The notes beneath the pieces were generated by a model. The model did no database searches. It was not told the DNA's origin and worked only from the letters and a program-made list of their open reading frames with translations. This document shows positions 1 through 64,000 of a DNA stretch of 64,000 nucleotides, piece by piece. Within the stretch, counting starts at the first letter, position 1. Each line of letters starts with the position of its first letter. Position numbers and translations under genes: made by a program. This DNA comes from Cryptosporangium aurantiacum (GTDB lineage: Bacteria; Actinomycetota; Actinomycetes; Mycobacteriales; Cryptosporangiaceae). Location of the stretch: assembly GCF_900143005.1 (NCBI RefSeq), contig NZ_FRCS01000002.1, positions 496,001 to 560,000 on the forward strand. Direction: 5' to 3'.

Positions 1-434
1 GCCCGGTCGCCGGGCGTCACCCAGCCGCCGTCGCCCCGGCCCTCACCGCAGAACAGGTGCGTCTTGCGGTAGGTGCCCAGTACGTCGCCGGTCGGCCCGA
101 TCAGCGCCGCGGTGTTGTAGACCGTGCCCCGGTCGTAACCCCGCTCGTACGTGCCCAGCACGACGTGGACGCCGAGTTCCCGGGCGACCTCCTGGACCGG
201 CGCGGTCACCGGCCCCGGGATCTCGCTGACGACGTCCCACAGCTCGTCCGGCGAGACACCGGTGGTGAAGCCCGTGGTCGCGGTCTCCGGCAGCACGAGC
301 AGCTCCGCGCCGGTCTCCTCGACGCAACGCCGCACGTAGTCGGCACACCGCTCCAGGTTGGCCGCCACCGTCGCCGGGGTCAGCGGCCCCGGCTCTGGTG
401 CGACCTGAATCGCCGCAGCCGTGAACGCCTTCAC
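1..434 (-). CDS. Nitrilase-superfamily carbon-nitrogen hydrolase, 3' part missing (window edge)
   Basis: Reading the minus strand from a GTG at 434 gives about 144 residues of a nitrilase-type amidohydrolase that runs off the left edge. Visible motifs are the catalytic glutamate loop LPETATTGF (about residues 48-56) and the catalytic lysine region TYRKTHLFCGEG (about 123-134). The third member of the triad, the cysteine, would lie beyond the edge. The family cleaves non-peptide C-N bonds such as N-carbamoyl compounds, amides or nitriles. Substrate is not readable. It lies 79 nt downstream of coxG on the same strand and may be the last gene of the cox-like operon, which with the NCS2 permease suggests a nucleobase-derived amide or ureido compound (inference). 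The start has only a weak ribosome site (GAAGG, 11 nt upstream) and no better in-frame start was found. Confidence 0.85.
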   Translation of the reverse strand, partial: MKAFTAAAIQVAPEPGPLTPATVAANLERCADYVRRCVEETGAELLVLPETATTGFTTGVSPDELWDVVSEIPGPVTAPVQEVARELGVHVVLGTYERGYDRGTVYNTAALIGPTGDVLGTYRKTHLFCGEGRGDGGWVTPGDR

Positions 435-513
435 CAGCGCCGCGCCTTCGGCGCTGCGTCCCGACCGCCGCGCGAAAGGCGCGCCGGTCCGGCTGCCTGC
501 GCGAGCCCGCCGC

Positions 514-1269
514 TCATGAGCGGCGTCGTCCGATCAGGCCGCCGACCAGGACGCCCAGCAGCGCGATGCCCGCACCGAACGCGGCGCCCTGGACGAAGCC
601 CAGCGGCACGCCGCCGTCGGCCGCAGCAGCCTTCGCCGGGGCCGTGAACACCCGCGGCCCCGGCGCGGCAGCCGCCCCGGCGCCCGACGGGAGGACGGCC
701 GACGCGCCGTCGGCCACTGCGCCCGCTGCCGAACCTCCGGCCGCCGGGCTTCCCGCCGCCGCGCCCGCGGGCTGCGCCTCGGCGCCCGGGACCGTGCCGC
801 CCTCCGCGGAGACGACCGCCGCCTCGGCCGGGGCGTTCAGCAGCGAATCGACCGCTGCGAAAAACTCGCCCGCGGTCTTCTTCGCGACCCCCGACAGCAC
901 GCGCTGCCCGACCCCACCGACCGCGCCGCCCACCACCGCGTCCGCGGCGTACGAGAGCAGCGTCGTGCCGTTCGCACCGTCCTCCAGCGTCACCAGCACG
1001 TCGGCGGAGACCGTGCCGGGCGCACCGGCGCCCTTCGCCCGCAGGACGAACGAGGTCGGCGCCTGCTGGTCGGTCAGCCGCACGTCACCGACGTACGAGC
1101 CCTTGATCGACGCCACCCCCGCCGTCACCGTCATCCGGTACGCGTCGTCGCCGACCTGCTCCAACTGCTGGCAGCCCGGGATCGTGCGGACCAGCACGGC
1201 CGGGTCGTTCAGCGCGTCGTACACCCGCTGCACCGGGGCGTTGAGCGTGGCCTTGCCGTTGACCTTCAT
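514..1269 (-). CDS. coxG: CoxG-like SRPBCC carbon monoxide dehydrogenase accessory protein
   Basis: 251 residues. The first about 150 residues are a CoxG/SRPBCC lipid-binding fold, starting MKVNGKATLNAPVQRVYDAL and containing the typical IPGCQQLE loop. A long Ala/Gly/Pro-rich linker (about 155-215) follows, then one hydrophobic C-terminal helix (about 222-245) ending in Gly-Arg-Arg-Arg-Ser, so it should be tail-anchored in the membrane. In Oligotropha (Afipia) carboxidovorans CoxG anchors CO dehydrogenase to the membrane; many paralogues accompany form II molybdenum hydroxylases. The ATG directly follows the TAG of the coxL-like gene with no gap, so the two are translationally coupled. Likely role: membrane recruitment of the hydroxylase encoded just upstream. 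Confidence 0.9.
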   Translation of the reverse strand: MKVNGKATLNAPVQRVYDALNDPAVLVRTIPGCQQLEQVGDDAYRMTVTAGVASIKGSYVGDVRLTDQQAPTSFVLRAKGAGAPGTVSADVLVTLEDGANGTTLLSYAADAVVGGAVGGVGQRVLSGVAKKTAGEFFAAVDSLLNAPAEAAVVSAEGGTVPGAEAQPAGAAAGSPAAGGSAAGAVADGASAVLPSGAGAAAAPGPRVFTAPAKAAAADGGVPLGFVQGAAFGAGIALLGVLVGGLIGRRRS

Positions 1270-3681
1270 CTATTTGGTTCCTTCCAGCAGAGCGTTCTGC
1301 TCGCGCAGGGCCCACAGTTCGGACGGCGAGATCGGCATCCGTGTCACGAAGAAGCCCTCCGCGTCCGAGATGGCCGAGGCGAACAGTGCCGCGGAGGGGA
1401 TGACGCCGGCCTCGCCGGCGCCCTTCACCCCGAGCGGGTTGAGCGGTGAGGGCGTCTCCAGGTGGTCGGTCTCCACCTTCGGTACTTCGGACGCATACGG
1501 AATCAGAAAGTCCATGTAGGACGCGTTGAGCGGCTGGCCGTTCTCGTCGTAGACGATGCGCTCGTACAGTGCGCCGCCGACCCCCTGAGCGACGCCGCCG
1601 TGGATCTGGCCCTCGACGATCCGGGGGTTGATCAGCGTCCCGCAGTCGTGCACGACGCAGTAGCGCAGGATCTTGATCTCGGCGGTCTCCGGGTCGGTCT
1701 CGACCACGGCGGCGTGCATACCGCTGGCGAACGTCGAACGGATCGGCGAGTAGTAGTCGGTGGCCTCCAGCCCCGGCTCGTCGTCCTCGTCGATCGGCGG
1801 CTTGCTCAGATCGGCGGTGCCCGCGAACTGGGTGGCCCGCTTCGCCTCCTCGTCGAACGCGTACCGCAGCGGGTTCGAGAGGACCGCGACCGTGCGGAGC
1901 GGGATGCCCTCGTGTGCCTCCGGCGGGACGCCCTTCACCCGCACGACGCCGTCGACGATCTCCAGGTCCTTCGGGTCGGCCTCCAGTGCCTCACCGGCGA
2001 TCTTCAACGCCTTCGCGCGCACCTTCCGGGCGGTCAGCGCCACCGCGTTGCCGCTCATCACCGCGGCGCGGGACGCGAACGTGCCGACCGCGTACTTGAA
2101 CCGCCTGGTGTCGCCGGTGGTCACCGAGACGTCGTCGACCGGGACTCCCAGCTCCTCGGCCGCGATCTGCGCGAACACGGTCTCGTGACCCTGGCCCTGG
2201 GTGGTGAGGCCGGTCGCGACGACGACCTTGCCGGTCGTCTCGACCCGGACGAACGCGCCCTCGTACGGCCCGGGGCCGGTGCCCTCGACGTAACAGGCGA
2301 GCCCGATGCCGACGCGCCGCCCTTCGGCCCGGGCGGCGTCCCGGATGGCCTCGAACTCGTCCCAGCCGACCAGCGCCTTGATCTTCTCCAGCGACGTCGG
2401 GTAGTCGCCGGAGTCGTAGATCAGCGGCCGCCCGTCCTGGAACGTCAGCTGGTGGTCGTACGGCATGTCCTCGGGCTGGATGAAGTTGCGTTCCCGCACC
2501 ACCGCCCGGTCGAGCCCGAGACGGTCGGCGATCGCGTCCATCGTGCGTTCCATCGCGAACACACCCTGTGGACGCCCGGCACCGCGGTAGGGCGTGACCG
2601 TCACCGTGTTCGTGTACATCGACCGGAACTCGACCCGGTACGCACCGGGCTTGTACGGCCCGAGCAACTGGGTCGACGTGACGATCGGCACGATGATGCC
2701 GTAGGGCGTGTAGGCGCCGTTGTCGTGCCAGAACTCGACGTCGAGCCCGAGGACGTGCCCCTCGTCGTCGAAGCCGACCGTGACCTTCTGCAGCTGGCCC
2801 CGCTCGTGCGTCGAGCTGATGAAATGCTCGCGGCGGTCCTCGACCCACTTGACCTCGCGGTTGAGCTTCACCGCCGCCCACGGGATCAGGACTTCCTCGG
2901 GCCAGGGGTGCACGATCTTGACGCCGAACCCACCGCCGACGTCCGGCGCGATCACGTCGATCCGGTCCACCGGCAGGTCGAGCTTGGCCGCCAGCGCGAA
3001 CCGCACCGACGTCGAGGCCTGCGTCGAGGTGTAGACGCGCAGCGACCGGTCGGCGGCGTCCCAGCGGGCGTAGACGCCCTTGCCCTCCATCGGCATCGAC
3101 GCCGACCGCTCGATGTCCAGGTCGAGGCTGAGCGTGTGCGGTGCGGCGGCGATCGCGGCCGGCGCGTCCCCGACCTCCTGGACGAGGTGCGCGGACACGT
3201 TGTCGGGTACGTCGCCGTGGACGCGGTGCGCGGCTTCGATCGCGGCGGGAATACCGACCACCGCCGGCAACGTCTCGTACTCGACCTGGATCCGCTCGCA
3301 CGCGTCCTCGGCGATGTAGCGGTCGGTCGCGACGACCATGACGACGGCTTCGCCGACGTGCCGTGCGATGCCGTCGGCCAGCGGGGTGGTCACCCGGGGA
3401 GCGTGCAGCGCCGGGTGCGGGATCAGCAGCGGGAGGGGCTCGGACACCCGTGGGTTCGGATCGTCGGCGAGGTCGTCGTAGGTGTAGATCGCGACCAGAC
3501 CCTCGACGTCGAGCGCGGCGGTGACGTCGACGTCGACGATGCGGGCATGGGCGTGGGGCGAGCGGACGAACGCCACCGCGAGCGCGCCCTCGCCCAAATC
3601 GTCCAAATAACGACCGTTGCCGGACACCAGGCGGGGGTCCTCCCGCCGGGTCATCGGAACCCCGAACGCACGGGTCGCCAT
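1270..3681 (-). CDS. Xanthine dehydrogenase/CO dehydrogenase-family molybdopterin large subunit (form II CoxL-like)
   Basis: 803 residues, the usual size for CoxL-type molybdopterin subunits. It starts MATRAFGVPMTRREDPRL. The ATG overlaps the TAA of the small subunit (TAATG). The a/b hammerhead domain is about 20-130 and the Mo-binding domain about 140-770. The active-site loop reads TPYRGAGRPQG (about 362-372). Bona fide (form I) CO dehydrogenase has AYRCSFR with the Cu-ligand cysteine; here the cysteine is absent, which marks a form II enzyme. The catalytic glutamate region GVKGAGEAGVIPS is present near 748-760. Expected reaction: hydroxylation of an aldehyde or N-heterocycle using water, molybdenum cofactor, [2Fe-2S] and FAD. 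A purine or related heterocycle is a reasonable guess because of the adjacent NCS2 permease; CO oxidation is not supported. Confidence 0.93.
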   Translation of the reverse strand: MATRAFGVPMTRREDPRLVSGNGRYLDDLGEGALAVAFVRSPHAHARIVDVDVTAALDVEGLVAIYTYDDLADDPNPRVSEPLPLLIPHPALHAPRVTTPLADGIARHVGEAVVMVVATDRYIAEDACERIQVEYETLPAVVGIPAAIEAAHRVHGDVPDNVSAHLVQEVGDAPAAIAAAPHTLSLDLDIERSASMPMEGKGVYARWDAADRSLRVYTSTQASTSVRFALAAKLDLPVDRIDVIAPDVGGGFGVKIVHPWPEEVLIPWAAVKLNREVKWVEDRREHFISSTHERGQLQKVTVGFDDEGHVLGLDVEFWHDNGAYTPYGIIVPIVTSTQLLGPYKPGAYRVEFRSMYTNTVTVTPYRGAGRPQGVFAMERTMDAIADRLGLDRAVVRERNFIQPEDMPYDHQLTFQDGRPLIYDSGDYPTSLEKIKALVGWDEFEAIRDAARAEGRRVGIGLACYVEGTGPGPYEGAFVRVETTGKVVVATGLTTQGQGHETVFAQIAAEELGVPVDDVSVTTGDTRRFKYAVGTFASRAAVMSGNAVALTARKVRAKALKIAGEALEADPKDLEIVDGVVRVKGVPPEAHEGIPLRTVAVLSNPLRYAFDEEAKRATQFAGTADLSKPPIDEDDEPGLEATDYYSPIRSTFASGMHAAVVETDPETAEIKILRYCVVHDCGTLINPRIVEGQIHGGVAQGVGGALYERIVYDENGQPLNASYMDFLIPYASEVPKVETDHLETPSPLNPLGVKGAGEAGVIPSAALFASAISDAEGFFVTRMPISPSELWALREQNALLEGTK

Positions 3682-4163
3682 TACGCCGACTCCTTCTTGA
3701 TCTCCGCCGCCCGCAGCACCGACTTCACGATGTTCTGGTAGCCGGTGCACCGGCAGAGGTTGCCGCCGATCGCCTCCCGGGCCTCTTCCTCCGTGGGGTC
3801 GGGGTTGTCCTCGAGGTAGGCCGTGATCGTCGTGACGAAGCCCGGCGTGCAGAACCCGCACTGGAGGCCGTGGCAGTCGACGAACGCCTGCTGAACCGGG
3901 CCGAGCCCGCCATCCGGGGCGCGGCACCCCTCGACCGTCGTGATCTCGGCACCGTCGACGCTCACCGCGAACAACAGGCAGGAACGCATCGGACGGCCGT
4001 CCACCAGCACCGTGCACGAGCCGCAGACGCCGTGCTCGCACCCGAGGTGGGTGCCGGTCAGCTCGAGGTCGTGCCGGAGCGCATCGGCGAGCAACCGGCG
4101 GGCGGGCACGGACGCGGTGCGGGGCACCCCGTTGACCGTGAACGTGACGTCGTGGTCACTCAT
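3681..4163 (-). CDS. [2Fe-2S] small subunit of molybdenum hydroxylase (CoxS-like)
   Basis: 160 residues, full length for CoxS/XdhC-type iron-sulfur subunits. The N-terminal plant-type ferredoxin domain holds C42, C47, C50 and C62 (CEHGVCGSC then SC). The C-terminal [2Fe-2S] helical domain holds C102, C105, C137 and C139 (CGFC and CRC, followed by TGY). It passes electrons from the Mo site to FAD. The ATG overlaps the stop of the upstream FAD subunit by one base (TGATG), and its own TAA overlaps the start of the large subunit, so the order is M-S-L in one transcript. The open frame continues upstream of this start, but that part lies inside the FAD subunit gene and does not resemble any protein. 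Confidence 0.95.
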   Translation of the reverse strand: MSDHDVTFTVNGVPRTASVPARRLLADALRHDLELTGTHLGCEHGVCGSCTVLVDGRPMRSCLLFAVSVDGAEITTVEGCRAPDGGLGPVQQAFVDCHGLQCGFCTPGFVTTITAYLEDNPDPTEEEAREAIGGNLCRCTGYQNIVKSVLRAAEIKKESA

Positions 4164-5047
4164 CAGGCCGGAACCTCCGTTCGAGCCACCGCATGCGCGG
4201 CAGCAGCCTTCAACGCCCGGCCGGTGAGCACGCCGGCGAGGTGCCGCCGGTACTCGGCGGTGGCGTGAATGTCTTCCTCGGGCTCGACGGACGAGCCCGC
4301 GAGCCGCGCAGCAGCGGCCCAATCAGCGGCATCGTAGGAACGGCCTACGACAAGTTCCGTGAAGTCCACGGTCACCGGCGTCGGCCCCATCGAGACGTAC
4401 GTGGCCCGAGCGGACGCGATCCGCAGGTCCTCGTCCAGCGTCACCAGCGCGCCGAGACCGCACATCGCGTAGTCGCCGTGACGGCGGGACACCTCCAGCC
4501 ACGCGGTGCCGGTGTGCCCCGCCGGGATCGGGAACGTCACGCTGGTCGCGAGCTCACCGGGACGGGTGGCCGACTCCAGCGGCGCGAGGAAGAAGTCGTC
4601 GACCGGAACGACGCGCGACCCGGACGCCGATGCCAGCTGCACCGAGCCGCCCAGCAGCGCGAGCACCGACGGCATCTCACCGGCCGGGTCGGCGTGCACG
4701 ATGCTGCCGACCGTGGTGCCGCGGTTGCGGATCGTCGGGTGGGCGACGTGCGTGAGCGCCTGGCGCAGCAGCGGCAGCACCCGCTCGGCGTCCGCGGAGT
4801 GCTCGACCTCGGCGTGGCGGGCGATCGCCCCCACGGTGACCGCGTCCGGCGTCACGTCGATCCGAGAGAGTTCGGAGAGCCGGTTGACGTCCACCAGATG
4901 GGCGGGCGCAGCCAGCCGCATGTTGAGCATCGGAACCAGACTCTGGCCTCCGGCCAGCACCTTCCCGTCCGCACCCAGCTCGGCCAGGATGCTCAGCGCC
5001 TCCGCGAGCGTCTCCGGACGGTGGTACTCGAACGCCGATGGTTTCAT
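4163..5047 (-). CDS. FAD-binding medium subunit of molybdenum hydroxylase (CoxM-like)
   Basis: 294 residues, usual CoxM length. The FAD pyrophosphate loops are LAGGQSLVPMLNMRL (31-45) and TTVGSIVHADPAGE (111-124), and the C-terminal CO_deh_flav_C part starts near 175. It starts MKPSAFEYHRPETL. It accepts electrons from the [2Fe-2S] subunit. It is the first gene of the tightly packed coxMSLG-like set. The 123 nt separating it from the NCS2 permease upstream contain a hairpin (5119-5149), so a promoter of its own is possible. Confidence 0.94.
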   Translation of the reverse strand: MKPSAFEYHRPETLAEALSILAELGADGKVLAGGQSLVPMLNMRLAAPAHLVDVNRLSELSRIDVTPDAVTVGAIARHAEVEHSADAERVLPLLRQALTHVAHPTIRNRGTTVGSIVHADPAGEMPSVLALLGGSVQLASASGSRVVPVDDFFLAPLESATRPGELATSVTFPIPAGHTGTAWLEVSRRHGDYAMCGLGALVTLDEDLRIASARATYVSMGPTPVTVDFTELVVGRSYDAADWAAAARLAGSSVEPEEDIHATAEYRRHLAGVLTGRALKAAAAHAVARTEVPA

Positions 5048-5118
5048 GCCGCGATAGTCCCCCAGGAAGTCCAGAGCGGCCCAGCAACGTCGCTGGTCAC
5101 GTGCTCCGGAGAGGTGAT

Positions 5119-5149
5119 CCCCCGGCGGCCGGTAGGTCGCCGCCGGGGG
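5119..5149 (-). terminator. GC-rich hairpin after the NCS2 permease gene
   Basis: Perfect 10-nt arms CCCCCGGCGG and CCGCCGGGGG around an 11-nt loop, 22 nt past the permease stop on the minus strand and about 70 nt before coxM. There is no T-tract, which is common for actinobacterial terminators. It may end or attenuate transcription from the permease into the cox-like genes. Confidence 0.5.
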
Positions 5150-5170
5150 CTGGTCAGCCGCCCCTGCGGG

Positions 5171-6628
5171 TTACGGCTCCTTGTACGCGCCGGGCTCATC
5201 GACGACGAGGACCGCGCCCCCGGCGTCCTTGTCGTCCTTCACCGGGCCAGGTGTCGCCGAACGCTCGGCGAGCCACAGCTCCTTCAGGTGCGGCGGAGCG
5301 ATCGCCTTCGCGATGTGGAAGCCGGCCACGGTCACGATCGTGCCCAGCGCGATGCCGGAGAGCGAGAAGTCGTCGGTGAAGACCAGGCTCACGCCACCGA
5401 TACCGATGATGATTCCGGCCGCGGCGGGCACCAGGTTGATCGGGTTGGCGAAATCGACCCGGTTCTCCTTCCAGATCTTCGCGCCGAGCAGGCCGATCAT
5501 GCCGTAGAGCACGACCGTGATGCCGCCGAGAACACCACCGGGAGTCGCCGAGACGACCGCGCCGAACTTCGGCGAGAACCCGAACAGGATCGCGACGATC
5601 GCGGCCACGTAGTACGCCGCGGTCGAGTACACGCGGGTCGCGGCCATGACGCCGATGTTCTCCGCGTACGTCGTGGTGGGCGAGCCACCGACCGCGGACG
5701 CGATCACCGTGCCGACACCGTCACCGGCGATCGCACGGCCCATCACCGGGTCGAGGTCGTCACCGGTCATCTCGGCGACGGCCTTGACGTGGCCGGCGTT
5801 CTCCGCGATCAGCGCGATCACGGCGGGCAGCACGAGCAGGATCGCCGCGATCGAGAACGTCGGCGTGTGCCAGCCGACGACATCACCCGAGGTGTGCGGC
5901 GGGAAGCCGATCCAGTCCGCCGCCTCGACGCCGTCCCAGTTCACGCGCCAGTGCGTCGTCTCCTTGGCGGCGGCAGCGTCGTAGGACGTGATCTGACCGA
6001 AGATCCGGTCGAAGACCCAGGACAGCCCGTACCCGAAGATCAGGGCCAGGAAGATCGCGATCCGGCCGAGGAAGCCACGGACGCCGACCGCGACCACGAT
6101 GACGAACAGCATCGTGATCAGCGCGATCCACTGGTCCTGCGGCCAGTACGTGCCGGCCACCACCGGCGCGAGGTTGAAGCCGATGAGCATGACGACCGCA
6201 CCGGTCACGACCGGCGGCAGCACGCTGTAGATGGCCCGCGAGCCGACGAAGTGGATCAGCACACCGACGAGCGCGAGCACCACACCCGCGACGAGGATCG
6301 CGCCGGTCACCTCGGCCGAGTCGCCGCCCTGCGCGCGGATCGCCGCGACACCACCGACGAACGATGCCGACGTACCGAGGTAGCTCGGCACCTTCCCGCT
6401 CACGATCAGCAGGAAGATGATCGTCGCGATACCGCTCATCATGATCGCGAGCTGCGGGTTCAGCCCCATGATCAGCGGGAAGACGAACGTCGCTCCGAAC
6501 ATCGCGACCACGTGCTGCGCGCCGAGGCCGATCGTCCGGGGCCAGGAGAGCCGTTCGTCCGGCCGGACGACCTCACCCGGCGGCGGCGCTTTGCCTCCGT
6601 GTACGACACTCCACCCAAAGAGAGCCAT
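5171..6628 (-). CDS. NCS2-family nucleobase (uracil/xanthine) permease
   Basis: 485 residues, about 12-14 hydrophobic segments, typical of NCS2/UraA-PbuX proton symporters. The N-terminal motif near residue 33 (IGLGAQHVVAMFGATFVFPL) and the later SVGGSPTTTYAENIGVM-like loop (AVGGSPTTTYAENIGV) are family signatures of UraA-type carriers. I place the start at the ATG giving MALFGWSVVHGG, with AAGGGG about 10 nt upstream. An open frame reaches back to 6733 but the added 35 residues are basic and proline-rich and look spurious. It is the promoter-proximal member of the cluster with CoxMSL and a nitrilase, which points to uptake of a purine or pyrimidine that is then oxidised. Xanthine versus uracil cannot be told by reading. 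Confidence 0.92.
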   Translation of the reverse strand: MALFGWSVVHGGKAPPPGEVVRPDERLSWPRTIGLGAQHVVAMFGATFVFPLIMGLNPQLAIMMSGIATIIFLLIVSGKVPSYLGTSASFVGGVAAIRAQGGDSAEVTGAILVAGVVLALVGVLIHFVGSRAIYSVLPPVVTGAVVMLIGFNLAPVVAGTYWPQDQWIALITMLFVIVVAVGVRGFLGRIAIFLALIFGYGLSWVFDRIFGQITSYDAAAAKETTHWRVNWDGVEAADWIGFPPHTSGDVVGWHTPTFSIAAILLVLPAVIALIAENAGHVKAVAEMTGDDLDPVMGRAIAGDGVGTVIASAVGGSPTTTYAENIGVMAATRVYSTAAYYVAAIVAILFGFSPKFGAVVSATPGGVLGGITVVLYGMIGLLGAKIWKENRVDFANPINLVPAAAGIIIGIGGVSLVFTDDFSLSGIALGTIVTVAGFHIAKAIAPPHLKELWLAERSATPGPVKDDKDAGGAVLVVDEPGAYKEP

Positions 6629-6921
6629 CTTCTCAGTACCCCTTATCCGCCGCCCCGGTATGAGGGCAGCCTGCGGCAACCCTCGGAGATGACGACGAAT
6701 ATCCGGCCATGGTGACCTGGGTCTCATGGTCAAGACAGCACCGACTCGGGCGCCTCCGGTTGGCGGAACCTGCCCACGGGGTTGCCGGTCTGTCAGTAAA
6801 TGTCGCCCACGTGATGTAACTGCAACATGAACGACACGAGTCTGAGCGACGCTCGGCTGATTCGGGCGCAGTCACAGCGGTATCAAGTGAACCGGTCGCA
6901 AGCCCTAGCGTCGGTAACACT
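6629..6921. other. Divergent intergenic region between NCS2 permease and DMT exporter
   Basis: 293 nt with no convincing gene. On the minus strand it is the leader of the permease and contains a hairpin at 6662-6684 (GAGGG/CCCTC outer stem with inner GCC/GGC), about 35 nt before the permease start. It is less GC-rich around 6795-6835. I could not match the leader to a guanidine, purine or xanthine riboswitch consensus by eye. Confidence 0.5.
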
Positions 6922-7872
6922 ATGGGGATTACCGGACGCGCAGCTTTCGTCCGGCTGGTAGTGCTGGCAGCACTGTGGGGGTCGAGTTTTCTCTGGGCCG
7001 CCATCGCACTGCGCGGCCTCCCGCCGGGCGTTCTCACCGTGGTCCGGCTCGCGCTCGGTTCGGCATTGTTGCTGGCGATCTGCCGGTTCCGCGGCATCCG
7101 GATCCCCGCTGAGCCGCGGGTCTGGATACACCTCGCCGTGGTCGCGGCGATCGGCAACGTGATCCCGCTGTTGTTGTTCGCGTACGCGGTGCGCTCGATC
7201 GACTCACACATCGGCGGCATGTTGAACGCGACCACGCCGCTCTGGACGCTGGCCATCGGCGTCTGCCTCGGCGGCGTCGCGGGGGTGCCACGGCGGTACG
7301 TCGCCGGTCTGCTCGCGGGGCTGGTCGGAACGCTGCTCGTGGTCGGTGCCTGGCCGCCCGGTGAGCGGCTGCCCGCGGTGCCGACGATCCTCGGACTGAT
7401 CGCGGCCGCCAGCTACGGCGCCAGTTACGTGTACATCGACCGGTACCTGAGCCGGATCGACCGGCCGCCGATCGCGCTGGCCGCGGGCCAGCTGGTGGCC
7501 GGAACGGCGCTCGCGCTGATCGCGCTCCCGGTCGCCGGTCCGCACTCGCTGGACGGCGTCCGGCTGGGGCCGGACGTGGTCGTTGCCACGATCGCACTCG
7601 GCGCGTTCTGCACCGGGCTCGCGACCGTGCTCAACATCCGCCAGGTCGCGGACGTCGGGCCGGCGGCGTCCGTCGTCCTCTACCTGTTGCCGGTGGTCGC
7701 CGCCGTGCTGGGCTGGTTGGTGCTGGGGGAACAGATCACGCCGAGCACGATCGTCGGCACCGCGGTCGTGCTGGTCGGTGTCGCGCTGACCCGTTCGCCA
7801 CGGCGTACGACGATCGACGACAGCGGCGAGCCCGGCACCCAGCAGCGGCCCGAGATTCCGACGAATTCCTAA
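6922..7872 (+). CDS. EamA/DMT-family transporter
   Basis: 316 residues with ten predicted membrane helices in two EamA repeats (about 8-140 and 150-290). The first helix carries the family hallmark ALWGSSFLWAAIALRG (about 13-28), and the second repeat has the LYLLPVVAAVLGWLVLGEQIT segment (about 252-272). It is probably an exporter of an amino acid or other small metabolite. The ATG at 6922 is preceded by no strong ribosome site. The OsmC gene follows 21 nt after its stop, so the pair is probably one transcript. No substrate can be assigned. Confidence 0.88.
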   Translation: MGITGRAAFVRLVVLAALWGSSFLWAAIALRGLPPGVLTVVRLALGSALLLAICRFRGIRIPAEPRVWIHLAVVAAIGNVIPLLLFAYAVRSIDSHIGGMLNATTPLWTLAIGVCLGGVAGVPRRYVAGLLAGLVGTLLVVGAWPPGERLPAVPTILGLIAAASYGASYVYIDRYLSRIDRPPIALAAGQLVAGTALALIALPVAGPHSLDGVRLGPDVVVATIALGAFCTGLATVLNIRQVADVGPAASVVLYLLPVVAAVLGWLVLGEQITPSTIVGTAVVLVGVALTRSPRRTTIDDSGEPGTQQRPEIPTNS

Positions 7873-7893
7873 CCTCATGAGGAGAGCAGCAGG

Positions 7894-8376
7894 GTGGTAG
7901 CGGTCCACAACTATGAGTTGGGCCTGGTCTGGACGGGCAACCAGGGCACCGGAACCAGCGCGTATCGGGCGTACAGCCGAGCGCACGAGGTGACGGCGCC
8001 AGGTCGTCCCCCGCTGGAGGGGTCGTCCGATCCGGCGTTCCGCGGCGAAACCGACCGGTGGAACCCCGAACTCCTGCTGGTCGCCGCCCTCTCCGGCTGC
8101 CATCTGATGTCGTACCTGCACGTCTGTGTCGAGGCCGGGGTGACGGTCATCGCGTACGCGGACGCGCCCACCGGACTGATGACGCAGACGCCCGGCGGCG
8201 GGGGGCGCTTCACCGAGGTCGTGCTGCGGCCCCGGGTGATGCTGGCGCGGGAGAGCGCGGGCAAGCATGACCTCGCCGTCCGTCTGCACCGCGACGCGAG
8301 CGCGCGCTGTTTCATCGCGAGTTCGGTGAACTTCCCGGTCCGCCACGAACCGGTCGTCGAGGTAGCCGAACGCTGA
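7894..8376 (+). CDS. OsmC/Ohr-family peroxiredoxin-like protein
   Basis: 160 residues. The two conserved redox cysteines of OsmC/Ohr thiol peroxidases are C69 in LSGCHLM and C139 in ARCFIASSVNFPV. The N-terminal beta domain contains GTGTSAYRAYSR (18-29). Members reduce organic hydroperoxides at the dimer interface. Start is GTG behind GAGGAG and AGCAGG. This branch (long first helix, YELGLVWTGNQGTGTS) is closer to the actinobacterial OsmC-like proteins than to classical Ohr. It probably shares a promoter with the DMT exporter upstream. Confidence 0.88.
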   Translation: MVAVHNYELGLVWTGNQGTGTSAYRAYSRAHEVTAPGRPPLEGSSDPAFRGETDRWNPELLLVAALSGCHLMSYLHVCVEAGVTVIAYADAPTGLMTQTPGGGGRFTEVVLRPRVMLARESAGKHDLAVRLHRDASARCFIASSVNFPVRHEPVVEVAER

Positions 8377-8391
8377 CGCCGGTTCGTCGTA

Positions 8392-8418
8392 CGGCTGCGG
8401 TTCCTCAGACCGCAGCCG
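8392..8418. terminator. Two-way terminator hairpin between osmC and the island operon
   Basis: Perfect 9-nt arms CGGCTGCGG and CCGCAGCCG with a 9-nt loop, between two convergent genes. The loop holds the TGA of the minus-strand membrane-protein gene (8405), so transcripts from both sides would fold it near their 3' ends. Confidence 0.6.
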
Positions 8419-9193
8419 GATCGTCGGCGCACGTGGAGTCATCCGCCGGACGACGTGCCGCCGCCCAGATGTACTCGAACTGCTCCACCCAATACGCGTA
8501 CCAGCGCTCGCTATCGGCCCGCCTCAGCTCGAGGTGCATCCGGGTCACGGTCGATTCGTTGTGAAACCCGTGAAATTCGACGATGACCCGGCCGTGCCGC
8601 TTCTGGGGATCGACGGCGACGATGCTGAAGCCCGGGTTGTAGTCGAGCAGCCGGTGTTCGAACTTGCCGTTGACCTGCCACGTCGACACCGAACCCAGGT
8701 GCCGCAACACGGTGGTGAGCGATTCCCGGAAGTCCTGCAGCGGGTAGGTGACCGAACGGTCGAGCTGTCGCACCGCGAGCGCGACCGCGTCCTTCGCTGC
8801 CGGGTCGAGGACGACGACCCGGACATCGCCGCCCCGGGCCAGCACCGTCTTGCGCAGCAGGTCGAGGTGCGGCATCGAGAGGAAGTTGACGCCGGACGGC
8901 GCAAACACCCACACCTCGGTCGCCGCTTTCAGCCGCGCTGCGAGCGGTACCTCCTCGAACGCCGTTCGGTCGCCGAAGACTTTCGCAACCGAGCCGACCG
9001 GTTCGGGAACCGTGATCCGATACACCAGCAGCGCCATCCCGGCCAGCAGCGCGGCCCACCGGAGGTTGTCGGGTACGACGTCACCGACGACGCTGAGCGT
9101 CGCGAACGTGAGCGCGAGGGCGGCAACGACGTAGACCTCGAGATGCCGTCCGCGCGCGACGTCCCGACCCACCCTCCGGAGCCCAGTTCTCAT
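8405..9193 (-). CDS. Membrane protein with two N-terminal helices and PLD-like cytosolic domain, unknown function
   Basis: 262 residues. Two hydrophobic helices lie at about 20-40 and 45-62, followed by a cytosolic domain of about 190 residues. The segment EVWVFAPSGVNFLSM...LLRKTVLARGGDVRVVVLDP (about 92-134) has the strand-helix-strand pattern seen in the N-terminal half of phospholipase D-like folds in conflict and sensor proteins, but no HKD (HxKxxxxD) motif is visible, so it should be catalytically dead or not a PLD. Later text includes WYAYWVEQFEYIWAAARR. It starts 37 nt after the second nSTAND gene and is the last gene of the SIR2-nSTAND-nSTAND operon. Membrane anchoring suggests a sensor or effector role (inference). 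I cannot assign a family with certainty. Confidence 0.75.
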   Translation of the reverse strand: MRTGLRRVGRDVARGRHLEVYVVAALALTFATLSVVGDVVPDNLRWAALLAGMALLVYRITVPEPVGSVAKVFGDRTAFEEVPLAARLKAATEVWVFAPSGVNFLSMPHLDLLRKTVLARGGDVRVVVLDPAAKDAVALAVRQLDRSVTYPLQDFRESLTTVLRHLGSVSTWQVNGKFEHRLLDYNPGFSIVAVDPQKRHGRVIVEFHGFHNESTVTRMHLELRRADSERWYAYWVEQFEYIWAAARRPADDSTCADDPAAV

Positions 9194-9230
9194 ACCGCGA
9201 CGTTCCTCTCCACGGAGCGTGCTTCACGGG

Positions 9231-11033
9231 TCACGCGGCTGGTTCGCCGATCGCGGTCACTGTCGCCAGCGCCTGGTCCCGCATGTCGAGAACGTCCGTG
9301 CGGCGAGCCAGGTCCGGCGAGATCCGTACCGCGCTGTCGAGGTCGTCGAGTGCGGCGTCCGGTTGGCCGAGCAGAAGAAGCGTGCGGGCTCGCCCCAGCA
9401 GTGCGTCCACCGCGCCGGGCTCGACCGTCAGCACATCGGTGAGGACGCCGTGTGCCGCCTGCGGTTGCCCGGCCCCGCAGAGCGCATCGGCCAAATCGAC
9501 CTTGAGCTCGGGACTTCCCGGCGATACACGCGCCGCCACCTGTAGATCGGCGATCGCGTCGACGAACCTGCCGCACCGCAGGTGCAAGCTCCCGGTGGCG
9601 GCGAGCAGACGGCCGACGGCCGTGAGGTCCTCCATTGTCGCGAACAGCCCCGCCGCCTCGCCGTACCGTCGCTCGGCCTCGCCCGTCCGGCCCTGCCGCA
9701 CGGCGATATCCGCCAGCAGCGAGGTCGCGTCAGCGCGCAGCCGGACGTCCCCATCAGCACTGAGCCGAATCGCCTCGACCGCACGATGGGCGGCGAGCTC
9801 GGGATCCCCGGCGGCCAACGCACCCTCAGCTGCCCGGAGTTGACGCTGCGCGGCTCCGAGTCCCTGGCTCGGGGTGAGGCCCGCCATTGCCAGGATCGGC
9901 GCCACCAGCCGGTCATGGGACAGCCAGTACCAGCGTGATCCGGCCCGGTAGTCCACGACCAGGATGTGTCGGCGCTCGAACTCGCGGGCGACCGCCACCG
10001 GCACACCGGCGGTCTCGGGTGTTCCCTCATAGACCGTCCCCCGGGTACCGAGGTCGGTGACGAACGCCTGCGCGAGCCACTGCCACAGTTCGGACTCCGG
10101 GATTCCGCTCTCCGCGCTGACCTCCTCAACCGCGCTTACACAGAAGTCCCCGAGCGACACCCCCACGTCGCCGTGGGCATTGCGGACTCCGAGGGTGATA
10201 GTCCGAGCCGACTCCGGCAGCGCGCGCCAGAGCGCGGTGCAGGCCAGCTGGAGGTGCAGCGGCTCGATCGCGTCGCGACCGCCGCTCCGCAACTCGGCCA
10301 CGAGCTGTTCGGCCACGCCCGCGGCGTACGACCGGGTCGTTCGCTCCACCGGTTTCGTGACGGCTTCCAGTGCCGCTTCGCTGTCCAACGGCTCCAGCGG
10401 GAAGTGGCTATCCGGGCCGCCGCCGAGCGCCGGTAGATACGGCTCGAGGTCATCGAGCGCTTCCTCGCGCACCGCCAGCAGCAGGTGGACGTCCGATACC
10501 GACGCGACCGCCTCGGCCAGCTCGCCGAGAAACTCTGCATGGCATTGTCCGCGATCGGGAACGTCGACGAACAGCTCCTCGAACTGGTCCACCGGAGCCA
10601 AGAGCGGCAGTCCGGCACCGGCCTCCTCGCGTCGCCGCCGAAGGAATCCGACGATCGTCCGGCCGGCGAGCTGTTCCGACGGCGTGTTCGGTGACCAGGA
10701 CGACAGCAGCGCACGCTGATACGGGTTGCCGTTCGGCAGACGACCGGACCCGAGCGAAATACGGCCGACCGGGAGAACCACCGCGGGTCGGTGTGGACGC
10801 CCGACGCCGAACAGCGGGATCACTCCGGCCCGTAACAGGGACGTCTTTCCGATTCCGGAGGCTCCGTGGAGCACGACGAGCCGGTTCCCGATCCATCGGC
10901 GCCGGAGTGCCTCTGCCTCTTCGGCCCGGCCGAAGAACCGGTCGTGGTCGTCCGTGTTGAACGGGCGACTGCCCAGGTAGGGACCGAGATCGACCGACGG
11001 CGTCGAGATACCTCGGTTCAGGTAATCCGTCAT
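9231..11033 (-). CDS. nSTAND1-type NTPase with C-terminal TPR repeats
   Basis: 600 residues. An N-terminal adaptor-like stretch YLGSRPFNTDDHDRFFGR leads into a STAND NTPase: Walker A GASGIGKT (57-64), Walker B PVDQFEELF (147-155), and the arginine finger/sensor strand LLLAVREEALDDL (about 188-200). A winged-helix-like region (SHDRLVAPIL) follows, then about 200 residues of alpha repeats with TPR spacing. STAND proteins act as signal-triggered oligomerising switches; nSTAND members are common in bacterial anti-phage and kin-conflict systems. The ATG overlaps the stop of the upstream paralogue (ATGA). Compared with that paralogue it keeps the sensor arginine. Confidence 0.88.
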   Translation of the reverse strand: MTDYLNRGISTPSVDLGPYLGSRPFNTDDHDRFFGRAEEAEALRRRWIGNRLVVLHGASGIGKTSLLRAGVIPLFGVGRPHRPAVVLPVGRISLGSGRLPNGNPYQRALLSSWSPNTPSEQLAGRTIVGFLRRRREEAGAGLPLLAPVDQFEELFVDVPDRGQCHAEFLGELAEAVASVSDVHLLLAVREEALDDLEPYLPALGGGPDSHFPLEPLDSEAALEAVTKPVERTTRSYAAGVAEQLVAELRSGGRDAIEPLHLQLACTALWRALPESARTITLGVRNAHGDVGVSLGDFCVSAVEEVSAESGIPESELWQWLAQAFVTDLGTRGTVYEGTPETAGVPVAVAREFERRHILVVDYRAGSRWYWLSHDRLVAPILAMAGLTPSQGLGAAQRQLRAAEGALAAGDPELAAHRAVEAIRLSADGDVRLRADATSLLADIAVRQGRTGEAERRYGEAAGLFATMEDLTAVGRLLAATGSLHLRCGRFVDAIADLQVAARVSPGSPELKVDLADALCGAGQPQAAHGVLTDVLTVEPGAVDALLGRARTLLLLGQPDAALDDLDSAVRISPDLARRTDVLDMRDQALATVTAIGEPAA

Positions 11034-12817
11034 AACGACTCACCCTCCGCCCGGCGTCGGGCGACGCCCAGGGCATCCGCGACGTCGGCCCTCGCCGCCG
11101 CCGCAGGGTCGAACCTGATGGCGTCCGCGAAGTCGGCCAGGGCCGAGCGGTATTCGTGCAGCTCGACGAGGATCAAACCGCGCTCCACCAACGCGCTCGC
11201 TTCCCCCCGGTACGCGCTCAGATAGGCGCTCAGAACCGCTGCCGATGCCCTCCGCTCACCAGCGGATCGGAGCGCACGAGCGAGGTTGATCGTGATCGCC
11301 GCGTCGCCGGGATTCGCCTGCGAAGCCGCCTGCAGTTCCTCGATCGCCTGCGTCACCCGATCGGTCGCCAGGTAGAGCCGGCCGAGTTCAGCTTGCACTC
11401 GACCGATCGACATCGGATCGCCGAGGGCCGAGAACTGCTGCACGGCGAGCACGAGGTGCGTCTCGGCTTCCAGATGATGTCCGATGCGGAACGCGACGAC
11501 GCCACGCAGAAACGCGCCCTCGGCACGGACGAGCGAGTCGTCACCGCTGGTGTCGACAGCCTCGGCGGCACGCCGCTCCGCCGTCGGCAGATCGCCGGCC
11601 TTCAGTGCCTGTTCGGCTTCCCAGAGCAGCTCGGCCGGTAACCGAGAGGGTCTGAGCCACGGTCGGCCACCCAGCCGGATCGGCTCCACCAAGCGGTCGT
11701 GGGTGATCTCGTACCAGCGCTGCCCATCTTCCGCGACCGAGGTGATCAGGGAGCGACGGAGCAGCACCTCGACAACCGCCGTCGGAACGTCGCTGTCCGG
11801 GAGTTCGTCGACCGGGACCGGTCGTCGTGTCCCGATCTCCGTGATGAAGGTGCGAGACAGGATCTCCCACACCCACCCCTCCGGGACATCGCCCGCGTCA
11901 GCCGCAGCAGCAACGATCTCCGCGCAGTAGGCCCGGAGCACGTGGTGCCCGTCGACCTCGGGCAACAGATCGGTCACCCGGATCACGTCCGCGTGGCGTC
12001 GCGCCCAGGCCGCCGCGCAGCAGACCTGCAAGAGCATCGGGTCTACCGGTTCCTCGCGGTTCTCGATCTCGCCGCGCAGCACGGTGGAAGTCGCGACCTT
12101 CGCCCGTTCCACCAGGACGGTGAGGGCATCCGGAGCGAATTCGATCCCGGTGCCGACGAGCGGGCGGGTCGCTGCCTCGATCGCGTCCTCGGGCGTCAGC
12201 GAGAGCAGTCGGTACCGCCGGTGCGGCAGAGCATCGAGCACGTCCTCGACCGCCATCAGATCGCCGATCTGTTCGGTTCCGATCGACACCAGCAGATGCA
12301 CCCCGGCCACCTCCTCCAACGCCTCGGCGAGTAGCTCGATGAAGTCCTCCCGGTGATGCCGGGAACGACTACCACCGGTGAACAGATCCTCGAACTGATC
12401 GATAGCGCAGAGCAATGGCCTGCGTTCCGCTTTTCCGACATCGAACTGCTGCACATACTGGTTCAGGACGACGTCCAGTGGCTGGCCAACCCATTCGACG
12501 TCCGGAAACCAGGTGGACAGGAGCGTTTCCAGGTACGGGTTGGAAAGGTTTGTCGCGCTGGGCGGGCCCGGCGCGATCCGTCCTACCGGCAATACCGCCG
12601 CAGTGTCCGCATAGTCCACTGACAGCGCGGGCAGAACTCCAGCATTCAGTAACGAACTCTTGCCCACCCCGGAACTCCCGAAGAGCACCAGGAGTTGTGA
12701 ACCGAGCCACAGATCCACCACCTCCCCGATTTCGCGGGAACGTCCGTGAAATCGGTCCCGGTCGAACTCGGTGTACGCGCGGAGTCCGACGTATGGGTCC
12801 GTCGGGTACGTAGTCAC
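11030..12817 (-). CDS. nSTAND1-type NTPase with C-terminal TPR repeats (paralogue lacking sensor arginine)
   Basis: 595 residues from a GTG whose last two bases are the start of the SIR2 gene's TGA (GTGA overlap). It begins VTTYPTDPYVGLRAYTEFDR. Walker A is GSSGVGKS (47-54) and Walker B AIDQFEDLF (138-146). The position that holds VREE in the neighbouring paralogue reads SIGTEQIGDL (about 178-187), so the usual sensor arginine is missing. TPR-like helices fill the last 190 residues. An open frame extends upstream to 13045 but that part is antisense-like sequence inside the SIR2 gene. The two paralogues share architecture, length and the DRFxGR entry motif, so they arose by tandem duplication and may form a hetero-oligomer in which one member has lost full ATPase control (inference). 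Confidence 0.87.
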   Translation of the reverse strand: MTTYPTDPYVGLRAYTEFDRDRFHGRSREIGEVVDLWLGSQLLVLFGSSGVGKSSLLNAGVLPALSVDYADTAAVLPVGRIAPGPPSATNLSNPYLETLLSTWFPDVEWVGQPLDVVLNQYVQQFDVGKAERRPLLCAIDQFEDLFTGGSRSRHHREDFIELLAEALEEVAGVHLLVSIGTEQIGDLMAVEDVLDALPHRRYRLLSLTPEDAIEAATRPLVGTGIEFAPDALTVLVERAKVATSTVLRGEIENREEPVDPMLLQVCCAAAWARRHADVIRVTDLLPEVDGHHVLRAYCAEIVAAAADAGDVPEGWVWEILSRTFITEIGTRRPVPVDELPDSDVPTAVVEVLLRRSLITSVAEDGQRWYEITHDRLVEPIRLGGRPWLRPSRLPAELLWEAEQALKAGDLPTAERRAAEAVDTSGDDSLVRAEGAFLRGVVAFRIGHHLEAETHLVLAVQQFSALGDPMSIGRVQAELGRLYLATDRVTQAIEELQAASQANPGDAAITINLARALRSAGERRASAAVLSAYLSAYRGEASALVERGLILVELHEYRSALADFADAIRFDPAAAARADVADALGVARRRAEGESL

Positions 12818-13704
12818 GAGGTACCGCCGCGTCTGGTCAACTCCGCGAAGAACGACTCTGCTGTCCCCCAGTAGACGCTGATGTTCCAGTGCGCGAGATA
12901 CCGCTCCAGATAGGTCTTCGCGTGCTGCGCGGTCTCCCTCCGGCGATCCGACAACGGCGGTAACAACTGAATGCTCACGTGCCGCCGCCATTGCACGCGC
13001 GCGGTCGCCTTGAACAAGCCGTGGAACAGCGCCCGGAACGTCCAATCGTGCAGGCTGTAGCCGACGAACAACAGCGGCCGATGCGTAATCGCCGGGTAGA
13101 GAGGGCCGGGGAGCAGTCGCCGGTACTGGCTGCGCTGGTCGCGTGCCAGGTTGAGCATGAATTCGAGGTAGTCGTCCTCGGTGACGACCAGCGTCCGTGC
13201 ACTGTGGAAGCTGCCGTGCAGGTGATAGACGAGCGGTTGAGGCACCGTGAATTCAGCATCGCGGGGCAGGCTGACGTCGTCACGCGACCTGCCGGTGGCC
13301 GCCCACGGGCACAAACCGGTCACCGCCTTCCGGTTGACCGCGGCGAGCGCAGACGCCATGTAGTCGTCGTAGTTGGTGGTGAGGTAGATCGGTAACGGGA
13401 ACCCCGCCAGAGCCGAGTGAGGCTCCGCCGGGTCGCCACCGCGCGGCGGCGAGCAGCTGCGTAACCGCCGGCAGACCCAGTCCTTGAAGTACACGGCATC
13501 GCCGGTGACGCTCACCGCGTACTGACTCACGCGAGCCAGGTCCTCACGGTCCTCGAGGAACGGATAGTCGTACCGTAGTGCGATTTCCCGGCTGAGCTCA
13601 CGGGCGGTCGGCAGAGTGCCGCTACAGGCCCCTGCGCCGATGAACGGAGTGCAGTCCCCCCGGGACAACTGATCAATCAACCTCTGCCAGTCAGCATCGT
13701 CCAC
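12814..13704 (-). CDS. SIR2-like domain protein (probable NADase effector)
   Basis: 296 residues. The SIR2-fold signatures are the NAD-binding GAGAC loop (FIGAGACSG, 21-29), the conserved asparagine in LTTNYDDY (108-115), the catalytic-type histidine in YHLHGSF (160-166) and VGYSLHDWTF (about 215-224). This set is typical of SIR2 domains in defence proteins (ThsA, DSR, SIR2-STAND and related systems), which hydrolyse NAD+ to stop growth. Start is GTG with GGGGGG upstream. It is the first gene of the operon with two nSTAND ATPases, so those ATPases may sense a trigger and activate this NADase. A protein-deacetylase role is less likely because the zinc-ribbon cysteines of classical sirtuins are absent. 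Confidence 0.87.
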   Translation of the reverse strand: MDDADWQRLIDQLSRGDCTPFIGAGACSGTLPTARELSREIALRYDYPFLEDREDLARVSQYAVSVTGDAVYFKDWVCRRLRSCSPPRGGDPAEPHSALAGFPLPIYLTTNYDDYMASALAAVNRKAVTGLCPWAATGRSRDDVSLPRDAEFTVPQPLVYHLHGSFHSARTLVVTEDDYLEFMLNLARDQRSQYRRLLPGPLYPAITHRPLLFVGYSLHDWTFRALFHGLFKATARVQWRRHVSIQLLPPLSDRRRETAQHAKTYLERYLAHWNISVYWGTAESFFAELTRRGGTS

Positions 13705-13995
13705 CTACGCCCCCCAATCCGATCCAGATGCCGCCTCGCGTCGAACCCAGCCACGGCCTGGTCGACACGGTCCGACAGCCGACCGGTCAGCCCTGAGGGT
13801 AAGTGATGATCGGTAGTACCGGACGGCGAAGCAGTGAACGCTCATCCCCCGCCGTAACTCCTATCCCGACAAAGTTCGCAGCAATAACGCCGGGGCCGAA
13901 TATGCCACTCCAACACCAAAACCCTTTCAGTACCGGAACACGCACTAGTCGGCAGTTAGAGTGCACCTAAGTCACCCGCCGATCCGGGAGGGCCC
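13705..13995. promoter_or_regulatory. Divergent promoter region between SIR2 operon and fxsT
   Basis: 291 nt between the start of the SIR2 gene (minus) and fxsT (plus). It must carry promoters for both. It is visibly less GC-rich than its surroundings at 13850-13970. No clear -35/-10 pair or palindromic operator was identified by eye. Confidence 0.45.
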
Positions 13996-16560
13996 ATGAC
14001 GACGATCGCCGAGCGGGGTACCGGCGGGGGCGTGCCGGCCATCTGGGGCAACGTCCCGCAGCGCAACCGAAACTTCACCGGGCGAGAGACACTGTTGGAA
14101 CGACTTCGGGATCAGATGAGCGGCGATCAGGACGTGACGGCCGTTCTGCAACAAGCGCTCCAAGGACTCGGTGGCGTCGGGAAAACACAACTGGCCATCG
14201 AATACGCGTACCGCTTCAGCTCGTCCTACGACATCGTATGGTGGGTCTCAGCCGACCAGTCTGTCCTCCTCCGGTCCTCCTTGGCTGCACTCGCGCCACG
14301 CCTCGGACTATCAGTCGCTCCCGGGCGGGTTGAGGACGCCCTGGCTGCGGTGCTCGATGCGCTGCGCCGCGGGGAACCTTACAAGCGTTGGCTGTTGATC
14401 TTCGATAACGCTGATCAGCCGGAAGCAATCCGCGACCTAATTCCCAACGGACCCGGCCATGTACTCGTGACATCGCGAAACCACCGGTGGAAAGGCGTCA
14501 CCGAAACTATCGAGGTGGATGTATTCAGTCGAGCGGAAAGTCTTGACTTCCTCCGCAAGCGTGTTCCGGATATCGATGAGACAGCGGCTACCCAACTCGC
14601 CGACGAACTCGGCGACCTCCCGATCGCGCTCGAACAAGCTGCCGCCCTTCAGGTCGAGTCCGGGATGTCGGTCGGCGATTATCTCGACTTGCTGCACGAC
14701 GCCGGTAGCCGTCTCCTCGGAGAGAACAAGCCGACGGATTACCCGGTACCGGTCGCCGCTGCCTGGAGCCTGTCGATGGCCCAGGTCCGGAAGCACATGC
14801 CGCTCGCGATGGACCTGCTGCGCCGGTGCGCCTACTTCGGACCGGAGCCGATCCCGCGCGACCTGCTCACCCGCGGCCGATACGTACTCACATCGCCGTT
14901 CGGTGAGGCCCTCCGCGACCCGCTCACGGTCAGCCGCGGCATGCGGGAGCTGGGGCGGTATGCGTTGGCTCGGATGGACAACAGCCGCGGCACCATCCAG
15001 GTGCACCGACTGATCCAGCGCCTGGTCCGGGACGAATTGACGCCGGACGAGGCGAACGAAATGCAGCACGACGTCCACCTTCTCTTGGCATCGGTGGACC
15101 CGCTGGACCCGGACGAGCCGAACACCTGGTCCAGCTATGCCGAGCTGATCGTGCACGTCGGACCGTCCGACGCGGCGCGCTGCACCCACCCCGACGTCCG
15201 CCGTCTAATCCGCCACCTGGCGCGATACTTGTACAACGTCGGTGACTACACGAACTGCATGCGCGAGATCGATTTCGCGCTCAAGCAGTGGGAAACCGAC
15301 TCCGGCGAGGACGATGCCGACGTGCTCCGGCTCCGCAACCAGAAGGCTGACGTGCTTTGGGCACTGGGCCAGTACCCGGAGGCGTACGAGATTCGCAAAT
15401 TGAACGTCGAACACGAGGCGACCGTTCTGGGCGAAAATCACGAGGAGACGCTGCAAGACCTTAATGGCCGAGGTGCGGATCTCCGGGCGCGCGGCGAGTT
15501 CGCCCAGGCGCTCATCCTGGATCAGGACTCGCTGGACCGACACCGGCAGGTTTTCGGCCGGGATCACACCGCCACATTCAACGCAGCCAACAACCTTGCG
15601 GTCGACTTCGCGCTGAACGGTCGTTACAAGGAAGCTTTGAGGCTAGACGAGCAGACGTACGAGGAGCGCCGCGACTTCTACGGCCGTGACGACGTTCCGA
15701 TCGTCGCATTCACCCTCAACTCGATCGCGCGGGACTACCGGCAGGCCGGACACCACTCCGAAGCGCTGGAACGTGCCCGAGTCGCGAACAACGCATTCGA
15801 GGACCTGGTTCGCCAACGCATCTTGTACCCCGACCACGCTTGGGTTCTGCTACAAACCCGCAACTACTCGATCGCCCTCCGGACAGTCGGCGAGGTCCAC
15901 GCCGCCCTGCAGCTCGCACGCACGGTCTACGCGGACTACCAGCGCAGTCGCAGTTCCGGGCCTCGCCATCCGGACACGTTGGCGGCGGCTGTCACGTTGG
16001 GCAACGCGCTACGGTCGGCGGAGCAGTACCAGGAAGCCGAGGAGCTGATCGAGGAGACAGTCGAGCGCTACCGTGCGGTCTTGGGAGACCACCCCTACAC
16101 GCACGCCTGCGCGGTGAACCTGGCAATCGTGCGCCGTTATCTTGGCGTCCAGTCATCCCAACCTGGACTGGTCGACAATGCTCGCGGTCTCCTCGAGGAA
16201 GCCCAGGCGGCCCTCACCAGGTTGCTCGGCGACCAGCACCATTACACGCTGACCGCGGCCAACGCGCTGGCCACCACTTGTTCTGCGAGTGCCGACATAG
16301 ACCGCGCCTACCAACTAGACGCCGAGGTGCTACCGAAGTTCCGGGACCTGCTCGGCGACGAGCATCCGCACACCCTGGCCGCAGCAACTAACCTGGCCGT
16401 GGATCTCCGCGTCCTTGACCGAATCGGGGAGGCGGACGAGCTACTGACGGCGACGCTCGAGATCTACCGGCGCACGCTGGGGAGCGATCATCCGGAAACG
16501 CTCGCCGCGGAGACCGGAACGGAGCGGATCGCGGTCGATTTCGATCCCACCCCGATCTGA
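13996..16560 (+). CDS. fxsT: FxSxx-COOH system NB-ARC/TPR protein
   Basis: 854 residues. The N-terminus (VPAIWGNVPQRNRNFTGRE) is the usual opening of the FxSxx-COOH system tetratricopeptide protein. The NB-ARC NTPase has a P-loop GLGGVGKT (57-64), Walker B WLLIFDNAD (about 133-141), VLVTSRN and the GLPL-like DLPIALEQAA. About ten TPR-type helical repeats fill residues 420-840 (for example NNLAVDFALNGRYKEAL). ATG at 13996 follows GGGAGG. The family accompanies FxsA/FxsB peptide systems and is thought to sense or present the modified peptide; the function is not settled. Its last 73 nt overlap, antisense, the 3' end of the HExxH gene. Confidence 0.9.
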   Translation: MTTIAERGTGGGVPAIWGNVPQRNRNFTGRETLLERLRDQMSGDQDVTAVLQQALQGLGGVGKTQLAIEYAYRFSSSYDIVWWVSADQSVLLRSSLAALAPRLGLSVAPGRVEDALAAVLDALRRGEPYKRWLLIFDNADQPEAIRDLIPNGPGHVLVTSRNHRWKGVTETIEVDVFSRAESLDFLRKRVPDIDETAATQLADELGDLPIALEQAAALQVESGMSVGDYLDLLHDAGSRLLGENKPTDYPVPVAAAWSLSMAQVRKHMPLAMDLLRRCAYFGPEPIPRDLLTRGRYVLTSPFGEALRDPLTVSRGMRELGRYALARMDNSRGTIQVHRLIQRLVRDELTPDEANEMQHDVHLLLASVDPLDPDEPNTWSSYAELIVHVGPSDAARCTHPDVRRLIRHLARYLYNVGDYTNCMREIDFALKQWETDSGEDDADVLRLRNQKADVLWALGQYPEAYEIRKLNVEHEATVLGENHEETLQDLNGRGADLRARGEFAQALILDQDSLDRHRQVFGRDHTATFNAANNLAVDFALNGRYKEALRLDEQTYEERRDFYGRDDVPIVAFTLNSIARDYRQAGHHSEALERARVANNAFEDLVRQRILYPDHAWVLLQTRNYSIALRTVGEVHAALQLARTVYADYQRSRSSGPRHPDTLAAAVTLGNALRSAEQYQEAEELIEETVERYRAVLGDHPYTHACAVNLAIVRRYLGVQSSQPGLVDNARGLLEEAQAALTRLLGDQHHYTLTAANALATTCSASADIDRAYQLDAEVLPKFRDLLGDEHPHTLAAATNLAVDLRVLDRIGEADELLTATLEIYRRTLGSDHPETLAAETGTERIAVDFDPTPI

Positions 16561-18341
16561 CTCCCACCGATCCATGCCGCCAGCGTCACGGGATCGGGTG
16601 CGCTGCCCGAGCACCGCTCGACGCACTCGTGTACGGCATGGACGATCTCGGGGGCGGTCTGCAGCCCGATGCCTGCCGGATGCGCTGAGGCGAGCACCGC
16701 GACGCTCAGACCCGCCCAGGCCTCGGGCATGCGAAGGTCGGCCCCCCGATACGCTTGCAATGCCGCTTCGGGCTCGTCCAACACGAGCAGCACGTCCGCG
16801 GGAGTGACACCTGGAATCGACGCCACGTCGCCGCGCAGGGCCGCGAAGCGTTCGGGGTCCCCGAGTCGGATCCGAGTAAGTCGAACGCGAGGCGACTGGG
16901 CAAAGCGTTGCGTAACGGGCACGATCTCCACCGGAACGGCTCGGCCCGCCTGTCGACCCTCCCGCCAGTCAGCGCAGAGATCCGCGATCGCGGACGGATT
17001 CGCGCGAAGGTTGCGTACCCGCCACAGGATGCGAAGGTCCTCCGCCGCGCGGTCAGCCCACTCCTGAAACGGCCCCGGCACTCGCTCAGCGAGCAGCGTC
17101 CCGAGGCGGGAGCGGATGCCTTCCAGGAAAACCGTCCCTGCCCGAGACAGCCGCTCCGAAGTCAACAGGTCGGCGACAGCTCCGTCCACGCAACGGCGCC
17201 ACAGCGCGAACTCAAACTGGGCCAGTTGGCCCAGCGGCCCGGTGTCGGTTGTGCGCTGCTCCTGCCACAGATCGATCAAACCGAGGTATGCGTAGATCCC
17301 GTGTAGCAGGCCACGAGCCGGCCGGGGATCCGACCTCCACGGGGCGTAGAAGCGCTGGCTGGCGTCCTCGTCCACCACAGGAATCAGGTCGAGCAGCGCC
17401 CACAGCACGGAGTGCTGATGTTCGTGCACCAGGGCTTCGGCCAGGCTCCGTCCGGTGGCAGGTTCGGTAAGCGCTATCGCGCCGATGCTCTCTCGGGGCG
17501 TCGCACTAAGTTCTGCTGCGTTGTCCGCCCCCGCGATCGGTGTCAGGCTCGTCACGCCGATGCTGACCGCCGCGGCACGCTCGCCGTGATGGCGGACGAG
17601 CAGCTCCCAGCCAGCGTCGAGAGCAGCCTGCCAGCGTGTCACCTGCTCGTCAGTGAGTCGTCCGATAGCGCCGAGGCCCTGCCGGTCCCGGAACGGGTCG
17701 ATGTCGTCGAGCTCCAGTTCGATCACCCGCCCGCCGGCCTGGCTACGCAGCCGACGCAGCGGCCACCACTGCTCGAATCCCGACCCTGGTGTGTTCACCG
17801 GAACCTGCAGCGCGCTTCCGGCGACCCGTACGGCGAGGGCATGGTCTCCGGGAGCCCACGACGCGCTGCCCCATGCCGACGGGGCGTCGGTCAGCAGTAG
17901 ACCGAGCGTCGGCAGCATGACCGTGCCATCGGCTCGGGATCTGACACGCACGTCGAAGGCCTCACCCGCCTGAAACGCCGCTGCGGCGGCAATCGCACCG
18001 AAGTATCCGATGTCGTCGGAGAACGACGACGCGTCCGCGTCGTCCTTCTCCGGCACAGCGCGCAGGCAATGGAGGAGCCAGCCGCCGGTCTGCGGCTGAC
18101 GGATCAACGCCTCCGCCACTTTCGGCGCTCGGCGCTGAACCGCGGTGAGCACGGAGCGGGCATGCTCGGTGCCTGCCTCCGAGAAGAGCCGCGGAGCGCG
18201 CCTCTCCACTTCCCCGAGCAGTGCGTGGATAGCGAGCAGACGGCGGCTCAATTGACCGACGGCCAATGCGCCGTCGATCCGGGCTATACCCGCGCCCAGG
18301 TGGTGAAGGTCCTCGGGGGAGACGCTTACGGCGTGCATCAC
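16488..18341 (-). CDS. HExxH-motif peptide-modification protein (aKG-HExxH peptide beta-hydroxylase family)
   Basis: 617 residues. The motif LVHEHQHSVLW (about 303-313) supplies HExxH, and a conserved histidine follows about 40 residues later in RGLLHGIYAYLGL, the pattern of the HExxH domain found with FxSxx-COOH peptides. Despite the protease-like motif, characterised relatives are iron- and 2-oxoglutarate-dependent beta-hydroxylases of RiPP precursors. The first 300 residues are an alpha-helical domain of unknown role. The start overlaps the fxsB stop (TAGTG); an ATG three bases later (18338) is an equally good start. The C-terminal 24 codons are antisense to fxsT. Likely job: a second modification of FxsA after or before FxsB. 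Confidence 0.87.
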   Translation of the reverse strand: MMHAVSVSPEDLHHLGAGIARIDGALAVGQLSRRLLAIHALLGEVERRAPRLFSEAGTEHARSVLTAVQRRAPKVAEALIRQPQTGGWLLHCLRAVPEKDDADASSFSDDIGYFGAIAAAAAFQAGEAFDVRVRSRADGTVMLPTLGLLLTDAPSAWGSASWAPGDHALAVRVAGSALQVPVNTPGSGFEQWWPLRRLRSQAGGRVIELELDDIDPFRDRQGLGAIGRLTDEQVTRWQAALDAGWELLVRHHGERAAAVSIGVTSLTPIAGADNAAELSATPRESIGAIALTEPATGRSLAEALVHEHQHSVLWALLDLIPVVDEDASQRFYAPWRSDPRPARGLLHGIYAYLGLIDLWQEQRTTDTGPLGQLAQFEFALWRRCVDGAVADLLTSERLSRAGTVFLEGIRSRLGTLLAERVPGPFQEWADRAAEDLRILWRVRNLRANPSAIADLCADWREGRQAGRAVPVEIVPVTQRFAQSPRVRLTRIRLGDPERFAALRGDVASIPGVTPADVLLVLDEPEAALQAYRGADLRMPEAWAGLSVAVLASAHPAGIGLQTAPEIVHAVHECVERCSGSAPDPVTLAAWIGGSQIGVGSKSTAIRSVPVSAASVSG

Positions 18342-19558
18342 TACCTACTCAGGAGTGGCGCCAGGTCTGCGGTCATTTGGCGCGAGATGTGGGCTATCAG
18401 GGTTTTCAAATCCGGACAATATACAGATGGATTGTTAAAGCCGGAGCCGCTGCGATACCGATGCGGATAATATCCACCCCCACAGATGCGTACGATCGGG
18501 CATTTTTGGCACTCTTTCGACAAACCGGCCACTCCAAGCTGCCTACTCGCAATAGCCGGATGGCGGAGCGCGTCACCGAACGGGTTGCGGGAGACATGCA
18601 GCCCTGTTGCCGCAGCTCCGTCGTACGCGGACTTCAGCGCGTCCACCTGTTCGAGGGACCCATCGGTCTCCACGACGATCAGCGTGGACGGGGTCAAGCC
18701 GACCGACTCCGCCCGACTCGCACCACCCAACAGCAGATGGATGATCTCCTCGAAGATGCGTATGCGCGGCCGCGGACTCGCCGCGTGATACCACTGGTCG
18801 AACACCGCGACCAGCCAGTCCGCATAGGGGGTGGCCTCGTCCGGCGTGCGGCGGGGAGGTGGGCAACTCCAGTTGCCGTGCGGCAGCAGGAGGTCAACCA
18901 GAGGCGGCGCGAAATCCACGAGATGCCGGTAGGTCTCCACCGGATCGGCATCCAGGTCGATGGTGGTCAAGATCCCGCGATAGAGGCGACGGTACGGTGG
19001 AGAAGCGAGGACGCGGAGTCCTTTCGCGACCTCCTGGTAACTTCCCCGGCCGTCGAGATAGATCCGCCGTCGGTCATGATCCGCAGGAATCCCGTCGAGC
19101 GAAACGCCGACCCCGATGTTGTGCCGAAGGATCACGTCGAGATTCGCCGGTGTAAGCAGGATGCCGTTCGTTTGCAGCGAAAAGTCAATATTGCACTTGG
19201 GATTCACTGCTGCCCGAATTGTCGCCGCCAGTTCAGCCAGGAAATCGGCGCCAGCCAGCAAGGGCTCGCCACCATGCAGGACAACCCGAACAAACTGGAG
19301 CTCGTACTGGTCAACGTGCTCGCTTATTCGGCAGGCAGTCTGCTGCACCGTTTCCGACGACATACGGAATGGCCGATCTCGCCAGGTTTGATCAGCCATG
19401 TGGTAAACGTAACAATAAGTGCAAGACAGGTTACAGCGCGCATGTACCTTGAGAATGAACTGCCGGAATGGCAGCTCAAATGAGTCTGCTTTGACAGATC
19501 CCGGGAGTGGGACGACCGCCACCTCGGCACCGCTTCTGGTCGAGTCCTGCGACGTCAT
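18341..19558 (-). CDS. fxsB: FxsB family cyclophane-forming radical SAM/SPASM peptide maturase
   Basis: 405 residues, family length. The radical SAM cluster motif is RCNLSCTYCYVYHMADQTW (41-59, ligands C42, C46, C49), with the LHGGEPLL motif near 95. The C-terminal SPASM/twitch cysteines are in ECQKCPIVRICGGGYYPHRY and PSVYC, a run characteristic of FxsB. Known FxsB enzymes join the aromatic ring of Phe to the Cbeta of Ser two residues on, making a three-residue cyclophane in the C-terminal FxS of FxsA. It starts 30 nt after the fxsA stop with ATG at 19558. The stretch around 18400-18490 is unusually AT-rich for this genome, which suggests recent acquisition. Confidence 0.95.
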   Translation of the reverse strand: MTSQDSTRSGAEVAVVPLPGSVKADSFELPFRQFILKVHARCNLSCTYCYVYHMADQTWRDRPFRMSSETVQQTACRISEHVDQYELQFVRVVLHGGEPLLAGADFLAELAATIRAAVNPKCNIDFSLQTNGILLTPANLDVILRHNIGVGVSLDGIPADHDRRRIYLDGRGSYQEVAKGLRVLASPPYRRLYRGILTTIDLDADPVETYRHLVDFAPPLVDLLLPHGNWSCPPPRRTPDEATPYADWLVAVFDQWYHAASPRPRIRIFEEIIHLLLGGASRAESVGLTPSTLIVVETDGSLEQVDALKSAYDGAAATGLHVSRNPFGDALRHPAIASRQLGVAGLSKECQKCPIVRICGGGYYPHRYRSGSGFNNPSVYCPDLKTLIAHISRQMTADLAPLLSR

Positions 19559-19588
19559 CCGGAGGCCGTCCGCGTGCGGTTCCTGCCG

Positions 19589-19792
19589 CTACAAGCTCGA
19601 GGTGAAGCCAGCCGCCGTGTCGCCGACAGTCTGGGCTTCCTCCCAGATGCGCTGAATCGATCGGCCGAGGACGGAGTCCAGCGGGAGTGCAGCATGGTCG
19701 ACCAGAGCCCTGACCTGGTCCAAATCCAGGCCCTGCAGATCGATCAGCTCGCCGTCGAGAACATCGACAGCGGCCGCCGCCCCCTCTGACAC
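19589..19792 (-). CDS. fxsA: FxSxx-COOH cyclophane peptide precursor
   Basis: 67 residues from a GTG at 19792 preceded by GGAAGGTGGG. The leader contains VLDGELIDLQGLDLDQVRAL (11-30) and ends with the core AGFTSSL-COOH; F63 and S65 form the FxSxx-COOH motif that defines the family. FxsB, encoded 30 nt downstream, should crosslink F63 to S65. The open frame continues upstream to 19918, but the added residues are arginine-rich and unlike any FxsA leader. The leader has the Leu-rich helix typical of the family and no cleavage motif I can name. It is the first gene of fxsA-fxsB-HExxH. Confidence 0.92.
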   Translation of the reverse strand: MSEGAAAAVDVLDGELIDLQGLDLDQVRALVDHAALPLDSVLGRSIQRIWEEAQTVGDTAAGFTSSL

Positions 19793-20038
19793 TGTCCCAC
19801 CTTCCGCGCGGGTACCGTCGCGCGTTCGGTCCCAACGAAGCTCATCAGCAAAAAGACGACTCGCGCGCACTCTCTCGCGCACGAGAAAAACGGCCCGGTC
19901 CGCGGAGTGATCATACACACCACCGGTTGACTTCCGACACCCGAACGCGCCGGGGATCTGCGTTGCATTTCAGAGCTAAATTGAATACTCGCCCATACCC
20001 AGAGTGCTTCTAGCGCGCATGCCGGGTTGTCAACCAGC
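19793..20038 (-). promoter_or_regulatory. Promoter region of the fxsA operon
   Basis: 246 nt between the pucR stop and fxsA, both on the minus strand. It is AT-rich for this genome (for example 19970-19990). Reading the minus strand, TATGAT (about 19911-19916) is a good -10 match with no obvious -35. I saw no terminator for pucR in it. Confidence 0.35.
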
Positions 20039-21712
20039 TCAAAGCCCACGAATTTCCAAGACGCGCAGCGCGAGGGCCAAGTCCAAGCGGAGCGCGGCGT
20101 CGTCGGTGAACGGTCCGACGAGCTTCTCCAGCTTGGTGATCCGGTATCGCAGCGTGTTGTAGTGGAAGTGCAACCGCCGCGCCGCCTCGGCCACCGTGCA
20201 GTTGGTCTCGAGCAGCACCGCCAGCGTCCGGCGCAGGTCGGCGTTCTCCGGCGTGTCCGCCGCCAGCTCGCCGAGAACCTCCTCGACAAAACCACGCAGC
20301 TCCGCCGTGTCCGGGATCAGCGACAACAACCGGTGCACACCCAGGCGGTCGAAGCTCGCCCTGGCACCGTCGCCGTGCAGCCGACGCCCGATCCGGACCG
20401 CCTTCCGCGCCTGCTCGTACGCCCGCGGCAACTCGTGCGGAGTCAGGGCCGGACGCGAGATGCCCAGCGAGAACGAGCGCCGCCCTCCGCCCCCGTCGCC
20501 GACCACCTGCCGCACCAGCTCGTTGACGGCTCGCTCGACGGCGTCCGCATTCGAACCCGCGGACGGGAGACCGAGCAGGACCACGACCTCCTGGTTGAAG
20601 TTGACGACCGGCGCTTTCGAATCGCGCCACCGCACGACCGACTGCCACGCGGTGGCGAACCGCTCCTGCACCGGACGCAGCTCCGGCACCGACCCGGTCG
20701 GCACCGTCACCGGGTCCAGCTCCGCGACCACCACGACCAGCGGCCGTTCCACGTCCCAGCCGAGCGACCGGGCGTGCGCCGCCGCGGTCGGCACGTCCTC
20801 GATCCGGCCGGTGAGCAGGTCGCGGAGGAAGTCCGCCCGGTACTTGCCCTCGACCGCATCGATCGCCAGCTGTTTGGTCACCGCGAGCGCGGCCACGGTG
20901 GCGGCGCGCTCCAGCGAGTACACGTCCGCGGCGTCCAGCGGAGCGTCGGAGAACGCCACGATCCGCCCGTGGTCGATCCGCCCGGCGACCACCGGCACCG
21001 TCGTGTGGAAACCACCCTCGTGCGGCCGGACGCCGGTCGGCTCGTCGTCCACCCGGAACCGGCCGGTGGAGTCGAAACAGCCGGTGTTCTCCAAACCGTC
21101 CTGGTCACCGGCCCGAGCGGACACGCGGCCGTCCGGCGTCGTGACGATCACCGGGCCGCCCAGTATCCGGGTCAGCTCGGCCGCCAGGTCGTTCAGCCCG
21201 CCGCCCTCCAGCACGACGCTGACCAGCGCCCGGTGCACCTCGTCCGACCGGGCCAGCACCGCGGCCTGCCGGTGCAGCAGCGCGCTGAGCACCTCGTTGA
21301 GGATGTCGTCGAAGCCCACTGCCTCGGCGACCTCGATGATCGGGAAGCCCCGCCGGTCGGCTTCGGCCAGGACCTCGGCCGGCAGCTCGTCCAGGTAGCG
21401 GTGCAACTTGACCGCGAGCGCGGCCAGGCCACGTTCGTCCAGCTCGCGAACCAGGTCGACGAGCTCGGAGGGGTTGTTCCGCAGCGGGTAGCCGGTGGTG
21501 AGCAGCAACTCGTGCGGCTTCACCCAGGGCAGGATGTCGGGCACCTCCATGACGTTGAGCCGCTGCACGACCCGGTCGAGACCGGCCTCGCCGGCGAGCA
21601 CCCGCGCGCCCGTCAACGAGTTCGCCTCGAGGACGTCACGAACCGGCAACCCCACCGGGGACGCCGTCAAGTTGGCCGAAGGCACCCGGCCATCCTTGGC
21701 AATTCTTCCCAT
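20039..21712 (-). CDS. PucR/CdaR-type transcriptional regulator
   Basis: 557 residues from ATG (MGRIAKDGRVPS). Domain order: PucR N-terminal ligand domain (about 20-145, including VLAGEAGLDRVVQRLNVMEV and ELLLTTGYPL), a GAF-like/CdaR GGDEF-like middle (about 165-420) and a C-terminal PucR helix-turn-helix (about 490-550: CTVAEAARRLHFHYNTLRYR). Family members control purine, allantoin or sugar-acid catabolism. It is transcribed away from the allH-allF-allG operon with 57 nt between start codons, which points to direct control of that operon, probably by a purine breakdown product. The frame is open far upstream on the minus strand but that part is antisense to the all operon. Confidence 0.92.
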   Translation of the reverse strand: MGRIAKDGRVPSANLTASPVGLPVRDVLEANSLTGARVLAGEAGLDRVVQRLNVMEVPDILPWVKPHELLLTTGYPLRNNPSELVDLVRELDERGLAALAVKLHRYLDELPAEVLAEADRRGFPIIEVAEAVGFDDILNEVLSALLHRQAAVLARSDEVHRALVSVVLEGGGLNDLAAELTRILGGPVIVTTPDGRVSARAGDQDGLENTGCFDSTGRFRVDDEPTGVRPHEGGFHTTVPVVAGRIDHGRIVAFSDAPLDAADVYSLERAATVAALAVTKQLAIDAVEGKYRADFLRDLLTGRIEDVPTAAAHARSLGWDVERPLVVVVAELDPVTVPTGSVPELRPVQERFATAWQSVVRWRDSKAPVVNFNQEVVVLLGLPSAGSNADAVERAVNELVRQVVGDGGGGRRSFSLGISRPALTPHELPRAYEQARKAVRIGRRLHGDGARASFDRLGVHRLLSLIPDTAELRGFVEEVLGELAADTPENADLRRTLAVLLETNCTVAEAARRLHFHYNTLRYRITKLEKLVGPFTDDAALRLDLALALRVLEIRGL

Positions 21713-21769
21713 GCCGACCACCGTAGACGCGGACTTACGGTCGGCCAGACGAAAGGGGGTGAGGTCTTC

Positions 21770-22552
21770 GTGCTGCCTGCCGCCGCTTCCGTGTCGCTGG
21801 CCCCGGTGCTGAGCGGGCCGGTGCGGACCGTCACGGTCGCCGCCTCGCTCTCTCGTGCGCTGTACCTCCGGACGCCCGATGCCGAGTCCCCCGCGCTGTG
21901 CCTCGCGTCCGCGGATGCGGTGCGGGTCCCCTGCGCGGTGGTGCTCGGTCCCGGGGTCGCGGTTCCGGCCGCTGCGGTCGGCGCGACCGCCTCGGTCGGC
22001 GAGGGCCGACTGGAGATCGGCGACGTCTCCGTCGCCGTCACCCGGTGGTGGCGTCCGGCCCGCCCACGGGTGCACCTTCTTTCTTCGGACGCCAGGCAGC
22101 GGGCACTTCGCGGGCCGGCGCCGCACTTCGGGACGGACCTGGACCTCGGCGACCCCGCCGGCGCGGTGCGCACGCTGCTGGGACGCGGTGCGGGGCTGAC
22201 ACCGCTGGGAGACGACGTCCTGGCCGGCGCGCTGGTGACGCTCACTGCCGCGCGGCACCCCGCCGGGCAGGTGCTGGGCTCGGTGGTCTCCGAGGAGCTG
22301 GCAGCCCGACCGGGGGCCACCACGTTCGTCTCCGCCGCTCTGCTGGCCCAGGCTGCCCGCGGCGAGTGCATCCCCGAGCTCGCCGCCGTGCTCACCGACC
22401 CCGCCGACCGGCTGGAGCCCACCGTCGACGCCCTCCTCCGGGTCGGGCATTCGTCGGGGCTGGGGCTGCTGCACGGCGTCCGAATGGCGTTGTCTTTTCT
22501 GACCGAAGCCGAACCGAAGGGATCGCAGAGTGACCGCTTTGCACCATATTGA
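21770..22552 (+). CDS. allH: DUF2877 protein, AllH-type subunit of oxamate carbamoyltransferase
   Basis: 260 residues from GTG at 21770 (VLPAAASVSLAPVL), with GGGGGTGAGG ending 5 nt upstream. The DUF2877 hallmark LLGRGAGLTPLGDDVLAGAL is at about 140-159. E. coli YlbF (AllH) of this family is one of three subunits of oxamate carbamoyltransferase, which converts oxalurate plus phosphate to oxamate plus carbamoyl phosphate at the end of anaerobic allantoin breakdown. The 3' end overlaps the fdrA gene by 23 nt. The symbol is given by homology and context; activity in actinobacteria is inferred. Confidence 0.85.
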   Translation: MLPAAASVSLAPVLSGPVRTVTVAASLSRALYLRTPDAESPALCLASADAVRVPCAVVLGPGVAVPAAAVGATASVGEGRLEIGDVSVAVTRWWRPARPRVHLLSSDARQRALRGPAPHFGTDLDLGDPAGAVRTLLGRGAGLTPLGDDVLAGALVTLTAARHPAGQVLGSVVSEELAARPGATTFVSAALLAQAARGECIPELAAVLTDPADRLEPTVDALLRVGHSSGLGLLHGVRMALSFLTEAEPKGSQSDRFAPY

Positions 22553-24044
22553 GCTGCGACGCGGCACGTACCGCGACTCGGTCCAGCTGCTCCAGGTCAG
22601 CCAGGCCGTCGGCGTCCTCGACGGGGTGACCGGCGCGATGGTCGCGATGGGCACCGAGCTCAACGTCGAGCTGATCACCGGAATGGGCTTCCGCGTGCCG
22701 GACGACGCCACTCCGGGTGACATGGTGGTGGCGATCGCCGCGGTCGACGAGGCCACCCGGGACGCCGCGCTCACCGCGCTGGAGTCGGCGCTGGCGGCCA
22801 AGACACCGCAGGCCACCGGCGACAGCACGCTCCCACCTCCCCGTACCGTCGGCGCAGCAGTGAACACCGCAGGGGCGAACCTCGCCCTGATCTCGACCCC
22901 CGGCCGGTACGCGTTCGCCGACGCCGTGGACGCCCTGGACGCCGGGGCGTCGGTGCTCGTCTTCAGCGACAACGTGCCGGTCGAGCAGGAGGTCGCGCTC
23001 AAGGATCTGGCTGCCGCCCGCGGACTGCTCGTGATGGGCCCGGACTGCGGTACCGCGGTCGTCGGCGGCGCCGGCCTCGGGTTCGCCAACGTCGTGCGGC
23101 CGGGACCGGTCGGTCTGGTCGCCGCGTCCGGCACCGGCGCGCAGCAGGCCATGACGCTGCTGGACGCCGCGGGCGTCGGCGTCTCGCACTGCCTGGGCGT
23201 CGGCGGGCGCGACCTGTCCGGCGTCGTCGCCGGCCGCTCCACGCTGGCCGCACTCGACGCGCTGGACGCCGACCCGGCGACCGAGGTGATCCTGGTGATC
23301 TCCAAGCCGCCCGCCGACGAGGTGGCTTCCCGGGTCCGCGCGCACGCTTCCGGCCTGTCCAAGCCCGTGGTGTTCGGGCTGCTCGGCAGCGGTCGCCCCG
23401 ATCTCACCGCGGTAGTGACCGAGGTGCTGGGCGTGCTCGGCCGCTCGGCGCCGTCGCCCTGGCCGCGGTGGTTGCCGTCGGAAGAACCCCGTGACCTGGT
23501 CGCGCCGTTCGCGGCTGCCTCGGGGAGCCTGCGCGGCCTGTACAGCGGCGGCACGCTCTGCGACGAGGCGATGCTGATCGCGTCAGCCGCGCTCGGGCCG
23601 ATCGCGTCGAACATCCCGCTGGAACCCGCGTGGGCGTTGGGTGCCGATCTGAAGGCCGACGGTCACGCGATGATCGACTTCGGCGACGACACGCTGACCG
23701 CCGGACGCCCGCACCCGATGATCGATGGGACGCTGCGCCTGGAGCGGCTGGCTACCGAAGCCGCCGACCCGTCCTGCCGCGTCGTCCTGCTGGACGTCGT
23801 CCTGGGGCACGGGGCGCACCCGGATCCGGCCGCCGAGCTGGCGCCCGCGATCGCGTCCGCACTGGTCGCGGCCGACCGTCCGTTCGACGTGGTGATCGCG
23901 CTGGTCGGCAGCGGGGGCGACCCGCAAGGGCTGGAGCGCCAGGCTGCCGCGCTCCAGGGCGTCGGAGCCCGCGTGTTCTCGTCCAACGCCGAAGCCGCTC
24001 GCGAGGCCGTCGCGATCCTGAACCCCGCCGAGGTGACCGAATGA
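22530..24044 (+). CDS. allF: FdrA-family protein, AllF-type subunit of oxamate carbamoyltransferase
   Basis: 504 residues from GTG at 22530 (MTALHHIELRRGTYRDSVQL). The Rossmann/CoA-ligase-like features are LLVMGPDCGTAVVGGAGLGF (about 165-184) and ASGTGAQQAMTLLDAAGVGV (about 193-212), both typical of FdrA. In E. coli FdrA is AllF, a subunit of oxamate carbamoyltransferase. It sits between the DUF2877 and DUF1116 genes with overlaps of 23 and 4 nt, the same three-part set as in E. coli though in H-F-G order. No carbamate kinase is visible in the window. Confidence 0.92.
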   Translation: MTALHHIELRRGTYRDSVQLLQVSQAVGVLDGVTGAMVAMGTELNVELITGMGFRVPDDATPGDMVVAIAAVDEATRDAALTALESALAAKTPQATGDSTLPPPRTVGAAVNTAGANLALISTPGRYAFADAVDALDAGASVLVFSDNVPVEQEVALKDLAAARGLLVMGPDCGTAVVGGAGLGFANVVRPGPVGLVAASGTGAQQAMTLLDAAGVGVSHCLGVGGRDLSGVVAGRSTLAALDALDADPATEVILVISKPPADEVASRVRAHASGLSKPVVFGLLGSGRPDLTAVVTEVLGVLGRSAPSPWPRWLPSEEPRDLVAPFAAASGSLRGLYSGGTLCDEAMLIASAALGPIASNIPLEPAWALGADLKADGHAMIDFGDDTLTAGRPHPMIDGTLRLERLATEAADPSCRVVLLDVVLGHGAHPDPAAELAPAIASALVAADRPFDVVIALVGSGGDPQGLERQAAALQGVGARVFSSNAEAAREAVAILNPAEVTE

Positions 24045-25438
24045 GTTCTTTGCTTTCCGGCGAACCGACCGTGGTGACCGCGGGCGTCGATCTGTTCACC
24101 GAGGCGCTGACCGCCCAAGCCGCGGCCGTGACGCCGGTCGCCTGGCAGCCGCCCGCCGGTTCTTTCGACGCGCTGGCCAGGGTGATGGCCGATCAGCGGC
24201 GGGTTGCCGGCAACGCGCTCGCGGTGGAGCGGATGCTGGCGGCCGGAGCGACGCTGGTCGACGTCCGGCCCGCCTCCGAGGTGGTGGGGCTGCGCGCCGG
24301 GCAATTCCGGCACGCCGGGCCGCCGATCAGCTGGGAGCGGGCCTCCGGGCCGCTGCGCGGTGCGCTGATCGGCGCCGCGCTGTTCGAGGGGCTCGCCGAC
24401 ACCGTCGAGGACGCCGAGCACCTGCTCTCCGGCGGAGGAGCCGAGTGGGCACCGTGCCACTCCGACGGCGGGGTCGGGCCGATGGCCGGCGTGGTGTCGC
24501 CGTCGATGTGGGTGTTCGTGCTCCGCGACGAAGCGCACGACCGGACGTCCTGGTGCTCCCTGAACGAAGGGCTCGGGAAGGTGCTGCGCTACGGCGCCTA
24601 CGGGCCCGAGGTGATCGACCGGCTGCGGTGGATGTCGGCGGTGCTCGGTCCGGCGTTGCAGGCCGCGGTGCGGCAGCACGGCCCGGTCGACGTCAAGGGG
24701 ATCATCGCGCAGATGGTCCAGATGGGCGACGAGGGCCACAACCGGAACCGCGCGGGCACGCTGATGCTGCTGCGTGACCTGCTGCCCGCGATGCTCGACG
24801 CCGGAGTCGCGTCTTCCGACGTGGCCGACGTGGCCCGGTTCGTCGGCGGCAACGATCACTTCTTCCTGAACCTCGTGATGCCCGCCTGCAAGCTGCAGAC
24901 CGCGGCGGCGTCCGGGATCCCCGGGTCGACGGTCGTGACGACGATGGCGCGGAACGGCACGGACTTCGGGATCCAGGTGTCGGGGACCGGTGACCAGTGG
25001 TTCACCGGGCCGGCGAACACGCCGCAGGGGCTGTTCCTGGGCTCGTACGGGCCGGACGACGCGAACCCGGACATCGGCGACTCGGCGATCACCGAGACCG
25101 CCGGGATCGGCGGCTTCGCGATGGCGAGCGCGCCGGCGATCGTCCGGTTCGTGGGCGGGACGGTCTCGGACGCGCTCCGCACCAGCCGGGAGATGTACGG
25201 GATCACGACCGGGGAGAACCCCGCGTACGCGCTGCCGATCCTGGACTTCCGCGGATCCGCCACCGGTATCGACGTCACGAAGGTCGTGCGGAGCGGTGTG
25301 TTGCCGCAGATCAACACCGGGATGGCCGGTCGTGTCGCGGGCGTGGGGCAGGTCGGCGCAGGGCTCGTGACGCCGCCGATGGAGTGCTTCACCGGCGCGT
25401 TGGACGCGTTGGGAGCGGCCGCCCCGCCGGTGGGCTGA
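24041..25438 (+). CDS. allG: DUF1116 protein, AllG-type subunit of oxamate carbamoyltransferase
   Basis: 465 residues from ATG at 24041, overlapping the fdrA stop (ATGA). Family motifs include APCHSDGGVGPMAGVVSPSM (about 143-162), MGDEGHNRNRAGTLM (about 228-242) and FVGGNDHFFLNL (about 267-278). E. coli YlbE (AllG) is the DUF1116 subunit of oxamate carbamoyltransferase. It completes the three-gene operon that diverges from pucR. An earlier in-frame stretch back to 23630 lies inside fdrA and is not coding in this frame. Confidence 0.92.
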   Translation: MSSLLSGEPTVVTAGVDLFTEALTAQAAAVTPVAWQPPAGSFDALARVMADQRRVAGNALAVERMLAAGATLVDVRPASEVVGLRAGQFRHAGPPISWERASGPLRGALIGAALFEGLADTVEDAEHLLSGGGAEWAPCHSDGGVGPMAGVVSPSMWVFVLRDEAHDRTSWCSLNEGLGKVLRYGAYGPEVIDRLRWMSAVLGPALQAAVRQHGPVDVKGIIAQMVQMGDEGHNRNRAGTLMLLRDLLPAMLDAGVASSDVADVARFVGGNDHFFLNLVMPACKLQTAAASGIPGSTVVTTMARNGTDFGIQVSGTGDQWFTGPANTPQGLFLGSYGPDDANPDIGDSAITETAGIGGFAMASAPAIVRFVGGTVSDALRTSREMYGITTGENPAYALPILDFRGSATGIDVTKVVRSGVLPQINTGMAGRVAGVGQVGAGLVTPPMECFTGALDALGAAAPPVG

Positions 25439-25908
25439 GCCTGATTCCTGTTCCCCGGTAGCGCGGGCGGGTGTGAACGCGGTGCGGGTCGGTGGCACGC
25501 CCGGGAATGTCTGGGGCGTGGGCGGGCGGCGCCGATGTCGGAGGTGCGAGGGTCGCTGCCGCTCCTGCGGACCCCCCCGCGCCGCTGGAGGTCGGACCCC
25601 ACAGCGGCCCTCGCACCGAACACCGGCTCGGGCCATCCCCCGCACGGCCCGACCGGTCCGGTTCGCCTGGCACCCCCCGCCGCCGGACGAACCTCGCATG
25701 CCGCCGCTCTGTGTGCCATTGCCCCCGGCACGCAGAGCGGCGGCTTTGCGTTGAGGGTTATGCGGCCGGCCTTGTGCGGCGGCCTGAACTGGCTGCGCAC
25801 GGGAGGCGAATAATTCGCATCGAGCTGTGTGATGGGCTGCCGCTGAGAGCCGTACGGCAGGATGGCGGGCAGACGTGGGAACAGCAGCAGATTGTGTGAG
25901 GTGATCCG
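25439..25908. other. 470-nt intergenic region after allG
   Basis: No gene that I can support. It contains a strong hairpin at 25700-25744 (separate entry) and the ribosome site GAGGTGATCC of the RDD gene at its right end. The left 250 nt are featureless GC-rich sequence; a promoter for the RDD gene is expected between 25750 and 25900. Confidence 0.5.
25700..25744 (+). terminator. 18-bp hairpin followed by a short T run
   Basis: Arms GCCGCCGCTCTGTGTGCC and GGCACGCAGAGCGGCGGC pair over 18 bp with one G-U wobble and a 9-nt loop; TTTGCG follows. It is probably the terminator of allHFG, although it lies 262 nt past the stop, or the end of an unrecognised small transcript. Confidence 0.6.
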
Positions 25909-27105
25909 GTGAGCCCGATCCCCGGTTGGTATCCCGACCCGGCGGATCCGGACACGCAGCGTTACTGGGACGGCGAGCAGTGGCTCGGCGCTCCGCTGCC
26001 CGTCAGTGCCACCCCGCCGTCCGGCCCACCGCCGGCCGACGTGGCGAGCACCGCACCGTCCGCCCCGACACCGGGTGGCTCCGGCTGGAGCCCGTCCTGG
26101 ACGCCGCCGGGCACGCCCGGCGGCGAAACGAGCACGCCGAACGCGCCCGGCACGGGAGCGCCGGGAACCGCCCTTGGCACGCCCGGAGCCGGATCCGGCG
26201 GTGCGCCCGGAACCGGAGCTGGCGCGGCCGGAACCGGGGCCGGCGCGGCCGGAACCGGAACCGGGGCTGGCGGCGCGCCCGGATATCCCGGTGCGCCGGG
26301 CTACCCGGGTGCGCCGGGCTACCCGGGTGCACCGGGCTTCCCCGGCGCCGCGGGCGCGCCCGGTGCTCAGGGTGGGCCGGGCTTCCCCGGCGCCCCGGGT
26401 GCTCAGGGCGGCCAAGGCTTCCCCGGCGCGCCCGGATTCCCGGGCGGCGCGACGGGTGGTCAGGGCACCCGCAAGCCCCGCTGGGGTCAGCCGCCGAACC
26501 TGCCGCCGGTACCGCCCGGCCACATCCGCATCCCCGGCACCACCGCCACGATGCCGATCGACACCACCAAGCTCGCGCCGCTCGGTCTCCGGGTGCTGGC
26601 CCGGCTCATCGACGTCGTCGCCGTGTTCCTGCTCTGCCTCGTCGTGAACGGGTACTTCTACCTCCAGTTCGCCGAGGAGGTCGGACCGGTCCTCAACGAC
26701 GTCCTGCTCGGCAAGGAGACGCTCTCCGCCGAGGCGAGCCGCCTCAACTGGATCATCTTCGTCCTGACGATCGGCCTCTGGTTCGCCTACGAGGTCCCCG
26801 CCACCGCGAACAGCGGCCAGACGCTCGGCAAGCGCATCGTCGGCATCCGCGTCATCCGCGTCGTCGACGACCACACGCTGACGTTCGGGCAGTCGATCCG
26901 CCGCTGGCTGATCCTGATGCTGCCGAGCCCCGCCGTGAGCTTCCTGTGCGGCCTGCCGCTGCAGATCGCCGACCTGCTCTGGTGCACCTGGGACCGCCCG
27001 GCCCGCCAGTGCCTGCACGACAAGGCCGTGACGTCGATCGTGGTGCGGTCCGCGGCCGTGCCGGTCGCCGGTGGGCCGACGTCGCAGGCGCAGAAGCCGA
27101 ACTGA
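25909..27105 (+). CDS. RDD-family membrane protein with DUF2510 head and collagen-like Gly-Pro repeats
   Basis: 398 residues from GTG behind GAGGTGATCC. The first 30 residues (PGWYPDPADPDTQRYWDGEQW) form a DUF2510 motif found at the N-terminus of many actinobacterial membrane proteins. Residues about 70-190 are low complexity Gly/Pro/Ala, including collagen-like repeats of GYPGAP and GFPGAP. An RDD domain with three hydrophobic segments follows (about 215-365), with the Arg and Asp residues in LGLRVLARLIDVVAV that name the family, and the GKRIVGIRVIRVVDD strand. The function of RDD proteins is uncertain (ion or small-molecule transport has been suggested). hisC-like gene follows after 21 nt. 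Confidence 0.88.
   Translation: MSPIPGWYPDPADPDTQRYWDGEQWLGAPLPVSATPPSGPPPADVASTAPSAPTPGGSGWSPSWTPPGTPGGETSTPNAPGTGAPGTALGTPGAGSGGAPGTGAGAAGTGAGAAGTGTGAGGAPGYPGAPGYPGAPGYPGAPGFPGAAGAPGAQGGPGFPGAPGAQGGQGFPGAPGFPGGATGGQGTRKPRWGQPPNLPPVPPGHIRIPGTTATMPIDTTKLAPLGLRVLARLIDVVAVFLLCLVVNGYFYLQFAEEVGPVLNDVLLGKETLSAEASRLNWIIFVLTIGLWFAYEVPATANSGQTLGKRIVGIRVIRVVDDHTLTFGQSIRRWLILMLPSPAVSFLCGLPLQIADLLWCTWDRPARQCLHDKAVTSIVVRSAAVPVAGGPTSQAQKPN
26271..26462 (+). repeat. In-gene tandem repeat encoding collagen-like Gly-X-Y units
   Basis: An 18-bp unit close to GGCTACCCGGGTGCGCCG (Gly-Tyr-Pro-Gly-Ala-Pro) is repeated three to four times and then degenerates to GFPGAP, GAQGGP and GAQGGQ units. It is coding, inside the RDD gene, and could vary in copy number by slippage. 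Confidence 0.85.
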
Positions 27106-27126
27106 CCGAAACAGCTAGGAGTACCG

Positions 27127-28206
27127 ATGCCGCTGACCCGCGCTGACCTCGCCACGATCCCCCGCTACGTGGCCGGCCGGAACCCGAGCGACGTCGCACG
27201 CGAGTCGGGCATCGCGGAGGCCGTGAAACTCGCCAGCAACGAGGTTCCCTACGGGCCGCTGCCCGGCGTCGTCGAGGCGGTGGCGGAGGCGGTCGCGCAG
27301 AGCCACCGCTACCCGGATCCGGGCGTCACCGCGCTGCGGGCGCGGCTGGGCGAGCGGTACGACGTCGCGCCCGACCGGATCGTCTCCGGCTGCGGGTCGG
27401 TGGCGCTGGCCGAGCACATCGTCCGCGCTGCGGTGGTGCCCGGCGACGAGGTGCTGTACTCGTGGCGCTCGTTCGAGGCCTACCCGATCATCGCGACGTC
27501 GTCCGGCGCGACGAGCGTCCGAGTGCCGAACACCGGCGCGCACGAGCACGACCTGGACGCGATGGCCGCCGCGGTGACCGACCGGACACGGGTCGCGATC
27601 GTGTGCACTCCGAACAACCCGACCGGGCCGGCCGCACACCGCGACGACCTGGAACGGTTCCTCGACCGGGTCGGGCCGGACGTCCTGGTCGTGATCGACG
27701 AGGCATACCGGGAGTTCGTCCGCGACCCCGAGGTGCCGGACGGTCTGGAAGTGGCACGAAACCGTCCGAACGTGGTCGTGCTGCGGACGATGTCGAAGGC
27801 GTGGGGCCTGGCCGGGATCCGGGTGGGCTGGATGGCGGCCGACCCGGTGGTGGCCGACGAGGTCCGCAAGGTCGTCACGCCGTTCTCGGTGAACCACGTC
27901 GCGCAGGCCGCGGCGCTGGCCGCGCTGGAGGCCGAGGACGAGATGGCCCGCCGGGTCGAGCTGGTGGTCGGCGAGCGGTCCCGGGTGCGCGACGCGCTCG
28001 TGGAGCTGCGGCCGGACGTGCCGGAGACCCAGGCGAACTTCGTCTGGCTGCCGATCGAGGACGACGCCGTCGACTTCGCGAAGGGGTGCGAGAAGCGCGG
28101 GGTGATCGTGCGGCCGTTCGCCGGCGACGGCGTCCGCGTGACGATCGGCACCCCGGCCGAGAACGACCTCTTCCTCTCCGTGGCCCGCGAACTCCTCCCG
28201 TCCTGA
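27127..28206 (+). CDS. HisC-type pyridoxal phosphate aminotransferase
   Basis: 359 residues, class I/II fold. Family marks: LASNEVPYGPLP (about 36-47), CTPNNPTGP (about 160-168), the aspartate-tyrosine pair in VVIDEAYREF (about 193-202) and the PLP lysine in TMSKAWGLAGIRVGW (about 220-234). It resembles histidinol-phosphate or aromatic-amino-acid aminotransferases (HisC/Pat group). ATG follows AGGAG. No other his gene is nearby, so an accessory aromatic aminotransferase (Pat-like) is as likely as the main HisC. Confidence 0.9.
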   Translation: MPLTRADLATIPRYVAGRNPSDVARESGIAEAVKLASNEVPYGPLPGVVEAVAEAVAQSHRYPDPGVTALRARLGERYDVAPDRIVSGCGSVALAEHIVRAAVVPGDEVLYSWRSFEAYPIIATSSGATSVRVPNTGAHEHDLDAMAAAVTDRTRVAIVCTPNNPTGPAAHRDDLERFLDRVGPDVLVVIDEAYREFVRDPEVPDGLEVARNRPNVVVLRTMSKAWGLAGIRVGWMAADPVVADEVRKVVTPFSVNHVAQAAALAALEAEDEMARRVELVVGERSRVRDALVELRPDVPETQANFVWLPIEDDAVDFAKGCEKRGVIVRPFAGDGVRVTIGTPAENDLFLSVARELLPS

Positions 28207-28225
28207 CGGGACGCCCCCGCGGCGT

Positions 28226-28276
28226 TTCACGCGAAACCGGCGTCTAACCGCGGCTTAGAGGTCGGTTTCGCGTGAA
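28226..28276. repeat. 51-bp palindrome between convergent genes
   Basis: Perfect outer arms TTCACGCGAAACCG and CGGTTTCGCGTGAA enclose an inner near-palindrome (TCTAAC-CGCGG-CTTAGA). It lies 20 nt after the hisC-like stop and 9 nt from the stop of the peptidase gene on the other strand. It most likely serves as a two-way terminator. Each arm contains a one-mismatch copy of the ParB site core GTTTCACGTGAAAC. Confidence 0.65.
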
Positions 28277-28284
28277 TGCAGGCG

Positions 28285-29457
28285 TTACTCGTGGGTGGCG
28301 ACGCGGCAGACGAAGTCGCGCAGCACCGGCACCAGCTGCGCTAGGGACCCCGCGTCCACCCACTCGTCGTCCCCGTGGTGACCACCGCCCCGCGGACGCG
28401 TCACCGCACACGGCACCCCCACCGACGCGAACTGGGCGGCGTCGCTCGACCCGAACGACAGACACCCTCCGCACGCCACGCCGGTCACCCGCTCGACGCT
28501 CCGCGCGAACTCCGCCAGCAGCGGATCAGCGAGGTCGTGCTTGACCGGCGGAAACAGCACGAGTAGCTCCAGGTCGGCACCGTGCCGCCGGCAGATCTCG
28601 GCGACGTCCCGCTCGACCGCGGCGAGTTCCTCCGGCCCCATGACCCGGACGTCGAGCACGGCCTCGGCCTGGTCGGGCAGCTGGTTCGGCGCGGTGCCCG
28701 CCCGCAGGAAGCTGATGTTCAACGTGTCGACGTGCGGCTCCTCGACCGGGAACCGCCGGCGGATGTCGGTCAGCAGGTCGAGCAGCTTGAGCGACGCGCT
28801 CTCCCCGGTCCACGGCCGCGACCCGTGCACCGCGACGCCGTACGTGCTCACCCGCACCCGCCAGGCGCCCTTGGCGACTTCTTCGAGTTGCCAGTTGTCA
28901 CCACCGTCCGGCAGCACCGCCACCCGCGCCCGGTACCCCTCCTCCTGCAGCAAGAGCTTGACGCCCAGGTCGCGGGTCTCCTCGTCGGTCGTGATCATCA
29001 CGCCGAGGTCGTACCGGTGCAGCTCCGGCGCGAGCTGGTCGATCAGCGCGAGGTAGGCGGCGATCGCGCCCTTCATGTCGAAGACACCCCGCCCGATCAG
29101 CCGATCACCGTCCCGCTTCAGCGTGAAGAGGTGCTCGGGCCCCGGGACGACGTCCAAATGAGCAGTGAGCATGACGGTGGGCGTCATCGTCGGGTGCACG
29201 GTCGCGACCAGCGCACCAAAACCGTCCTGGTCGAATCTGCGGATCCGCATCCCACGCTCGGCGAGGAACTCGCCGATCAGGTCGAGTCCCTCCTCGGACG
29301 CGGCGAGGTTGCCGGACACGGTCGGCAGCGCTACCAGGCGCTCCAACCACGGCAGCAGCAATTCCGCACCGCCCGGATCGGCCGCGACAAGGTCCCAGTC
29401 CAACAAAACCCTTCCCCAGAAAACGGGCCCAGCCCCAACGGAATGATCGGAGGGCAT
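28285..29457 (-). CDS. M20-family metallopeptidase / deacylase (ArgE-DapE-like)
   Basis: 390 residues from ATG (MPSDHSVGAGPV) with GAGGGG 8 nt upstream. Metal-binding and catalytic motifs: TAHLDVVPG (98-106; H100, D102), GRGVFDMKGA (122-131; bridging D127) and MITTDEETRDLG (154-165; catalytic glutamate). The dimerisation domain lies at about 185-295 and a late metal histidine in RPRGGGHHGDDEW. Members hydrolyse N-acyl amino acids or small peptides; acetylornithine or succinyl-diaminopimelate hydrolysis is typical, but the exact substrate is not readable. An alternative GTG start at 29493 adds 12 residues. Confidence 0.9.
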   Translation of the reverse strand: MPSDHSVGAGPVFWGRVLLDWDLVAADPGGAELLLPWLERLVALPTVSGNLAASEEGLDLIGEFLAERGMRIRRFDQDGFGALVATVHPTMTPTVMLTAHLDVVPGPEHLFTLKRDGDRLIGRGVFDMKGAIAAYLALIDQLAPELHRYDLGVMITTDEETRDLGVKLLLQEEGYRARVAVLPDGGDNWQLEEVAKGAWRVRVSTYGVAVHGSRPWTGESASLKLLDLLTDIRRRFPVEEPHVDTLNISFLRAGTAPNQLPDQAEAVLDVRVMGPEELAAVERDVAEICRRHGADLELLVLFPPVKHDLADPLLAEFARSVERVTGVACGGCLSFGSSDAAQFASVGVPCAVTRPRGGGHHGDDEWVDAGSLAQLVPVLRDFVCRVATHE

Positions 29458-29523
29458 CCCGACGCCCCTCACCGGCAGTGGTCCGGTCCGCACCCTACCT
29501 ACCGGTTCCCGGTGTCCATTCCC

Positions 29524-32500
29524 CTAACCCACCGCATCGACCGACGGCCGGCCGAGGGCAGCTGCCTCGGCCGCCAGCGCGGCCGCTCCGTCTTCTTCCC
29601 AGAGCCGGGCGTATACGCCGTCAGCGGCAACCAGATCCGCGTGGGTTCCCTGCTCGGCGATCTGCCCGTCGGCCATCACGATGATCCGGTCGGCGCGAGC
29701 GGCGGTCGCCAGCCGGTGCGCGATGACGACGGTCGTCCGCCGCCGCGACAGCGCGTCCCCGGCCGCGAGCACGACGGCCTCGCTGGCCGGGTCGAGCGCG
29801 GCGGTGGCCTCGTCGAGCAGCAGCAGGTCAGGGTCGACCAGCTCGGCGCGCGCCAGCGAGACCAGCTGACGCTGGCCCGCCGAGAGCCCTCCGCCGCGCT
29901 CGGAGACCGGGTGCCGGAACCCGCCGCGGATCGATCCGACCATGCCGATCGCCCCGACCGCGCGGGACGCGTGCTCGACCTGCGCAGGCACACTGGCCGG
30001 CCGCCCGTAGCTGACGTTCGACGCCACGTCGCCGGTGAACAGGTGCGGTTCCTGCGGCACGACGCCGAGCCGGCTGCGGTAGTCGGCCAGCCGGTACCGC
30101 CGCACGTCGACCCCGTCGACCAGCACCGCGCCGTCGGTGACGTCGTAGAACCGGGCCAGCAGCTTCAGCACGGTCGACTTGCCCGCGCCGGTCTCCCCGA
30201 CCAGAGCGACGGTCTCGCCGGGCTCGATCGTCAGCGAGACGCCACGGAGCGCCTCGGTGTCGGCACCGGCGTACTGGAAGCGCGCCTCGCGCAGCTCGAC
30301 CCGGCCGGTCAGCCGGTCCGGGATCGGCGTCGGGTCGGGTGCGTCGCTCACCGACGTCGGCGTGCGCAGCAGGTCACCGATCCGGCCGAGGCCGATCCGG
30401 GCCTGCTGGTAGCCGTCGAAGACCTGGGAGAGCTGCTGGATCGGCTGGAAGAACAGCCCGAGGTAGAGCAGGAACGCGGTCAGGATGCCCGGCGTGACGC
30501 CCCCGCTCGCGATCCGGTGCGCGCCGACCGCGAGCACCGCGGCCTGTGCCAGGTCGGAGAGCAGCGCGACGAACGGGAAGAACGTCGCGATGTAGGTCTG
30601 CGCCCGCATCCGCGACTGACGGTAGGCGTCGCTGCGGTCCGCGAAGTCGGACGCCGACCGCGCCTCCCGCACGTACGCCTGCGCGACGCGCATCCCGGAG
30701 ACGTTCTCTTGGAAGTCCGCGTTGACGATGCTGACGCGCTCGCGGGCCTGCTCGTACGCCGCTGCCGACAGGCGCCGGAAGATCAGCGTCCCGATCACCA
30801 CGATCGGCAGCACGGCGAGCGCCACCAGCGCCAGCCCGGCGTCGGTGATCAGCAGCGCGGCGGTGACGCCGACGATCGTCAGGACGCTGACCACCGCGGT
30901 CGCCAGCCCGGTCTGCAGGAACGTCGAGAGCGCGTCGACGTCGGTCGTCATCCGGGTCATGATCCGGCCGGCCAGTTCGCGCTCGTAGTAGTCGAGCCCG
31001 AGCCGCTGCAGGTGCGCGAAGCTGCGGATCCGCAACAGGTAGAGCACCTTCTCGCCGGCCTTCGACGCGGTCACGGTCTGGGTGCGGACCGCGAGCCAGT
31101 CGACGAGCACGACCAGGACGCCGAGCGCACCGATGAGCGCGAGCTGACGCCCGGACCCGCCGACCACACCGGCGTCGATCGCGTGCTGGGCCAGCAGCGG
31201 GAACGCGACCGTGGCCAGCGCGTCGACCGCGATCAGCGCGATCGTCGCCCAGAGCAGCAACCGGACCGGGCCCAACAGCCGGCCCAGGCGGAACTCCGGG
31301 TCGGCCGCCCGCGGGTCGAGGCCGGGCAGGTCGGGGGTCTCGGTCGCCGGTGGCAGCGCCCGCACCTGCGCCAGCAGCTCCGGGGTGGCGGGCATGCCGC
31401 CCTGGTCACCGTGGAAGCCGCCGGGACCGCCGCGGCCGCCGCCGCGAATCGCCCCGGACGCCCGCGCCTCGAGCGCCTGCACGGCCCGGTCGTCGGTGGG
31501 CGCGACCAGCGGGTCGTCGGCGTCGTCGACCTCGGGCCAGAGCGCGGGTGTCACGCCGTGGGCGTCCGGTTCGGGGGCGGCACCCTGGGTGCCGACCGGG
31601 TCGACGTCGCCCTCCTCGTCCGGACCGGCCAGCAGCGACCGGAACAGCGCGCACCGCTCGACCAGCTCGGCCTGCGTCCCGACGTCGACCACCCGGCCGC
31701 CGTCGAGGACCGCGACCCGGTCGGCCAGCGCGAGCGTGGACCGCCGGTGCGCGATCAGGATCGTCGTCCGGTCGGCGGTGACCTCGCGCAGCGTGGCGTG
31801 GATCGCGGCCTCGGTGACGTTGTCGACCGCGGACGTCGCGTCGTCGAGCAGCAGGACGCGCGGGTCGGTGAGGAGCGCGCGGGCCAGCGCGATCCGCTGC
31901 CGCTGACCGCCGGAGAGCGTCAGGCCGCGCTCACCGACGAGCGTGTCGTAACCGTCCGGCAGCGCGGTGATGAAGCCGTGTGCCTCGACCGCCCGCGCGG
32001 CGGCCTCCACCTCGGCTTCGGTGGCGTCCGGCCGGCCGTACGCGATGTTGGCGCGGACCGAGTCGGAGAACAGGAACGCTTCTTCGAAGACGACGCCGAT
32101 CGCGCCGCGCAGCTCGGCCAGCCGCACCTTCCGCACGTCGACGCCGCCCAGCGCGACCTCGCCGCCGCGGACGTCGTAGAAGCGGTTGAGCAGCAGCGAG
32201 ACCGTCGACTTACCGGAGCCCGGCGGACCGACCAGCGCGAGCGTCTCGCCCGGCCGGACGTCCAGCGAGAGGCGGTCGAGCACCGTGTCGTCGGGGGTGT
32301 AGCCGAACTCGACGCGGTCGAGGGTGATGCCGAGCGGCCCGTCCGGCAGCGGCATCGGGTTCGGGTCGTCGACCACCCCCGGCCGGCTCTCGATCACGTC
32401 GTAGACCCGCTCGACGCCTGCCCGGGCCAGCTGCCCCATCGTGAGCAGACCCGACACCACCCGGGTCGCGCCGGCCAGCGTGGCGAGGTAGGCCGCGAAC

Positions 32501-33372
32501 GCGACGAACGTCCCGATCGTGATGCGGTCGGTGAGCGCGAGCCACCCGCCGAGCGTGAGCACGGCGACCTGGCCGAGCTGCGGGAGCGCGGCGAGCGTCG
32601 GGGTGAGCACCGCGTTGATCCGCGCCGCGCGCATCCGGTCGGCGAACAGGCGCCTGGCCGTGCTCTCCAGCTCGACGATCTCGCGGGTCTCCTGGCCGAA
32701 GCCCTTCACGACCCGGACGCCGGTGACCGCCTCCTCGACCCGCTCGGCGACCTCACCGGCCCGCTGCTGGGCCGACCAGGTCGCCGGGAACAACCGCTGG
32801 CGGCTCCGGCCGGCGGCCCAGGCGACCGCGGGGGCGACCGCGAGCGATACCAGGGTCAGCGGCACCGAGAGCGAGAACATCGCGACGACCGCGATGACGA
32901 ACAGCAGCACCATGCCGAGCGAGAACGGGACGAACGCCAGGATGCCCTGCACCAGCTGCAGGTCGGAGATGGCTCTGGAGACGACCTGGCCGGTGCGCAA
33001 CGCGTCCTGGCGGGGACCGTCGAAGCGTTGCAGGGTCGTGAACACAGCGTTTCGCAGGTCGTGCTGGACGTCGAGCGAAAGCTTGCCCGCGGTGTACCGC
33101 CGCACGAACGTCGCACCGAACCGCAGCACGGCCAGACCGGCCAGGATGCTCGTGATCAGCGTGACCTTGTCGACCCGCCCATCGATCGCGTCGTCGATGG
33201 CTTCCCTGGTCAGCAGCGGTGCCACACCTTCCAGAAGGGTGGCACCGATCGAGGCGGCGATGACGCCGACGACGAGGCGGGGATGTGCCCAGCAGGCAGA
33301 GAAGAGGCGGCGGATCCATCCGGGGGAGGTGGGTGTGGGCACGTTACGGAGATTACTTCGCGGCTCCGACAT
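29524..33372 (-). CDS. Fused heterodimeric-type ABC exporter (TMD-NBD-TMD-NBD)
   Basis: 1282 residues: two complete half-exporters in one chain. Membrane domain 1 is about 25-310 and NBD1 about 340-590 (Walker A GPPGSGKST, signature LSGGQRQRIALARALL, Walker B LLLDDATSAVD). A charged/Gly linker with GGGRGGPGGFHGDQGG follows, then membrane domain 2 at about 700-990 and NBD2 at about 1020-1265 (GETGAGKST, LSAGQRQ, LLLDEATAALD). NBD1 has Glu for the Q-loop glutamine (GVVFEEAFLF) and Asp for the catalytic glutamate, so one ATP site is degenerate as in TM287/288- or BmrCD-type asymmetric exporters. Exporter of a drug, lipid or peptide is expected. The start ATG gives MSEPRSNLRNVP; a GTG 30 nt downstream is possible. 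Confidence 0.93.
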   Translation of the reverse strand: MSEPRSNLRNVPTPTSPGWIRRLFSACWAHPRLVVGVIAASIGATLLEGVAPLLTREAIDDAIDGRVDKVTLITSILAGLAVLRFGATFVRRYTAGKLSLDVQHDLRNAVFTTLQRFDGPRQDALRTGQVVSRAISDLQLVQGILAFVPFSLGMVLLFVIAVVAMFSLSVPLTLVSLAVAPAVAWAAGRSRQRLFPATWSAQQRAGEVAERVEEAVTGVRVVKGFGQETREIVELESTARRLFADRMRAARINAVLTPTLAALPQLGQVAVLTLGGWLALTDRITIGTFVAFAAYLATLAGATRVVSGLLTMGQLARAGVERVYDVIESRPGVVDDPNPMPLPDGPLGITLDRVEFGYTPDDTVLDRLSLDVRPGETLALVGPPGSGKSTVSLLLNRFYDVRGGEVALGGVDVRKVRLAELRGAIGVVFEEAFLFSDSVRANIAYGRPDATEAEVEAAARAVEAHGFITALPDGYDTLVGERGLTLSGGQRQRIALARALLTDPRVLLLDDATSAVDNVTEAAIHATLREVTADRTTILIAHRRSTLALADRVAVLDGGRVVDVGTQAELVERCALFRSLLAGPDEEGDVDPVGTQGAAPEPDAHGVTPALWPEVDDADDPLVAPTDDRAVQALEARASGAIRGGGRGGPGGFHGDQGGMPATPELLAQVRALPPATETPDLPGLDPRAADPEFRLGRLLGPVRLLLWATIALIAVDALATVAFPLLAQHAIDAGVVGGSGRQLALIGALGVLVVLVDWLAVRTQTVTASKAGEKVLYLLRIRSFAHLQRLGLDYYERELAGRIMTRMTTDVDALSTFLQTGLATAVVSVLTIVGVTAALLITDAGLALVALAVLPIVVIGTLIFRRLSAAAYEQARERVSIVNADFQENVSGMRVAQAYVREARSASDFADRSDAYRQSRMRAQTYIATFFPFVALLSDLAQAAVLAVGAHRIASGGVTPGILTAFLLYLGLFFQPIQQLSQVFDGYQQARIGLGRIGDLLRTPTSVSDAPDPTPIPDRLTGRVELREARFQYAGADTEALRGVSLTIEPGETVALVGETGAGKSTVLKLLARFYDVTDGAVLVDGVDVRRYRLADYRSRLGVVPQEPHLFTGDVASNVSYGRPASVPAQVEHASRAVGAIGMVGSIRGGFRHPVSERGGGLSAGQRQLVSLARAELVDPDLLLLDEATAALDPASEAVVLAAGDALSRRRTTVVIAHRLATAARADRIIVMADGQIAEQGTHADLVAADGVYARLWEEDGAAALAAEAAALGRPSVDAVG

Positions 33373-33395
33373 TCTGCCGGGCCGAGAATCGCGGG

Positions 33396-34337
33396 CTACC
33401 CGGCGAGGCTGGGGCCGACGAAGTCCGACGCGGACTTGTTCCGCAGGTGTGCCCGGTTCTGCGCGAACTGGCTGCGGTAGGTCGTCGCCGTCACCCCGAA
33501 GTGCGCCTTGAACCGCCGTGCGAAGTAGTTCTGGTCCGGCCACCCCACCGACTGGCCGATCTGCGTCACCGGCTCGTCGGTGTCCAGCAGCAGCTCCGCG
33601 GCCTTCTCCACGCGGTGCCGCGCCAGGTACGCCATCGGCGGCAACCCGGTCGCGGACTTGAACAACCGCACCAGGTAACCCGGTGTCAGGTGCAGCTCGT
33701 CGGCCAGCTCGGCCAGCGTCCACGGATACGCCGAACGCTCCTCCAGCAGCCGCATCGCGCCGAGCACGGCGGGGTGCGTCAGGCCGGCCGGTTCTCCCTC
33801 CCGCGCCGCCGCGGCAGCGCGCCCCACCACGCTGAGCGTCAGCGTCAACCGCGCGACCATGTCACCGCGGTGGGTCAGCGTCGACTCCGATCCCAGCTCG
33901 GCCAGCGCGTCCAGGTGGTCGACACATTCGGCCAACCGGGGGTCGGGTAACAGCGCGTTGAGCACCCCGCGCCGCTGCATCGCCATCGGACCGGTCCACA
34001 GCAGGTAACCCAACCCCGGATCGGCTCGCGACCACGCCAGCTCCCGGTGCAGGATCTCCGCACCGAAGCACAGGTTGTAGAGGCGTAAGTCGCTGCACTC
34101 CTCGTAGCTGTGCCACACGCCCGGCCGTAACACGACGACGTCGCCCCGGCGCAGCTGGTCCCGTCCGGCGGGAGATACGTGCGTCCCCTCGCCGCCGAGC
34201 ACAAAGGCCAGCTCGAAAAAGCTGTGCGTGTGGGTTTTCTGCACGGTCGTGTGGAGGTACCGAAGTGCCCGCGCTTGGGCGCCTTCGCGCAGGTAGAGGA
34301 GCCCACCCTTGGACTCGCCGACCGGGTCGACTCGCAT
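33396..34337 (-). CDS. AraC-family regulator with cupin sensor domain
   Basis: 313 residues from ATG (MRVDPVGESKGGLLYL). The N-terminal cupin/arabinose-binding-like half includes THTHSFFELAFVLGGEGTH (about 35-53) and GDVVVLRPGVWHSYE. The C-terminal AraC double helix-turn-helix is at about 205-300 (LAELADELHLTPGYLVRLFK and IGQSVGWPDQNYFARRFKAH). It is divergent from the rhamnoside uptake operon with 174 nt between starts, so it is probably its activator with rhamnose or a rhamnoside as effector. It ends 23 nt from the ABC exporter start on the same strand, so read-through is possible. Confidence 0.92.
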   Translation of the reverse strand: MRVDPVGESKGGLLYLREGAQARALRYLHTTVQKTHTHSFFELAFVLGGEGTHVSPAGRDQLRRGDVVVLRPGVWHSYEECSDLRLYNLCFGAEILHRELAWSRADPGLGYLLWTGPMAMQRRGVLNALLPDPRLAECVDHLDALAELGSESTLTHRGDMVARLTLTLSVVGRAAAAAREGEPAGLTHPAVLGAMRLLEERSAYPWTLAELADELHLTPGYLVRLFKSATGLPPMAYLARHRVEKAAELLLDTDEPVTQIGQSVGWPDQNYFARRFKAHFGVTATTYRSQFAQNRAHLRNKSASDFVGPSLAG

Positions 34338-34363
34338 GCTACCGACGCTACCGCGCGGCGACG

Positions 34364-34378
34364 CGAAAGTTAATTTCG
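34364..34378. promoter_or_regulatory. Candidate operator, palindrome CGAAAGTTAATTTCG
   Basis: Five-base perfect arms (CGAAA/TTTCG) around GTTAA, in an unusually AT-rich patch 27 nt upstream of the araC-type start and 134 nt before the permease operon. It could bind a dimeric regulator. Confidence 0.35.
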
Positions 34379-34451
34379 TGCTACCGCGGGCGCATCCAAG
34401 GCTATCGACGCCCCTGTGACGTAGCGCATGCTTCCTGGCCAAGACCAGTCG

Positions 34452-34465
34452 ATGGAACGTTTCAA
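34452..34465. promoter_or_regulatory. Candidate LacI-type operator TGGAACGTTTCA
   Basis: The core GGAACGTTTC differs by one base from the LacI/GalR-family consensus GAAACGTTTC. It lies about 50 nt upstream of the first sugar permease gene. A LacI repressor encoded elsewhere might add control to that of the AraC neighbour (inference). Confidence 0.3.
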
Positions 34466-34511
34466 TCGGCTCCCGGAATTCTGACAACGCTGTCCGCCCG
34501 GAGGTGAGGCC

Positions 34512-35465
34512 ATGCCCGCGCGCACGCGCACCCGGCCCGCGCAGTCCGCGTCGCCGCCGCCCGTCGACGACGCGCCGACCCGCCGACGCCCGCGCCGGAG
34601 GCCGAGCACGCTCTGGCTCTTCGTGATCCCGGCACTCGCGCTCTACACGTTCGTCGTCCTGATCCCGAGCGGACGCGGTGCGCTGCTCGCGTTCACCGAC
34701 TGGGACGGGCTGAGCCCGGACCGGGCCTGGGTCGGGCTGGAGAACTTCCGCGCGATCCTCGAGGACGACGACGCCCGCGCCGCGGTCGGCCAGACGCTGC
34801 TGGTGGCGGTCGCGATCACGATCGTCCAGAACGCGATCGGCCTGCTGCTCGCGCTGGGCGTCAACTCGCGGATCAAGAGCCGGAACGTGCTCCGGGTGTT
34901 CCTGTTCGCCCCCGCCGTGATGACGCCGGTCGTCGTCGGCGCGCTCTGGAAGAACCTGCTCGCCCCGGACGGCGCGGTGAACTCCGTCCTCGACGGCGTC
35001 GGGCTCGGCGGCCTGAAGCAGGACTGGCTCGGCGACCCGAACATCGCGATCTGGTCGGTCGTCGGCGTGATCGTCTGGCAGTTCGCCGGCTACTCGATGG
35101 TGATCTTCCTGGCCGGCCTGCAGGGCATCCCGCAGGACGTCTACGAGGCCGCCGAGGTGGACGGCGCCGGCCCGGTACGGCGGTTCCGGCATGTGGTGTT
35201 TCCGCTGCTCGCACCGGCTACGACGATCAACCTGATGCTGTCGATCATCGGCGGCCTCAAGCTGTTCGACCAGGTCTGGGTGATGACCGGAGGCGGTCCC
35301 GGCCACTCCAGCGAGACGCTCTCGACGCTGATCTACAAGGACGCGTTCCAGTTCGGCGAGTTCGCCTACAGCGTCGCGCTCGCGATCGTCCTGACGATCT
35401 TCGTCGCGCTCATCTCCAGCGGCCAGTACTGGCTGCTCCGTCGCCGGGAGGGGGCTGCCTCGTGA
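34512..35465 (+). CDS. Sugar ABC transporter permease (MalF/UgpA type)
   Basis: 317 residues. A basic, proline-rich N-terminus of about 35 residues precedes six membrane helices. The EAA loop that contacts the ATPase is YEAAEVDGAGPVRRFRHVVF (about 213-232). ATG follows GGAGGTGAGG. It pairs with the next permease (GTGA overlap) to form the carbohydrate channel; the ATPase subunit is not in this window, so a shared MsiK-type ATPase is likely, as is usual in actinobacteria. The rhamnosidase in the same operon suggests a rhamnose-containing oligosaccharide or glycoside as cargo. Confidence 0.93.
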   Translation: MPARTRTRPAQSASPPPVDDAPTRRRPRRRPSTLWLFVIPALALYTFVVLIPSGRGALLAFTDWDGLSPDRAWVGLENFRAILEDDDARAAVGQTLLVAVAITIVQNAIGLLLALGVNSRIKSRNVLRVFLFAPAVMTPVVVGALWKNLLAPDGAVNSVLDGVGLGGLKQDWLGDPNIAIWSVVGVIVWQFAGYSMVIFLAGLQGIPQDVYEAAEVDGAGPVRRFRHVVFPLLAPATTINLMLSIIGGLKLFDQVWVMTGGGPGHSSETLSTLIYKDAFQFGEFAYSVALAIVLTIFVALISSGQYWLLRRREGAAS

Positions 35466-36283
35466 GGACCTACAGCTGGCGCACGTTCGTCCTCGAGTTC
35501 GTGATGCTCGCGGTCACCGTGGCGTTCGCGTTCCCGCTCTACGTGCTGGTCAACCTGTCGCTCCGCGATCCGCAGGACCCGTCGTCCGCGGCCAGCCCGA
35601 CCACGTCGCCGACAACCCAGAACTACGCCGACGCCTGGCAGCAGGCCGGTCTCGGCGGGGCGATCGCGAACAGCGCGCTGGTGACGATCGCGAGCGTCAT
35701 CGTGATCGTGCTGGTCTCGTCGCTGGCGGCGTACGCGCTGGCTCGCTCGACCGCCGCCTGGTCTCGGGCGACGTTCCTGCTGGTCATGCTCGGGCTGCTG
35801 CTGCCGTTCCAGCTCGCGCTGCTGCCGCTCTACCAGACGATCCGCGACCTGCACCTGCTCGGGACGCCGTGGGCCCTGGTGCTGTTCTACAGCGGCCTCC
35901 AGGTGCCGTTCGCGACGTTCCTCTACGTCGGCTTCCTCCGCGCGCTGCCCCGCGACTACGAGGAGGCGGCGCTGCTGGACGGCTGCTCACCGTTCCAGGC
36001 GTTCCGCAGCGTCGTGTTCCCGCTGCTGCGGCCGGTCACGGGCACCGTCGTGATCCTCAACGCGGTCCTGGTCTGGAACGACTTCCTGACCCCGCTGCTC
36101 TATCTGAGCGGCAGCACCCAGCAGACGATCCCGGTCGCGATCTTCGGCTTCCTCGGCCAGTACGTCTCGCAGTGGGAGCTGGTCTTCGCCGGCCTGGTCA
36201 TCGGCTCGCTGCCGATCCTCGTCGTCTATTTCGCCATGCAACGCCACATCATCAAGGGCTTCGCCGGAGGGCTGAAGGGTTGA
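35462..36283 (+). CDS. Sugar ABC transporter permease (MalG/UgpE type)
   Basis: 273 residues from GTG overlapping the previous stop (GTGA). Six membrane helices, with the EAA loop YEEAALLDGCSPFQAFRSVV (about 163-182) and the typical C-terminal KGFAGGLKG. Second half of the permease dimer for the rhamnoside transporter. Its stop overlaps the region of the rhamnosidase ribosome site (GGAGG). Confidence 0.93.
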   Translation: MRTYSWRTFVLEFVMLAVTVAFAFPLYVLVNLSLRDPQDPSSAASPTTSPTTQNYADAWQQAGLGGAIANSALVTIASVIVIVLVSSLAAYALARSTAAWSRATFLLVMLGLLLPFQLALLPLYQTIRDLHLLGTPWALVLFYSGLQVPFATFLYVGFLRALPRDYEEAALLDGCSPFQAFRSVVFPLLRPVTGTVVILNAVLVWNDFLTPLLYLSGSTQQTIPVAIFGFLGQYVSQWELVFAGLVIGSLPILVVYFAMQRHIIKGFAGGLKG

Positions 36284-36285
36284 AC

Positions 36286-38913
36286 ATGCTGACCCCGTAC
36301 GCGCTGACCACTGATGGCCGCGCTGCGCCGCTCGGTATCGACGAGCGCACGCCGCTGCTGTCCTGGCGCCTGACATCCGAACGGCGTGGCGACGCGCAGA
36401 CGGCCTACCGGATCGTCGTGACCGAGAACGGCGTCACCCGCTGGGACACCGGCCGGGTCGAGAGCGCCGAGAACTCCGGCCTCGCCTACGACGGTCCGGC
36501 GCTGCACTCGCGCACCCGGTACGACTGGCGGGTCACGGTCTGGGACGCCGACGGCGCCGAGGCCGGGAGCGCCGAGTCCTGGTTCGAGACCGCCGTCCTG
36601 CACCCGGACGAGTGGGCCGGCGTCTGGATCGCCCGCGACCCGGACGTCCACCCGCCGTTCGACCCGCCGGTCGTGGACGACCTGACCGACCGCGTCCGGC
36701 ACCTGCCCGCACCACCGCACCTCCGTCGGGCCTTCCGGCTCTCCGAGAAGCCGACGAGGGCGCGGCTGTACGCCACCGCCCGCGGCGCCTACGAGCCCCG
36801 GGTGAACGGCTCCCGGATCGGTGACCGCGAGCTCGCGCCCGGCTGGACCGAGTACCGGACGCGCGTGCTCTACCAGACCTACGACGTCACCGACGCGCTG
36901 CAGGCCGGCGAGAACGTGCTGGGTGCGGTGCTCGCCGACGGCTGGTGGTCGGGCTTCGTCGGTTTCGACAGCCGCCACCAGGCCCAGCACTACGGTGACG
37001 CGCCGCAGTTCCTCGCGCAGCTGGTCGTCGAGTTCGCCGACGGCTCGACCCGCACGATCGCCACCGACTCCGAGTGGGTCGAGCGTCCGGGCGCGATCCG
37101 CTACGCCGACATGCTGATGGGCCAGTACGAGGACGCGACCCAGGCGATCCCCGGCTGGGACACCCCCGGCTACGACGCGAGCTCCTGGACACCCGTCAAA
37201 ATCGTCGACGAAAAGCCAGGGGCGCTCGTCGCCGAGCCCGACGAGCCGATCCGGGTCACCGAGGACCTGCACCCGGTCTCGGTGACCGCGCTGACCGACG
37301 GACGCCACCTCGTCGACTTCGGCCAGAACATGGTCGGCCGGGTCCGGCTGACGATCCACGGCGCGAAGGCCGGCCGGCGAATCCGCCTCCGCCACGCCGA
37401 GGTGCTGGAGGACGGCGAGCTCTACCTGGAGAACCTCCGCACCGCCGAAGCCACCGACATCTACCTCGCCGGAGGCGCCGCGACCGAGGTGTTCGAGCCG
37501 TCGTTCACGTTCCACGGCTTCCGGTACGTCGAGATCGTGGGCTACCCCGGCCAGCTCCACGCGCGGGACGTCGTCGGCCGGGTACTGCACAGCGACACCC
37601 CGTTCACCGGCTCGTTCGAGTGCGACGACGAGACCGTCAACCAGCTGTACCGCAACATCCGCTGGGGACAGCGCGGCAACTGGGTGTCGGTGCCGACCGA
37701 CTGCCCGCAGCGCGACGAGCGGCTCGGCTGGCTCGCGGACGCGCAGATCTTCGCGCCGACCGCGATGCGCAACGCCGACGTCCAGGCGTTCTTCGCCCGC
37801 TGGCTGACCGACGTGCAGGCCGCCGCGACCCCGGAGGGCGCGTTCCCGGACATCGCACCGAAGGTCGCGATGATCACCGAGGGCGCGCCGGCCTGGGGCG
37901 ACGCCGGTGTGATCATTCCCTGGCTCCTCTACCGGGTCTACGGCGACAAGCGGACGCTCGAGCGGTCGTTCGACTCGATGACCGCCTGGATCGCGCACGT
38001 CCACCGCCACAACCCGGACCTGGTCTGGCGCCACCGCACCGGCAACAACTACGGCGACTGGCTCCAGGTGGACGCCGATACACCGCGCGACCTCCTGGCC
38101 ACGGCGTACTTCGCGCAAAGCACCGCGCTGGTCGCCGCCGCGGCACGCGTCCTCGGGAAAGACGCGAAGCCGTACGAGGACCTGCACGAACGCATCAAGG
38201 AGGCGTTCAACGACGCGTTCGTCGAAGACGACGGCCGAGTCACCGGCGACACCCAGACCGGCTACCTGCTCGCGCTCGCGTTCGACCTGCTGCCCTCGCA
38301 CCTGACCGAACCGGCGGCAGCGCGGCTGGCCGCCGACGTCGAGAAGCGCGACAACCACCTGACCACCGGTTTTGTCGGCGTCGCGCTGCTCTGCCCGGTG
38401 CTGGCCCGGCACGGACGCGCGGACCTGGCGTACGCCCTGCTGCACCAGGACACCTATCCGTCCTGGGGGTACTCGATCGTCCACGGCGCGACCACGATCT
38501 GGGAGCGCTGGGACGGCTGGACCGCCGATCGAGGCTTCCAGGCCGCGCAGATGAACTCGTTCAACCACTACAGCCTCGGTTCGATCGGCGACTGGCTCTA
38601 CGGCGGCGTCGCCGGCATCGACCAGGCGCCCGGCTCGGTCGGGTACCGCGAATTGCTGCTCCGCCCCACCGTCGGCGGGCTCCTGACCTGGGCAAAGGCG
38701 AGCCAGGAGACGGTTCGCGGCCGGGTCTCCAGCGGGTGGCGGATCCAGGGCGACGACGTCGTCGTCGAGGTCGAGATCCCGCCGGGCGCCACCGCGGACC
38801 TGCTCGTCCCCACGTCCGACCCCGCTTCGATCCGGGACGAGAACGGCGAAGCCGTTCCTGGCCCGGAGCTCCGGCTGGGATCCGGCACCTATCGATTCAC
38901 CGCGTCCCGATAA
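36286..38913 (+). CDS. GH78 alpha-L-rhamnosidase
   Basis: 875 residues, standard for bacterial GH78. Domain order: N-terminal fibronectin-like part (about 20-110), lectin-like Bac_rhamnosid_N (about 150-310), Bac_rhamnosid (about 325-420), the (alpha/alpha)6 catalytic barrel (about 430-770) and a C-terminal beta domain. The catalytic region DCPQRDERLGWLADAQ (about 472-487) contains the family's acidic residues. No signal peptide: it starts MLTPYALTTDGRAAPL, so hydrolysis occurs in the cytoplasm after uptake by the neighbouring ABC transporter. ATG at 36286 follows GGAGG; it starts 3 nt after the second permease. Confidence 0.94.
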   Translation: MLTPYALTTDGRAAPLGIDERTPLLSWRLTSERRGDAQTAYRIVVTENGVTRWDTGRVESAENSGLAYDGPALHSRTRYDWRVTVWDADGAEAGSAESWFETAVLHPDEWAGVWIARDPDVHPPFDPPVVDDLTDRVRHLPAPPHLRRAFRLSEKPTRARLYATARGAYEPRVNGSRIGDRELAPGWTEYRTRVLYQTYDVTDALQAGENVLGAVLADGWWSGFVGFDSRHQAQHYGDAPQFLAQLVVEFADGSTRTIATDSEWVERPGAIRYADMLMGQYEDATQAIPGWDTPGYDASSWTPVKIVDEKPGALVAEPDEPIRVTEDLHPVSVTALTDGRHLVDFGQNMVGRVRLTIHGAKAGRRIRLRHAEVLEDGELYLENLRTAEATDIYLAGGAATEVFEPSFTFHGFRYVEIVGYPGQLHARDVVGRVLHSDTPFTGSFECDDETVNQLYRNIRWGQRGNWVSVPTDCPQRDERLGWLADAQIFAPTAMRNADVQAFFARWLTDVQAAATPEGAFPDIAPKVAMITEGAPAWGDAGVIIPWLLYRVYGDKRTLERSFDSMTAWIAHVHRHNPDLVWRHRTGNNYGDWLQVDADTPRDLLATAYFAQSTALVAAAARVLGKDAKPYEDLHERIKEAFNDAFVEDDGRVTGDTQTGYLLALAFDLLPSHLTEPAAARLAADVEKRDNHLTTGFVGVALLCPVLARHGRADLAYALLHQDTYPSWGYSIVHGATTIWERWDGWTADRGFQAAQMNSFNHYSLGSIGDWLYGGVAGIDQAPGSVGYRELLLRPTVGGLLTWAKASQETVRGRVSSGWRIQGDDVVVEVEIPPGATADLLVPTSDPASIRDENGEAVPGPELRLGSGTYRFTASR

Positions 38914-38943
38914 CCCCCACAACCCCCTCCCGGGAGGACACCG

Positions 38944-40212
38944 ATGTCCAGAAAGCGGTTTCTCGCCACTGCCGTACTCGCCGCGAGCGTTGCGCTCAGT
39001 GCGGCGTGTTCCGGCGGCACGAACGCTGCCAACGAGGGCGGCGACGGCGACACGCTGCGCGTCTCGTCCGTCGCCACCGACCGGGTCGGCACCGAGGCGC
39101 TGATCGCCGCGTTCAAGAAGACCCACCCGAACGTGAAGATCACGACCTCGTACGCCGACACCGACCAGTACCAGAGCACGCTGCGCACGCAGCTGGCCAG
39201 CGGTACTGCCCCGGACGTGTTCTTCGCCTGGCCCGGCAACGGCAACCCGGGCGCGATCGAGGTGCTGGCCCCGACCGGCTACATCGAGGACCTGTCGGAC
39301 CGGCCCTGGGTCAAGGACATCCCGAGCGGCATCAAGCCGGTCACCGAGGTCGAGGGCAAGACCTACGTCGTCCCGCTCACGTTCGCCGGCATCGGCGCGC
39401 TCTACAACAAGAAGGCGCTGGCCGACATCGGCGGCAAGGAGCCGACGACGTGGACCGAGATGCTGACGCTCTGCGACACCGCGAAGTCCAAGGGCAAGCC
39501 GCTGTTCGCGCTCGGCAACCAGACCAACTGGGTCACCCAGCTGGCCGACTACGCGCTGGCCGCGACGCTGGTCTACGGCAAGACGCCGGACTTCGCGCAG
39601 CAGATGAAGGACGGCAAGGCCACGTTCGCCGGCTCGGCGTGGAAGACCGCGCTCGACCAGTACCTGGAGATGGACAAGCGCGGCTGCTTCTCGGCCAACC
39701 CGCTCGGCACGTCGGTGGAGAACGCGGTCTCGCAGGTCGCCGCCGGTAAGTCGGTCGGCATGATCCACGTGACCTCGGGCCTCAACCAGCTCAAGGCCGA
39801 GGCTCCGAGCGGCACCGAGTTCGGCATGTTCGCGGTGCCCGCCACCGACACCGCGGCCGACACCCAGATGCCCGGTGCGGCGGGTGGCTCGTACGCGGTG
39901 AACGCGAAGGCGAAGAACTCTGACCTCGCGCACGAGTTCATCGACTTCCTGGCCACTCCCGAGGCGGTCAACATCTACGCCCAGGAGACCGGCAACCTGC
40001 CGGGCCTGCCGAACGACCAGTTCAAGGCCGACCCCGCGCTGCAGCCGCTGATCGACGCGCAGAAGGCGGGCAAGACGGTGCCGTTCATGGACCAGCTCTG
40101 GCCCAACCCGAAGGTCCAGAACGAGCACTTCGCCGCGATCCAGGACATGTTCGCGGGTAAGGCGACCCCGGACCAGGTTCTCGCGCGAATGGACGAGGCC
40201 TACAAGGGCTGA
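38944..40212 (+). CDS. Sugar ABC transporter substrate-binding lipoprotein
   Basis: 422 residues. Lipoprotein signal MSRKRFLATAVLAASVALSA with the lipobox cysteine at C22 (LSAAC). The mature part is a type 1 extracellular solute-binding protein (about 40-400), with SGTAPDVFFAWPGN and GAAGGSYAVN features of cluster B sugar binders. It is the last gene of the operon, 30 nt after the rhamnosidase and behind GGGAGG, whereas most such operons begin with the binding protein. A strong terminator follows. Confidence 0.93.
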   Translation: MSRKRFLATAVLAASVALSAACSGGTNAANEGGDGDTLRVSSVATDRVGTEALIAAFKKTHPNVKITTSYADTDQYQSTLRTQLASGTAPDVFFAWPGNGNPGAIEVLAPTGYIEDLSDRPWVKDIPSGIKPVTEVEGKTYVVPLTFAGIGALYNKKALADIGGKEPTTWTEMLTLCDTAKSKGKPLFALGNQTNWVTQLADYALAATLVYGKTPDFAQQMKDGKATFAGSAWKTALDQYLEMDKRGCFSANPLGTSVENAVSQVAAGKSVGMIHVTSGLNQLKAEAPSGTEFGMFAVPATDTAADTQMPGAAGGSYAVNAKAKNSDLAHEFIDFLATPEAVNIYAQETGNLPGLPNDQFKADPALQPLIDAQKAGKTVPFMDQLWPNPKVQNEHFAAIQDMFAGKATPDQVLARMDEAYKG

Positions 40213-40231
40213 TCCGCTCCGGATACAGCAA

Positions 40232-40274
40232 GGCGGGGCGGCCCCGAAGGGGTCGTCCCGCCGTTCTCTCTTTG
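40232..40274 (+). terminator. Rho-independent terminator of the rhamnoside operon
   Basis: Arms GGCGGGGCGGCCCC and GGGGTCGTCCCGCC pair over 14 bp with two G-U wobbles and a GAA loop, then GTTCTCTCTTT. It lies 20 nt after the binding-protein stop and separates it from the convergent small gene. Confidence 0.85.
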
Positions 40275-40281
40275 TCGGGCG

Positions 40282-40497
40282 TCAGTTAGCGGTGAGTTGC
40301 AGCGCCCAGCGCATCCGATCGGCCGCCACCTCGGGGTGCTCGCCGTATTCGGCGGCGAGCCAGCAGGCGCAGCCGGTGGGACCACCGAAGCTCCGCAGGC
40401 TGTCGTCGATCGCGGCTTCCACCTGAGCGGGGGTGGGGTGCTCGGACGGTTGCAGCGGGCTGACGAACAGCGCCTCGGCCGCCACTGCAAGCGACAT
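40282..40497 (-). CDS. Small conserved-looking protein of unknown function
   Basis: 71 residues: MSLAVAAEALFVSPLQPSEH, then a helical part with TGCACWLAAEYGEHPEVA and MRWALQLTAN. Two cysteines (CAC) sit mid-sequence. The ATG has GGAAGGACG upstream and a terminator hairpin lies on its other side, so it looks like a real gene and not a shadow. Similar short acidic proteins that begin MSLA..EALF.SPLQPS and carry a GC-A-W/A-V-A-A-E-F/Y-G core are, as I recall, common in actinobacteria, but I know of no function. Confidence 0.65.
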   Translation of the reverse strand: MSLAVAAEALFVSPLQPSEHPTPAQVEAAIDDSLRSFGGPTGCACWLAAEYGEHPEVAADRMRWALQLTAN

Positions 40498-40675
40498 CTA
40501 GATCACGTCCTTCCTTTCCGTGGACATTGTGACTATCGACACTTCGCCCTCAAACTGGTGGACAATGCCGTAGTAAGCCATTCATTCCTACCTCATTCAC
40601 GCCGAACCAACGCCTCTAACTCGCGTGACGAGGTCATTCGGTTACCCCGCTAAGCTGCTCCATCGGAGGTGGAGC

Positions 40676-42043
40676 GTGACCGGATCCGAGCAGTTTCCCC
40701 AGTTCCCGCCCGACTTCGTGTGGGGTGTAGCGACCGCCTCCTATCAGATCGAAGGCGCGGTCGACGAGGACGGGCGCGGCCCCTCGATCTGGGACACGTT
40801 CAGCCATCTTCCCGGCAAGACCCACAACGGCGACACCGGTGACGTCGCGGACGACCATTACCACCGGTACGCCGAGGACTTCGACCTGATGGCCGGCCTG
40901 GGCGTCGACTCGTACCGGTTCTCGATCGCGTGGCCGCGGATCCAGCCGACCGGTGACGGCCCCGCCAACCCCGCCGGCCTGGACTTCTACGACCGCCTCG
41001 TCGACACGATGCTGGCGAAGGGCATCACGCCCGCCGCGACCCTGTACCACTGGGACCTCCCGCAGGCGCTGGAGGACAAGGGCGGCTGGATGCAGCGGGA
41101 CATCCCGCAGCGGTTCGCGGAGTACACCGCGATCGTCGCCGAGCGGCTGGGCGACCGCGTCGGCTACTGGATCACGCTGAACGAGCCGTTCGTCGTCACC
41201 GCGTTCGGCTACGCGCTCGGCACCCACGCGCCGGGGCACCGGCTGCTCGCCGGGGCGTTCCCGATCGCGCACCACCAGCTGCTCGGGCACGGGCTCGCGA
41301 TCGACGCGCTTCGTGCCGCGCGTGTGAGCGGCAAGCTCGGCGTCACGAACGCGATGGCGCCGGTGCACCCCGCTACCGACGATCCGGCCGATCACACCGC
41401 CGCCCACATCCTCGACCTGCTGCACAACCGCACGTACGCCGACCCGCTGCTGCTCGGGCGCTACCCGGACGACGTGCCCGCCGTGTACCGCGGCGCCGAC
41501 CTGTCGGTGATCAAGGACGGCGACCTGGACAAGATCTCGACGCCGCTCGACTTCTACGGCCTGAACTTCTACAACCCGCACCGGGTGCGGGCTTCCGGGC
41601 CGGAGAACTTCGGTCACGAGATCGTCGAATACCCCGGCGTCACCACCACCGCGATGGGCTGGCCGGTCGTCCCGGAGGCGTTCACCGAGCTGCTCACCGG
41701 CCTGAACGAGCGCTACGGCGAGAAGCTGCCGCCGGTCTACATCACCGAGAACGGCGCCGCGTACGACGACAAGCCTGACGCGGACGGCCGCGTCCAGGAC
41801 GACGACCGGATCGCCTACCTCGACAGCCACCTGCGCGCGGTCCACGCCGCGATGGCCGCCGGAGTCGACGTCCGCGGGTACTTCTGCTGGTCGTTCCTCG
41901 ACAACTTCGAGTGGGCCGAGGGGTACGCGAAGCGGTTCGGACTCGTCCGCGTCGACTATGAAACGCAGGAACGGACGCCGAAGGCGTCCTACGACTGGTT
42001 CCGGTCGGTCATCGCCCGCACCCGAGACGCCCACGGCGAATAA
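40676..42043 (+). CDS. GH1 beta-glucosidase
   Basis: 455 residues from GTG at 40676 with CGGAGG 8 nt upstream. TIM-barrel family 1: the N-terminal signature FVWGVATASYQIEGA (about 12-26), acid/base glutamate in TLNEPFVVT (about 166-174) and nucleophile in YITENGAAY (about 354-362). The C-terminal FSFLDNFEWAEGY-type motif (SFLDNFEWAEGYAKRFGL) is present. No signal peptide, so it acts on imported cellobiose or aryl beta-glucosides. An in-frame ATG-like start further upstream (40625) lacks a ribosome site. It lies downstream of the rhamnoside operon and could take part in using rhamnosyl-glucosides such as rutinose-type compounds (inference). Confidence 0.94.
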   Translation: MTGSEQFPQFPPDFVWGVATASYQIEGAVDEDGRGPSIWDTFSHLPGKTHNGDTGDVADDHYHRYAEDFDLMAGLGVDSYRFSIAWPRIQPTGDGPANPAGLDFYDRLVDTMLAKGITPAATLYHWDLPQALEDKGGWMQRDIPQRFAEYTAIVAERLGDRVGYWITLNEPFVVTAFGYALGTHAPGHRLLAGAFPIAHHQLLGHGLAIDALRAARVSGKLGVTNAMAPVHPATDDPADHTAAHILDLLHNRTYADPLLLGRYPDDVPAVYRGADLSVIKDGDLDKISTPLDFYGLNFYNPHRVRASGPENFGHEIVEYPGVTTTAMGWPVVPEAFTELLTGLNERYGEKLPPVYITENGAAYDDKPDADGRVQDDDRIAYLDSHLRAVHAAMAAGVDVRGYFCWSFLDNFEWAEGYAKRFGLVRVDYETQERTPKASYDWFRSVIARTRDAHGE

Positions 42044-42062
42044 CTTCTACGCCGTCCCACGT

Positions 42063-42092
42063 ACCACCGCAGGCAGGGAGGTCGGCGGTGGT
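42063..42092. terminator. Hairpin between convergent beta-glucosidase and AAA genes
   Basis: Perfect 8-nt arms ACCACCGC and GCGGTGGT with a 14-nt loop, 20 nt after the beta-glucosidase stop and 30 nt from the stop of the opposite gene. Weak, with no T-tract. Confidence 0.4.
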
Positions 42093-42121
42093 TCCCGACG
42101 AGCGCGCATCGTGCGCCTCGG

Positions 42122-43405
42122 TCAGGGCTTCCGCCGGTGGGTGCGCAGGTAGAGGTGTAGGTCCTCGTAGCTGCCCTCGGACGGCCCAGCGGCAGCCCGT
42201 GCCAGATCGAGCCAGGTCCCCACGCTGGGCCGCACCCGCCGCACCGCCGCCTGCACGTCCGACTCCTCGATCGGCCGCGCGTGGCCACGCCGCAGCGACT
42301 GCGACAGCGCCGTGTCGGCCGCGGTGTCCACGACCCGGCGCAGGTCAGCGGCCGAGTAGCCGGCGGTGGCCTCCGCGATGGCCCCCAGGTCGAAGTCGGC
42401 GACGAGCAGGTCCCGCAGCTGGTAGCGCAGGATCGCGCGGCGGGCATCGGCGTCCGGTGGCGCGATCAGCACCATCCGGTCGAGGCGACCCGCCCGCCGG
42501 AGCGCCGGGTCGAGGTCCCACGGCCGGGTCGTCGAGGCCAGCACGAAGACACCGTGGTCGGAACGGGCCAGCGAGTCGAGCTCGAACAGCAGCTGGTTGA
42601 CGACCGCGCGCAGCGTGCTGGGATTCTGCAGCCGCGAGCGCTTCGGCCCGATCGCGTCCACGTCGTCGAGGAACAGCACGCACGGCGCGCTACGGCGGGC
42701 GGTCGCGAAGACCGCGCGTAACCGCCGCTCGGCAGCCGGATTCGAGGCCAGGATCTCGGCGGTGGACGCGGGCCGGTCGAGCACGTCCGACCGTCCGACC
42801 CGGTAGAAGTTCGCCCGCAGCTCACCGGCGATCGCGCGCGCCACGAACGCTTTTCCGCAGCCGGGCGGCCCGTACAGCAGCATGCCCCCGGTGGTGCGCT
42901 TGCCGAACGCCCTGGCGAGCGCGGGGTTACGGATCGGCGCGATCCCCCGCTCGATCCGTTCCTTGGCGTCCGAAGCCCCGACGACGTCCGCCAACGTCAG
43001 ATCCGTGAACACCACACCGTCCACGTCACCGACGCCGACCGGGTCGGGTAACCCGTCGCGGACCGGGCCGATCTCCGGCAGGTCTTGGACCTGGGCTTCG
43101 GCGGCGTCCCAGTCGAACCCCGAGCGACCCACCATCGCCGGGTCGGCGCTCGGCCGGTCCGCGGCCACCCGGCTGCCCGGACGGGCGATGCCGAGCTCGG
43201 CGGAGGCGCGGCGCAACAGCGCGATCGCTTCCTCGTTCGCGGGGTCCGAGCGCAGCACGGTCGAACAGTGCTCCAGCGCCTCGGCGGCGCGGCCTCGGTC
43301 GAGCAGGAGGCCGGCGACGTGCAAGCGCAGCGGGATGTCGCCCGCGGCGGCGGCGACCGCAGCCAGCAGGCTGGCCAGGAGCGGATCCTCCTCTGCCGGT
43401 CGCAT
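42122..43405 (-). CDS. AAA+ ATPase with N-terminal TPR-like region
   Basis: 427 residues from ATG (MRPAEEDPLLASLL). Residues about 8-75 form TPR-like helices (VAGLLLDRGRAAEALEHCSTV), then a linker, then a classic AAA domain of the FtsH/VPS4 type (about 135-390) with the second region of homology (STTRPWDLDPALRRAGRLDR). Walker A is GPPGCGKAF: alanine replaces the usual Thr/Ser after the lysine. Walker B is LFLDDVDA, with Asp for the common Glu. Both changes could slow or prevent hydrolysis. No membrane segment or protease domain. Similar TPR-AAA proteins occur across actinobacteria without a known role. Confidence 0.85.
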   Translation of the reverse strand: MRPAEEDPLLASLLAAVAAAAGDIPLRLHVAGLLLDRGRAAEALEHCSTVLRSDPANEEAIALLRRASAELGIARPGSRVAADRPSADPAMVGRSGFDWDAAEAQVQDLPEIGPVRDGLPDPVGVGDVDGVVFTDLTLADVVGASDAKERIERGIAPIRNPALARAFGKRTTGGMLLYGPPGCGKAFVARAIAGELRANFYRVGRSDVLDRPASTAEILASNPAAERRLRAVFATARRSAPCVLFLDDVDAIGPKRSRLQNPSTLRAVVNQLLFELDSLARSDHGVFVLASTTRPWDLDPALRRAGRLDRMVLIAPPDADARRAILRYQLRDLLVADFDLGAIAEATAGYSAADLRRVVDTAADTALSQSLRRGHARPIEESDVQAAVRRVRPSVGTWLDLARAAAGPSEGSYEDLHLYLRTHRRKP

Positions 43406-43613
43406 GGCGGTCAGCGTATCGATCCCGGTTAAGCGCCGCCTCAGTACGGCACTCACCTCACACCGAATCAAGCCGAAGAGTTGATACCGCCCGACCCATC
43501 AAAAAGGCGAAAACGGCGCTGGAGCTCGCCGAGGGCGGCGCTCGCAGTCGAGCGCGAGGCCACGTCGACCTCGCTGTGGTCTCAAGGCCCGCGCTCGCCT
43601 GCGAGCGTCGTTC

Positions 43614-44216
43614 TCAGCGGGCCGCAATCAAGGCAACGGCCGTGGCGGCTAGGCCTTCACCGCGGCCGGTGAAACCCAGGCCGTCGGTGGTCGTCGCGGA
43701 GATCGAGACCGGGGCGCCGACCGCCGCCCCGAGCACCTGCTCCGCCTCCGCTCGACGCGCACCGATTCGCGGCGCCACCCCGATCAGCTGGACGGAGACG
43801 TTCCCGATCACGTTCCCGGCCGCCCGCACTCGGCGCGCGGTCTCGGTGAGCAGCGCGATGCCCGACGCACCGGCCCACTCCGGCCGATCGGTGCCGTAGT
43901 TGCTCCCGAGGTCACCCAGCCCCGCGGCGGACAGCAGCGCGTCGCACGCGGCGTGCGCTGCGACGTCACCGTCCGAGTGACCGGCGAGCCCCGGCTGACC
44001 GGGCCACTCCAGCCCCGCGACCCAGCACTCCCGGCCGTGGTCGTAGGCGTGCACATCGGTGCCGATCCCCACCCGCGGCAACTGCGGGGACGCCCCACCG
44101 ACCGGCTGCGGAGCACCGGCAGGCGCGGGGCTGATCGGCGCCGGCATCTGAGAGCCGAGCTCCACCATGTCGGGGATCTCGACGATCTCCGACGTGGGCT
44201 CGGGTGTTGTCGTCAC
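43614..44216 (-). CDS. ispF: 2-C-methyl-D-erythritol 2,4-cyclodiphosphate synthase
   Basis: 200 residues from GTG overlapping the ispD stop (GTGA). The enzyme core begins near residue 47 ([13 protein letters not shown], metal ligands D54 and H56), with [18 protein letters not shown] (77-94) and [17 protein letters not shown] near the end. It cyclises CDP-ME-2-phosphate to MEcPP in the MEP isoprenoid pathway as a trimer. The 46-residue N-terminal extension (acidic, then Pro/Ala/Gly-rich) is not part of the usual about 158-residue enzyme; a later start at an internal ATG (M17 or M24) is possible. Confidence 0.93.
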
Positions 44217-44977
44217 GTCCGCGAGCCTGCCATGCCACTCGACGGGTCCTGCACGCCGCTCTCCTCCGCGAGCACCGCGTGCGCGACGACCAGGTCGAAC
44301 GGGCGGGTGACCTTCAGCGCGGACGGATGCCCCGGCACCGTGTGCACGGGCAACCCCAGCCGCTCGACCAGCCCGGCGTCATCGGTGAGGGCGTCGGGGC
44401 ACGCGGCGTGTGCCTCGGTGAGTACCGCGCGGGCGAATCCCTGCGGGGTCTGGACCAGCCGGAGCAGCTCCCGGTCGATTGTGGAGGACCCGGCACCGTC
44501 GGCGCCGACCTGGCGCACGGTGTCGACCACCGGCAGCACCGGTACCACCGCCGGATGCCCGGCCCGGACCGCAGCGGCGACCTCGTCGGCGAGCCCGGGC
44601 GGTGCCAGCGCTCGCGCGGCGTCGTGCACGAGGACGACGTCGCAGTGGGTTGGCGCGGCGGCCAGCGCTGCCGCCACCGAGGCCTGCCGGGTGCCGCCGC
44701 CCTCGACGACCACCAACTCCGCGGTCAGGACGACCGGCGCGAGCAGCTCGCGAACCGTGTCGGCGGCGCCGGGCGGCGCCGCGACGACGACGGCCGCGAC
44801 GCTCCGGGCGGCCGCTAGGCGCCGGACCGCGTGCACCACCAGCGGTTCTCCGCCGAGGTGACGAAGGGACTTCGGCGCCCCGGGACCAAGACGCTCGCCC
44901 CGGCCTGCGGCCGGGACGAGCGCAACTGCGTAGTGAGTGTCCGCAGCCTGTCTGTCCTGACCAGACTTAGGAAGCAA
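44213..44977 (-). CDS. ispD: 2-C-methyl-D-erythritol 4-phosphate cytidylyltransferase
   Basis: About 254 residues from a proposed TTG at 44977. The nucleotide loop [20 protein letters not shown] (about 18-37), the VHDAAR motif and TPQGF are IspD hallmarks. It couples MEP with CTP. No ATG or GTG lies in frame between the carD stop and the conserved [10 protein letters not shown], so the start must be this TTG inside the last codons of carD (AAGG is close upstream) or an unusual codon. The start is therefore uncertain although the gene is clear. It lies between carD and ispF as in Mycobacterium. Confidence 0.9.
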
Positions 44978-45449
44978 GAACCTTGTCGAGCAGCTGCTCG
45001 GCGTCGTCCTTACCGGTTCCCTCGGCGAGGGCGAGTTCGCCGACGAGAATGTCGCGGGCCTTGGCGAGCATGCGCTTCTCACCAGCGGAGAGGCCACGCT
45101 CCTTGTCGCGCCGCCAGAGGTCACGCACGACCTCGGCAACCTTGTTCACGTCGCCGGAGGCGAGCTTCTCGAGGTTCGCCTTGTAGCGACGGGACCAGTT
45201 CGTCGGTTCCTCGGTGTGGGGAGCCCGGAGAACCTGGAAGACTCGGTCCAGACCCTCCTCGCCCACCACCTCGCGGACGCCGACGATTTCTGCGTTCTCC
45301 GCAGGGACGCGCACAGTGAGGTCACCCTGGGCGACCTTCAGGACGAGATACTGCTTTTCGACACCCTTGATCGTTCGGGTTTCGATGGCCTCGATGAGAG
45401 CGGCCCCGTGGTGGGGGTACACAACGGTCTCGCCGACGGTGAAAGTCAT
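44967..45449 (-). CDS. carD: CarD-family RNA polymerase-binding transcription regulator
   Basis: 160 residues, the length of mycobacterial CarD. The N-terminal Tudor-like RNA polymerase-interacting domain is [20 protein letters not shown] and on (1-55), and the C-terminal helical DNA-binding domain (about 60-160) includes [17 protein letters not shown] with the conserved Trp that wedges into the promoter bubble. It stabilises open complexes, especially at rRNA promoters. ATG follows AAAGGGG. It heads carD-ispD-ispF. Confidence 0.96.
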
Positions 45450-45903
45450 GAGTCGGAAACCCCTTTCGCTGTGTCAAGGATAACACGGCGTCACCGCGAT
45501 CGGGCATGGTCCAGGCCACTGAAACCGCAGGTCAGGGGACGTGACAAAACTCTTGGAAGCTTGACACGCTCACCCGGCCCCTGATCGGCGTGCTGGTCAT
45601 CGCCGGTGGCCGGGCTCCGCACAAAGGACGGTACCGGGTTCCGCCAGGTCCAGCATGTGAGATCAGCCGCATGCTCGTCAGCTGACCCGAAATCCCTGTT
45701 CGCGGATGGTCGACGCGGGCGCGGCAGCGTCCGAACTACGGATTCCGTAGGTGGTTCCCGGGGAGCCCTCCGAACCGACCGACGCACCGGCGACGCACCC
45801 GCGCGCGACCCCCGATCCGAGGGTTTTCCACACCGTTTTGGGAGTGAGGTGGCGCACCGTCGAGGAGTCGGTCACAGTAGGGGAGAGCGTGGTGGAGGCG
45901 CCG
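45450..45903. promoter_or_regulatory. Divergent region upstream of carD
   Basis: 454 nt with no gene I can support. TTGACA hexamers occur on the minus strand near the carD start (reading 45478 down to 45473) and on the plus strand at about 45561-45566; the second could be the -35 of a promoter for the 45904 gene. An open frame on the plus strand begins at 45751, but the well-placed GGAGG before 45904 favours the later start. Confidence 0.4.
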
Positions 45904-46638
45904 ATGAGCCGCCGACCTGACAGTGACGAACCGGCCAGCGACGAGCCTGGCCACGACGGGGAAATCCGCGGCCTGCCGCCCGACTGGGGGACGATCGTGG
46001 TCCCCGACGACCTGCGCGAGCTGGCCGACGAGATCGCGTTGGTTCAGGCCGAACTGGCCGGTCAAGACCCTCGGAGACGACGACGCTGGACGCGTCCCGG
46101 CCTGTCCGGGCCGCTGTGCGCGCTGATCCTCTTCCTGGTTGCCGCGATCGGCAGCCTGATGGTGATCGTGTTGCCCAAACCGAACCGCCCTCCCCGGCGA
46201 GAGCCGCTCGCCAGCCCGAGCGTCGCCGTCGGCGTGGCAGGCGGGTTGGTGCCCGCCCTCTCGCTGATCGGACGGAGCGGGCAGGGCTCCTCGCTCCGCG
46301 AGTTCCGGCCGGCCGTGCTGCTGGTCTCGCCCGCGAGCTGCACCAGCTGCGCGACGGTACGGAATCAGATGGTGAAGGCAACCGAGGAGAGCCAGCTCAC
46401 CGTCGTCTGGATCACGGAGAGTAAGGAGCCGGTTACGCAGGATCCAGGTGTGCCCGCGACCCGGCTGGTGTCCCTCGCCGATCCGACCGGTACGGCGAGA
46501 GCCGCGATCGCCGGCGTCTCGGCCACCGGTCCGACCGCCGTGCTGGTACGTACCGACGGACGGATCCGCCGGATCGTGCCGAACGTCACCGACCCGCTCC
46601 AGCTCAGACCCGAGCTCGCCGCGCTGACGATCCGCTGA
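45904..46638 (+). CDS. Membrane-anchored thioredoxin-like protein with CTSC motif
   Basis: 244 residues from ATG at 45904 (MSRRPDSDEPASDEPG), with GGAGG 5 nt upstream. An acidic cytoplasmic N-terminus of about 55 residues is followed by a basic stop-transfer (RRRRRW), one membrane helix (about 68-91) and an extracytoplasmic domain of about 150 residues. The strand-turn LLVSPASCTSCATVRNQM (139-156) is a thioredoxin-fold CxxC (C146, C149), and ATGPTAVLVRTDGRIRRIV matches the cis-Pro/beta hairpin half of the fold. Probably a disulfide reductase or cytochrome-maturation-type protein; the partner is unknown. The UbiA gene follows 4 nt after. Confidence 0.75.
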   Translation: MSRRPDSDEPASDEPGHDGEIRGLPPDWGTIVVPDDLRELADEIALVQAELAGQDPRRRRRWTRPGLSGPLCALILFLVAAIGSLMVIVLPKPNRPPRREPLASPSVAVGVAGGLVPALSLIGRSGQGSSLREFRPAVLLVSPASCTSCATVRNQMVKATEESQLTVVWITESKEPVTQDPGVPATRLVSLADPTGTARAAIAGVSATGPTAVLVRTDGRIRRIVPNVTDPLQLRPELAALTIR

Positions 46639-46642
46639 CCCG

Positions 46643-47497
46643 TTGACGATCTCGACGCCCGCCCGCCGCGCTTCCGTCCGGTGGATCCGCACCGGTTGGG
46701 CGCTGGTCCGGGCGTGTCACCCGGAACCGGCGCTCGCGGTGACCGTCGGCGTCACCGCGCTGGCCGCAACCGTCGGCCGGTCCGCGGCCGGCCTGGTTGC
46801 GGTCGCCGCGGCCGTCCTCGCCGGCCAGCTGGCGACCGGCTGGAGCAACGACTGGCTGGACGCCGACCGCGATGCCGCGGTCGGCCGTACCGACAAGCCG
46901 GTGGCCACCGGCGAGGTGTCCCGGCGGCTGGTCGGGGCGGCTGCGCTGGTCGCCGGAGCGGCGTGCGTCCCGCTCTCGCTGCTCTCCGGCTGGCGGGCCG
47001 GGCTGCTGCACCTCGCGGCGGTCGGCTGCGCGCTGGCCTACAACGCTCGTTTGAAGTCGACGCCGTTCTCCCCCGTCCCGTACGCGCTGGCGTTCGGGGC
47101 GGCGCCGGCGTTCGTCACGCTCCCGCTCCCCGGGGCGCCGTGGCCACCGGCGTGGTTGACGCTGGCCGGTGCGGCGCTCGGCGCGGGCGCGCACTTCGCG
47201 AACGTCGTCGGTGACCTGGAGGAGGACGCGGCGACCGGAATCCGGGGGCTGCCGCACCGGCTCGGCCGACGTGCGAGCGAGGCGATCGCCGCCGGGCTGA
47301 TGGCGCTGGTGGCGATCGTGCTGACGCTCGGCCCGCCGGGGCCGCCGGAGCCGGTCGCGTGGGGCATCCTGGCCACGACCGCGGTCGCGCTGACGCTGGG
47401 GGCCGTCCTCGGACGCCGTCCGGGCTCGCGGGCGCTGTTCCGCGCGGTGCTCGTCGCCGCGGTCTGCGACGTCGCCCTGTTGCTCCTCAGCAGCTGA
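46643..47497 (+). CDS. UbiA-family prenyltransferase
   Basis: 284 residues, eight or nine membrane helices. The two Asp-rich prenyl diphosphate motifs are NDWLDADRD (69-77) and VVGDLEEDAATG (188-199). Members attach isoprenyl chains to aromatic or other acceptors (menaquinone, decaprenyl-phosphoribose, geranylgeranyl lipids). The proposed start is TTG at 46643, 4 nt after the upstream stop; there is no in-frame ATG or GTG before the first membrane helix, so the start is uncertain. Small size and the missing neighbours of menaquinone or DPPR synthesis leave the substrate open. Confidence 0.88.
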   Translation: MTISTPARRASVRWIRTGWALVRACHPEPALAVTVGVTALAATVGRSAAGLVAVAAAVLAGQLATGWSNDWLDADRDAAVGRTDKPVATGEVSRRLVGAAALVAGAACVPLSLLSGWRAGLLHLAAVGCALAYNARLKSTPFSPVPYALAFGAAPAFVTLPLPGAPWPPAWLTLAGAALGAGAHFANVVGDLEEDAATGIRGLPHRLGRRASEAIAAGLMALVAIVLTLGPPGPPEPVAWGILATTAVALTLGAVLGRRPGSRALFRAVLVAAVCDVALLLLSS

Positions 47498-47675
47498 GAC
47501 CGAGATCGGCGCTGTTCAGGGCGCGTCCGGCGTGGCACGCCGACCCGATGCGCGGGCCCGCGACGGCCAGACACTACGCTATAGCCGGTCTACACATCGT
47601 AGATACCCGAGGTGTATACGCACAGTCGGCGCCGACCGCCCGCCTGTGTCAGTAGAGGCCAGAGAGGAAGCCGCC

Positions 47676-48509
47676 GTGAGGGGATCTGCCGCTCGACCGC
47701 TAGGTCAGCCGAAGCGGCGTGGCCGCCGGGCCGCGACCCTGATCACGCTAGGCCTCGTCGGCGCCTTCGCGCTGACCGGGTGCAGTGCCGGCCAGGTCGC
47801 CGAGACCGCGCTCAAGGTCCCGTCGATCCCCGGCGTCGACGCGCATGCCGGCGACATCGCCATCCGCAACGCGCTCGTCGCGTTCCCGTCGCAGGGCTAC
47901 GACTGGGCGGCAGGCAGCGACGTCCCGCTGTCGCTGCGCCTGATCAACAACGGCGAGACCGCCGACCGGCTGGTCTCCGCCAGCAGCGACCTGGCGAGCT
48001 CGGTGGAGCTCCAGGTCGTCCCCGAGGGCGCCCAGGCCACCGAGGCGCCGCACTCCCCGAGCGCCCCGGTCTCCGAGACCGTGTCGCCGTCCGCAGGCGG
48101 CACCCCGAGCCCCGGCGAGGAAACGCCGTCCGGCGCGGTCGTCACCGGGACGCCGTCGCCGACGCTCAGCGGCGGGGTGCCCAGCCCCGCGCCGTCCCGT
48201 GGGACCGCCCCGGCCGTGGAGTCGCCGATCCCGACCGCGAGTCCGGGCCCGACGCTGCCGCTCGAGCTGCCCGCCCAGCGGCTGGTCGCGCTCGAGGCCG
48301 GCGGGCCGCAGCTGGTGCTGACCTCGATCAAGGAGGAGCTCGACGCGGCCGCGGTCGTCACCGTGACGCTGAACTTCGAGCGGGCGGGCACCATCGTGCT
48401 GCAGTTGCCGTTCGCCCCGCCCGCGTCGCCGCTGCCGCGCGAGTCGGTCACCCATGCCGGTGACGAGGGTGAGCACGGCGCTCCCGCGGACGCGGAGCAC
48501 GCCGAGTAG
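47676..48509 (+). CDS. LpqE-like lipoprotein with PCu(A)C-type domain and Pro/Ser-rich linker
   Basis: 277 residues from GTG with GAGAGGAAG upstream. Twin-basic signal and lipobox LTGC (C36). The folded part (about 55-115, GDIAIRNALVAFP and PLSLRLINNGETADRLVSAS) resembles the copper chaperone PCu(A)C/LpqE beta fold. A long Pro/Ser/Thr/Gly linker with repeated SPSP-like text (about 125-205) splits it from a C-terminal strand set (about 210-260). It occupies the position of mycobacterial lpqE next to radA. A copper role is not certain because no clear Met/His cluster is visible. Confidence 0.85.
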   Translation: MRGSAARPLGQPKRRGRRAATLITLGLVGAFALTGCSAGQVAETALKVPSIPGVDAHAGDIAIRNALVAFPSQGYDWAAGSDVPLSLRLINNGETADRLVSASSDLASSVELQVVPEGAQATEAPHSPSAPVSETVSPSAGGTPSPGEETPSGAVVTGTPSPTLSGGVPSPAPSRGTAPAVESPIPTASPGPTLPLELPAQRLVALEAGGPQLVLTSIKEELDAAAVVTVTLNFERAGTIVLQLPFAPPASPLPRESVTHAGDEGEHGAPADAEHAE

Positions 48510-48529
48510 GCGTCTCCCCCACGCTCGAC

Positions 48530-48568
48530 GACGGGGCGGTCGGACCTCCACGGTCCGGCCGCCCCGTC
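48530..48568 (+). terminator. Terminator after the LpqE-like gene
   Basis: Outer arms GACGGGGCGG and CCGCCCCGTC with an inner CGGACC/GGTCCG stem, then TCTCTG; 20 nt after the stop codon. Confidence 0.75.
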
Positions 48569-48617
48569 TCTGCTGGGGAAACGTGGTTTGTCACACCTGC
48601 AACGTAGGGTTCCGCGC

Positions 48618-50072
48618 ATGCCACCCCGCGCAGCCGCGAAGGCCACCCGTGAGCGCCCCGCCTACCGCTGCACCGAGTGCGGGCTCACCGTTGCGAAGTG
48701 GGTCGGCCGCTGCCCCGAATGCCAGGCCTGGGGCACGATCGACGAGGTCGGGGCGGGTCCGGTCGCGCTGCAGCAGGTGGGTCCCGGCCCAGTCACCGCG
48801 CCTGCCCGCCCGATCGGCGACATCGACGTGCGGGCGGCCAAGGCCCGGCCGACCGGCGTCGACGAGCTCGACCGGGTGCTCGGCGGTGGCCTGGTGCCCG
48901 GCGCCGTGCTGCTGCTGGCCGGTGAGCCCGGCGTCGGCAAGTCCACGCTGCTGCTCGAGGTCGCCCACCGCTACGCCGCCGGCGGCGCGGCACCGGCGCT
49001 GGTGGTCACCGGTGAGGAGTCCGCGGCCCAGGTCCGGCTGCGTGCCGACCGCACCGACCGTCTCCACCCGTCGCTCTACCTCGCCGCCGAGACCGACCTG
49101 TCCGCGGTGCTGGGGCACGTCGAAGCGGTCTCTCCCGGCCTGCTGGTCGTCGACTCGGTGCAGACGATCTCCTCGCCAGCGCTCGACAGCTCGCCCGGCA
49201 GCGTCACCCAGGTGCGCGCGGTTACCGCGGCGCTGATCGCGTCGGCGAAGGCACGCAACATGGCGACGATCCTGGTCGGCCACGTCACCAAGGACGGCAA
49301 CGTGGCCGGCCCGCGAGTGCTCGAGCACCTGGTCGACGTCGTCCTGCACTTCGAGGGCGAGCGGCACTCGACGCTGCGGCTCGTCCGCGCGGTGAAGAAC
49401 CGGTACGGCCCGTCCGACGAGGTCGGTTGCTTCGAGATGCACGACCGGGGCATCCGTGGCCTCGCCGACCCGTCCGGCCTGTTCCTCACCCGGCACACCG
49501 AGGCGGTGCCGGGCACCTGCGTCTCGGTGCTCCTGGAGGGCGTCCGCCCGCTGCTGGCCGAGGTTCAGGCGCTGGTGGCGCCGACCCACCTCCCGACGCC
49601 GCGGCGGGCGGTCAGCGGGCTCGATTCGGCACGGGTGGCGATGGTGCTCGCGGTCACCGAGCGGCGCGGCAACGTGCGGCTGAAGGAGCAGGACGTCTAC
49701 ACCGCGACCGTCGGCGGCGCGAAGGTCACCGAGCCCGCCGGTGACCTCGCGGTCGCGTTGGCCGTGGCATCCGCGGCCAAGGACAAGGCTCTGCCACCCG
49801 ATCTGGTCGCGATCGGCGAACTCGGGTTGTCCGGTGACGTCCGCCGGGTGGGGGCAGTAGAACGCCGGCTGGCCGAGGCCGCGCGCCTGGGGTTTCGGCA
49901 GGCCCTGGTGCCGACCGGGTCGATCGAGCGCACTCCGCCCAACATCAAGGTCACCGAGGTCGACGATTTGCGGGCCGCCTTGGGGCACGTGTTCCGGGAT
50001 AAGGTACGTAGCCTGTCCGGGGTAGGGACGACGCCGTCCGGGGAAGACTCCCCGACAGGTCGACGGCGGTGA
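48618..50072 (+). CDS. radA: DNA repair protein RadA
   Basis: 484 residues from ATG at 48618. The N-terminal C4 zinc finger (C18, C21, C32, C35: RCTECG and RCPECQAW), RecA-like ATPase with Walker A AGEPGVGKST (101-110), the RadA-specific KNRYG motif (about 259-263) and a Lon-protease-like C-terminal domain (about 330-460) are all present. It drives branch migration in recombination repair. disA follows, as in mycobacteria and Bacillus, where RadA restrains DisA. An open frame extends 30 nt upstream with no ribosome site. Confidence 0.95.
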   Translation: MPPRAAAKATRERPAYRCTECGLTVAKWVGRCPECQAWGTIDEVGAGPVALQQVGPGPVTAPARPIGDIDVRAAKARPTGVDELDRVLGGGLVPGAVLLLAGEPGVGKSTLLLEVAHRYAAGGAAPALVVTGEESAAQVRLRADRTDRLHPSLYLAAETDLSAVLGHVEAVSPGLLVVDSVQTISSPALDSSPGSVTQVRAVTAALIASAKARNMATILVGHVTKDGNVAGPRVLEHLVDVVLHFEGERHSTLRLVRAVKNRYGPSDEVGCFEMHDRGIRGLADPSGLFLTRHTEAVPGTCVSVLLEGVRPLLAEVQALVAPTHLPTPRRAVSGLDSARVAMVLAVTERRGNVRLKEQDVYTATVGGAKVTEPAGDLAVALAVASAAKDKALPPDLVAIGELGLSGDVRRVGAVERRLAEAARLGFRQALVPTGSIERTPPNIKVTEVDDLRAALGHVFRDKVRSLSGVGTTPSGEDSPTGRRR

Positions 50073-50183
50073 AGTACGGCCTTGTGTCGGCACTCCGACA
50101 CGGCGTCCCCAGCGGGCCCACACCGCGCGGAGAGGCGTGGCCGCCGTAGACTGCCGGAGAATCAGATGCCTGGAGGTACAGCC

Positions 50184-51263
50184 GTGGTCGGGACGGAGCG
50201 CGAGGAGCAGCTCCGGCAAACGCTCGCCCGGATCGCACCGGGAACCTCCCTACGCGATGGGCTCGACCGGATCCTGCGCGGCAACACCGGCGCCCTGATC
50301 GTCTTCGGGCACGACAAGACCGTCGACGCGATCTCCACCGGTGGTTTCCCGCTCGACGTCGAGTTCACCCCGACCGGCCTCCGCGAGCTGGCGAAAATGG
50401 ACGGTGCGCTGGTGCTGTCCAACGACGGTTCGCGGATCGTGCGCGCGGCGGTCCACCTGATGCCCGACTCGTCGATACCGGCGGTGGAGTCCGGCACCCG
50501 GCACCGCACCGCCGAGCGAGTGTCTCGGCAGACCGGCTTCCCGGTGATCTCGGTCAGCCAGTCGATGCGCATCATCGGGCTCTACGTCGGCGGCACCCGG
50601 TACGTGCTGGACGAGACGTCCTCGATCCTGTCCAAGGCCAACCAGGCACTGGCCACGCTGGAGCGCTACAAGCTTCGGCTGGACGAGGTGTCCGGAACGC
50701 TCTCCGCGCTGGAGATCGAAGACCTGGTCACGGTCCGCGACGCGATGTCGGTGACCCAGCGGCTCGAGATGGTTCGCCGGATCTCGGACGAGATCGCCGG
50801 CTACGTGATCGAGCTCGGCACCGACGGGCGTCTGCTCAAGCTCCAGCTCGACGAGTTGATGGCCGGTGTCGACGCCGACCGCGAACTGGTGATCCGCGAC
50901 TACCTGCCAGCCGGCCGCCGTACCCGGTCGGTCGCCGACGTCCTCGACGACCTCGATCGGCTGTCCGCGACCGAGCTGCTCGATCTGACGCTGGTCGCCC
51001 GCGGCGTCGGTTACCCGGCCACTGCGGACGCTCTGGAGGGCGCCGTGAGCCCGCGCGGGTACCGGCTGCTGGCGAAGGTGCCCCGCCTGCCCGGCGCGGT
51101 CATCGACCGGCTGGTCGAGCACTTCGGTGGGCTCCAGAAGCTCCTGGGCGCGACCGTCGACGACCTGCGCGCAGTCGAGGGCGTCGGCGACGCCAGGGCC
51201 CGCTCCGTCCGAGAGGGCCTCTCCCGCCTAGCCGAATCCTCAATCCTGGAGCGGTACGTCTGA
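50184..51263 (+). CDS. disA: Diadenylate cyclase / DNA integrity scanning protein DisA
   Basis: 359 residues from GTG at 50184 with TGGAGG 8 nt upstream; an ATG at 50166 adds six residues but lacks a ribosome site. The DAC domain carries the catalytic motifs DGA (73-75) and RHR (106-108, in [11 protein letters not shown]). The linker helix region is about 145-285 and the C-terminal HhH DNA-binding domain ends with [20 protein letters not shown]. It makes c-di-AMP from two ATP and pauses at branched DNA. Length matches mycobacterial DisA. Confidence 0.96.
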
Positions 51264-51362
51264 TTGCGGCCCGGCCAGAACGACGCTGCCGAGCGGGCGC
51301 GACCACTTGAGTATGAACCAATACGCGGCGCGCCCCGCCCTGCCCGGGCTCCGGCGCCGTTG

Positions 51363-52067
51363 TTATGGATTTACGGTGAACGCCACCGGCTTGCTCTCCA
51401 GGGTGCCAAGGCGGGCGACCAGCTGGTACTTGCCCGGCTTGACCGGGGCGCCGGTGACGCAGTTCTTCGACGACGTCGTGCCGCCCCACTTGATGTAGTA
51501 GTTGAGCGTCTCCCCCGGCACGATCTTCCGCTCGACGGAGGACGCGGCGCTGTCCGCGCGGGAGCTGCAGTCGTCGGAGGACCAGACCGGCTTCGTACCG
51601 GACAGGATCTTGAGCTCCTGCTCTTCCGAGCCGACGTCGCGCCGGCACGCGTCCGACGAGGAGTTCTTGACCACCAGCCGCATCGCGGCGAACTCGCCGA
51701 TCCGCACCGAACCGTCGGAGGGCACCGCGGTGAGCGTGAGCGCCGAGTCCGGGCACGCCGCCGCAGCGGCCGTCGATCCACCTGCCGGTGCCTGCGGTGC
51801 CGCGGTCGCGGAGTCCGGTGACTCCTGACTCGGGGAAGCGTCGGCCGAGCCGACGCCGGATTCCCCGGGGTCGGAGGAGTTGCTGCCGCTCGCCGGGGAC
51901 GCCTCGCTGGTCGACGGCACGCCGACCACGCGTGCCGCGTCACTGCCCGATCCGTTGGCGATCAGGCACGACGCGAACGCGAGCACGATGATCACCAGGG
52001 GTACGAGAATCAGCAGGCGCCGACGCCAGTAGACGCCGGAAGGGTGGGGTCCGATCGTCCAGTTCAT
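51363..52067 (-). CDS. Single-pass membrane protein with Ser/Pro linker and extracytoplasmic beta domain, unknown
   Basis: 234 residues. One membrane helix (about 18-38), a low-complexity Ser/Ala/Gly/Pro linker (about 40-105) and a C-terminal beta domain (about 108-234) with four cysteines (C105, C139, C164/166 region, C203), likely disulfide-linked outside the membrane. KPGKYQLVARLGTLESKPVAF at the end looks like the last strands of an Ig-like fold. It is convergent to disA and occupies the place of the Rv3587c-type membrane protein next to disA in mycobacteria. There is no clear Shine-Dalgarno sequence before its ATG, so the transcript may be leaderless. Confidence 0.8.
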   Translation of the reverse strand: MNWTIGPHPSGVYWRRRLLILVPLVIIVLAFASCLIANGSGSDAARVVGVPSTSEASPASGSNSSDPGESGVGSADASPSQESPDSATAAPQAPAGGSTAAAAACPDSALTLTAVPSDGSVRIGEFAAMRLVVKNSSSDACRRDVGSEEQELKILSGTKPVWSSDDCSSRADSAASSVERKIVPGETLNYYIKWGGTTSSKNCVTGAPVKPGKYQLVARLGTLESKPVAFTVNP

Positions 52068-52202
52068 GGTGGAGGAACGGTATCGTCCCGAGGCCGCTGA
52101 TGCGTGACGGCGCGCCGAGTCTCAACCTGACGTGGAGACGATCACACGCATACGGCGTCCACCGGGCGCGCGGCAGCGTCGAGCCTGGCACGATCGACGC
52201 TG

Positions 52203-53111
52203 ATGTCAACGACGCTCCCCCCTGATCTGCCCCTCGCGACCCGGTTCGCAGCCCTCGTGCTCGACTGGTACGGCGAGAACGCCCGCGACCTCCCGTGGCG
52301 CACCCCGGACGCCACGCCCTGGGACGTCCTGGTCAGCGAGATCATGCTCCAGCAGACGCCGGTCTCCCGCGTCCTGCCCGCCTACCAGGAGTGGATGACC
52401 CGCTGGCCGACGCCGGCCGCGCTCGCCGCCGACGAGCCCGGCGAGGCGGTCCGCGCCTGGGGGCGGCTGGGCTACCCACGGCGTGCGCTGCGCCTGCACG
52501 AGTGCGCGGTAGCGATCACGTCGCGGCACGGCGGTGAGCTGCCGACCGACCTGGAGGCGCTGCTCGCGCTGCCGGGCGTCGGCGCGTACACGGCCCGAGC
52601 CGTGGCGTCGTTCGCGTACCGCCAGCGGCACGCGGTCGTGGACACCAACGTCCGCCGGGTGCTGAGCCGGGTGGTGACCGGTGTCGCGGACGCCGCCCCC
52701 GGCTCCGCGACCCGCGACCTCGCGCTGGCGGAGCCGCTCGTCCCCACCGATGCCGGGGTCGCGGCCCGGTACGCGGTCGCCGTCATGGAACTGGGGGCTC
52801 TGGTGTGTACCGCGAGGGCGCCCCGGTGTGCCGACTGTCCGGTCGTGGCCGACTGTGCCTGGTTCCGCGCCGGTAAACCGGCCTATGACGGGCCGGTGCG
52901 GCGTCCGCAGGGGTACGCGGGCACCGACCGGCAGGTGCGCGGGCGGCTGCTGGCCGTTCTCCGGGACGCCGACGGCCCGGTGCCGCAAGCCGCGCTGGAC
53001 GTCGTCTGGCACGACCCCGTACAGCGCGGCCGGGCGCTGGACGGCCTCGTCACCGACGGCCTCGTCGACCCTCTCCCCGACGGCCGCTACGCCCTCCCCG
53101 GCGCCCGCTGA
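52203..53111 (+). CDS. mutY: A/G-specific adenine glycosylase MutY
   Basis: 302 residues. HhH-GPD glycosylase fold: catalytic glutamate E46 in VSEIMLQQTPVSRVLPAY, HhH LPGVGAYTARAVASFA (123-138), catalytic aspartate D147 in VVDTNVRRVL, and the [4Fe-4S] cluster C202-X6-C209-X2-C212-X5-C218. It removes adenine paired with 8-oxoguanine. The C-terminal MutT-like domain of E. coli MutY is mostly absent; actinobacterial MutY proteins are usually this short. Confidence 0.95.
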   Translation: MSTTLPPDLPLATRFAALVLDWYGENARDLPWRTPDATPWDVLVSEIMLQQTPVSRVLPAYQEWMTRWPTPAALAADEPGEAVRAWGRLGYPRRALRLHECAVAITSRHGGELPTDLEALLALPGVGAYTARAVASFAYRQRHAVVDTNVRRVLSRVVTGVADAAPGSATRDLALAEPLVPTDAGVAARYAVAVMELGALVCTARAPRCADCPVVADCAWFRAGKPAYDGPVRRPQGYAGTDRQVRGRLLAVLRDADGPVPQAALDVVWHDPVQRGRALDGLVTDGLVDPLPDGRYALPGAR

Positions 53112-53115
53112 GCCC

Positions 53116-53179
53116 AGAAAGTTGGCCGGTCTTCGACGTATCCCCGCCCGCGGATCCGTCGGGAATTGGCCAACTTTCT
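53116..53179. repeat. 64-bp imperfect inverted repeat between mutY and clpC
   Basis: Two 28-nt arms match at 22 of 28 positions, with the outer 12 (AGAAAGTTGGCC / GGCCAACTTTCT) perfect, around an 8-nt centre. It starts 5 nt after the mutY stop. It may be a REP-like element or an mRNA 3' end structure. Confidence 0.7.
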
Positions 53180-53206
53180 AGGGCCCGCAACGGCCCGGGA
53201 ACGCCG

Positions 53207-53237
53207 AAGGGCGGGTCCCGTAGCGGGACCCGCCCTT
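53207..53237. terminator. Two-way terminator between mutY and clpC
   Basis: Perfect 14-nt arms AAGGGCGGGTCCCG and CGGGACCCGCCCTT with a TAG loop, 18 nt past the clpC stop on the minus strand and 96 nt past mutY. Confidence 0.8.
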
Positions 53238-53254
53238 CGAGCGGAAAGCGCGTC

Positions 53255-55777
53255 TTACTCGGCCGCGGTCTCGCCGGCGATCTCGGCGGTCACTGCGTCC
53301 GGGAGCGGAGCGGGCTTGTCCGCACCGCGAAACGTGAACTCGCCCTTCGTCTTGTCCTCCGGGTCGAGCCCGGTGACGTCGACGACGACGATCTGACCGG
53401 CGGCCAGCTCCCCGAAGAGGATCTTCTCCGAGAGCGTGTCCTCGATCTCGCGCTGGATCGTCCGGCGCAGCGGCCGAGCACCCAGCACCGGGTCGTAGCC
53501 CTTGGCGGCCAGGAGCTTCTTGGCCGCGTCGGTGAGCTCCAGCCCCATGTCCTTGTTCTTCAGCGCGGTGTCCACCCGGTTCAGCATGAGGTCGACGATC
53601 TGAACGATCTCTTCCTCGGTGAGCTGGTGGAAGACGATCGTGTCGTCGATCCGGTTGAGGAACTCGGGACGGAAGTGCTGCTTCAGCTCGTCCTGGACCT
53701 TGAGCTTCATGCGCTCGTAGTTGCTGGTCGTGTCGTTGCCTGCCTGGAAGCCGAGCGACACGGCCTTGGCGATGTCGCGGGTACCCAGGTTCGACGTCAG
53801 GATCAGCACCGTGTTCTTGAAGTCCACGATCCGGCCCTGGCCGTCGGTCAGGCGACCGTCCTCCAGGATCTGCAGGAGCGTGTTGAACACGTCCGGGTGA
53901 GCCTTCTCGACCTCGTCGAAGAGGACCACGGAGAACGGCTTGCGGCGCACCTTCTCGGTGAGCTGGCCGCCCTCGTCGTAACCGACGTAGCCGGGAGGCG
54001 CACCCACCAGACGCGACACCGTGTACCGGTCGTGGAACTCGGACATGTCGAGCTGGATCAGCGCGTCCTCGTCACCGAACAGGAACTCGGCGAGCGCCTT
54101 CGAGAGCTCGGTCTTACCCACACCGGACGGGCCGGCGAAGATGAACGAACCACCGGGACGCTTCGGGTCCTTCAGGCCGGCCCGGGTACGCCGGATGGCC
54201 TGCGAGACCGCCTTGATCGCCTGCTCCTGGCCGACGACCCGCTTGTGCAGCTCGTCCTCCATGCGGAGCAGACGGCTGGTCTCCTCCTCGGTGAGCTTGA
54301 AGACCGGGATGCCCGTCCAGTTCGCCAGCACCTCGGCGATCTGCTCGTCGTCGACCTCGCTCACGACGTCGAGGTCACCGGCCTTCCACTCCTTCTCCCG
54401 CTGCGCCTTCTGGCCCAGCAGCTGCTTCTCCTTGTCGCGGAGCGACGCGGCCTTCTCGAAGTCCTGCGCGTCGATCGCGGACTCCTTCTCGCGCCGCACG
54501 CCCGCGATGCGCTCGTCGAACTCGCGCAGGTCCGGCGGAGCGGTCATCCGGCGGATGCGCATCCGAGCACCGGCCTCGTCGATCAGGTCGATCGCCTTGT
54601 CCGGCAGGAAGCGGTCGGAGATGTACCGGTCGGCCAGCGTCGCCGCGGCCACCAGAGCGCCGTCGGTGATCGAGATGCGGTGGTGCGCCTCGTACCGGTC
54701 GCGCAGCCCCTTGAGGATCTCGATCGTGTGCGCCAGCGACGGCTCGCCGACCTGGATCGGCTGGAACCGACGCTCGAGAGCGGCGTCCTTCTCGACGTAC
54801 TTGCGGTACTCGTCGAGCGTGGTCGCGCCGATCGTCTGCAGCTCACCCCGGGCCAGCATCGGCTTCAGGATCGACGCGGCGTCGATCGCGCCCTCGGCGG
54901 CACCCGCACCGACCAGCGTGTGGATCTCGTCGATGAACAGGATGATGTCGCCGCGGGTGCGGATCTCCTTGAGCACCTTCTTCAGACGCTCTTCGAAGTC
55001 ACCGCGGTAGCGCGACCCGGCGACCAGCGCACCGAGGTCGAGCGTGTAGAGCTGCTTGTCCTTGAGCGTCTCGGGCACCTCGCCCTTGACGATCGCCTGG
55101 GCCAGCCCTTCGACGACGGCGGTCTTGCCGACGCCGGGCTCGCCGATCAGCACCGGGTTGTTCTTGGTGCGGCGGGACAGCACCTGCATGACCCGCTCGA
55201 TTTCCTTCTCCCGACCGATGACCGGGTCGAGCTTCTGCTCGCGCGCGGCCTGGGTCAGGTTGCGACCGAACTGGTCGAGGACGAGCGAGGTCGACGGGGT
55301 GCCTTCGGCCGGAGCACCCGAGCCCGCCGGCTCCTTGCCCTGGTATCCGGAGAGCAGCTGGATCACCTGCTGGCGGACCCGGTTGAGGTCGGCCCCCAGC
55401 TTCACCAGGACCTGGGCGGCGACGCCCTCGCCCTCACGGATGAGCCCGAGCAGGATGTGCTCGGTGCCGATGTAGTTGTGACCGAGCTGCAGCGCCTCGC
55501 GGAGCGACAGCTCGAGCACCTTCTTGGCTCGCGGCGTGAACGGAATGTGGCCGCTGGGCGCCTGCTGGCCCTGCCCGATGATCTCCTCGACCTGCTGGCG
55601 AACGCCCTCCAGCGAGATCCCCAGGGACTCGAGCGCCTTGGCCGCGACGCCCTCACCCTCGTGGATGAGGCCGAGCAGGATGTGCTCGGTGCCGATGTAG
55701 TTGTGGTTGAGCATCCGGGCTTCTTCTTGAGCCAGGACGACAACACGCCTCGCGCGGTCGGTAAACCTCTCGAACAT
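53255..55777 (-). CDS. clpC: ATP-dependent Clp protease ATPase subunit ClpC
   Basis: 840 residues, the length of mycobacterial ClpC1. It begins [20 protein letters not shown]. The N domain holds two Clp_N repeats with the near-identical text [16 protein letters not shown]1 has Walker [10 protein letters not shown] (about 210-218), then the UVR/M-domain coiled coil (about 410-475), AAA2 with GPSGVGKTE (about 550-558), and the D2 small domain. It unfolds proteins for ClpP. ATG follows GAGGAG/GAGGG. No downstream gene is in its transcript, which ends at the hairpin. Confidence 0.97.
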
Positions 55778-56153
55778 CCCTCGTTAGCTCCTCACGTGCC
55801 GGTGGGCACCGTGTGGTCGCGAACACCTGATGGCGCCCGTCCCACCACTGTAGTCGGGTGATGACCTCCGGCCACCCGCCACGGGGACCGGATCCGGTAA
55901 CCACCGGAGCGCCGCGGAGACGGCGTCCACGACTACGTTTTCTACAACGGTGAGGCGGAAGCCAGGCTTCCGACCGGCTGTCCGCTGAGAGCGAACGCCC
56001 GCCTCGTCTTCGCCGCGGTCGGCTGTCGCCGACCGCCAACTACCCCTAACAGCAGATTACGGACGCTCTGCGAGGCAGTGTCCGCGGGGTGGCGCCAACG
56101 AGATCGGCGGGGCTGATGCGAGGCAACGAGCGAGGAGCCGGGAAGGAGTTCGT
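55778..56153. promoter_or_regulatory. Region upstream of clpC
   Basis: 376 nt without a supported gene between the clpC start and the lsr2 terminator. It should hold the clpC promoter. I looked for a ClgR-type inverted repeat (CGC...GCG with TTCGC half-sites) and found only one half-site near 55817-55822, so no operator is claimed. Confidence 0.4.
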
Positions 56154-56198
56154 CGAGTGGCGGCGCCGCGGTTAACCGCGATCGGCCACCGCCACTCG
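56154..56198 (-). terminator. lsr2 terminator hairpin
   Basis: Outer arms CGAGTGGCGG and CCGCCACTCG, with the perfect palindrome CGCGGTTAACCGCG (56167-56180) near the centre; it ends 2 nt before the lsr2 stop codon on the minus strand. Confidence 0.7.
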
Positions 56199-56200
56199 GA

Positions 56201-56551
56201 TCAGCTCGCGTGGAACTTCTGAACGATGTCGTTCGGGATACGGCCGCGGTCGGAAACCTTGAATCCGCGCTTCTTCGCCCATTCACGGATGGCCTGGTTC
56301 TGCTCGCGATCGGCGGTCGCAGTGGAACCGGACGAACGGGTGCGGGCAGCAGCGGCCTGCTTCACGGCGGCGGACCGACCGGTCTTACGCGCGGCACCGA
56401 CGTAAGGCGCAACGGCGTCACGCAACGTCGCCGCGTTCTTGGAAGACAGATCGATTTCGTAAGTCACGCCATCGAGCGAGAACGAGACCGTCTCTTCTGC
56501 TTCTCCTCCGTCGATGTCATCGACGAGAAGCACCTGCACCTTCTGCGCCAC
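56201..56551 (-). CDS. lsr2: Lsr2 nucleoid-associated protein
   Basis: 116 residues from GTG (VAQKVQVLLVDDIDGG), with GGGAGG 5 nt upstream. The N-terminal dimerisation domain includes LDGVTYEIDLSSKNAATLRD (27-46); a basic linker follows; the C-terminal DNA-binding domain carries the AT-hook-like RGR (102-104) in VSDRGRIPNDIV. Lsr2 is the actinobacterial H-NS analogue that coats AT-rich and acquired DNA and would be expected to silence the island at 8.4-20 kb. Position between clpC and lysS matches mycobacteria. Confidence 0.96.
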   Translation of the reverse strand: MAQKVQVLLVDDIDGGEAEETVSFSLDGVTYEIDLSSKNAATLRDAVAPYVGAARKTGRSAAVKQAAAARTRSSGSTATADREQNQAIREWAKKRGFKVSDRGRIPNDIVQKFHAS

Positions 56552-56688
56552 GAATTCCTCCCGGATCACCAGAAAAACCTGGGTACCGCTAAATACAATC
56601 ACGGCACCGACCAGAACGCCAATACCCAGTATCCACAAAACGCTGGGTAACCGCTCAGCACCCCGCCGACCGAAGCCGACCGGAACGC

Positions 56689-58242
56689 TTAAACCGGCCG
56701 GACGAACGGGAACAGAATCGTGTCGCGGATGCCGCGGCCGGTGAACACCTGGAGCATACGGTCCACGCCCATACCCATTCCACCCGACGGTGGCATGCCG
56801 TATTCGAGCGCGCGCAGGAAGTCCTCGTCCAACTGCATGGCCTCGACGTCACCCTTGGCGGCCAGCGCGGACTGCGCGACCAGGCGTTCCCGCTGGATGA
56901 CCGGATCGACCAGTTCGGAGTACGCGGTGCCGCGCTCGACCCCGTCGATGTAGAGGTCCCACTTCTCCGCGACGCCCGGCAGCGACCGGTGCGGACGCGT
57001 CAGCGGACTGGTGTCGAGCGGATAGTTCCGGACAAAGATCGGGCCGGCCAACCGCTCCTCACACAATGCTTCGAACAGCTCCTCGACCAGCTTGCCGTGC
57101 AGCCACAGTGGATTCACAGCGATGCCGTGCTTCTCGGCGTACGTGCGCAGCGTCTCGATCGGGGTGTCCGGAGTGACCTCCTCACCGACCGCCTCGGAGA
57201 CGAGCGTAAAGAGCGAAGCGGTTTCCCATTCGCCGCCCAGGTTGATCTCCGAGCCGTCGAAGCGCTCCACGACCGTCGACCCGAACACCGCGGTCGCGGC
57301 CTCCTGGTAGAGCTCCCTGGTCAGTCGGGCCATCGTGTCGTAGTCGCCGTAGGCTTCGTACACCTCGAGCATGGTGAATTCCGGCGAGTGCGTGGAATCC
57401 GCCCCTTCGTTACGGAAGTTTCGATTGATCTCGTAAACCTTCTCAATGCCGCCTACCACACAACGCTTCAAGAACAGCTCTGGAGCGATCCGAAGGTAGA
57501 CGTCGAGATCGAACGCGTTGAAATGGGTGATGAACGGCCGCGCAGCAGCACCACCGTGCACAGTCTGCAACATCGGCGTCTCGACCTCGAGGAACTGCCG
57601 ACGGTTCAGGGAATCCCGAAGCGCACGCACGGTCTCGGTACGCACTTCTACCATCCGGCGCGCTTCCGGCCGAACGATCAGATCTGCATAACGCTGCCGG
57701 ATCCGGGTTTCCTCACCCATCGGCTTGTGCGCGACCGGCAACGGCCGCAGTGCCTTTGCGGTGAGCACCCAACGGTCGGCGAGGACGCTCAACTCACCCC
57801 GACGGGACGTGATGACCTCACCGTCGATGCCGACGTGGTCACCGAGGTCGACCAGCGACTTCCAGCCCTCCAGCGATTCCGCGCCGACCTGAGCCAGGCT
57901 CAGCATCGCCTGGAGCTCGGTGCCGTCGCCTTCCCGCAGCGTCGCGAAGCAGAGCTTGCCGGTGTTGCGGATGAAGATGACCCGCCCGGTCACCGATACC
58001 CGCTCGCCGGTGTGCTCGTCCGGCCCCAGATCGGGGTACCGACCACGGATCTCGGCCAGCGTCGTCGTGCGCGGGAACCCGACCGGATACGGCTCGACGC
58101 CGTCCGCGAGCATCCGGGCCCGCTTCTCCAACCGGACCCGGACCTGCTCGGGGAGGTCGCTCTCGAACGCGTCGTCGTCAGCGGCCGGGTCGGCGTTCCC
58201 GGGCAGTGCAGGGGAACCAGGGTCGGTGGAGTTCTCGGTCAC
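56689..58242 (-). CDS. lysS: Lysyl-tRNA synthetase (class II)
   Basis: 517 residues from GTG. An acidic N-terminal tail of about 30 residues precedes an OB-fold anticodon domain (about 60-180: [23 protein letters not shown]) and the class II catalytic core with motif 2 ([14 protein letters not shown]) and motif 3 ([14 protein letters not shown], about 490-503). It charges tRNA-Lys. The N-terminal multi-helix membrane domain of mycobacterial LysX is absent, so this is the housekeeping enzyme. lsr2 follows downstream on the same strand after 137 nt. Confidence 0.96.
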
Positions 58243-58319
58243 GCGTCAAAGCCTATCGACCCATGCCGATTCGTTTTGACCGGTGGTAAGCGGTCTCAAT
58301 TCCGACGGTGATGCGGCGC

Positions 58320-58955
58320 TCAATTCGATCCGGCCACACCACGGATCCGGCGGCGCAACGCGGAACCGGCGACCGGGCCGAGATCGTCGGCGACCTCGAG
58401 CAGAATTCCGAGCCGGTCGAGCGCGTCCAGTGCCGCCGACGACCCGGCGGAGTCGACGGCCTCGAACAGCTCCATGCCGACGAACGCCGCCGAGACCGCG
58501 TGAGCCAGGCCGCTCACGTCGACGACCGCTTCGATCGGCGATCCGGTCACCACCCGGCGGAGCACGCTCTCGATCTCCCGCACCCACAGTTGGATCGCCT
58601 CACGGGTCGCGACGGCCAGGCGTTCGTCGCCCTGCGCGCCGGCCAGCATCTGCGCGAGCAGCGTGACGTTACCCCGTTCGCGCTGGTCGGCGTGGAGCTC
58701 ACGGCCGAGCGTCAGCAGCTCGCGTAGCGTCCGGATCGCGGCGAAGCGGTCTCGGTAGCGCGCGACGTCGGCCGCGGTCGAGGATCGGCAGGCCTCGTTG
58801 AGCAGGTCGGCGACGCTTCCGAAGTGGTAGAAGACCAGCGCCTGGTTGACGCCTGCGGTCGCTGCGACCGTCCGCGCGGACGTTCCGGCGATGCCGTTGC
58901 GGCGGACGGTCTCGATCGCGCCGTCGATCAAACGCTGCCGGGTGTCCTCCGCCAT
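58320..58955 (-). CDS. TetR-family transcriptional regulator
   Basis: 211 residues from ATG (MAEDTRQRLIDGAIETV) with GGAGAAGG upstream. N-terminal HTH at about 10-55 (GIAGTSARTVAATAGVNQAL, VFYHFGSVADLL). The ligand domain follows. Its start overlaps the previous gene by 28 nt, so it is the third gene of the operon that begins at 61212. Two palindromes at 61225 and 61260, just upstream of that operon, have the form expected of TetR operators, so negative autoregulation is likely. Confidence 0.92.
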   Translation of the reverse strand: MAEDTRQRLIDGAIETVRRNGIAGTSARTVAATAGVNQALVFYHFGSVADLLNEACRSSTAADVARYRDRFAAIRTLRELLTLGRELHADQRERGNVTLLAQMLAGAQGDERLAVATREAIQLWVREIESVLRRVVTGSPIEAVVDVSGLAHAVSAAFVGMELFEAVDSAGSSAALDALDRLGILLEVADDLGPVAGSALRRRIRGVAGSN

Positions 58956-60334
58956 CCTTCTCCGTTCACCGGGGCCGCGTCGGGTGGGCAGCCGTACTCC
59001 GGGGCGCCCTCCGTGGCCGGGGATGTCCCCGCCGCTGACGGTAGCCCGCGCCCGACCGGGTCGGCGCTCGGGCCGAGGCCCATCGTGTCGGCGACGCGGG
59101 CCACCAGCCACCCGAGCCCGGGCAGGCGGGCGAGCCAACCGAGCATCGCCAGCCCGGCGTCGACGTGTCCGGCCGCGAGCGCCACCGCCGCGGTGCCGTC
59201 GGCCACCACACCGTCGCCGCGTTCGTACCGGACGCGGCGGAGCGCACCGGGATACTCGCGGGCGTCGACCAGCGACAACCCGACCGGTACCCGACGATCG
59301 AAGGCCCGATACAGCTCACGGCACTGCGCGCAGCCCAGGTCCACATAGAGCGTGGCCGGCGAGAACACGGCCGGACGACGCCGCGGTACCCACCGCCGGA
59401 CCCGGCTCCGGTACGCGGCCCACTCCGGCCCGTACCGCCTGCGCAGGTCGTCGTCCTCGTGTTTCTCGGCGACGGCCTCGCTGAACACCACGGTCATCAC
59501 CGCGGCCGCGGCCACCGCCCAGCTCGCGGTGGCGATCGCGAGCACGCCGGTCAGCAGCGTCGCCGAGACCTGCATCGGGTTCGCCAGGTATGCGTAGGGG
59601 CCGGTGGTGACCAGCCGCTCCGGCGGATCCCACGGGTACGGCGTCCCGCCACCACGCTCGACGAACTCGCGCACCGCCGCGAGGCCGGGCACCGCCGCCA
59701 GCAGCGCCGCTTGGGCGAGCACCGATTGCCACCAGCGCGGAGCACGCACCACCGCACTCCAGAAACCGCCACCCAGGTCCATCACCACCGTCGGCAACAG
59801 CCAGAACACCAGCGCGCTGAACAGCGTCAACTGGAGTACGACCCGCAGCCGCAGGTGGTGGCGCGACGCCGTGCACTCCCCCAGCACGACGGCGGGCGTA
59901 GCGACCAGCAACAACCCGAGCACCTCGCCCCAGCCCCAACCGGAACCGAGGTCGGTGAGCGGGGTGAGCGCGGGCATCGTCACCGCGTCCACCCAGCCGA
60001 CCGCCGCGAGCAGGACCGGCGTCCGCAGCCAGGCGGGCCAGTGACCGGACAGGAGCCGGCCGACCGCGACCGGCAGCGGCCCCCACAGCACCGCCCACCC
60101 CAGCCAGAGGTCGACCGGCAGACCGTCGAACGCGCCGGAGACCGGTGGGAACGACCACCAGCCGACCTGCCGCGCGAGCCGGTCCAGCGCCGCGACGCCG
60201 ACCAGCGCGGTGAGGAACGCGAGCAGCAGCGCTCCGCCGGTGCGCTTCGAGTGCCGCAGCGGATAGGCCGCAGCGCCGAGGGCGATCACCGGCACCGCGA
60301 GGACGGCGTACCGCGCGATCGCCAGGTCGGTCAC
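58928..60334 (-). CDS. Membrane methyltransferase (PEMT/ICMT-like) fused to a DCC thiol-oxidoreductase domain
   Basis: 468 residues from GTG overlapping the upstream stop (GTGA). About six to eight membrane helices cover residues 1-290. The part VTTGPYAYLANPMQVSATLL (about 230-249) and HEDDDLRRRYGPEWAAYRSR (about 284-303) is the SAM-binding signature of isoprenylcysteine carboxyl methyltransferase/phospholipid methyltransferase proteins. Residues about 325-430 form a DCC (DUF393) domain: LYVDLGCAQCRELYRAFDRR with CAQC near 332-335 and a C-terminal WLARLPGLGWLVARVADTMG. The acceptor of the methyl group is unknown. Fusion of these two domains is unusual. Confidence 0.8.
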   Translation of the reverse strand: MTDLAIARYAVLAVPVIALGAAAYPLRHSKRTGGALLLAFLTALVGVAALDRLARQVGWWSFPPVSGAFDGLPVDLWLGWAVLWGPLPVAVGRLLSGHWPAWLRTPVLLAAVGWVDAVTMPALTPLTDLGSGWGWGEVLGLLLVATPAVVLGECTASRHHLRLRVVLQLTLFSALVFWLLPTVVMDLGGGFWSAVVRAPRWWQSVLAQAALLAAVPGLAAVREFVERGGGTPYPWDPPERLVTTGPYAYLANPMQVSATLLTGVLAIATASWAVAAAAVMTVVFSEAVAEKHEDDDLRRRYGPEWAAYRSRVRRWVPRRRPAVFSPATLYVDLGCAQCRELYRAFDRRVPVGLSLVDAREYPGALRRVRYERGDGVVADGTAAVALAAGHVDAGLAMLGWLARLPGLGWLVARVADTMGLGPSADPVGRGLPSAAGTSPATEGAPEYGCPPDAAPVNGEGWRRTPGSV

Positions 60335-61212
60335 GCCGGTTCCAGCCCGAGGCTGTCGAGCAGGTAGTTCTCGCCGGCGCGGGCGAACGAGTCCACGATC
60401 GGGCCGAAGTACCAGGAGGGGTCGAGGCGGCGCTCGAACTCGATCGTCAGGCGCACGTCGGTCCCGCCGCCCGGCGCGGACGACCAGCTCAGCCGGGCGG
60501 TACGCCAAATCAGCGAGTGGTTGGTCATCGAGGTGTCGGAGACCCGGCGGAAGTCGATCCGGCGTCCGTCGCGGTAGGGCTCGTTGGCGACGACCTCGGT
60601 GACGATCGCTCCGCCGTGCTGACCGATGTGCCACTGCCCGCCGACGTCCACTCCGCGCCCGGCCGCGTGATCGGGGGTCGGGTAGCCGAGGCGGAGCAGC
60701 AGCGGGCGGACCGAGCCGAAGCGCGGCCCGGCCGCTACCGCGGCCTGGACCTCGGCCGGGGTCAGCGCGGTCTGCCTGGTGACGGTGACCGCCTGCACCG
60801 GCGAAATACGCAGGGTGGGGACGACGCCCTCGATCGCGACGAGGGCCAGCAGCGGAAGTACGAGCGCGACGCCGACCCCGCGGTCGAACAGCTGCACGAG
60901 GCCCGCGACGCCGTGCGCGATCGCGTACACCAGCGGCGCGGCCATCAGCAGGCAGATCGCACCCTCCTGGAGCAGCGCGGCGAAGAGCAGCACGAAGATC
61001 GTCACCGAGACGAAGACCGTGCCGTGCAGGCTGTGGGGGGCGGGCGAGAGCGCGAGCAGGAGCGCGAGCCCGGCCGGGAGCCCGACAAAGAGCAGCGCGC
61101 TGTCCTCGCGGCCAGTGGCCACCGTCAGGGCGAACCCCAGCACCGCGAAGATCCCGACGACCACCGTCCACCCGACCCGCCACCACAGCCCCCGGCGCCG
61201 CCGCACGTCCAT
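60331..61212 (-). CDS. Membrane protein with C-terminal SRPBCC-like domain
   Basis: 293 residues from ATG at 61212. Four to five hydrophobic helices (about 10-120 and 112-130) are followed by an extracytoplasmic or cytoplasmic domain of about 160 residues with START/SRPBCC features: VTVTRQTALTPAEVQAAVAA, then WHIGQHGGAIVTEVV, and SWSSAPGGGTDVRLTIEF. Such domains bind hydrophobic ligands. It is the first gene of the TetR-controlled operon, and its promoter carries two TTGAGC-N4-GCTCAA sites. Together with the methyltransferase next door, lipid handling is a fair guess. Confidence 0.78.
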   Translation of the reverse strand: MDVRRRRGLWWRVGWTVVVGIFAVLGFALTVATGREDSALLFVGLPAGLALLLALSPAPHSLHGTVFVSVTIFVLLFAALLQEGAICLLMAAPLVYAIAHGVAGLVQLFDRGVGVALVLPLLALVAIEGVVPTLRISPVQAVTVTRQTALTPAEVQAAVAAGPRFGSVRPLLLRLGYPTPDHAAGRGVDVGGQWHIGQHGGAIVTEVVANEPYRDGRRIDFRRVSDTSMTNHSLIWRTARLSWSSAPGGGTDVRLTIEFERRLDPSWYFGPIVDSFARAGENYLLDSLGLEPA

Positions 61213-61224
61213 GCCCGCCTCCTT

Positions 61225-61240
61225 TTGAGCATCCGCTCAA
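61225..61240. promoter_or_regulatory. TetR operator candidate 1, TTGAGCATCCGCTCAA
   Basis: Perfect 6-nt arms with ATCC between, 13 nt upstream of the start codon of the 60331-61212 gene. Same arms as operator 2. Confidence 0.75.
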
Positions 61241-61259
61241 CCAGGAGCATAGACAGCCT

Positions 61260-61275
61260 TTGAGCGATCGCTCAA
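61260..61275. promoter_or_regulatory. TetR operator candidate 2, TTGAGCGATCGCTCAA
   Basis: Perfect 16-bp palindrome, centre 35 bp from operator 1. Two identical arm sets upstream of an operon that ends with a tetR gene strongly suggest autoregulation. Confidence 0.8.
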
Positions 61276-61290
61276 GACGCCGCGCGGAGA

Positions 61291-61318
61291 AAAGCCCCGC
61301 CCAGAGGAGCGGGGCTTT
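61291..61318 (-). terminator. Terminator of the nadB-nadC-coaX operon
   Basis: Perfect 10-nt arms AAAGCCCCGC and GCGGGGCTTT with an 8-nt loop; on the minus strand the stem is followed by CTTTTCT. It starts 5 nt past the coaX stop. Confidence 0.85.
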
Positions 61319-61322
61319 CGAG

Positions 61323-62081
61323 CTACGAGTTCTTCTCGTAGGCCAGTCTCAGGCCGATCAGGGTCAGGTTCGGCTCGTGCTGGGTGATTTCCCGGGACTC
61401 ACCGATCACCAGCGGCGCGAGCCCGCCGGTCGCCACCACCGCGGTCACACCGCCGAGCTCCTCGACCATCCGCCGCGCGATCCCGTCCACCTGGCCGGCG
61501 AACCCGTAGATGATCCCGGACTGCAGCGCCTCGACCGTGTTCTTCCCGATCACCGACCGGGGCCGCACCAGCTCGACCTTCCGCAGCTGCGCGGCCCGCG
61601 CGGCCAGCGCGTCCACCGAGATGTCGATGCCCGGCGCCAGCGCGCCGCCCATGAACGCCCCGTCGGGGCCGACGACGTCGAAGTTCGTCGACGTCCCGAA
61701 GTCGACGACGACGGCAGGGCCCCCGTAGAGGTGGTACGTCGCCAGCGTGTTCATGATCCGGTCCGACCCGACCTCTTTCGGGTTGTCCATCACGATCGAC
61801 ACGCCGGTCCGGACGCCCGGCTCGATGATCATCGTCGGGATGTCGCCGTAGTACCGGTCGAGCATCGACCGCAGCTCGCGCAGCGTCGCCGGCACGGTCG
61901 AGCACGCCGAGACGCCGGTGATCTGCACGGCCTCGCTCTCCAGCAGGCCTCGGAACAGCAGCGCCAGCTCGTCCGCGGTCATCCGGCTGTCGGTCCGCAC
62001 CCGCCACGAGTGCACGAGCTTGTCCCCGTCGAACGTGGCGAGAACGATGTTCGTGTTACCGACGTCGATGGTCAGCAGCAC
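61323..62081 (-). CDS. coaX: Type III pantothenate kinase
   Basis: 252 residues from GTG (VLLTIDVGNTNIVLATF) with GGAAGG upstream. ASKHA-type fold: phosphate loop DVGNTN (6-11), central DFGTSTNFDVV and GGALAPGIDISVDAL, and the late ATGGLAPLV motif. It phosphorylates pantothenate in CoA synthesis and is insensitive to CoA feedback. The start lies 2 nt after the nadC stop. It is the last gene of nadB-nadC-coaX. Confidence 0.96.
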   Translation of the reverse strand: MLLTIDVGNTNIVLATFDGDKLVHSWRVRTDSRMTADELALLFRGLLESEAVQITGVSACSTVPATLRELRSMLDRYYGDIPTMIIEPGVRTGVSIVMDNPKEVGSDRIMNTLATYHLYGGPAVVVDFGTSTNFDVVGPDGAFMGGALAPGIDISVDALAARAAQLRKVELVRPRSVIGKNTVEALQSGIIYGFAGQVDGIARRMVEELGGVTAVVATGGLAPLVIGESREITQHEPNLTLIGLRLAYEKNS

Positions 62082-62083
62082 CG

Positions 62084-62971
62084 CTAGGCACCTTCCGGAC
62101 GGGGACGTAGATCGAGGGCGATGTCGAGGATCGGGGACGAGTGGGTGAGCCCACCGACCGAGAGGTAGTCGACGCCGGTCTCGGCGTACTCCCGGGCCCG
62201 GTCGAGGGTCAGGCCGCCGGTCGCCTCGAGTTCGACCTTGCCGCCGACCGCGGCCACGACCTCGCGCAGCTGCGCCGGCGGCATGTTGTCGAGGAGCAGG
62301 AACGTCGCACCGGCGTCGACGGCTTCGATCGCCTCGGCGACGGTGTCGACCTCGACCTGCACGAGCACGTCCGGGAACGCCGCCCGGACGGCGTCGAAGG
62401 CCGCGGTGATCGAACCCGCCGCGAACTTGTGGTTGTCCTTGATCATCGCGACGTCGTAGAGGCCCATCCGCTTGTTGGTGCCCCCACCGGCCCGGACGGC
62501 GTACTTCTCCAGCGGACGCAGCAGCGGCGTCGTCTTGCGGGTGTCGAGCACCTGCGCGCCCGTCCCCTCGATCGCCTCCGCCCACCGGCGGGTATGGGTC
62601 GCGATGCCGCTGGCCCGGGAGAGCAGGTTCAGCGCGGTGCGCTCGGCGGTGAGCAGCGCCCGCGTCGGCCCGGTGACCGTCGCGACCACGTCGCCGCGCT
62701 CCACCGCGCTGCCGTCGGCGACGTGGGCCTCGAAGGAAGCGGCTCCGGCCGTCTCGAACACCGCCAGGGCCACCGGCAGCCCGGCGACCACACCGGACTC
62801 CCGCGCCACCACGTCCACGATGTCGACCTGTTCGGCCGGGATCGTGGCCACGCTCGTCACGTCGACGCCGTCCGGGCCGCCCAGGTCCTCGGCCAACGAG
62901 CGGGCCACCAGGTCGCGCACCCAGGCGGGGTCGAGACCGGCCTCCTGGAACTTCTCGTCCAGCGAACTCAT
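62084..62971 (-). CDS. nadC: Quinolinate phosphoribosyltransferase (nicotinate-nucleotide pyrophosphorylase)
   Basis: 295 residues from ATG (MSSLDEKFQEAGLD) that overlaps the nadB stop (ATGA). The type II PRTase motifs are TALNLLSRASGIATHTRRW, DTRKTTPLLRPLEKYAVRAG and GLYDVAMIKDNH, with ATGGLTLDRAREYAETGVD near the end. It converts quinolinate and PRPP to nicotinate mononucleotide and CO2 in de novo NAD synthesis. Confidence 0.96.
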   Translation of the reverse strand: MSSLDEKFQEAGLDPAWVRDLVARSLAEDLGGPDGVDVTSVATIPAEQVDIVDVVARESGVVAGLPVALAVFETAGAASFEAHVADGSAVERGDVVATVTGPTRALLTAERTALNLLSRASGIATHTRRWAEAIEGTGAQVLDTRKTTPLLRPLEKYAVRAGGGTNKRMGLYDVAMIKDNHKFAAGSITAAFDAVRAAFPDVLVQVEVDTVAEAIEAVDAGATFLLLDNMPPAQLREVVAAVGGKVELEATGGLTLDRAREYAETGVDYLSVGGLTHSSPILDIALDLRPRPEGA

Positions 62972-64000
62972 GTCATCGCCTCGTACGTCTCGGTCAGCGC
63001 GCCGTCGGGCGCGATCGCGGCCAGCAGGTGCCCTCGCCACGCGTCGACGGCGTCGGGGAAGTCTTCGCGCCAGTGGCAGCCGCGGGTCTCTTCGCGGGCC
63101 AGCGCGGCGCCGACCAGCGCGGTCGCGACCGTGTGGAGGTTCGTGACCTCCCAGTTCACCGGGCGTGGGTCCATCGAGCGCTTGCCGCCGAGCTGGGTGA
63201 GGGTTTCCATGGTGGACCGGAGCGAGTCAGCGGAGCGCAGTACCCCCGCGCCCCGGACCATCGCGTGCTGCAGGTCTTCCCGCACGGTGGACGACACCAC
63301 GAAGTGTTCGAGCCCGCTGCCCTCGACGTCGACCGGCTCGGCCTGGGGCGGCAGGTCCTTCGCGAGGTCGGCGCCGATCCGCCCGGCGAACACCAACCCC
63401 TCCAGCAGCGAGTTCGAGGCCAGCCGGTTCGCGCCGTGCACGCCGGTGCACGCCACCTCGCCGCAGGCGTATAGACCGGGGACGCTGGTTCGCCCGCGCA
63501 GGTCGGTGCGGACACCGCCGGACGCGTAGTGCGCGGCGGGCGCCACCGGCACCAGGTCGGTGACCGGATCGATGCCGGACTGGCGGGCCCGCGCCAGGAT
63601 CGACGGGAATCGGTGCTCGAGGAAGTCAGCACCGAGGTGGCGGGCGTCCAGCCAGACGTGCTCGACGCCCTCGGCGAGCATCTCCCTGGTGATGTTCTTC
63701 GCGACGACGTCCCGGGGCGCGAGCTCGGCCAGCTCGTGCCGCCCGACCATGAACCGTTCGCCGGCGCCGTTGCGGAGGTAGGCGCCCTCACCGCGCATCG
63801 CCTCGCTCACCAGCGGTTGCTGGCCAGCCGGGGCGTTCGCCCCCAGGTACAGCGCCGTCGGGTGGAACTGGACGAACTCCAGGTCGGTGACGACGGCTCC
63901 GGCGCGCAGCGCGAGCGCGACCCCGTCGCCGGTGGAGACGGCCGGGTTCGTGGTGGACGCGAAGACCTGTCCGAGCCCGCCGGTCGCGAGCACGACGGCC
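62968..64000 (-). CDS. nadB: L-aspartate oxidase, N-terminal part beyond the window
   Basis: About 344 residues of the C-terminal two thirds are visible; the start lies beyond the right edge. It reads in with VVLATGGLGQVFASTTNPAV, then VQFHPTALYLGANAPAGQQP, the substrate-site arginines in ELAPRDVVAKNI, and the FAD-binding YASGGVRTDLRGRT and YACGEVACTGVHGANRLASN. The helical succinate dehydrogenase-type C-terminal domain ends with GALTETYEAMT. It oxidises aspartate to iminoaspartate, the first step of NAD synthesis; nadA would be expected just upstream. Confidence 0.95.
   Translation of the reverse strand, partial: AVVLATGGLGQVFASTTNPAVSTGDGVALALRAGAVVTDLEFVQFHPTALYLGANAPAGQQPLVSEAMRGEGAYLRNGAGERFMVGRHELAELAPRDVVAKNITREMLAEGVEHVWLDARHLGADFLEHRFPSILARARQSGIDPVTDLVPVAPAAHYASGGVRTDLRGRTSVPGLYACGEVACTGVHGANRLASNSLLEGLVFAGRIGADLAKDLPPQAEPVDVEGSGLEHFVVSSTVREDLQHAMVRGAGVLRSADSLRSTMETLTQLGGKRSMDPRPVNWEVTNLHTVATALVGAALAREETRGCHWREDFPDAVDAWRGHLLAAIAPDGALTETYEAMT

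Follow-up and report, generated by a model that had tools for sequence, protein, structure and literature searches.

The window analysed here, a stretch of 64,000 nucleotides from Cryptosporangium aurantiacum, contains a 67-codon frame that is very probably an FxsA-type precursor, a new member of a known peptide kind, within a mobile block of SIR2, STAND and peptide-maturation genes. The block as a whole is best explained if modified FxsA is an intracellular ligand of a TPR ATPase that controls SIR2 in a mobile, NAD-cleaving immune block, a reading to which we give a probability of about 0.58. The position of the precursor directly before SIR2 or STAND genes, together with insertion as one unit, makes the role of such cross-linked peptides testable as a single question, namely whether modification controls NAD depletion; if it does, RiPP chemistry would be tied to NLR-type immunity.

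The precursor gene

The fxsA gene occupies positions 19589..19792 of the reverse strand and encodes a 67-residue product, VSEGAAAAVDVLDGELIDLQGLDLDQVRALVDHAALPLDSVLGRSIQRIWEEAQTVGDTAAGFTSSL, in a frame that runs from GTG to TAG and ends in AGFTSSL. FTSSL is followed at once by the stop codon (19591-19589), giving an F-x-S-x-x-COOH terminus, and fxsA lies upstream of fxsB, 30 nt (19588-19559) from its ATG at 19558; FxsB scores above its own family cut-off. The sequence thus bears out the GTG-started 67-codon frame ending AGFTSSL, 30 nt ahead of fxsB, that the original prediction had described (19589-19792, reverse strand).

The frame scores 21.7 bits (E 1.8e-4) with the FxsA model TIGR04268, below the cut-off of 28. 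When the whole genome is scanned with this model the fxsA place reaches 15.9 bits (E 0.17) and ranks seventh among 17 weak matches; matches at E <= 1 also occur in 8 of 14 control genomes, and an FxsA paralogue that adjoins another FxsB in this genome, on contig C6, is likewise under the cut-off at 23.1 bits. A leave-one-out profile built from 11 relatives, with the window excluded, gave fxsA 42.3 bits and E 6.7e-11 among 18,416 frames from 93 loci, with both leader and core aligned, the weight of the core being biased because the seed relatives were chosen partly for their F-x-S-x-x end. Under the same profile the runner-up in window positions 5001-25000 has E 16, and that interval holds no further FxsA-like frame that could be a second precursor. 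The leave-one-out profile and the gene context therefore carry the assignment, and support the earlier claim of an FxsA-type RiPP precursor with an FxSxx-COOH end; given the sub-cut-off score, we name the frame FxsA-type and not a model-certified member of TIGR04268.

The weakest point of the frame assignment is its start codon, for which the GTG at 19792 is a plausible choice. The open frame extends upstream to another GTG at 19918, which would give 109 aa. By codon position the G+C content is 0.75/0.43/0.78 in the 67 codons and 0.76/0.55/0.57 in the upstream part, and several relatives have frames of 54-67 codons from stop to stop, which sets their starts, like GTG 19792, near the L-[IVP]-D motif conserved in the family. 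Relatives' lengths and codon pattern thus favour GTG 19792, and AAGGTGGGACA ahead of it could serve as a ribosome-binding site.

The peptide family and its predicted core

An iterated search of the 93 loci returned 85 FxsA-like frames, the window's included, and at least one such frame in 69 of the 73 loci that have both HExxH and TPR genes, a figure that may include drift because a few frames of the iterated set, such as those in L080 and L144, are without the core. The family shares the leader pattern L-[IVP]-D-[LV]...L..L, after which 80 of 82 aligned rows have a Phe and 65 of 72 a Ser. Exact FxSxx endings are found in 37 of the 85 frames and close variants in 7; the other 41 end otherwise, some with tails or two motifs, so that a free C-terminus is not universal among FxsA frames.

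In the window the predicted core is A61-G62-F63-T64-S65-S66-L67 (19592..19612, reverse strand), with F63 encoded at 19606-19604 and S65 at 19600-19598. From the conservation of Phe and Ser, and because a Phe-x-Ser cyclophane fits both the family description and a ChlB-like maturase, FxsB likely makes a single three-residue cyclophane between Phe63 and Ser65. In 44 of 62 readable cores Phe and Ser are separated by Gln (20), Asn (14) or Asp (10); the intervening residue is Thr in 6 cores, Ser in 6 and another in 6. If relatives are beta-hydroxylated at this residue, Thr64 could not be modified in the same way.

Maturation enzymes

FxsB, a predicted cyclophane-forming radical SAM/SPASM maturase of 405 aa (18341..19558, reverse strand), scores 483.4 bits with TIGR04269 against a cut-off of 370, so that the predicted FxsB partner of the peptide is confirmed at family level. 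It matches ChlB (PDB 9gm3) with E 4.7e-81 over residues 33-395, and C42, C46 and C49 of its CxxxCxxC motif align with ChlB, as do its SPASM cysteines. FxsB is also matched by maturases that act on other cyclophane peptides (XyeB, GrrM, DarE), and a search sensitive to close relatives confirmed no viral counterpart.

The adjoining gene (16488..18341, reverse strand) encodes the other expected partner, a 617-aa aKG-HExxH-type protein with HEHQH at residues 306-310, the sequence PWRSDPRP and H347, which scores 153.5 bits with TIGR04267 (cut-off 40), the NCBIfam family of aKG-HExxH-type peptide beta-hydroxylases. It aligns with PDB 22nu and 22ob over residues 63-421 (E 6e-30 for 22nu) and with ChlH (PDB 8s5f) over residues 299-361 (E 7e-10), and the HExxH motif is kept in all 78 aligned proteins, the window's among them. 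Residue 347 (window 17301-17303) is a His that, in the alignment with ChlH, falls on the His of GLLHA, and we infer that it is a metal ligand; across the 78 proteins this position is His in 13, Gln in 64 and Asn in 1, and the His/Gln split follows the precursor core in no obvious way. In the accessible text of PMC12636437, which cites a 2024 paper, Asp and His are hydroxylated by ChlH once the cyclophane has formed. The likeness to ChlH and this account fit an aKG-dependent enzyme, which would probably oxidise the peptide after FxsB has acted. Hydroxylation is only one option, because the same text describes HExxH enzymes able to cut the peptide backbone oxidatively.

The inserted block

These genes belong to a block of eight genes and 11,662 bp (8383..20044) between an OsmC-like gene and pucR: FxsA, FxsB, aKG-HExxH, NB-ARC-TPR, SIR2, two nSTAND-TPR genes and a 262-aa protein. 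The original prediction took in the precursor, FxsB and the HExxH enzyme, and the block holds SIR2, nSTAND and NB-ARC genes beyond these. The bounds of the insertion follow from congener G002 (L222), in which a match to window positions 5171-8382 and a match to 20045-21868 are separated by 24 bases. From the xanthine permease to pucR the distance is 13.4 kb in the window and 1.8, 3.5 and 3.6 kb in three congeners without the block at this site. Congener G001 carries a related gene set at a different place in its genome (L031), and this set includes the 262-aa gene. Together these comparisons indicate that the block was inserted as a single unit and that it is mobile. At the insertion site, congeners G001 and G003 carry different sequence of about 1.8-1.9 kb, for which reason the purine-catabolism locus may be an insertion hot spot. 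There is no tRNA in positions 5000-22000, and among the repeat families listed (20 of at least 60 direct and 25 of 95 inverted) no pair lies at both block edges.

The NB-ARC/TPR protein (854 aa, 13996..16560, forward strand) is convergent to the FxsA-FxsB-HExxH operon, scores 927.3 bits with the FxSxx-system model NF040586 (cut-off 300) and has Pfam NB-ARC and TPR matches. The SIR2-like protein (296 aa, 12814..13704, reverse strand) matches PF13289 (E 1.6e-24) and the PADLOC ThsA model (57.3 bits), and among PDB structures it most resembles 7uxt ('USG protein'), KomC, which is an NADase, and ThsA, with E values from 5e-7 to 7e-4. It has both N111 (TTNYD) and H163 (HLHG); across 24 family members the Asn is kept in 21 and the His of LHG in 19, so the catalytic-type residues are absent in 3 to 5 of these relatives. 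Two nSTAND1-TPR NTPases follow on the reverse strand, one at 11030..13045 (PF20703, E 7.1e-39), whose listed frame begins inside the SIR2 gene and whose true start is probably later, and one at 9231..11033 (PF20703, E 8.2e-33). At the block edge the 262-aa protein (8405..9193, reverse strand) has no Pfam match and relatives in 2 of 92 other loci (L111, and L031 within the congener's related gene set).

Linkage across genomes

The association of these genes recurs in relatives. The order FxsB, HExxH, TPR (reversed), SIR2, nSTAND is found again in several of them, including three Acrocarpospora species (L009-L011). The 93 loci comprise 80 regions, those three loci, nine regions from the same genome and congeners, and the window; the 80 regions cover 81 of 112 FxsB places, the 27 weakest outside the genome itself having been dropped. 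Up to the four best FxsB, six SIR2 and three nSTAND candidates were scored per genome, and the tallies below are lower bounds, uncorrected for relatedness among the genomes. Relatives' TPR genes were recognised by similarity to the window's, and NF040586 was applied to the window's and two other TPR genes of the same genome.

In the 394 genomes of the class that were searched, the SIR2 family (E <= 1e-30) occupies at least 24 places in 19 genomes and 10 genera, and a repeat search of 148 genomes returned only places already known. Twenty of the 24 lie within 7 kb of FxsB, each with an FxSxx-type TPR gene in the same stretch, and the remaining four adjoin such a TPR gene, so that TPR is near all 24; in L177 and L194 the TPR and SIR2 genes are separated by an nSTAND gene. 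At E <= 1e-60, the nSTAND family occupies at least 38 places in 30 genomes, 33 of them within 7.4 kb of FxsB. Four of the five more distant places partner the four FxsB-distant SIR2 genes, and the fifth is near a contig end, where the 15 kb retrieved contain none of FxsB, TPR and SIR2. Distance was measured to the best 59 of the 112 FxsB places, and no contig bearing one of the remaining 53 holds any of the five exceptions. FxsB was found in 79 genomes, and these include each of the 19 with SIR2 and each of the 30 with nSTAND (P 8e-15 and 6e-24, kinship ignored).

The precursor itself is tied to these genes. The next same-strand gene after the 85 FxsA frames is FxsB in 46, SIR2 in 11, nSTAND in 9, HExxH in 2 and none of these in 17. 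The frames directly ahead of SIR2 (11 in 10 loci, L093 contributing two) are 19-196 nt from it, as extrapolated from alignments, and in all 20 frames preceding SIR2 or nSTAND the TPR gene is divergent on the other side. That FxsA stands directly before SIR2 or nSTAND even away from FxsB links the peptide to the immune genes.

SIR2 and the TIR-like FxsC

TIR-like FxsC (NF040588) is listed by NCBIfam as part of FxSxx systems, and no FxsC-like frame of at least 120 aa was detected in window positions 5001-25000 at E 1e-4. Across the 73 loci with HExxH and TPR genes, SIR2 occurs in 21 and an FxsC-like frame in 23 (two of them weak), 29 have neither, and none has both within the stretch (P 6e-5, kinship ignored). 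L076 and L097, whose FxsC-like frames are the weak ones, have SIR2 further out; counting these, co-occurrence is seen in 2 loci against 7.2 expected (P 0.003, kinship ignored). The exclusion test is soft because the genomes are related. TIR and SIR2 domains both act as NAD-cleaving effectors in bacterial immunity, which makes it a reasonable reading of the gene content that FxsC and SIR2 exchange as effectors. SIR2 is absent from the fetched stretch in 52 of the 73 loci, and no conserved replacement effector was found in the TPR-nSTAND gap of SIR2-less loci among shared frames of at least 90 aa (E 1e-6); the frames shared in these gaps read as SIR2, antisense to SIR2, or parts of TPR or nSTAND genes.

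Relation to known systems

The block shares with FxSxx-COOH/FxsA-FxsB systems (TIGR04268, TIGR04269, TIGR04267, NF040586) the FxSxx end and an FxsB, an aKG-HExxH and an FxSxx_TPR protein above their cut-offs. Unlike those systems, it has a precursor below the model cut-off and no FxsC detected nearby, with SIR2 and nSTAND-TPR genes instead, and we regard it as a putative SIR2 variant of the FxSxx conflict system. ChlB and ChlH (PDB 9gm3, 8s5f) provide a homologous cyclophane synthase and aKG-HExxH domain; in the descriptions available the two are fused in one protein, whereas the window has two genes and a different precursor. Thoeris ThsA combines SIR2 with a SLOG sensor and acts alongside ThsB; judged on the SIR2 protein, the window differs in that its 296-aa product contains SIR2_2 only. 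In Avs5, SIR2 and STAND are fused in one protein, and in the window they are separate genes. Avs5 (AVAST type 5; PMC12931631) resembles the block in joining SIR2 with a STAND ATPase, to which, as far as the accessible text describes Avs5, the window adds a peptide and two maturation enzymes.

The VMAP ternary peptide modules of Kaur et al. 2020 (PMC7159879) share an FxSxx peptide, a radical SAM/SPASM gene, a metallopeptidase-like gene and an AP-ATPase with TPRs, in the main text of that article. Unlike the ternary systems as that text describes them, the eight genes include no recognised vWA, MoxR or VMAP gene. The same main text, as distinct from the figures, contains neither SIR2 nor sirtuin. 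A literature search that took in few subscription papers yielded no description of a SIR2/nSTAND block variant of FxSxx, and the only biological role that the texts it reached state for FxSxx peptides is the one proposed in PMC7159879.

Proposed mechanism and alternatives

In the mechanism that we favour, FxsB would tie Phe63 to Ser65 and the aKG-HExxH enzyme would then oxidise the peptide. Rather than leaving the cell, modified FxsA would bind a TPR ATPase as a signal, guard or safety catch. Sensing would likely fall to the NB-ARC-TPR protein and the two nSTAND-TPR ATPases, with the SIR2 protein as the likely NAD-cleaving effector, and the contact between peptide and ATPase would set when SIR2 is unleashed. 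We hold only tentatively a more specific version, in which the TPR ATPases of an NLR-like, NAD-depleting cassette read the cross-linked FxsA end, which determines whether SIR2 fires, with FxsC and SIR2 as interchangeable NAD-acting effectors.

Other readings assign the peptide a different part. Kaur et al. 2020 (PMC7159879), in the main text, proposed that the FxSxx peptide is a toxin or signal, connected it with VMAP systems and AP-ATPases, and assigned its release to the HExxH gene, viewed as a protease. The corresponding reading, in which the modified peptide is cut from its precursor and itself serves the conflict system as toxin, signal or amplifier, seems to us unlikely in this block. 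Its release could be achieved by the HExxH protein, given the oxidative backbone cleavage ascribed to an aKG-HExxH enzyme in PMC12636437, but the proposal took HExxH as an ordinary metallopeptidase, whereas the accessible descriptions present ChlH as a hydroxylase, and the block holds no further recognised peptidase.

It is quite improbable that FxsA gives rise to an ordinary secreted RiPP, antibiotic or signal, with the SIR2 and STAND genes as immunity genes or bystanders. Some products of the cyclophane maturases XyeB, GrrM and DarE, which match FxsB, are secreted. However, no transporter or leader peptidase was recognised among the eight genes, the 262-aa one having no family match, and FxsA stands directly before SIR2 or nSTAND in 20 of 85 frames, in addition to the insertion of the block as a unit. 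An internal alarm or switch is accordingly a more likely role for the peptide than that of a secreted antibiotic. Hardly credible is the reading in which the frame arose by chance and the true precursor lies elsewhere: the score is below the TIGR04268 cut-off and relatives' precursors may sit 1.5-6.5 kb from fxsB, but the leave-one-out E value and its distance from the runner-up rule out a chance open frame.

Additional FxsB and TPR loci

The genome that holds the window has five FxsB loci and one SIR2 gene of the window's family. The four other loci (L027-L030) encode FxsB proteins 44-53% identical to the window's. L027 combines a pair of FxSxx TPR genes with an FxsA whose C-terminus is FGNIP, L030 has an AAC(3)-like gene and a TIR-like FxsC, and L028 and L029 show no HExxH or TPR gene of the window's type in the 18 kb taken.

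In eleven relatives (L069, L072-L074, L077, L079, L081, L082, L090, L095 and L096) a second TPR gene lies about 6 kb upstream of FxsB, with an FxsA-like frame at its 3' end, and all of these except L096 have a further FxsA-like frame ahead of FxsB. The frames before FxsB in L074, L069 and L072 carry two FxS motifs per precursor, for example AGFTSSAGFNSSLSAP, which suggests two cyclophanes per peptide.
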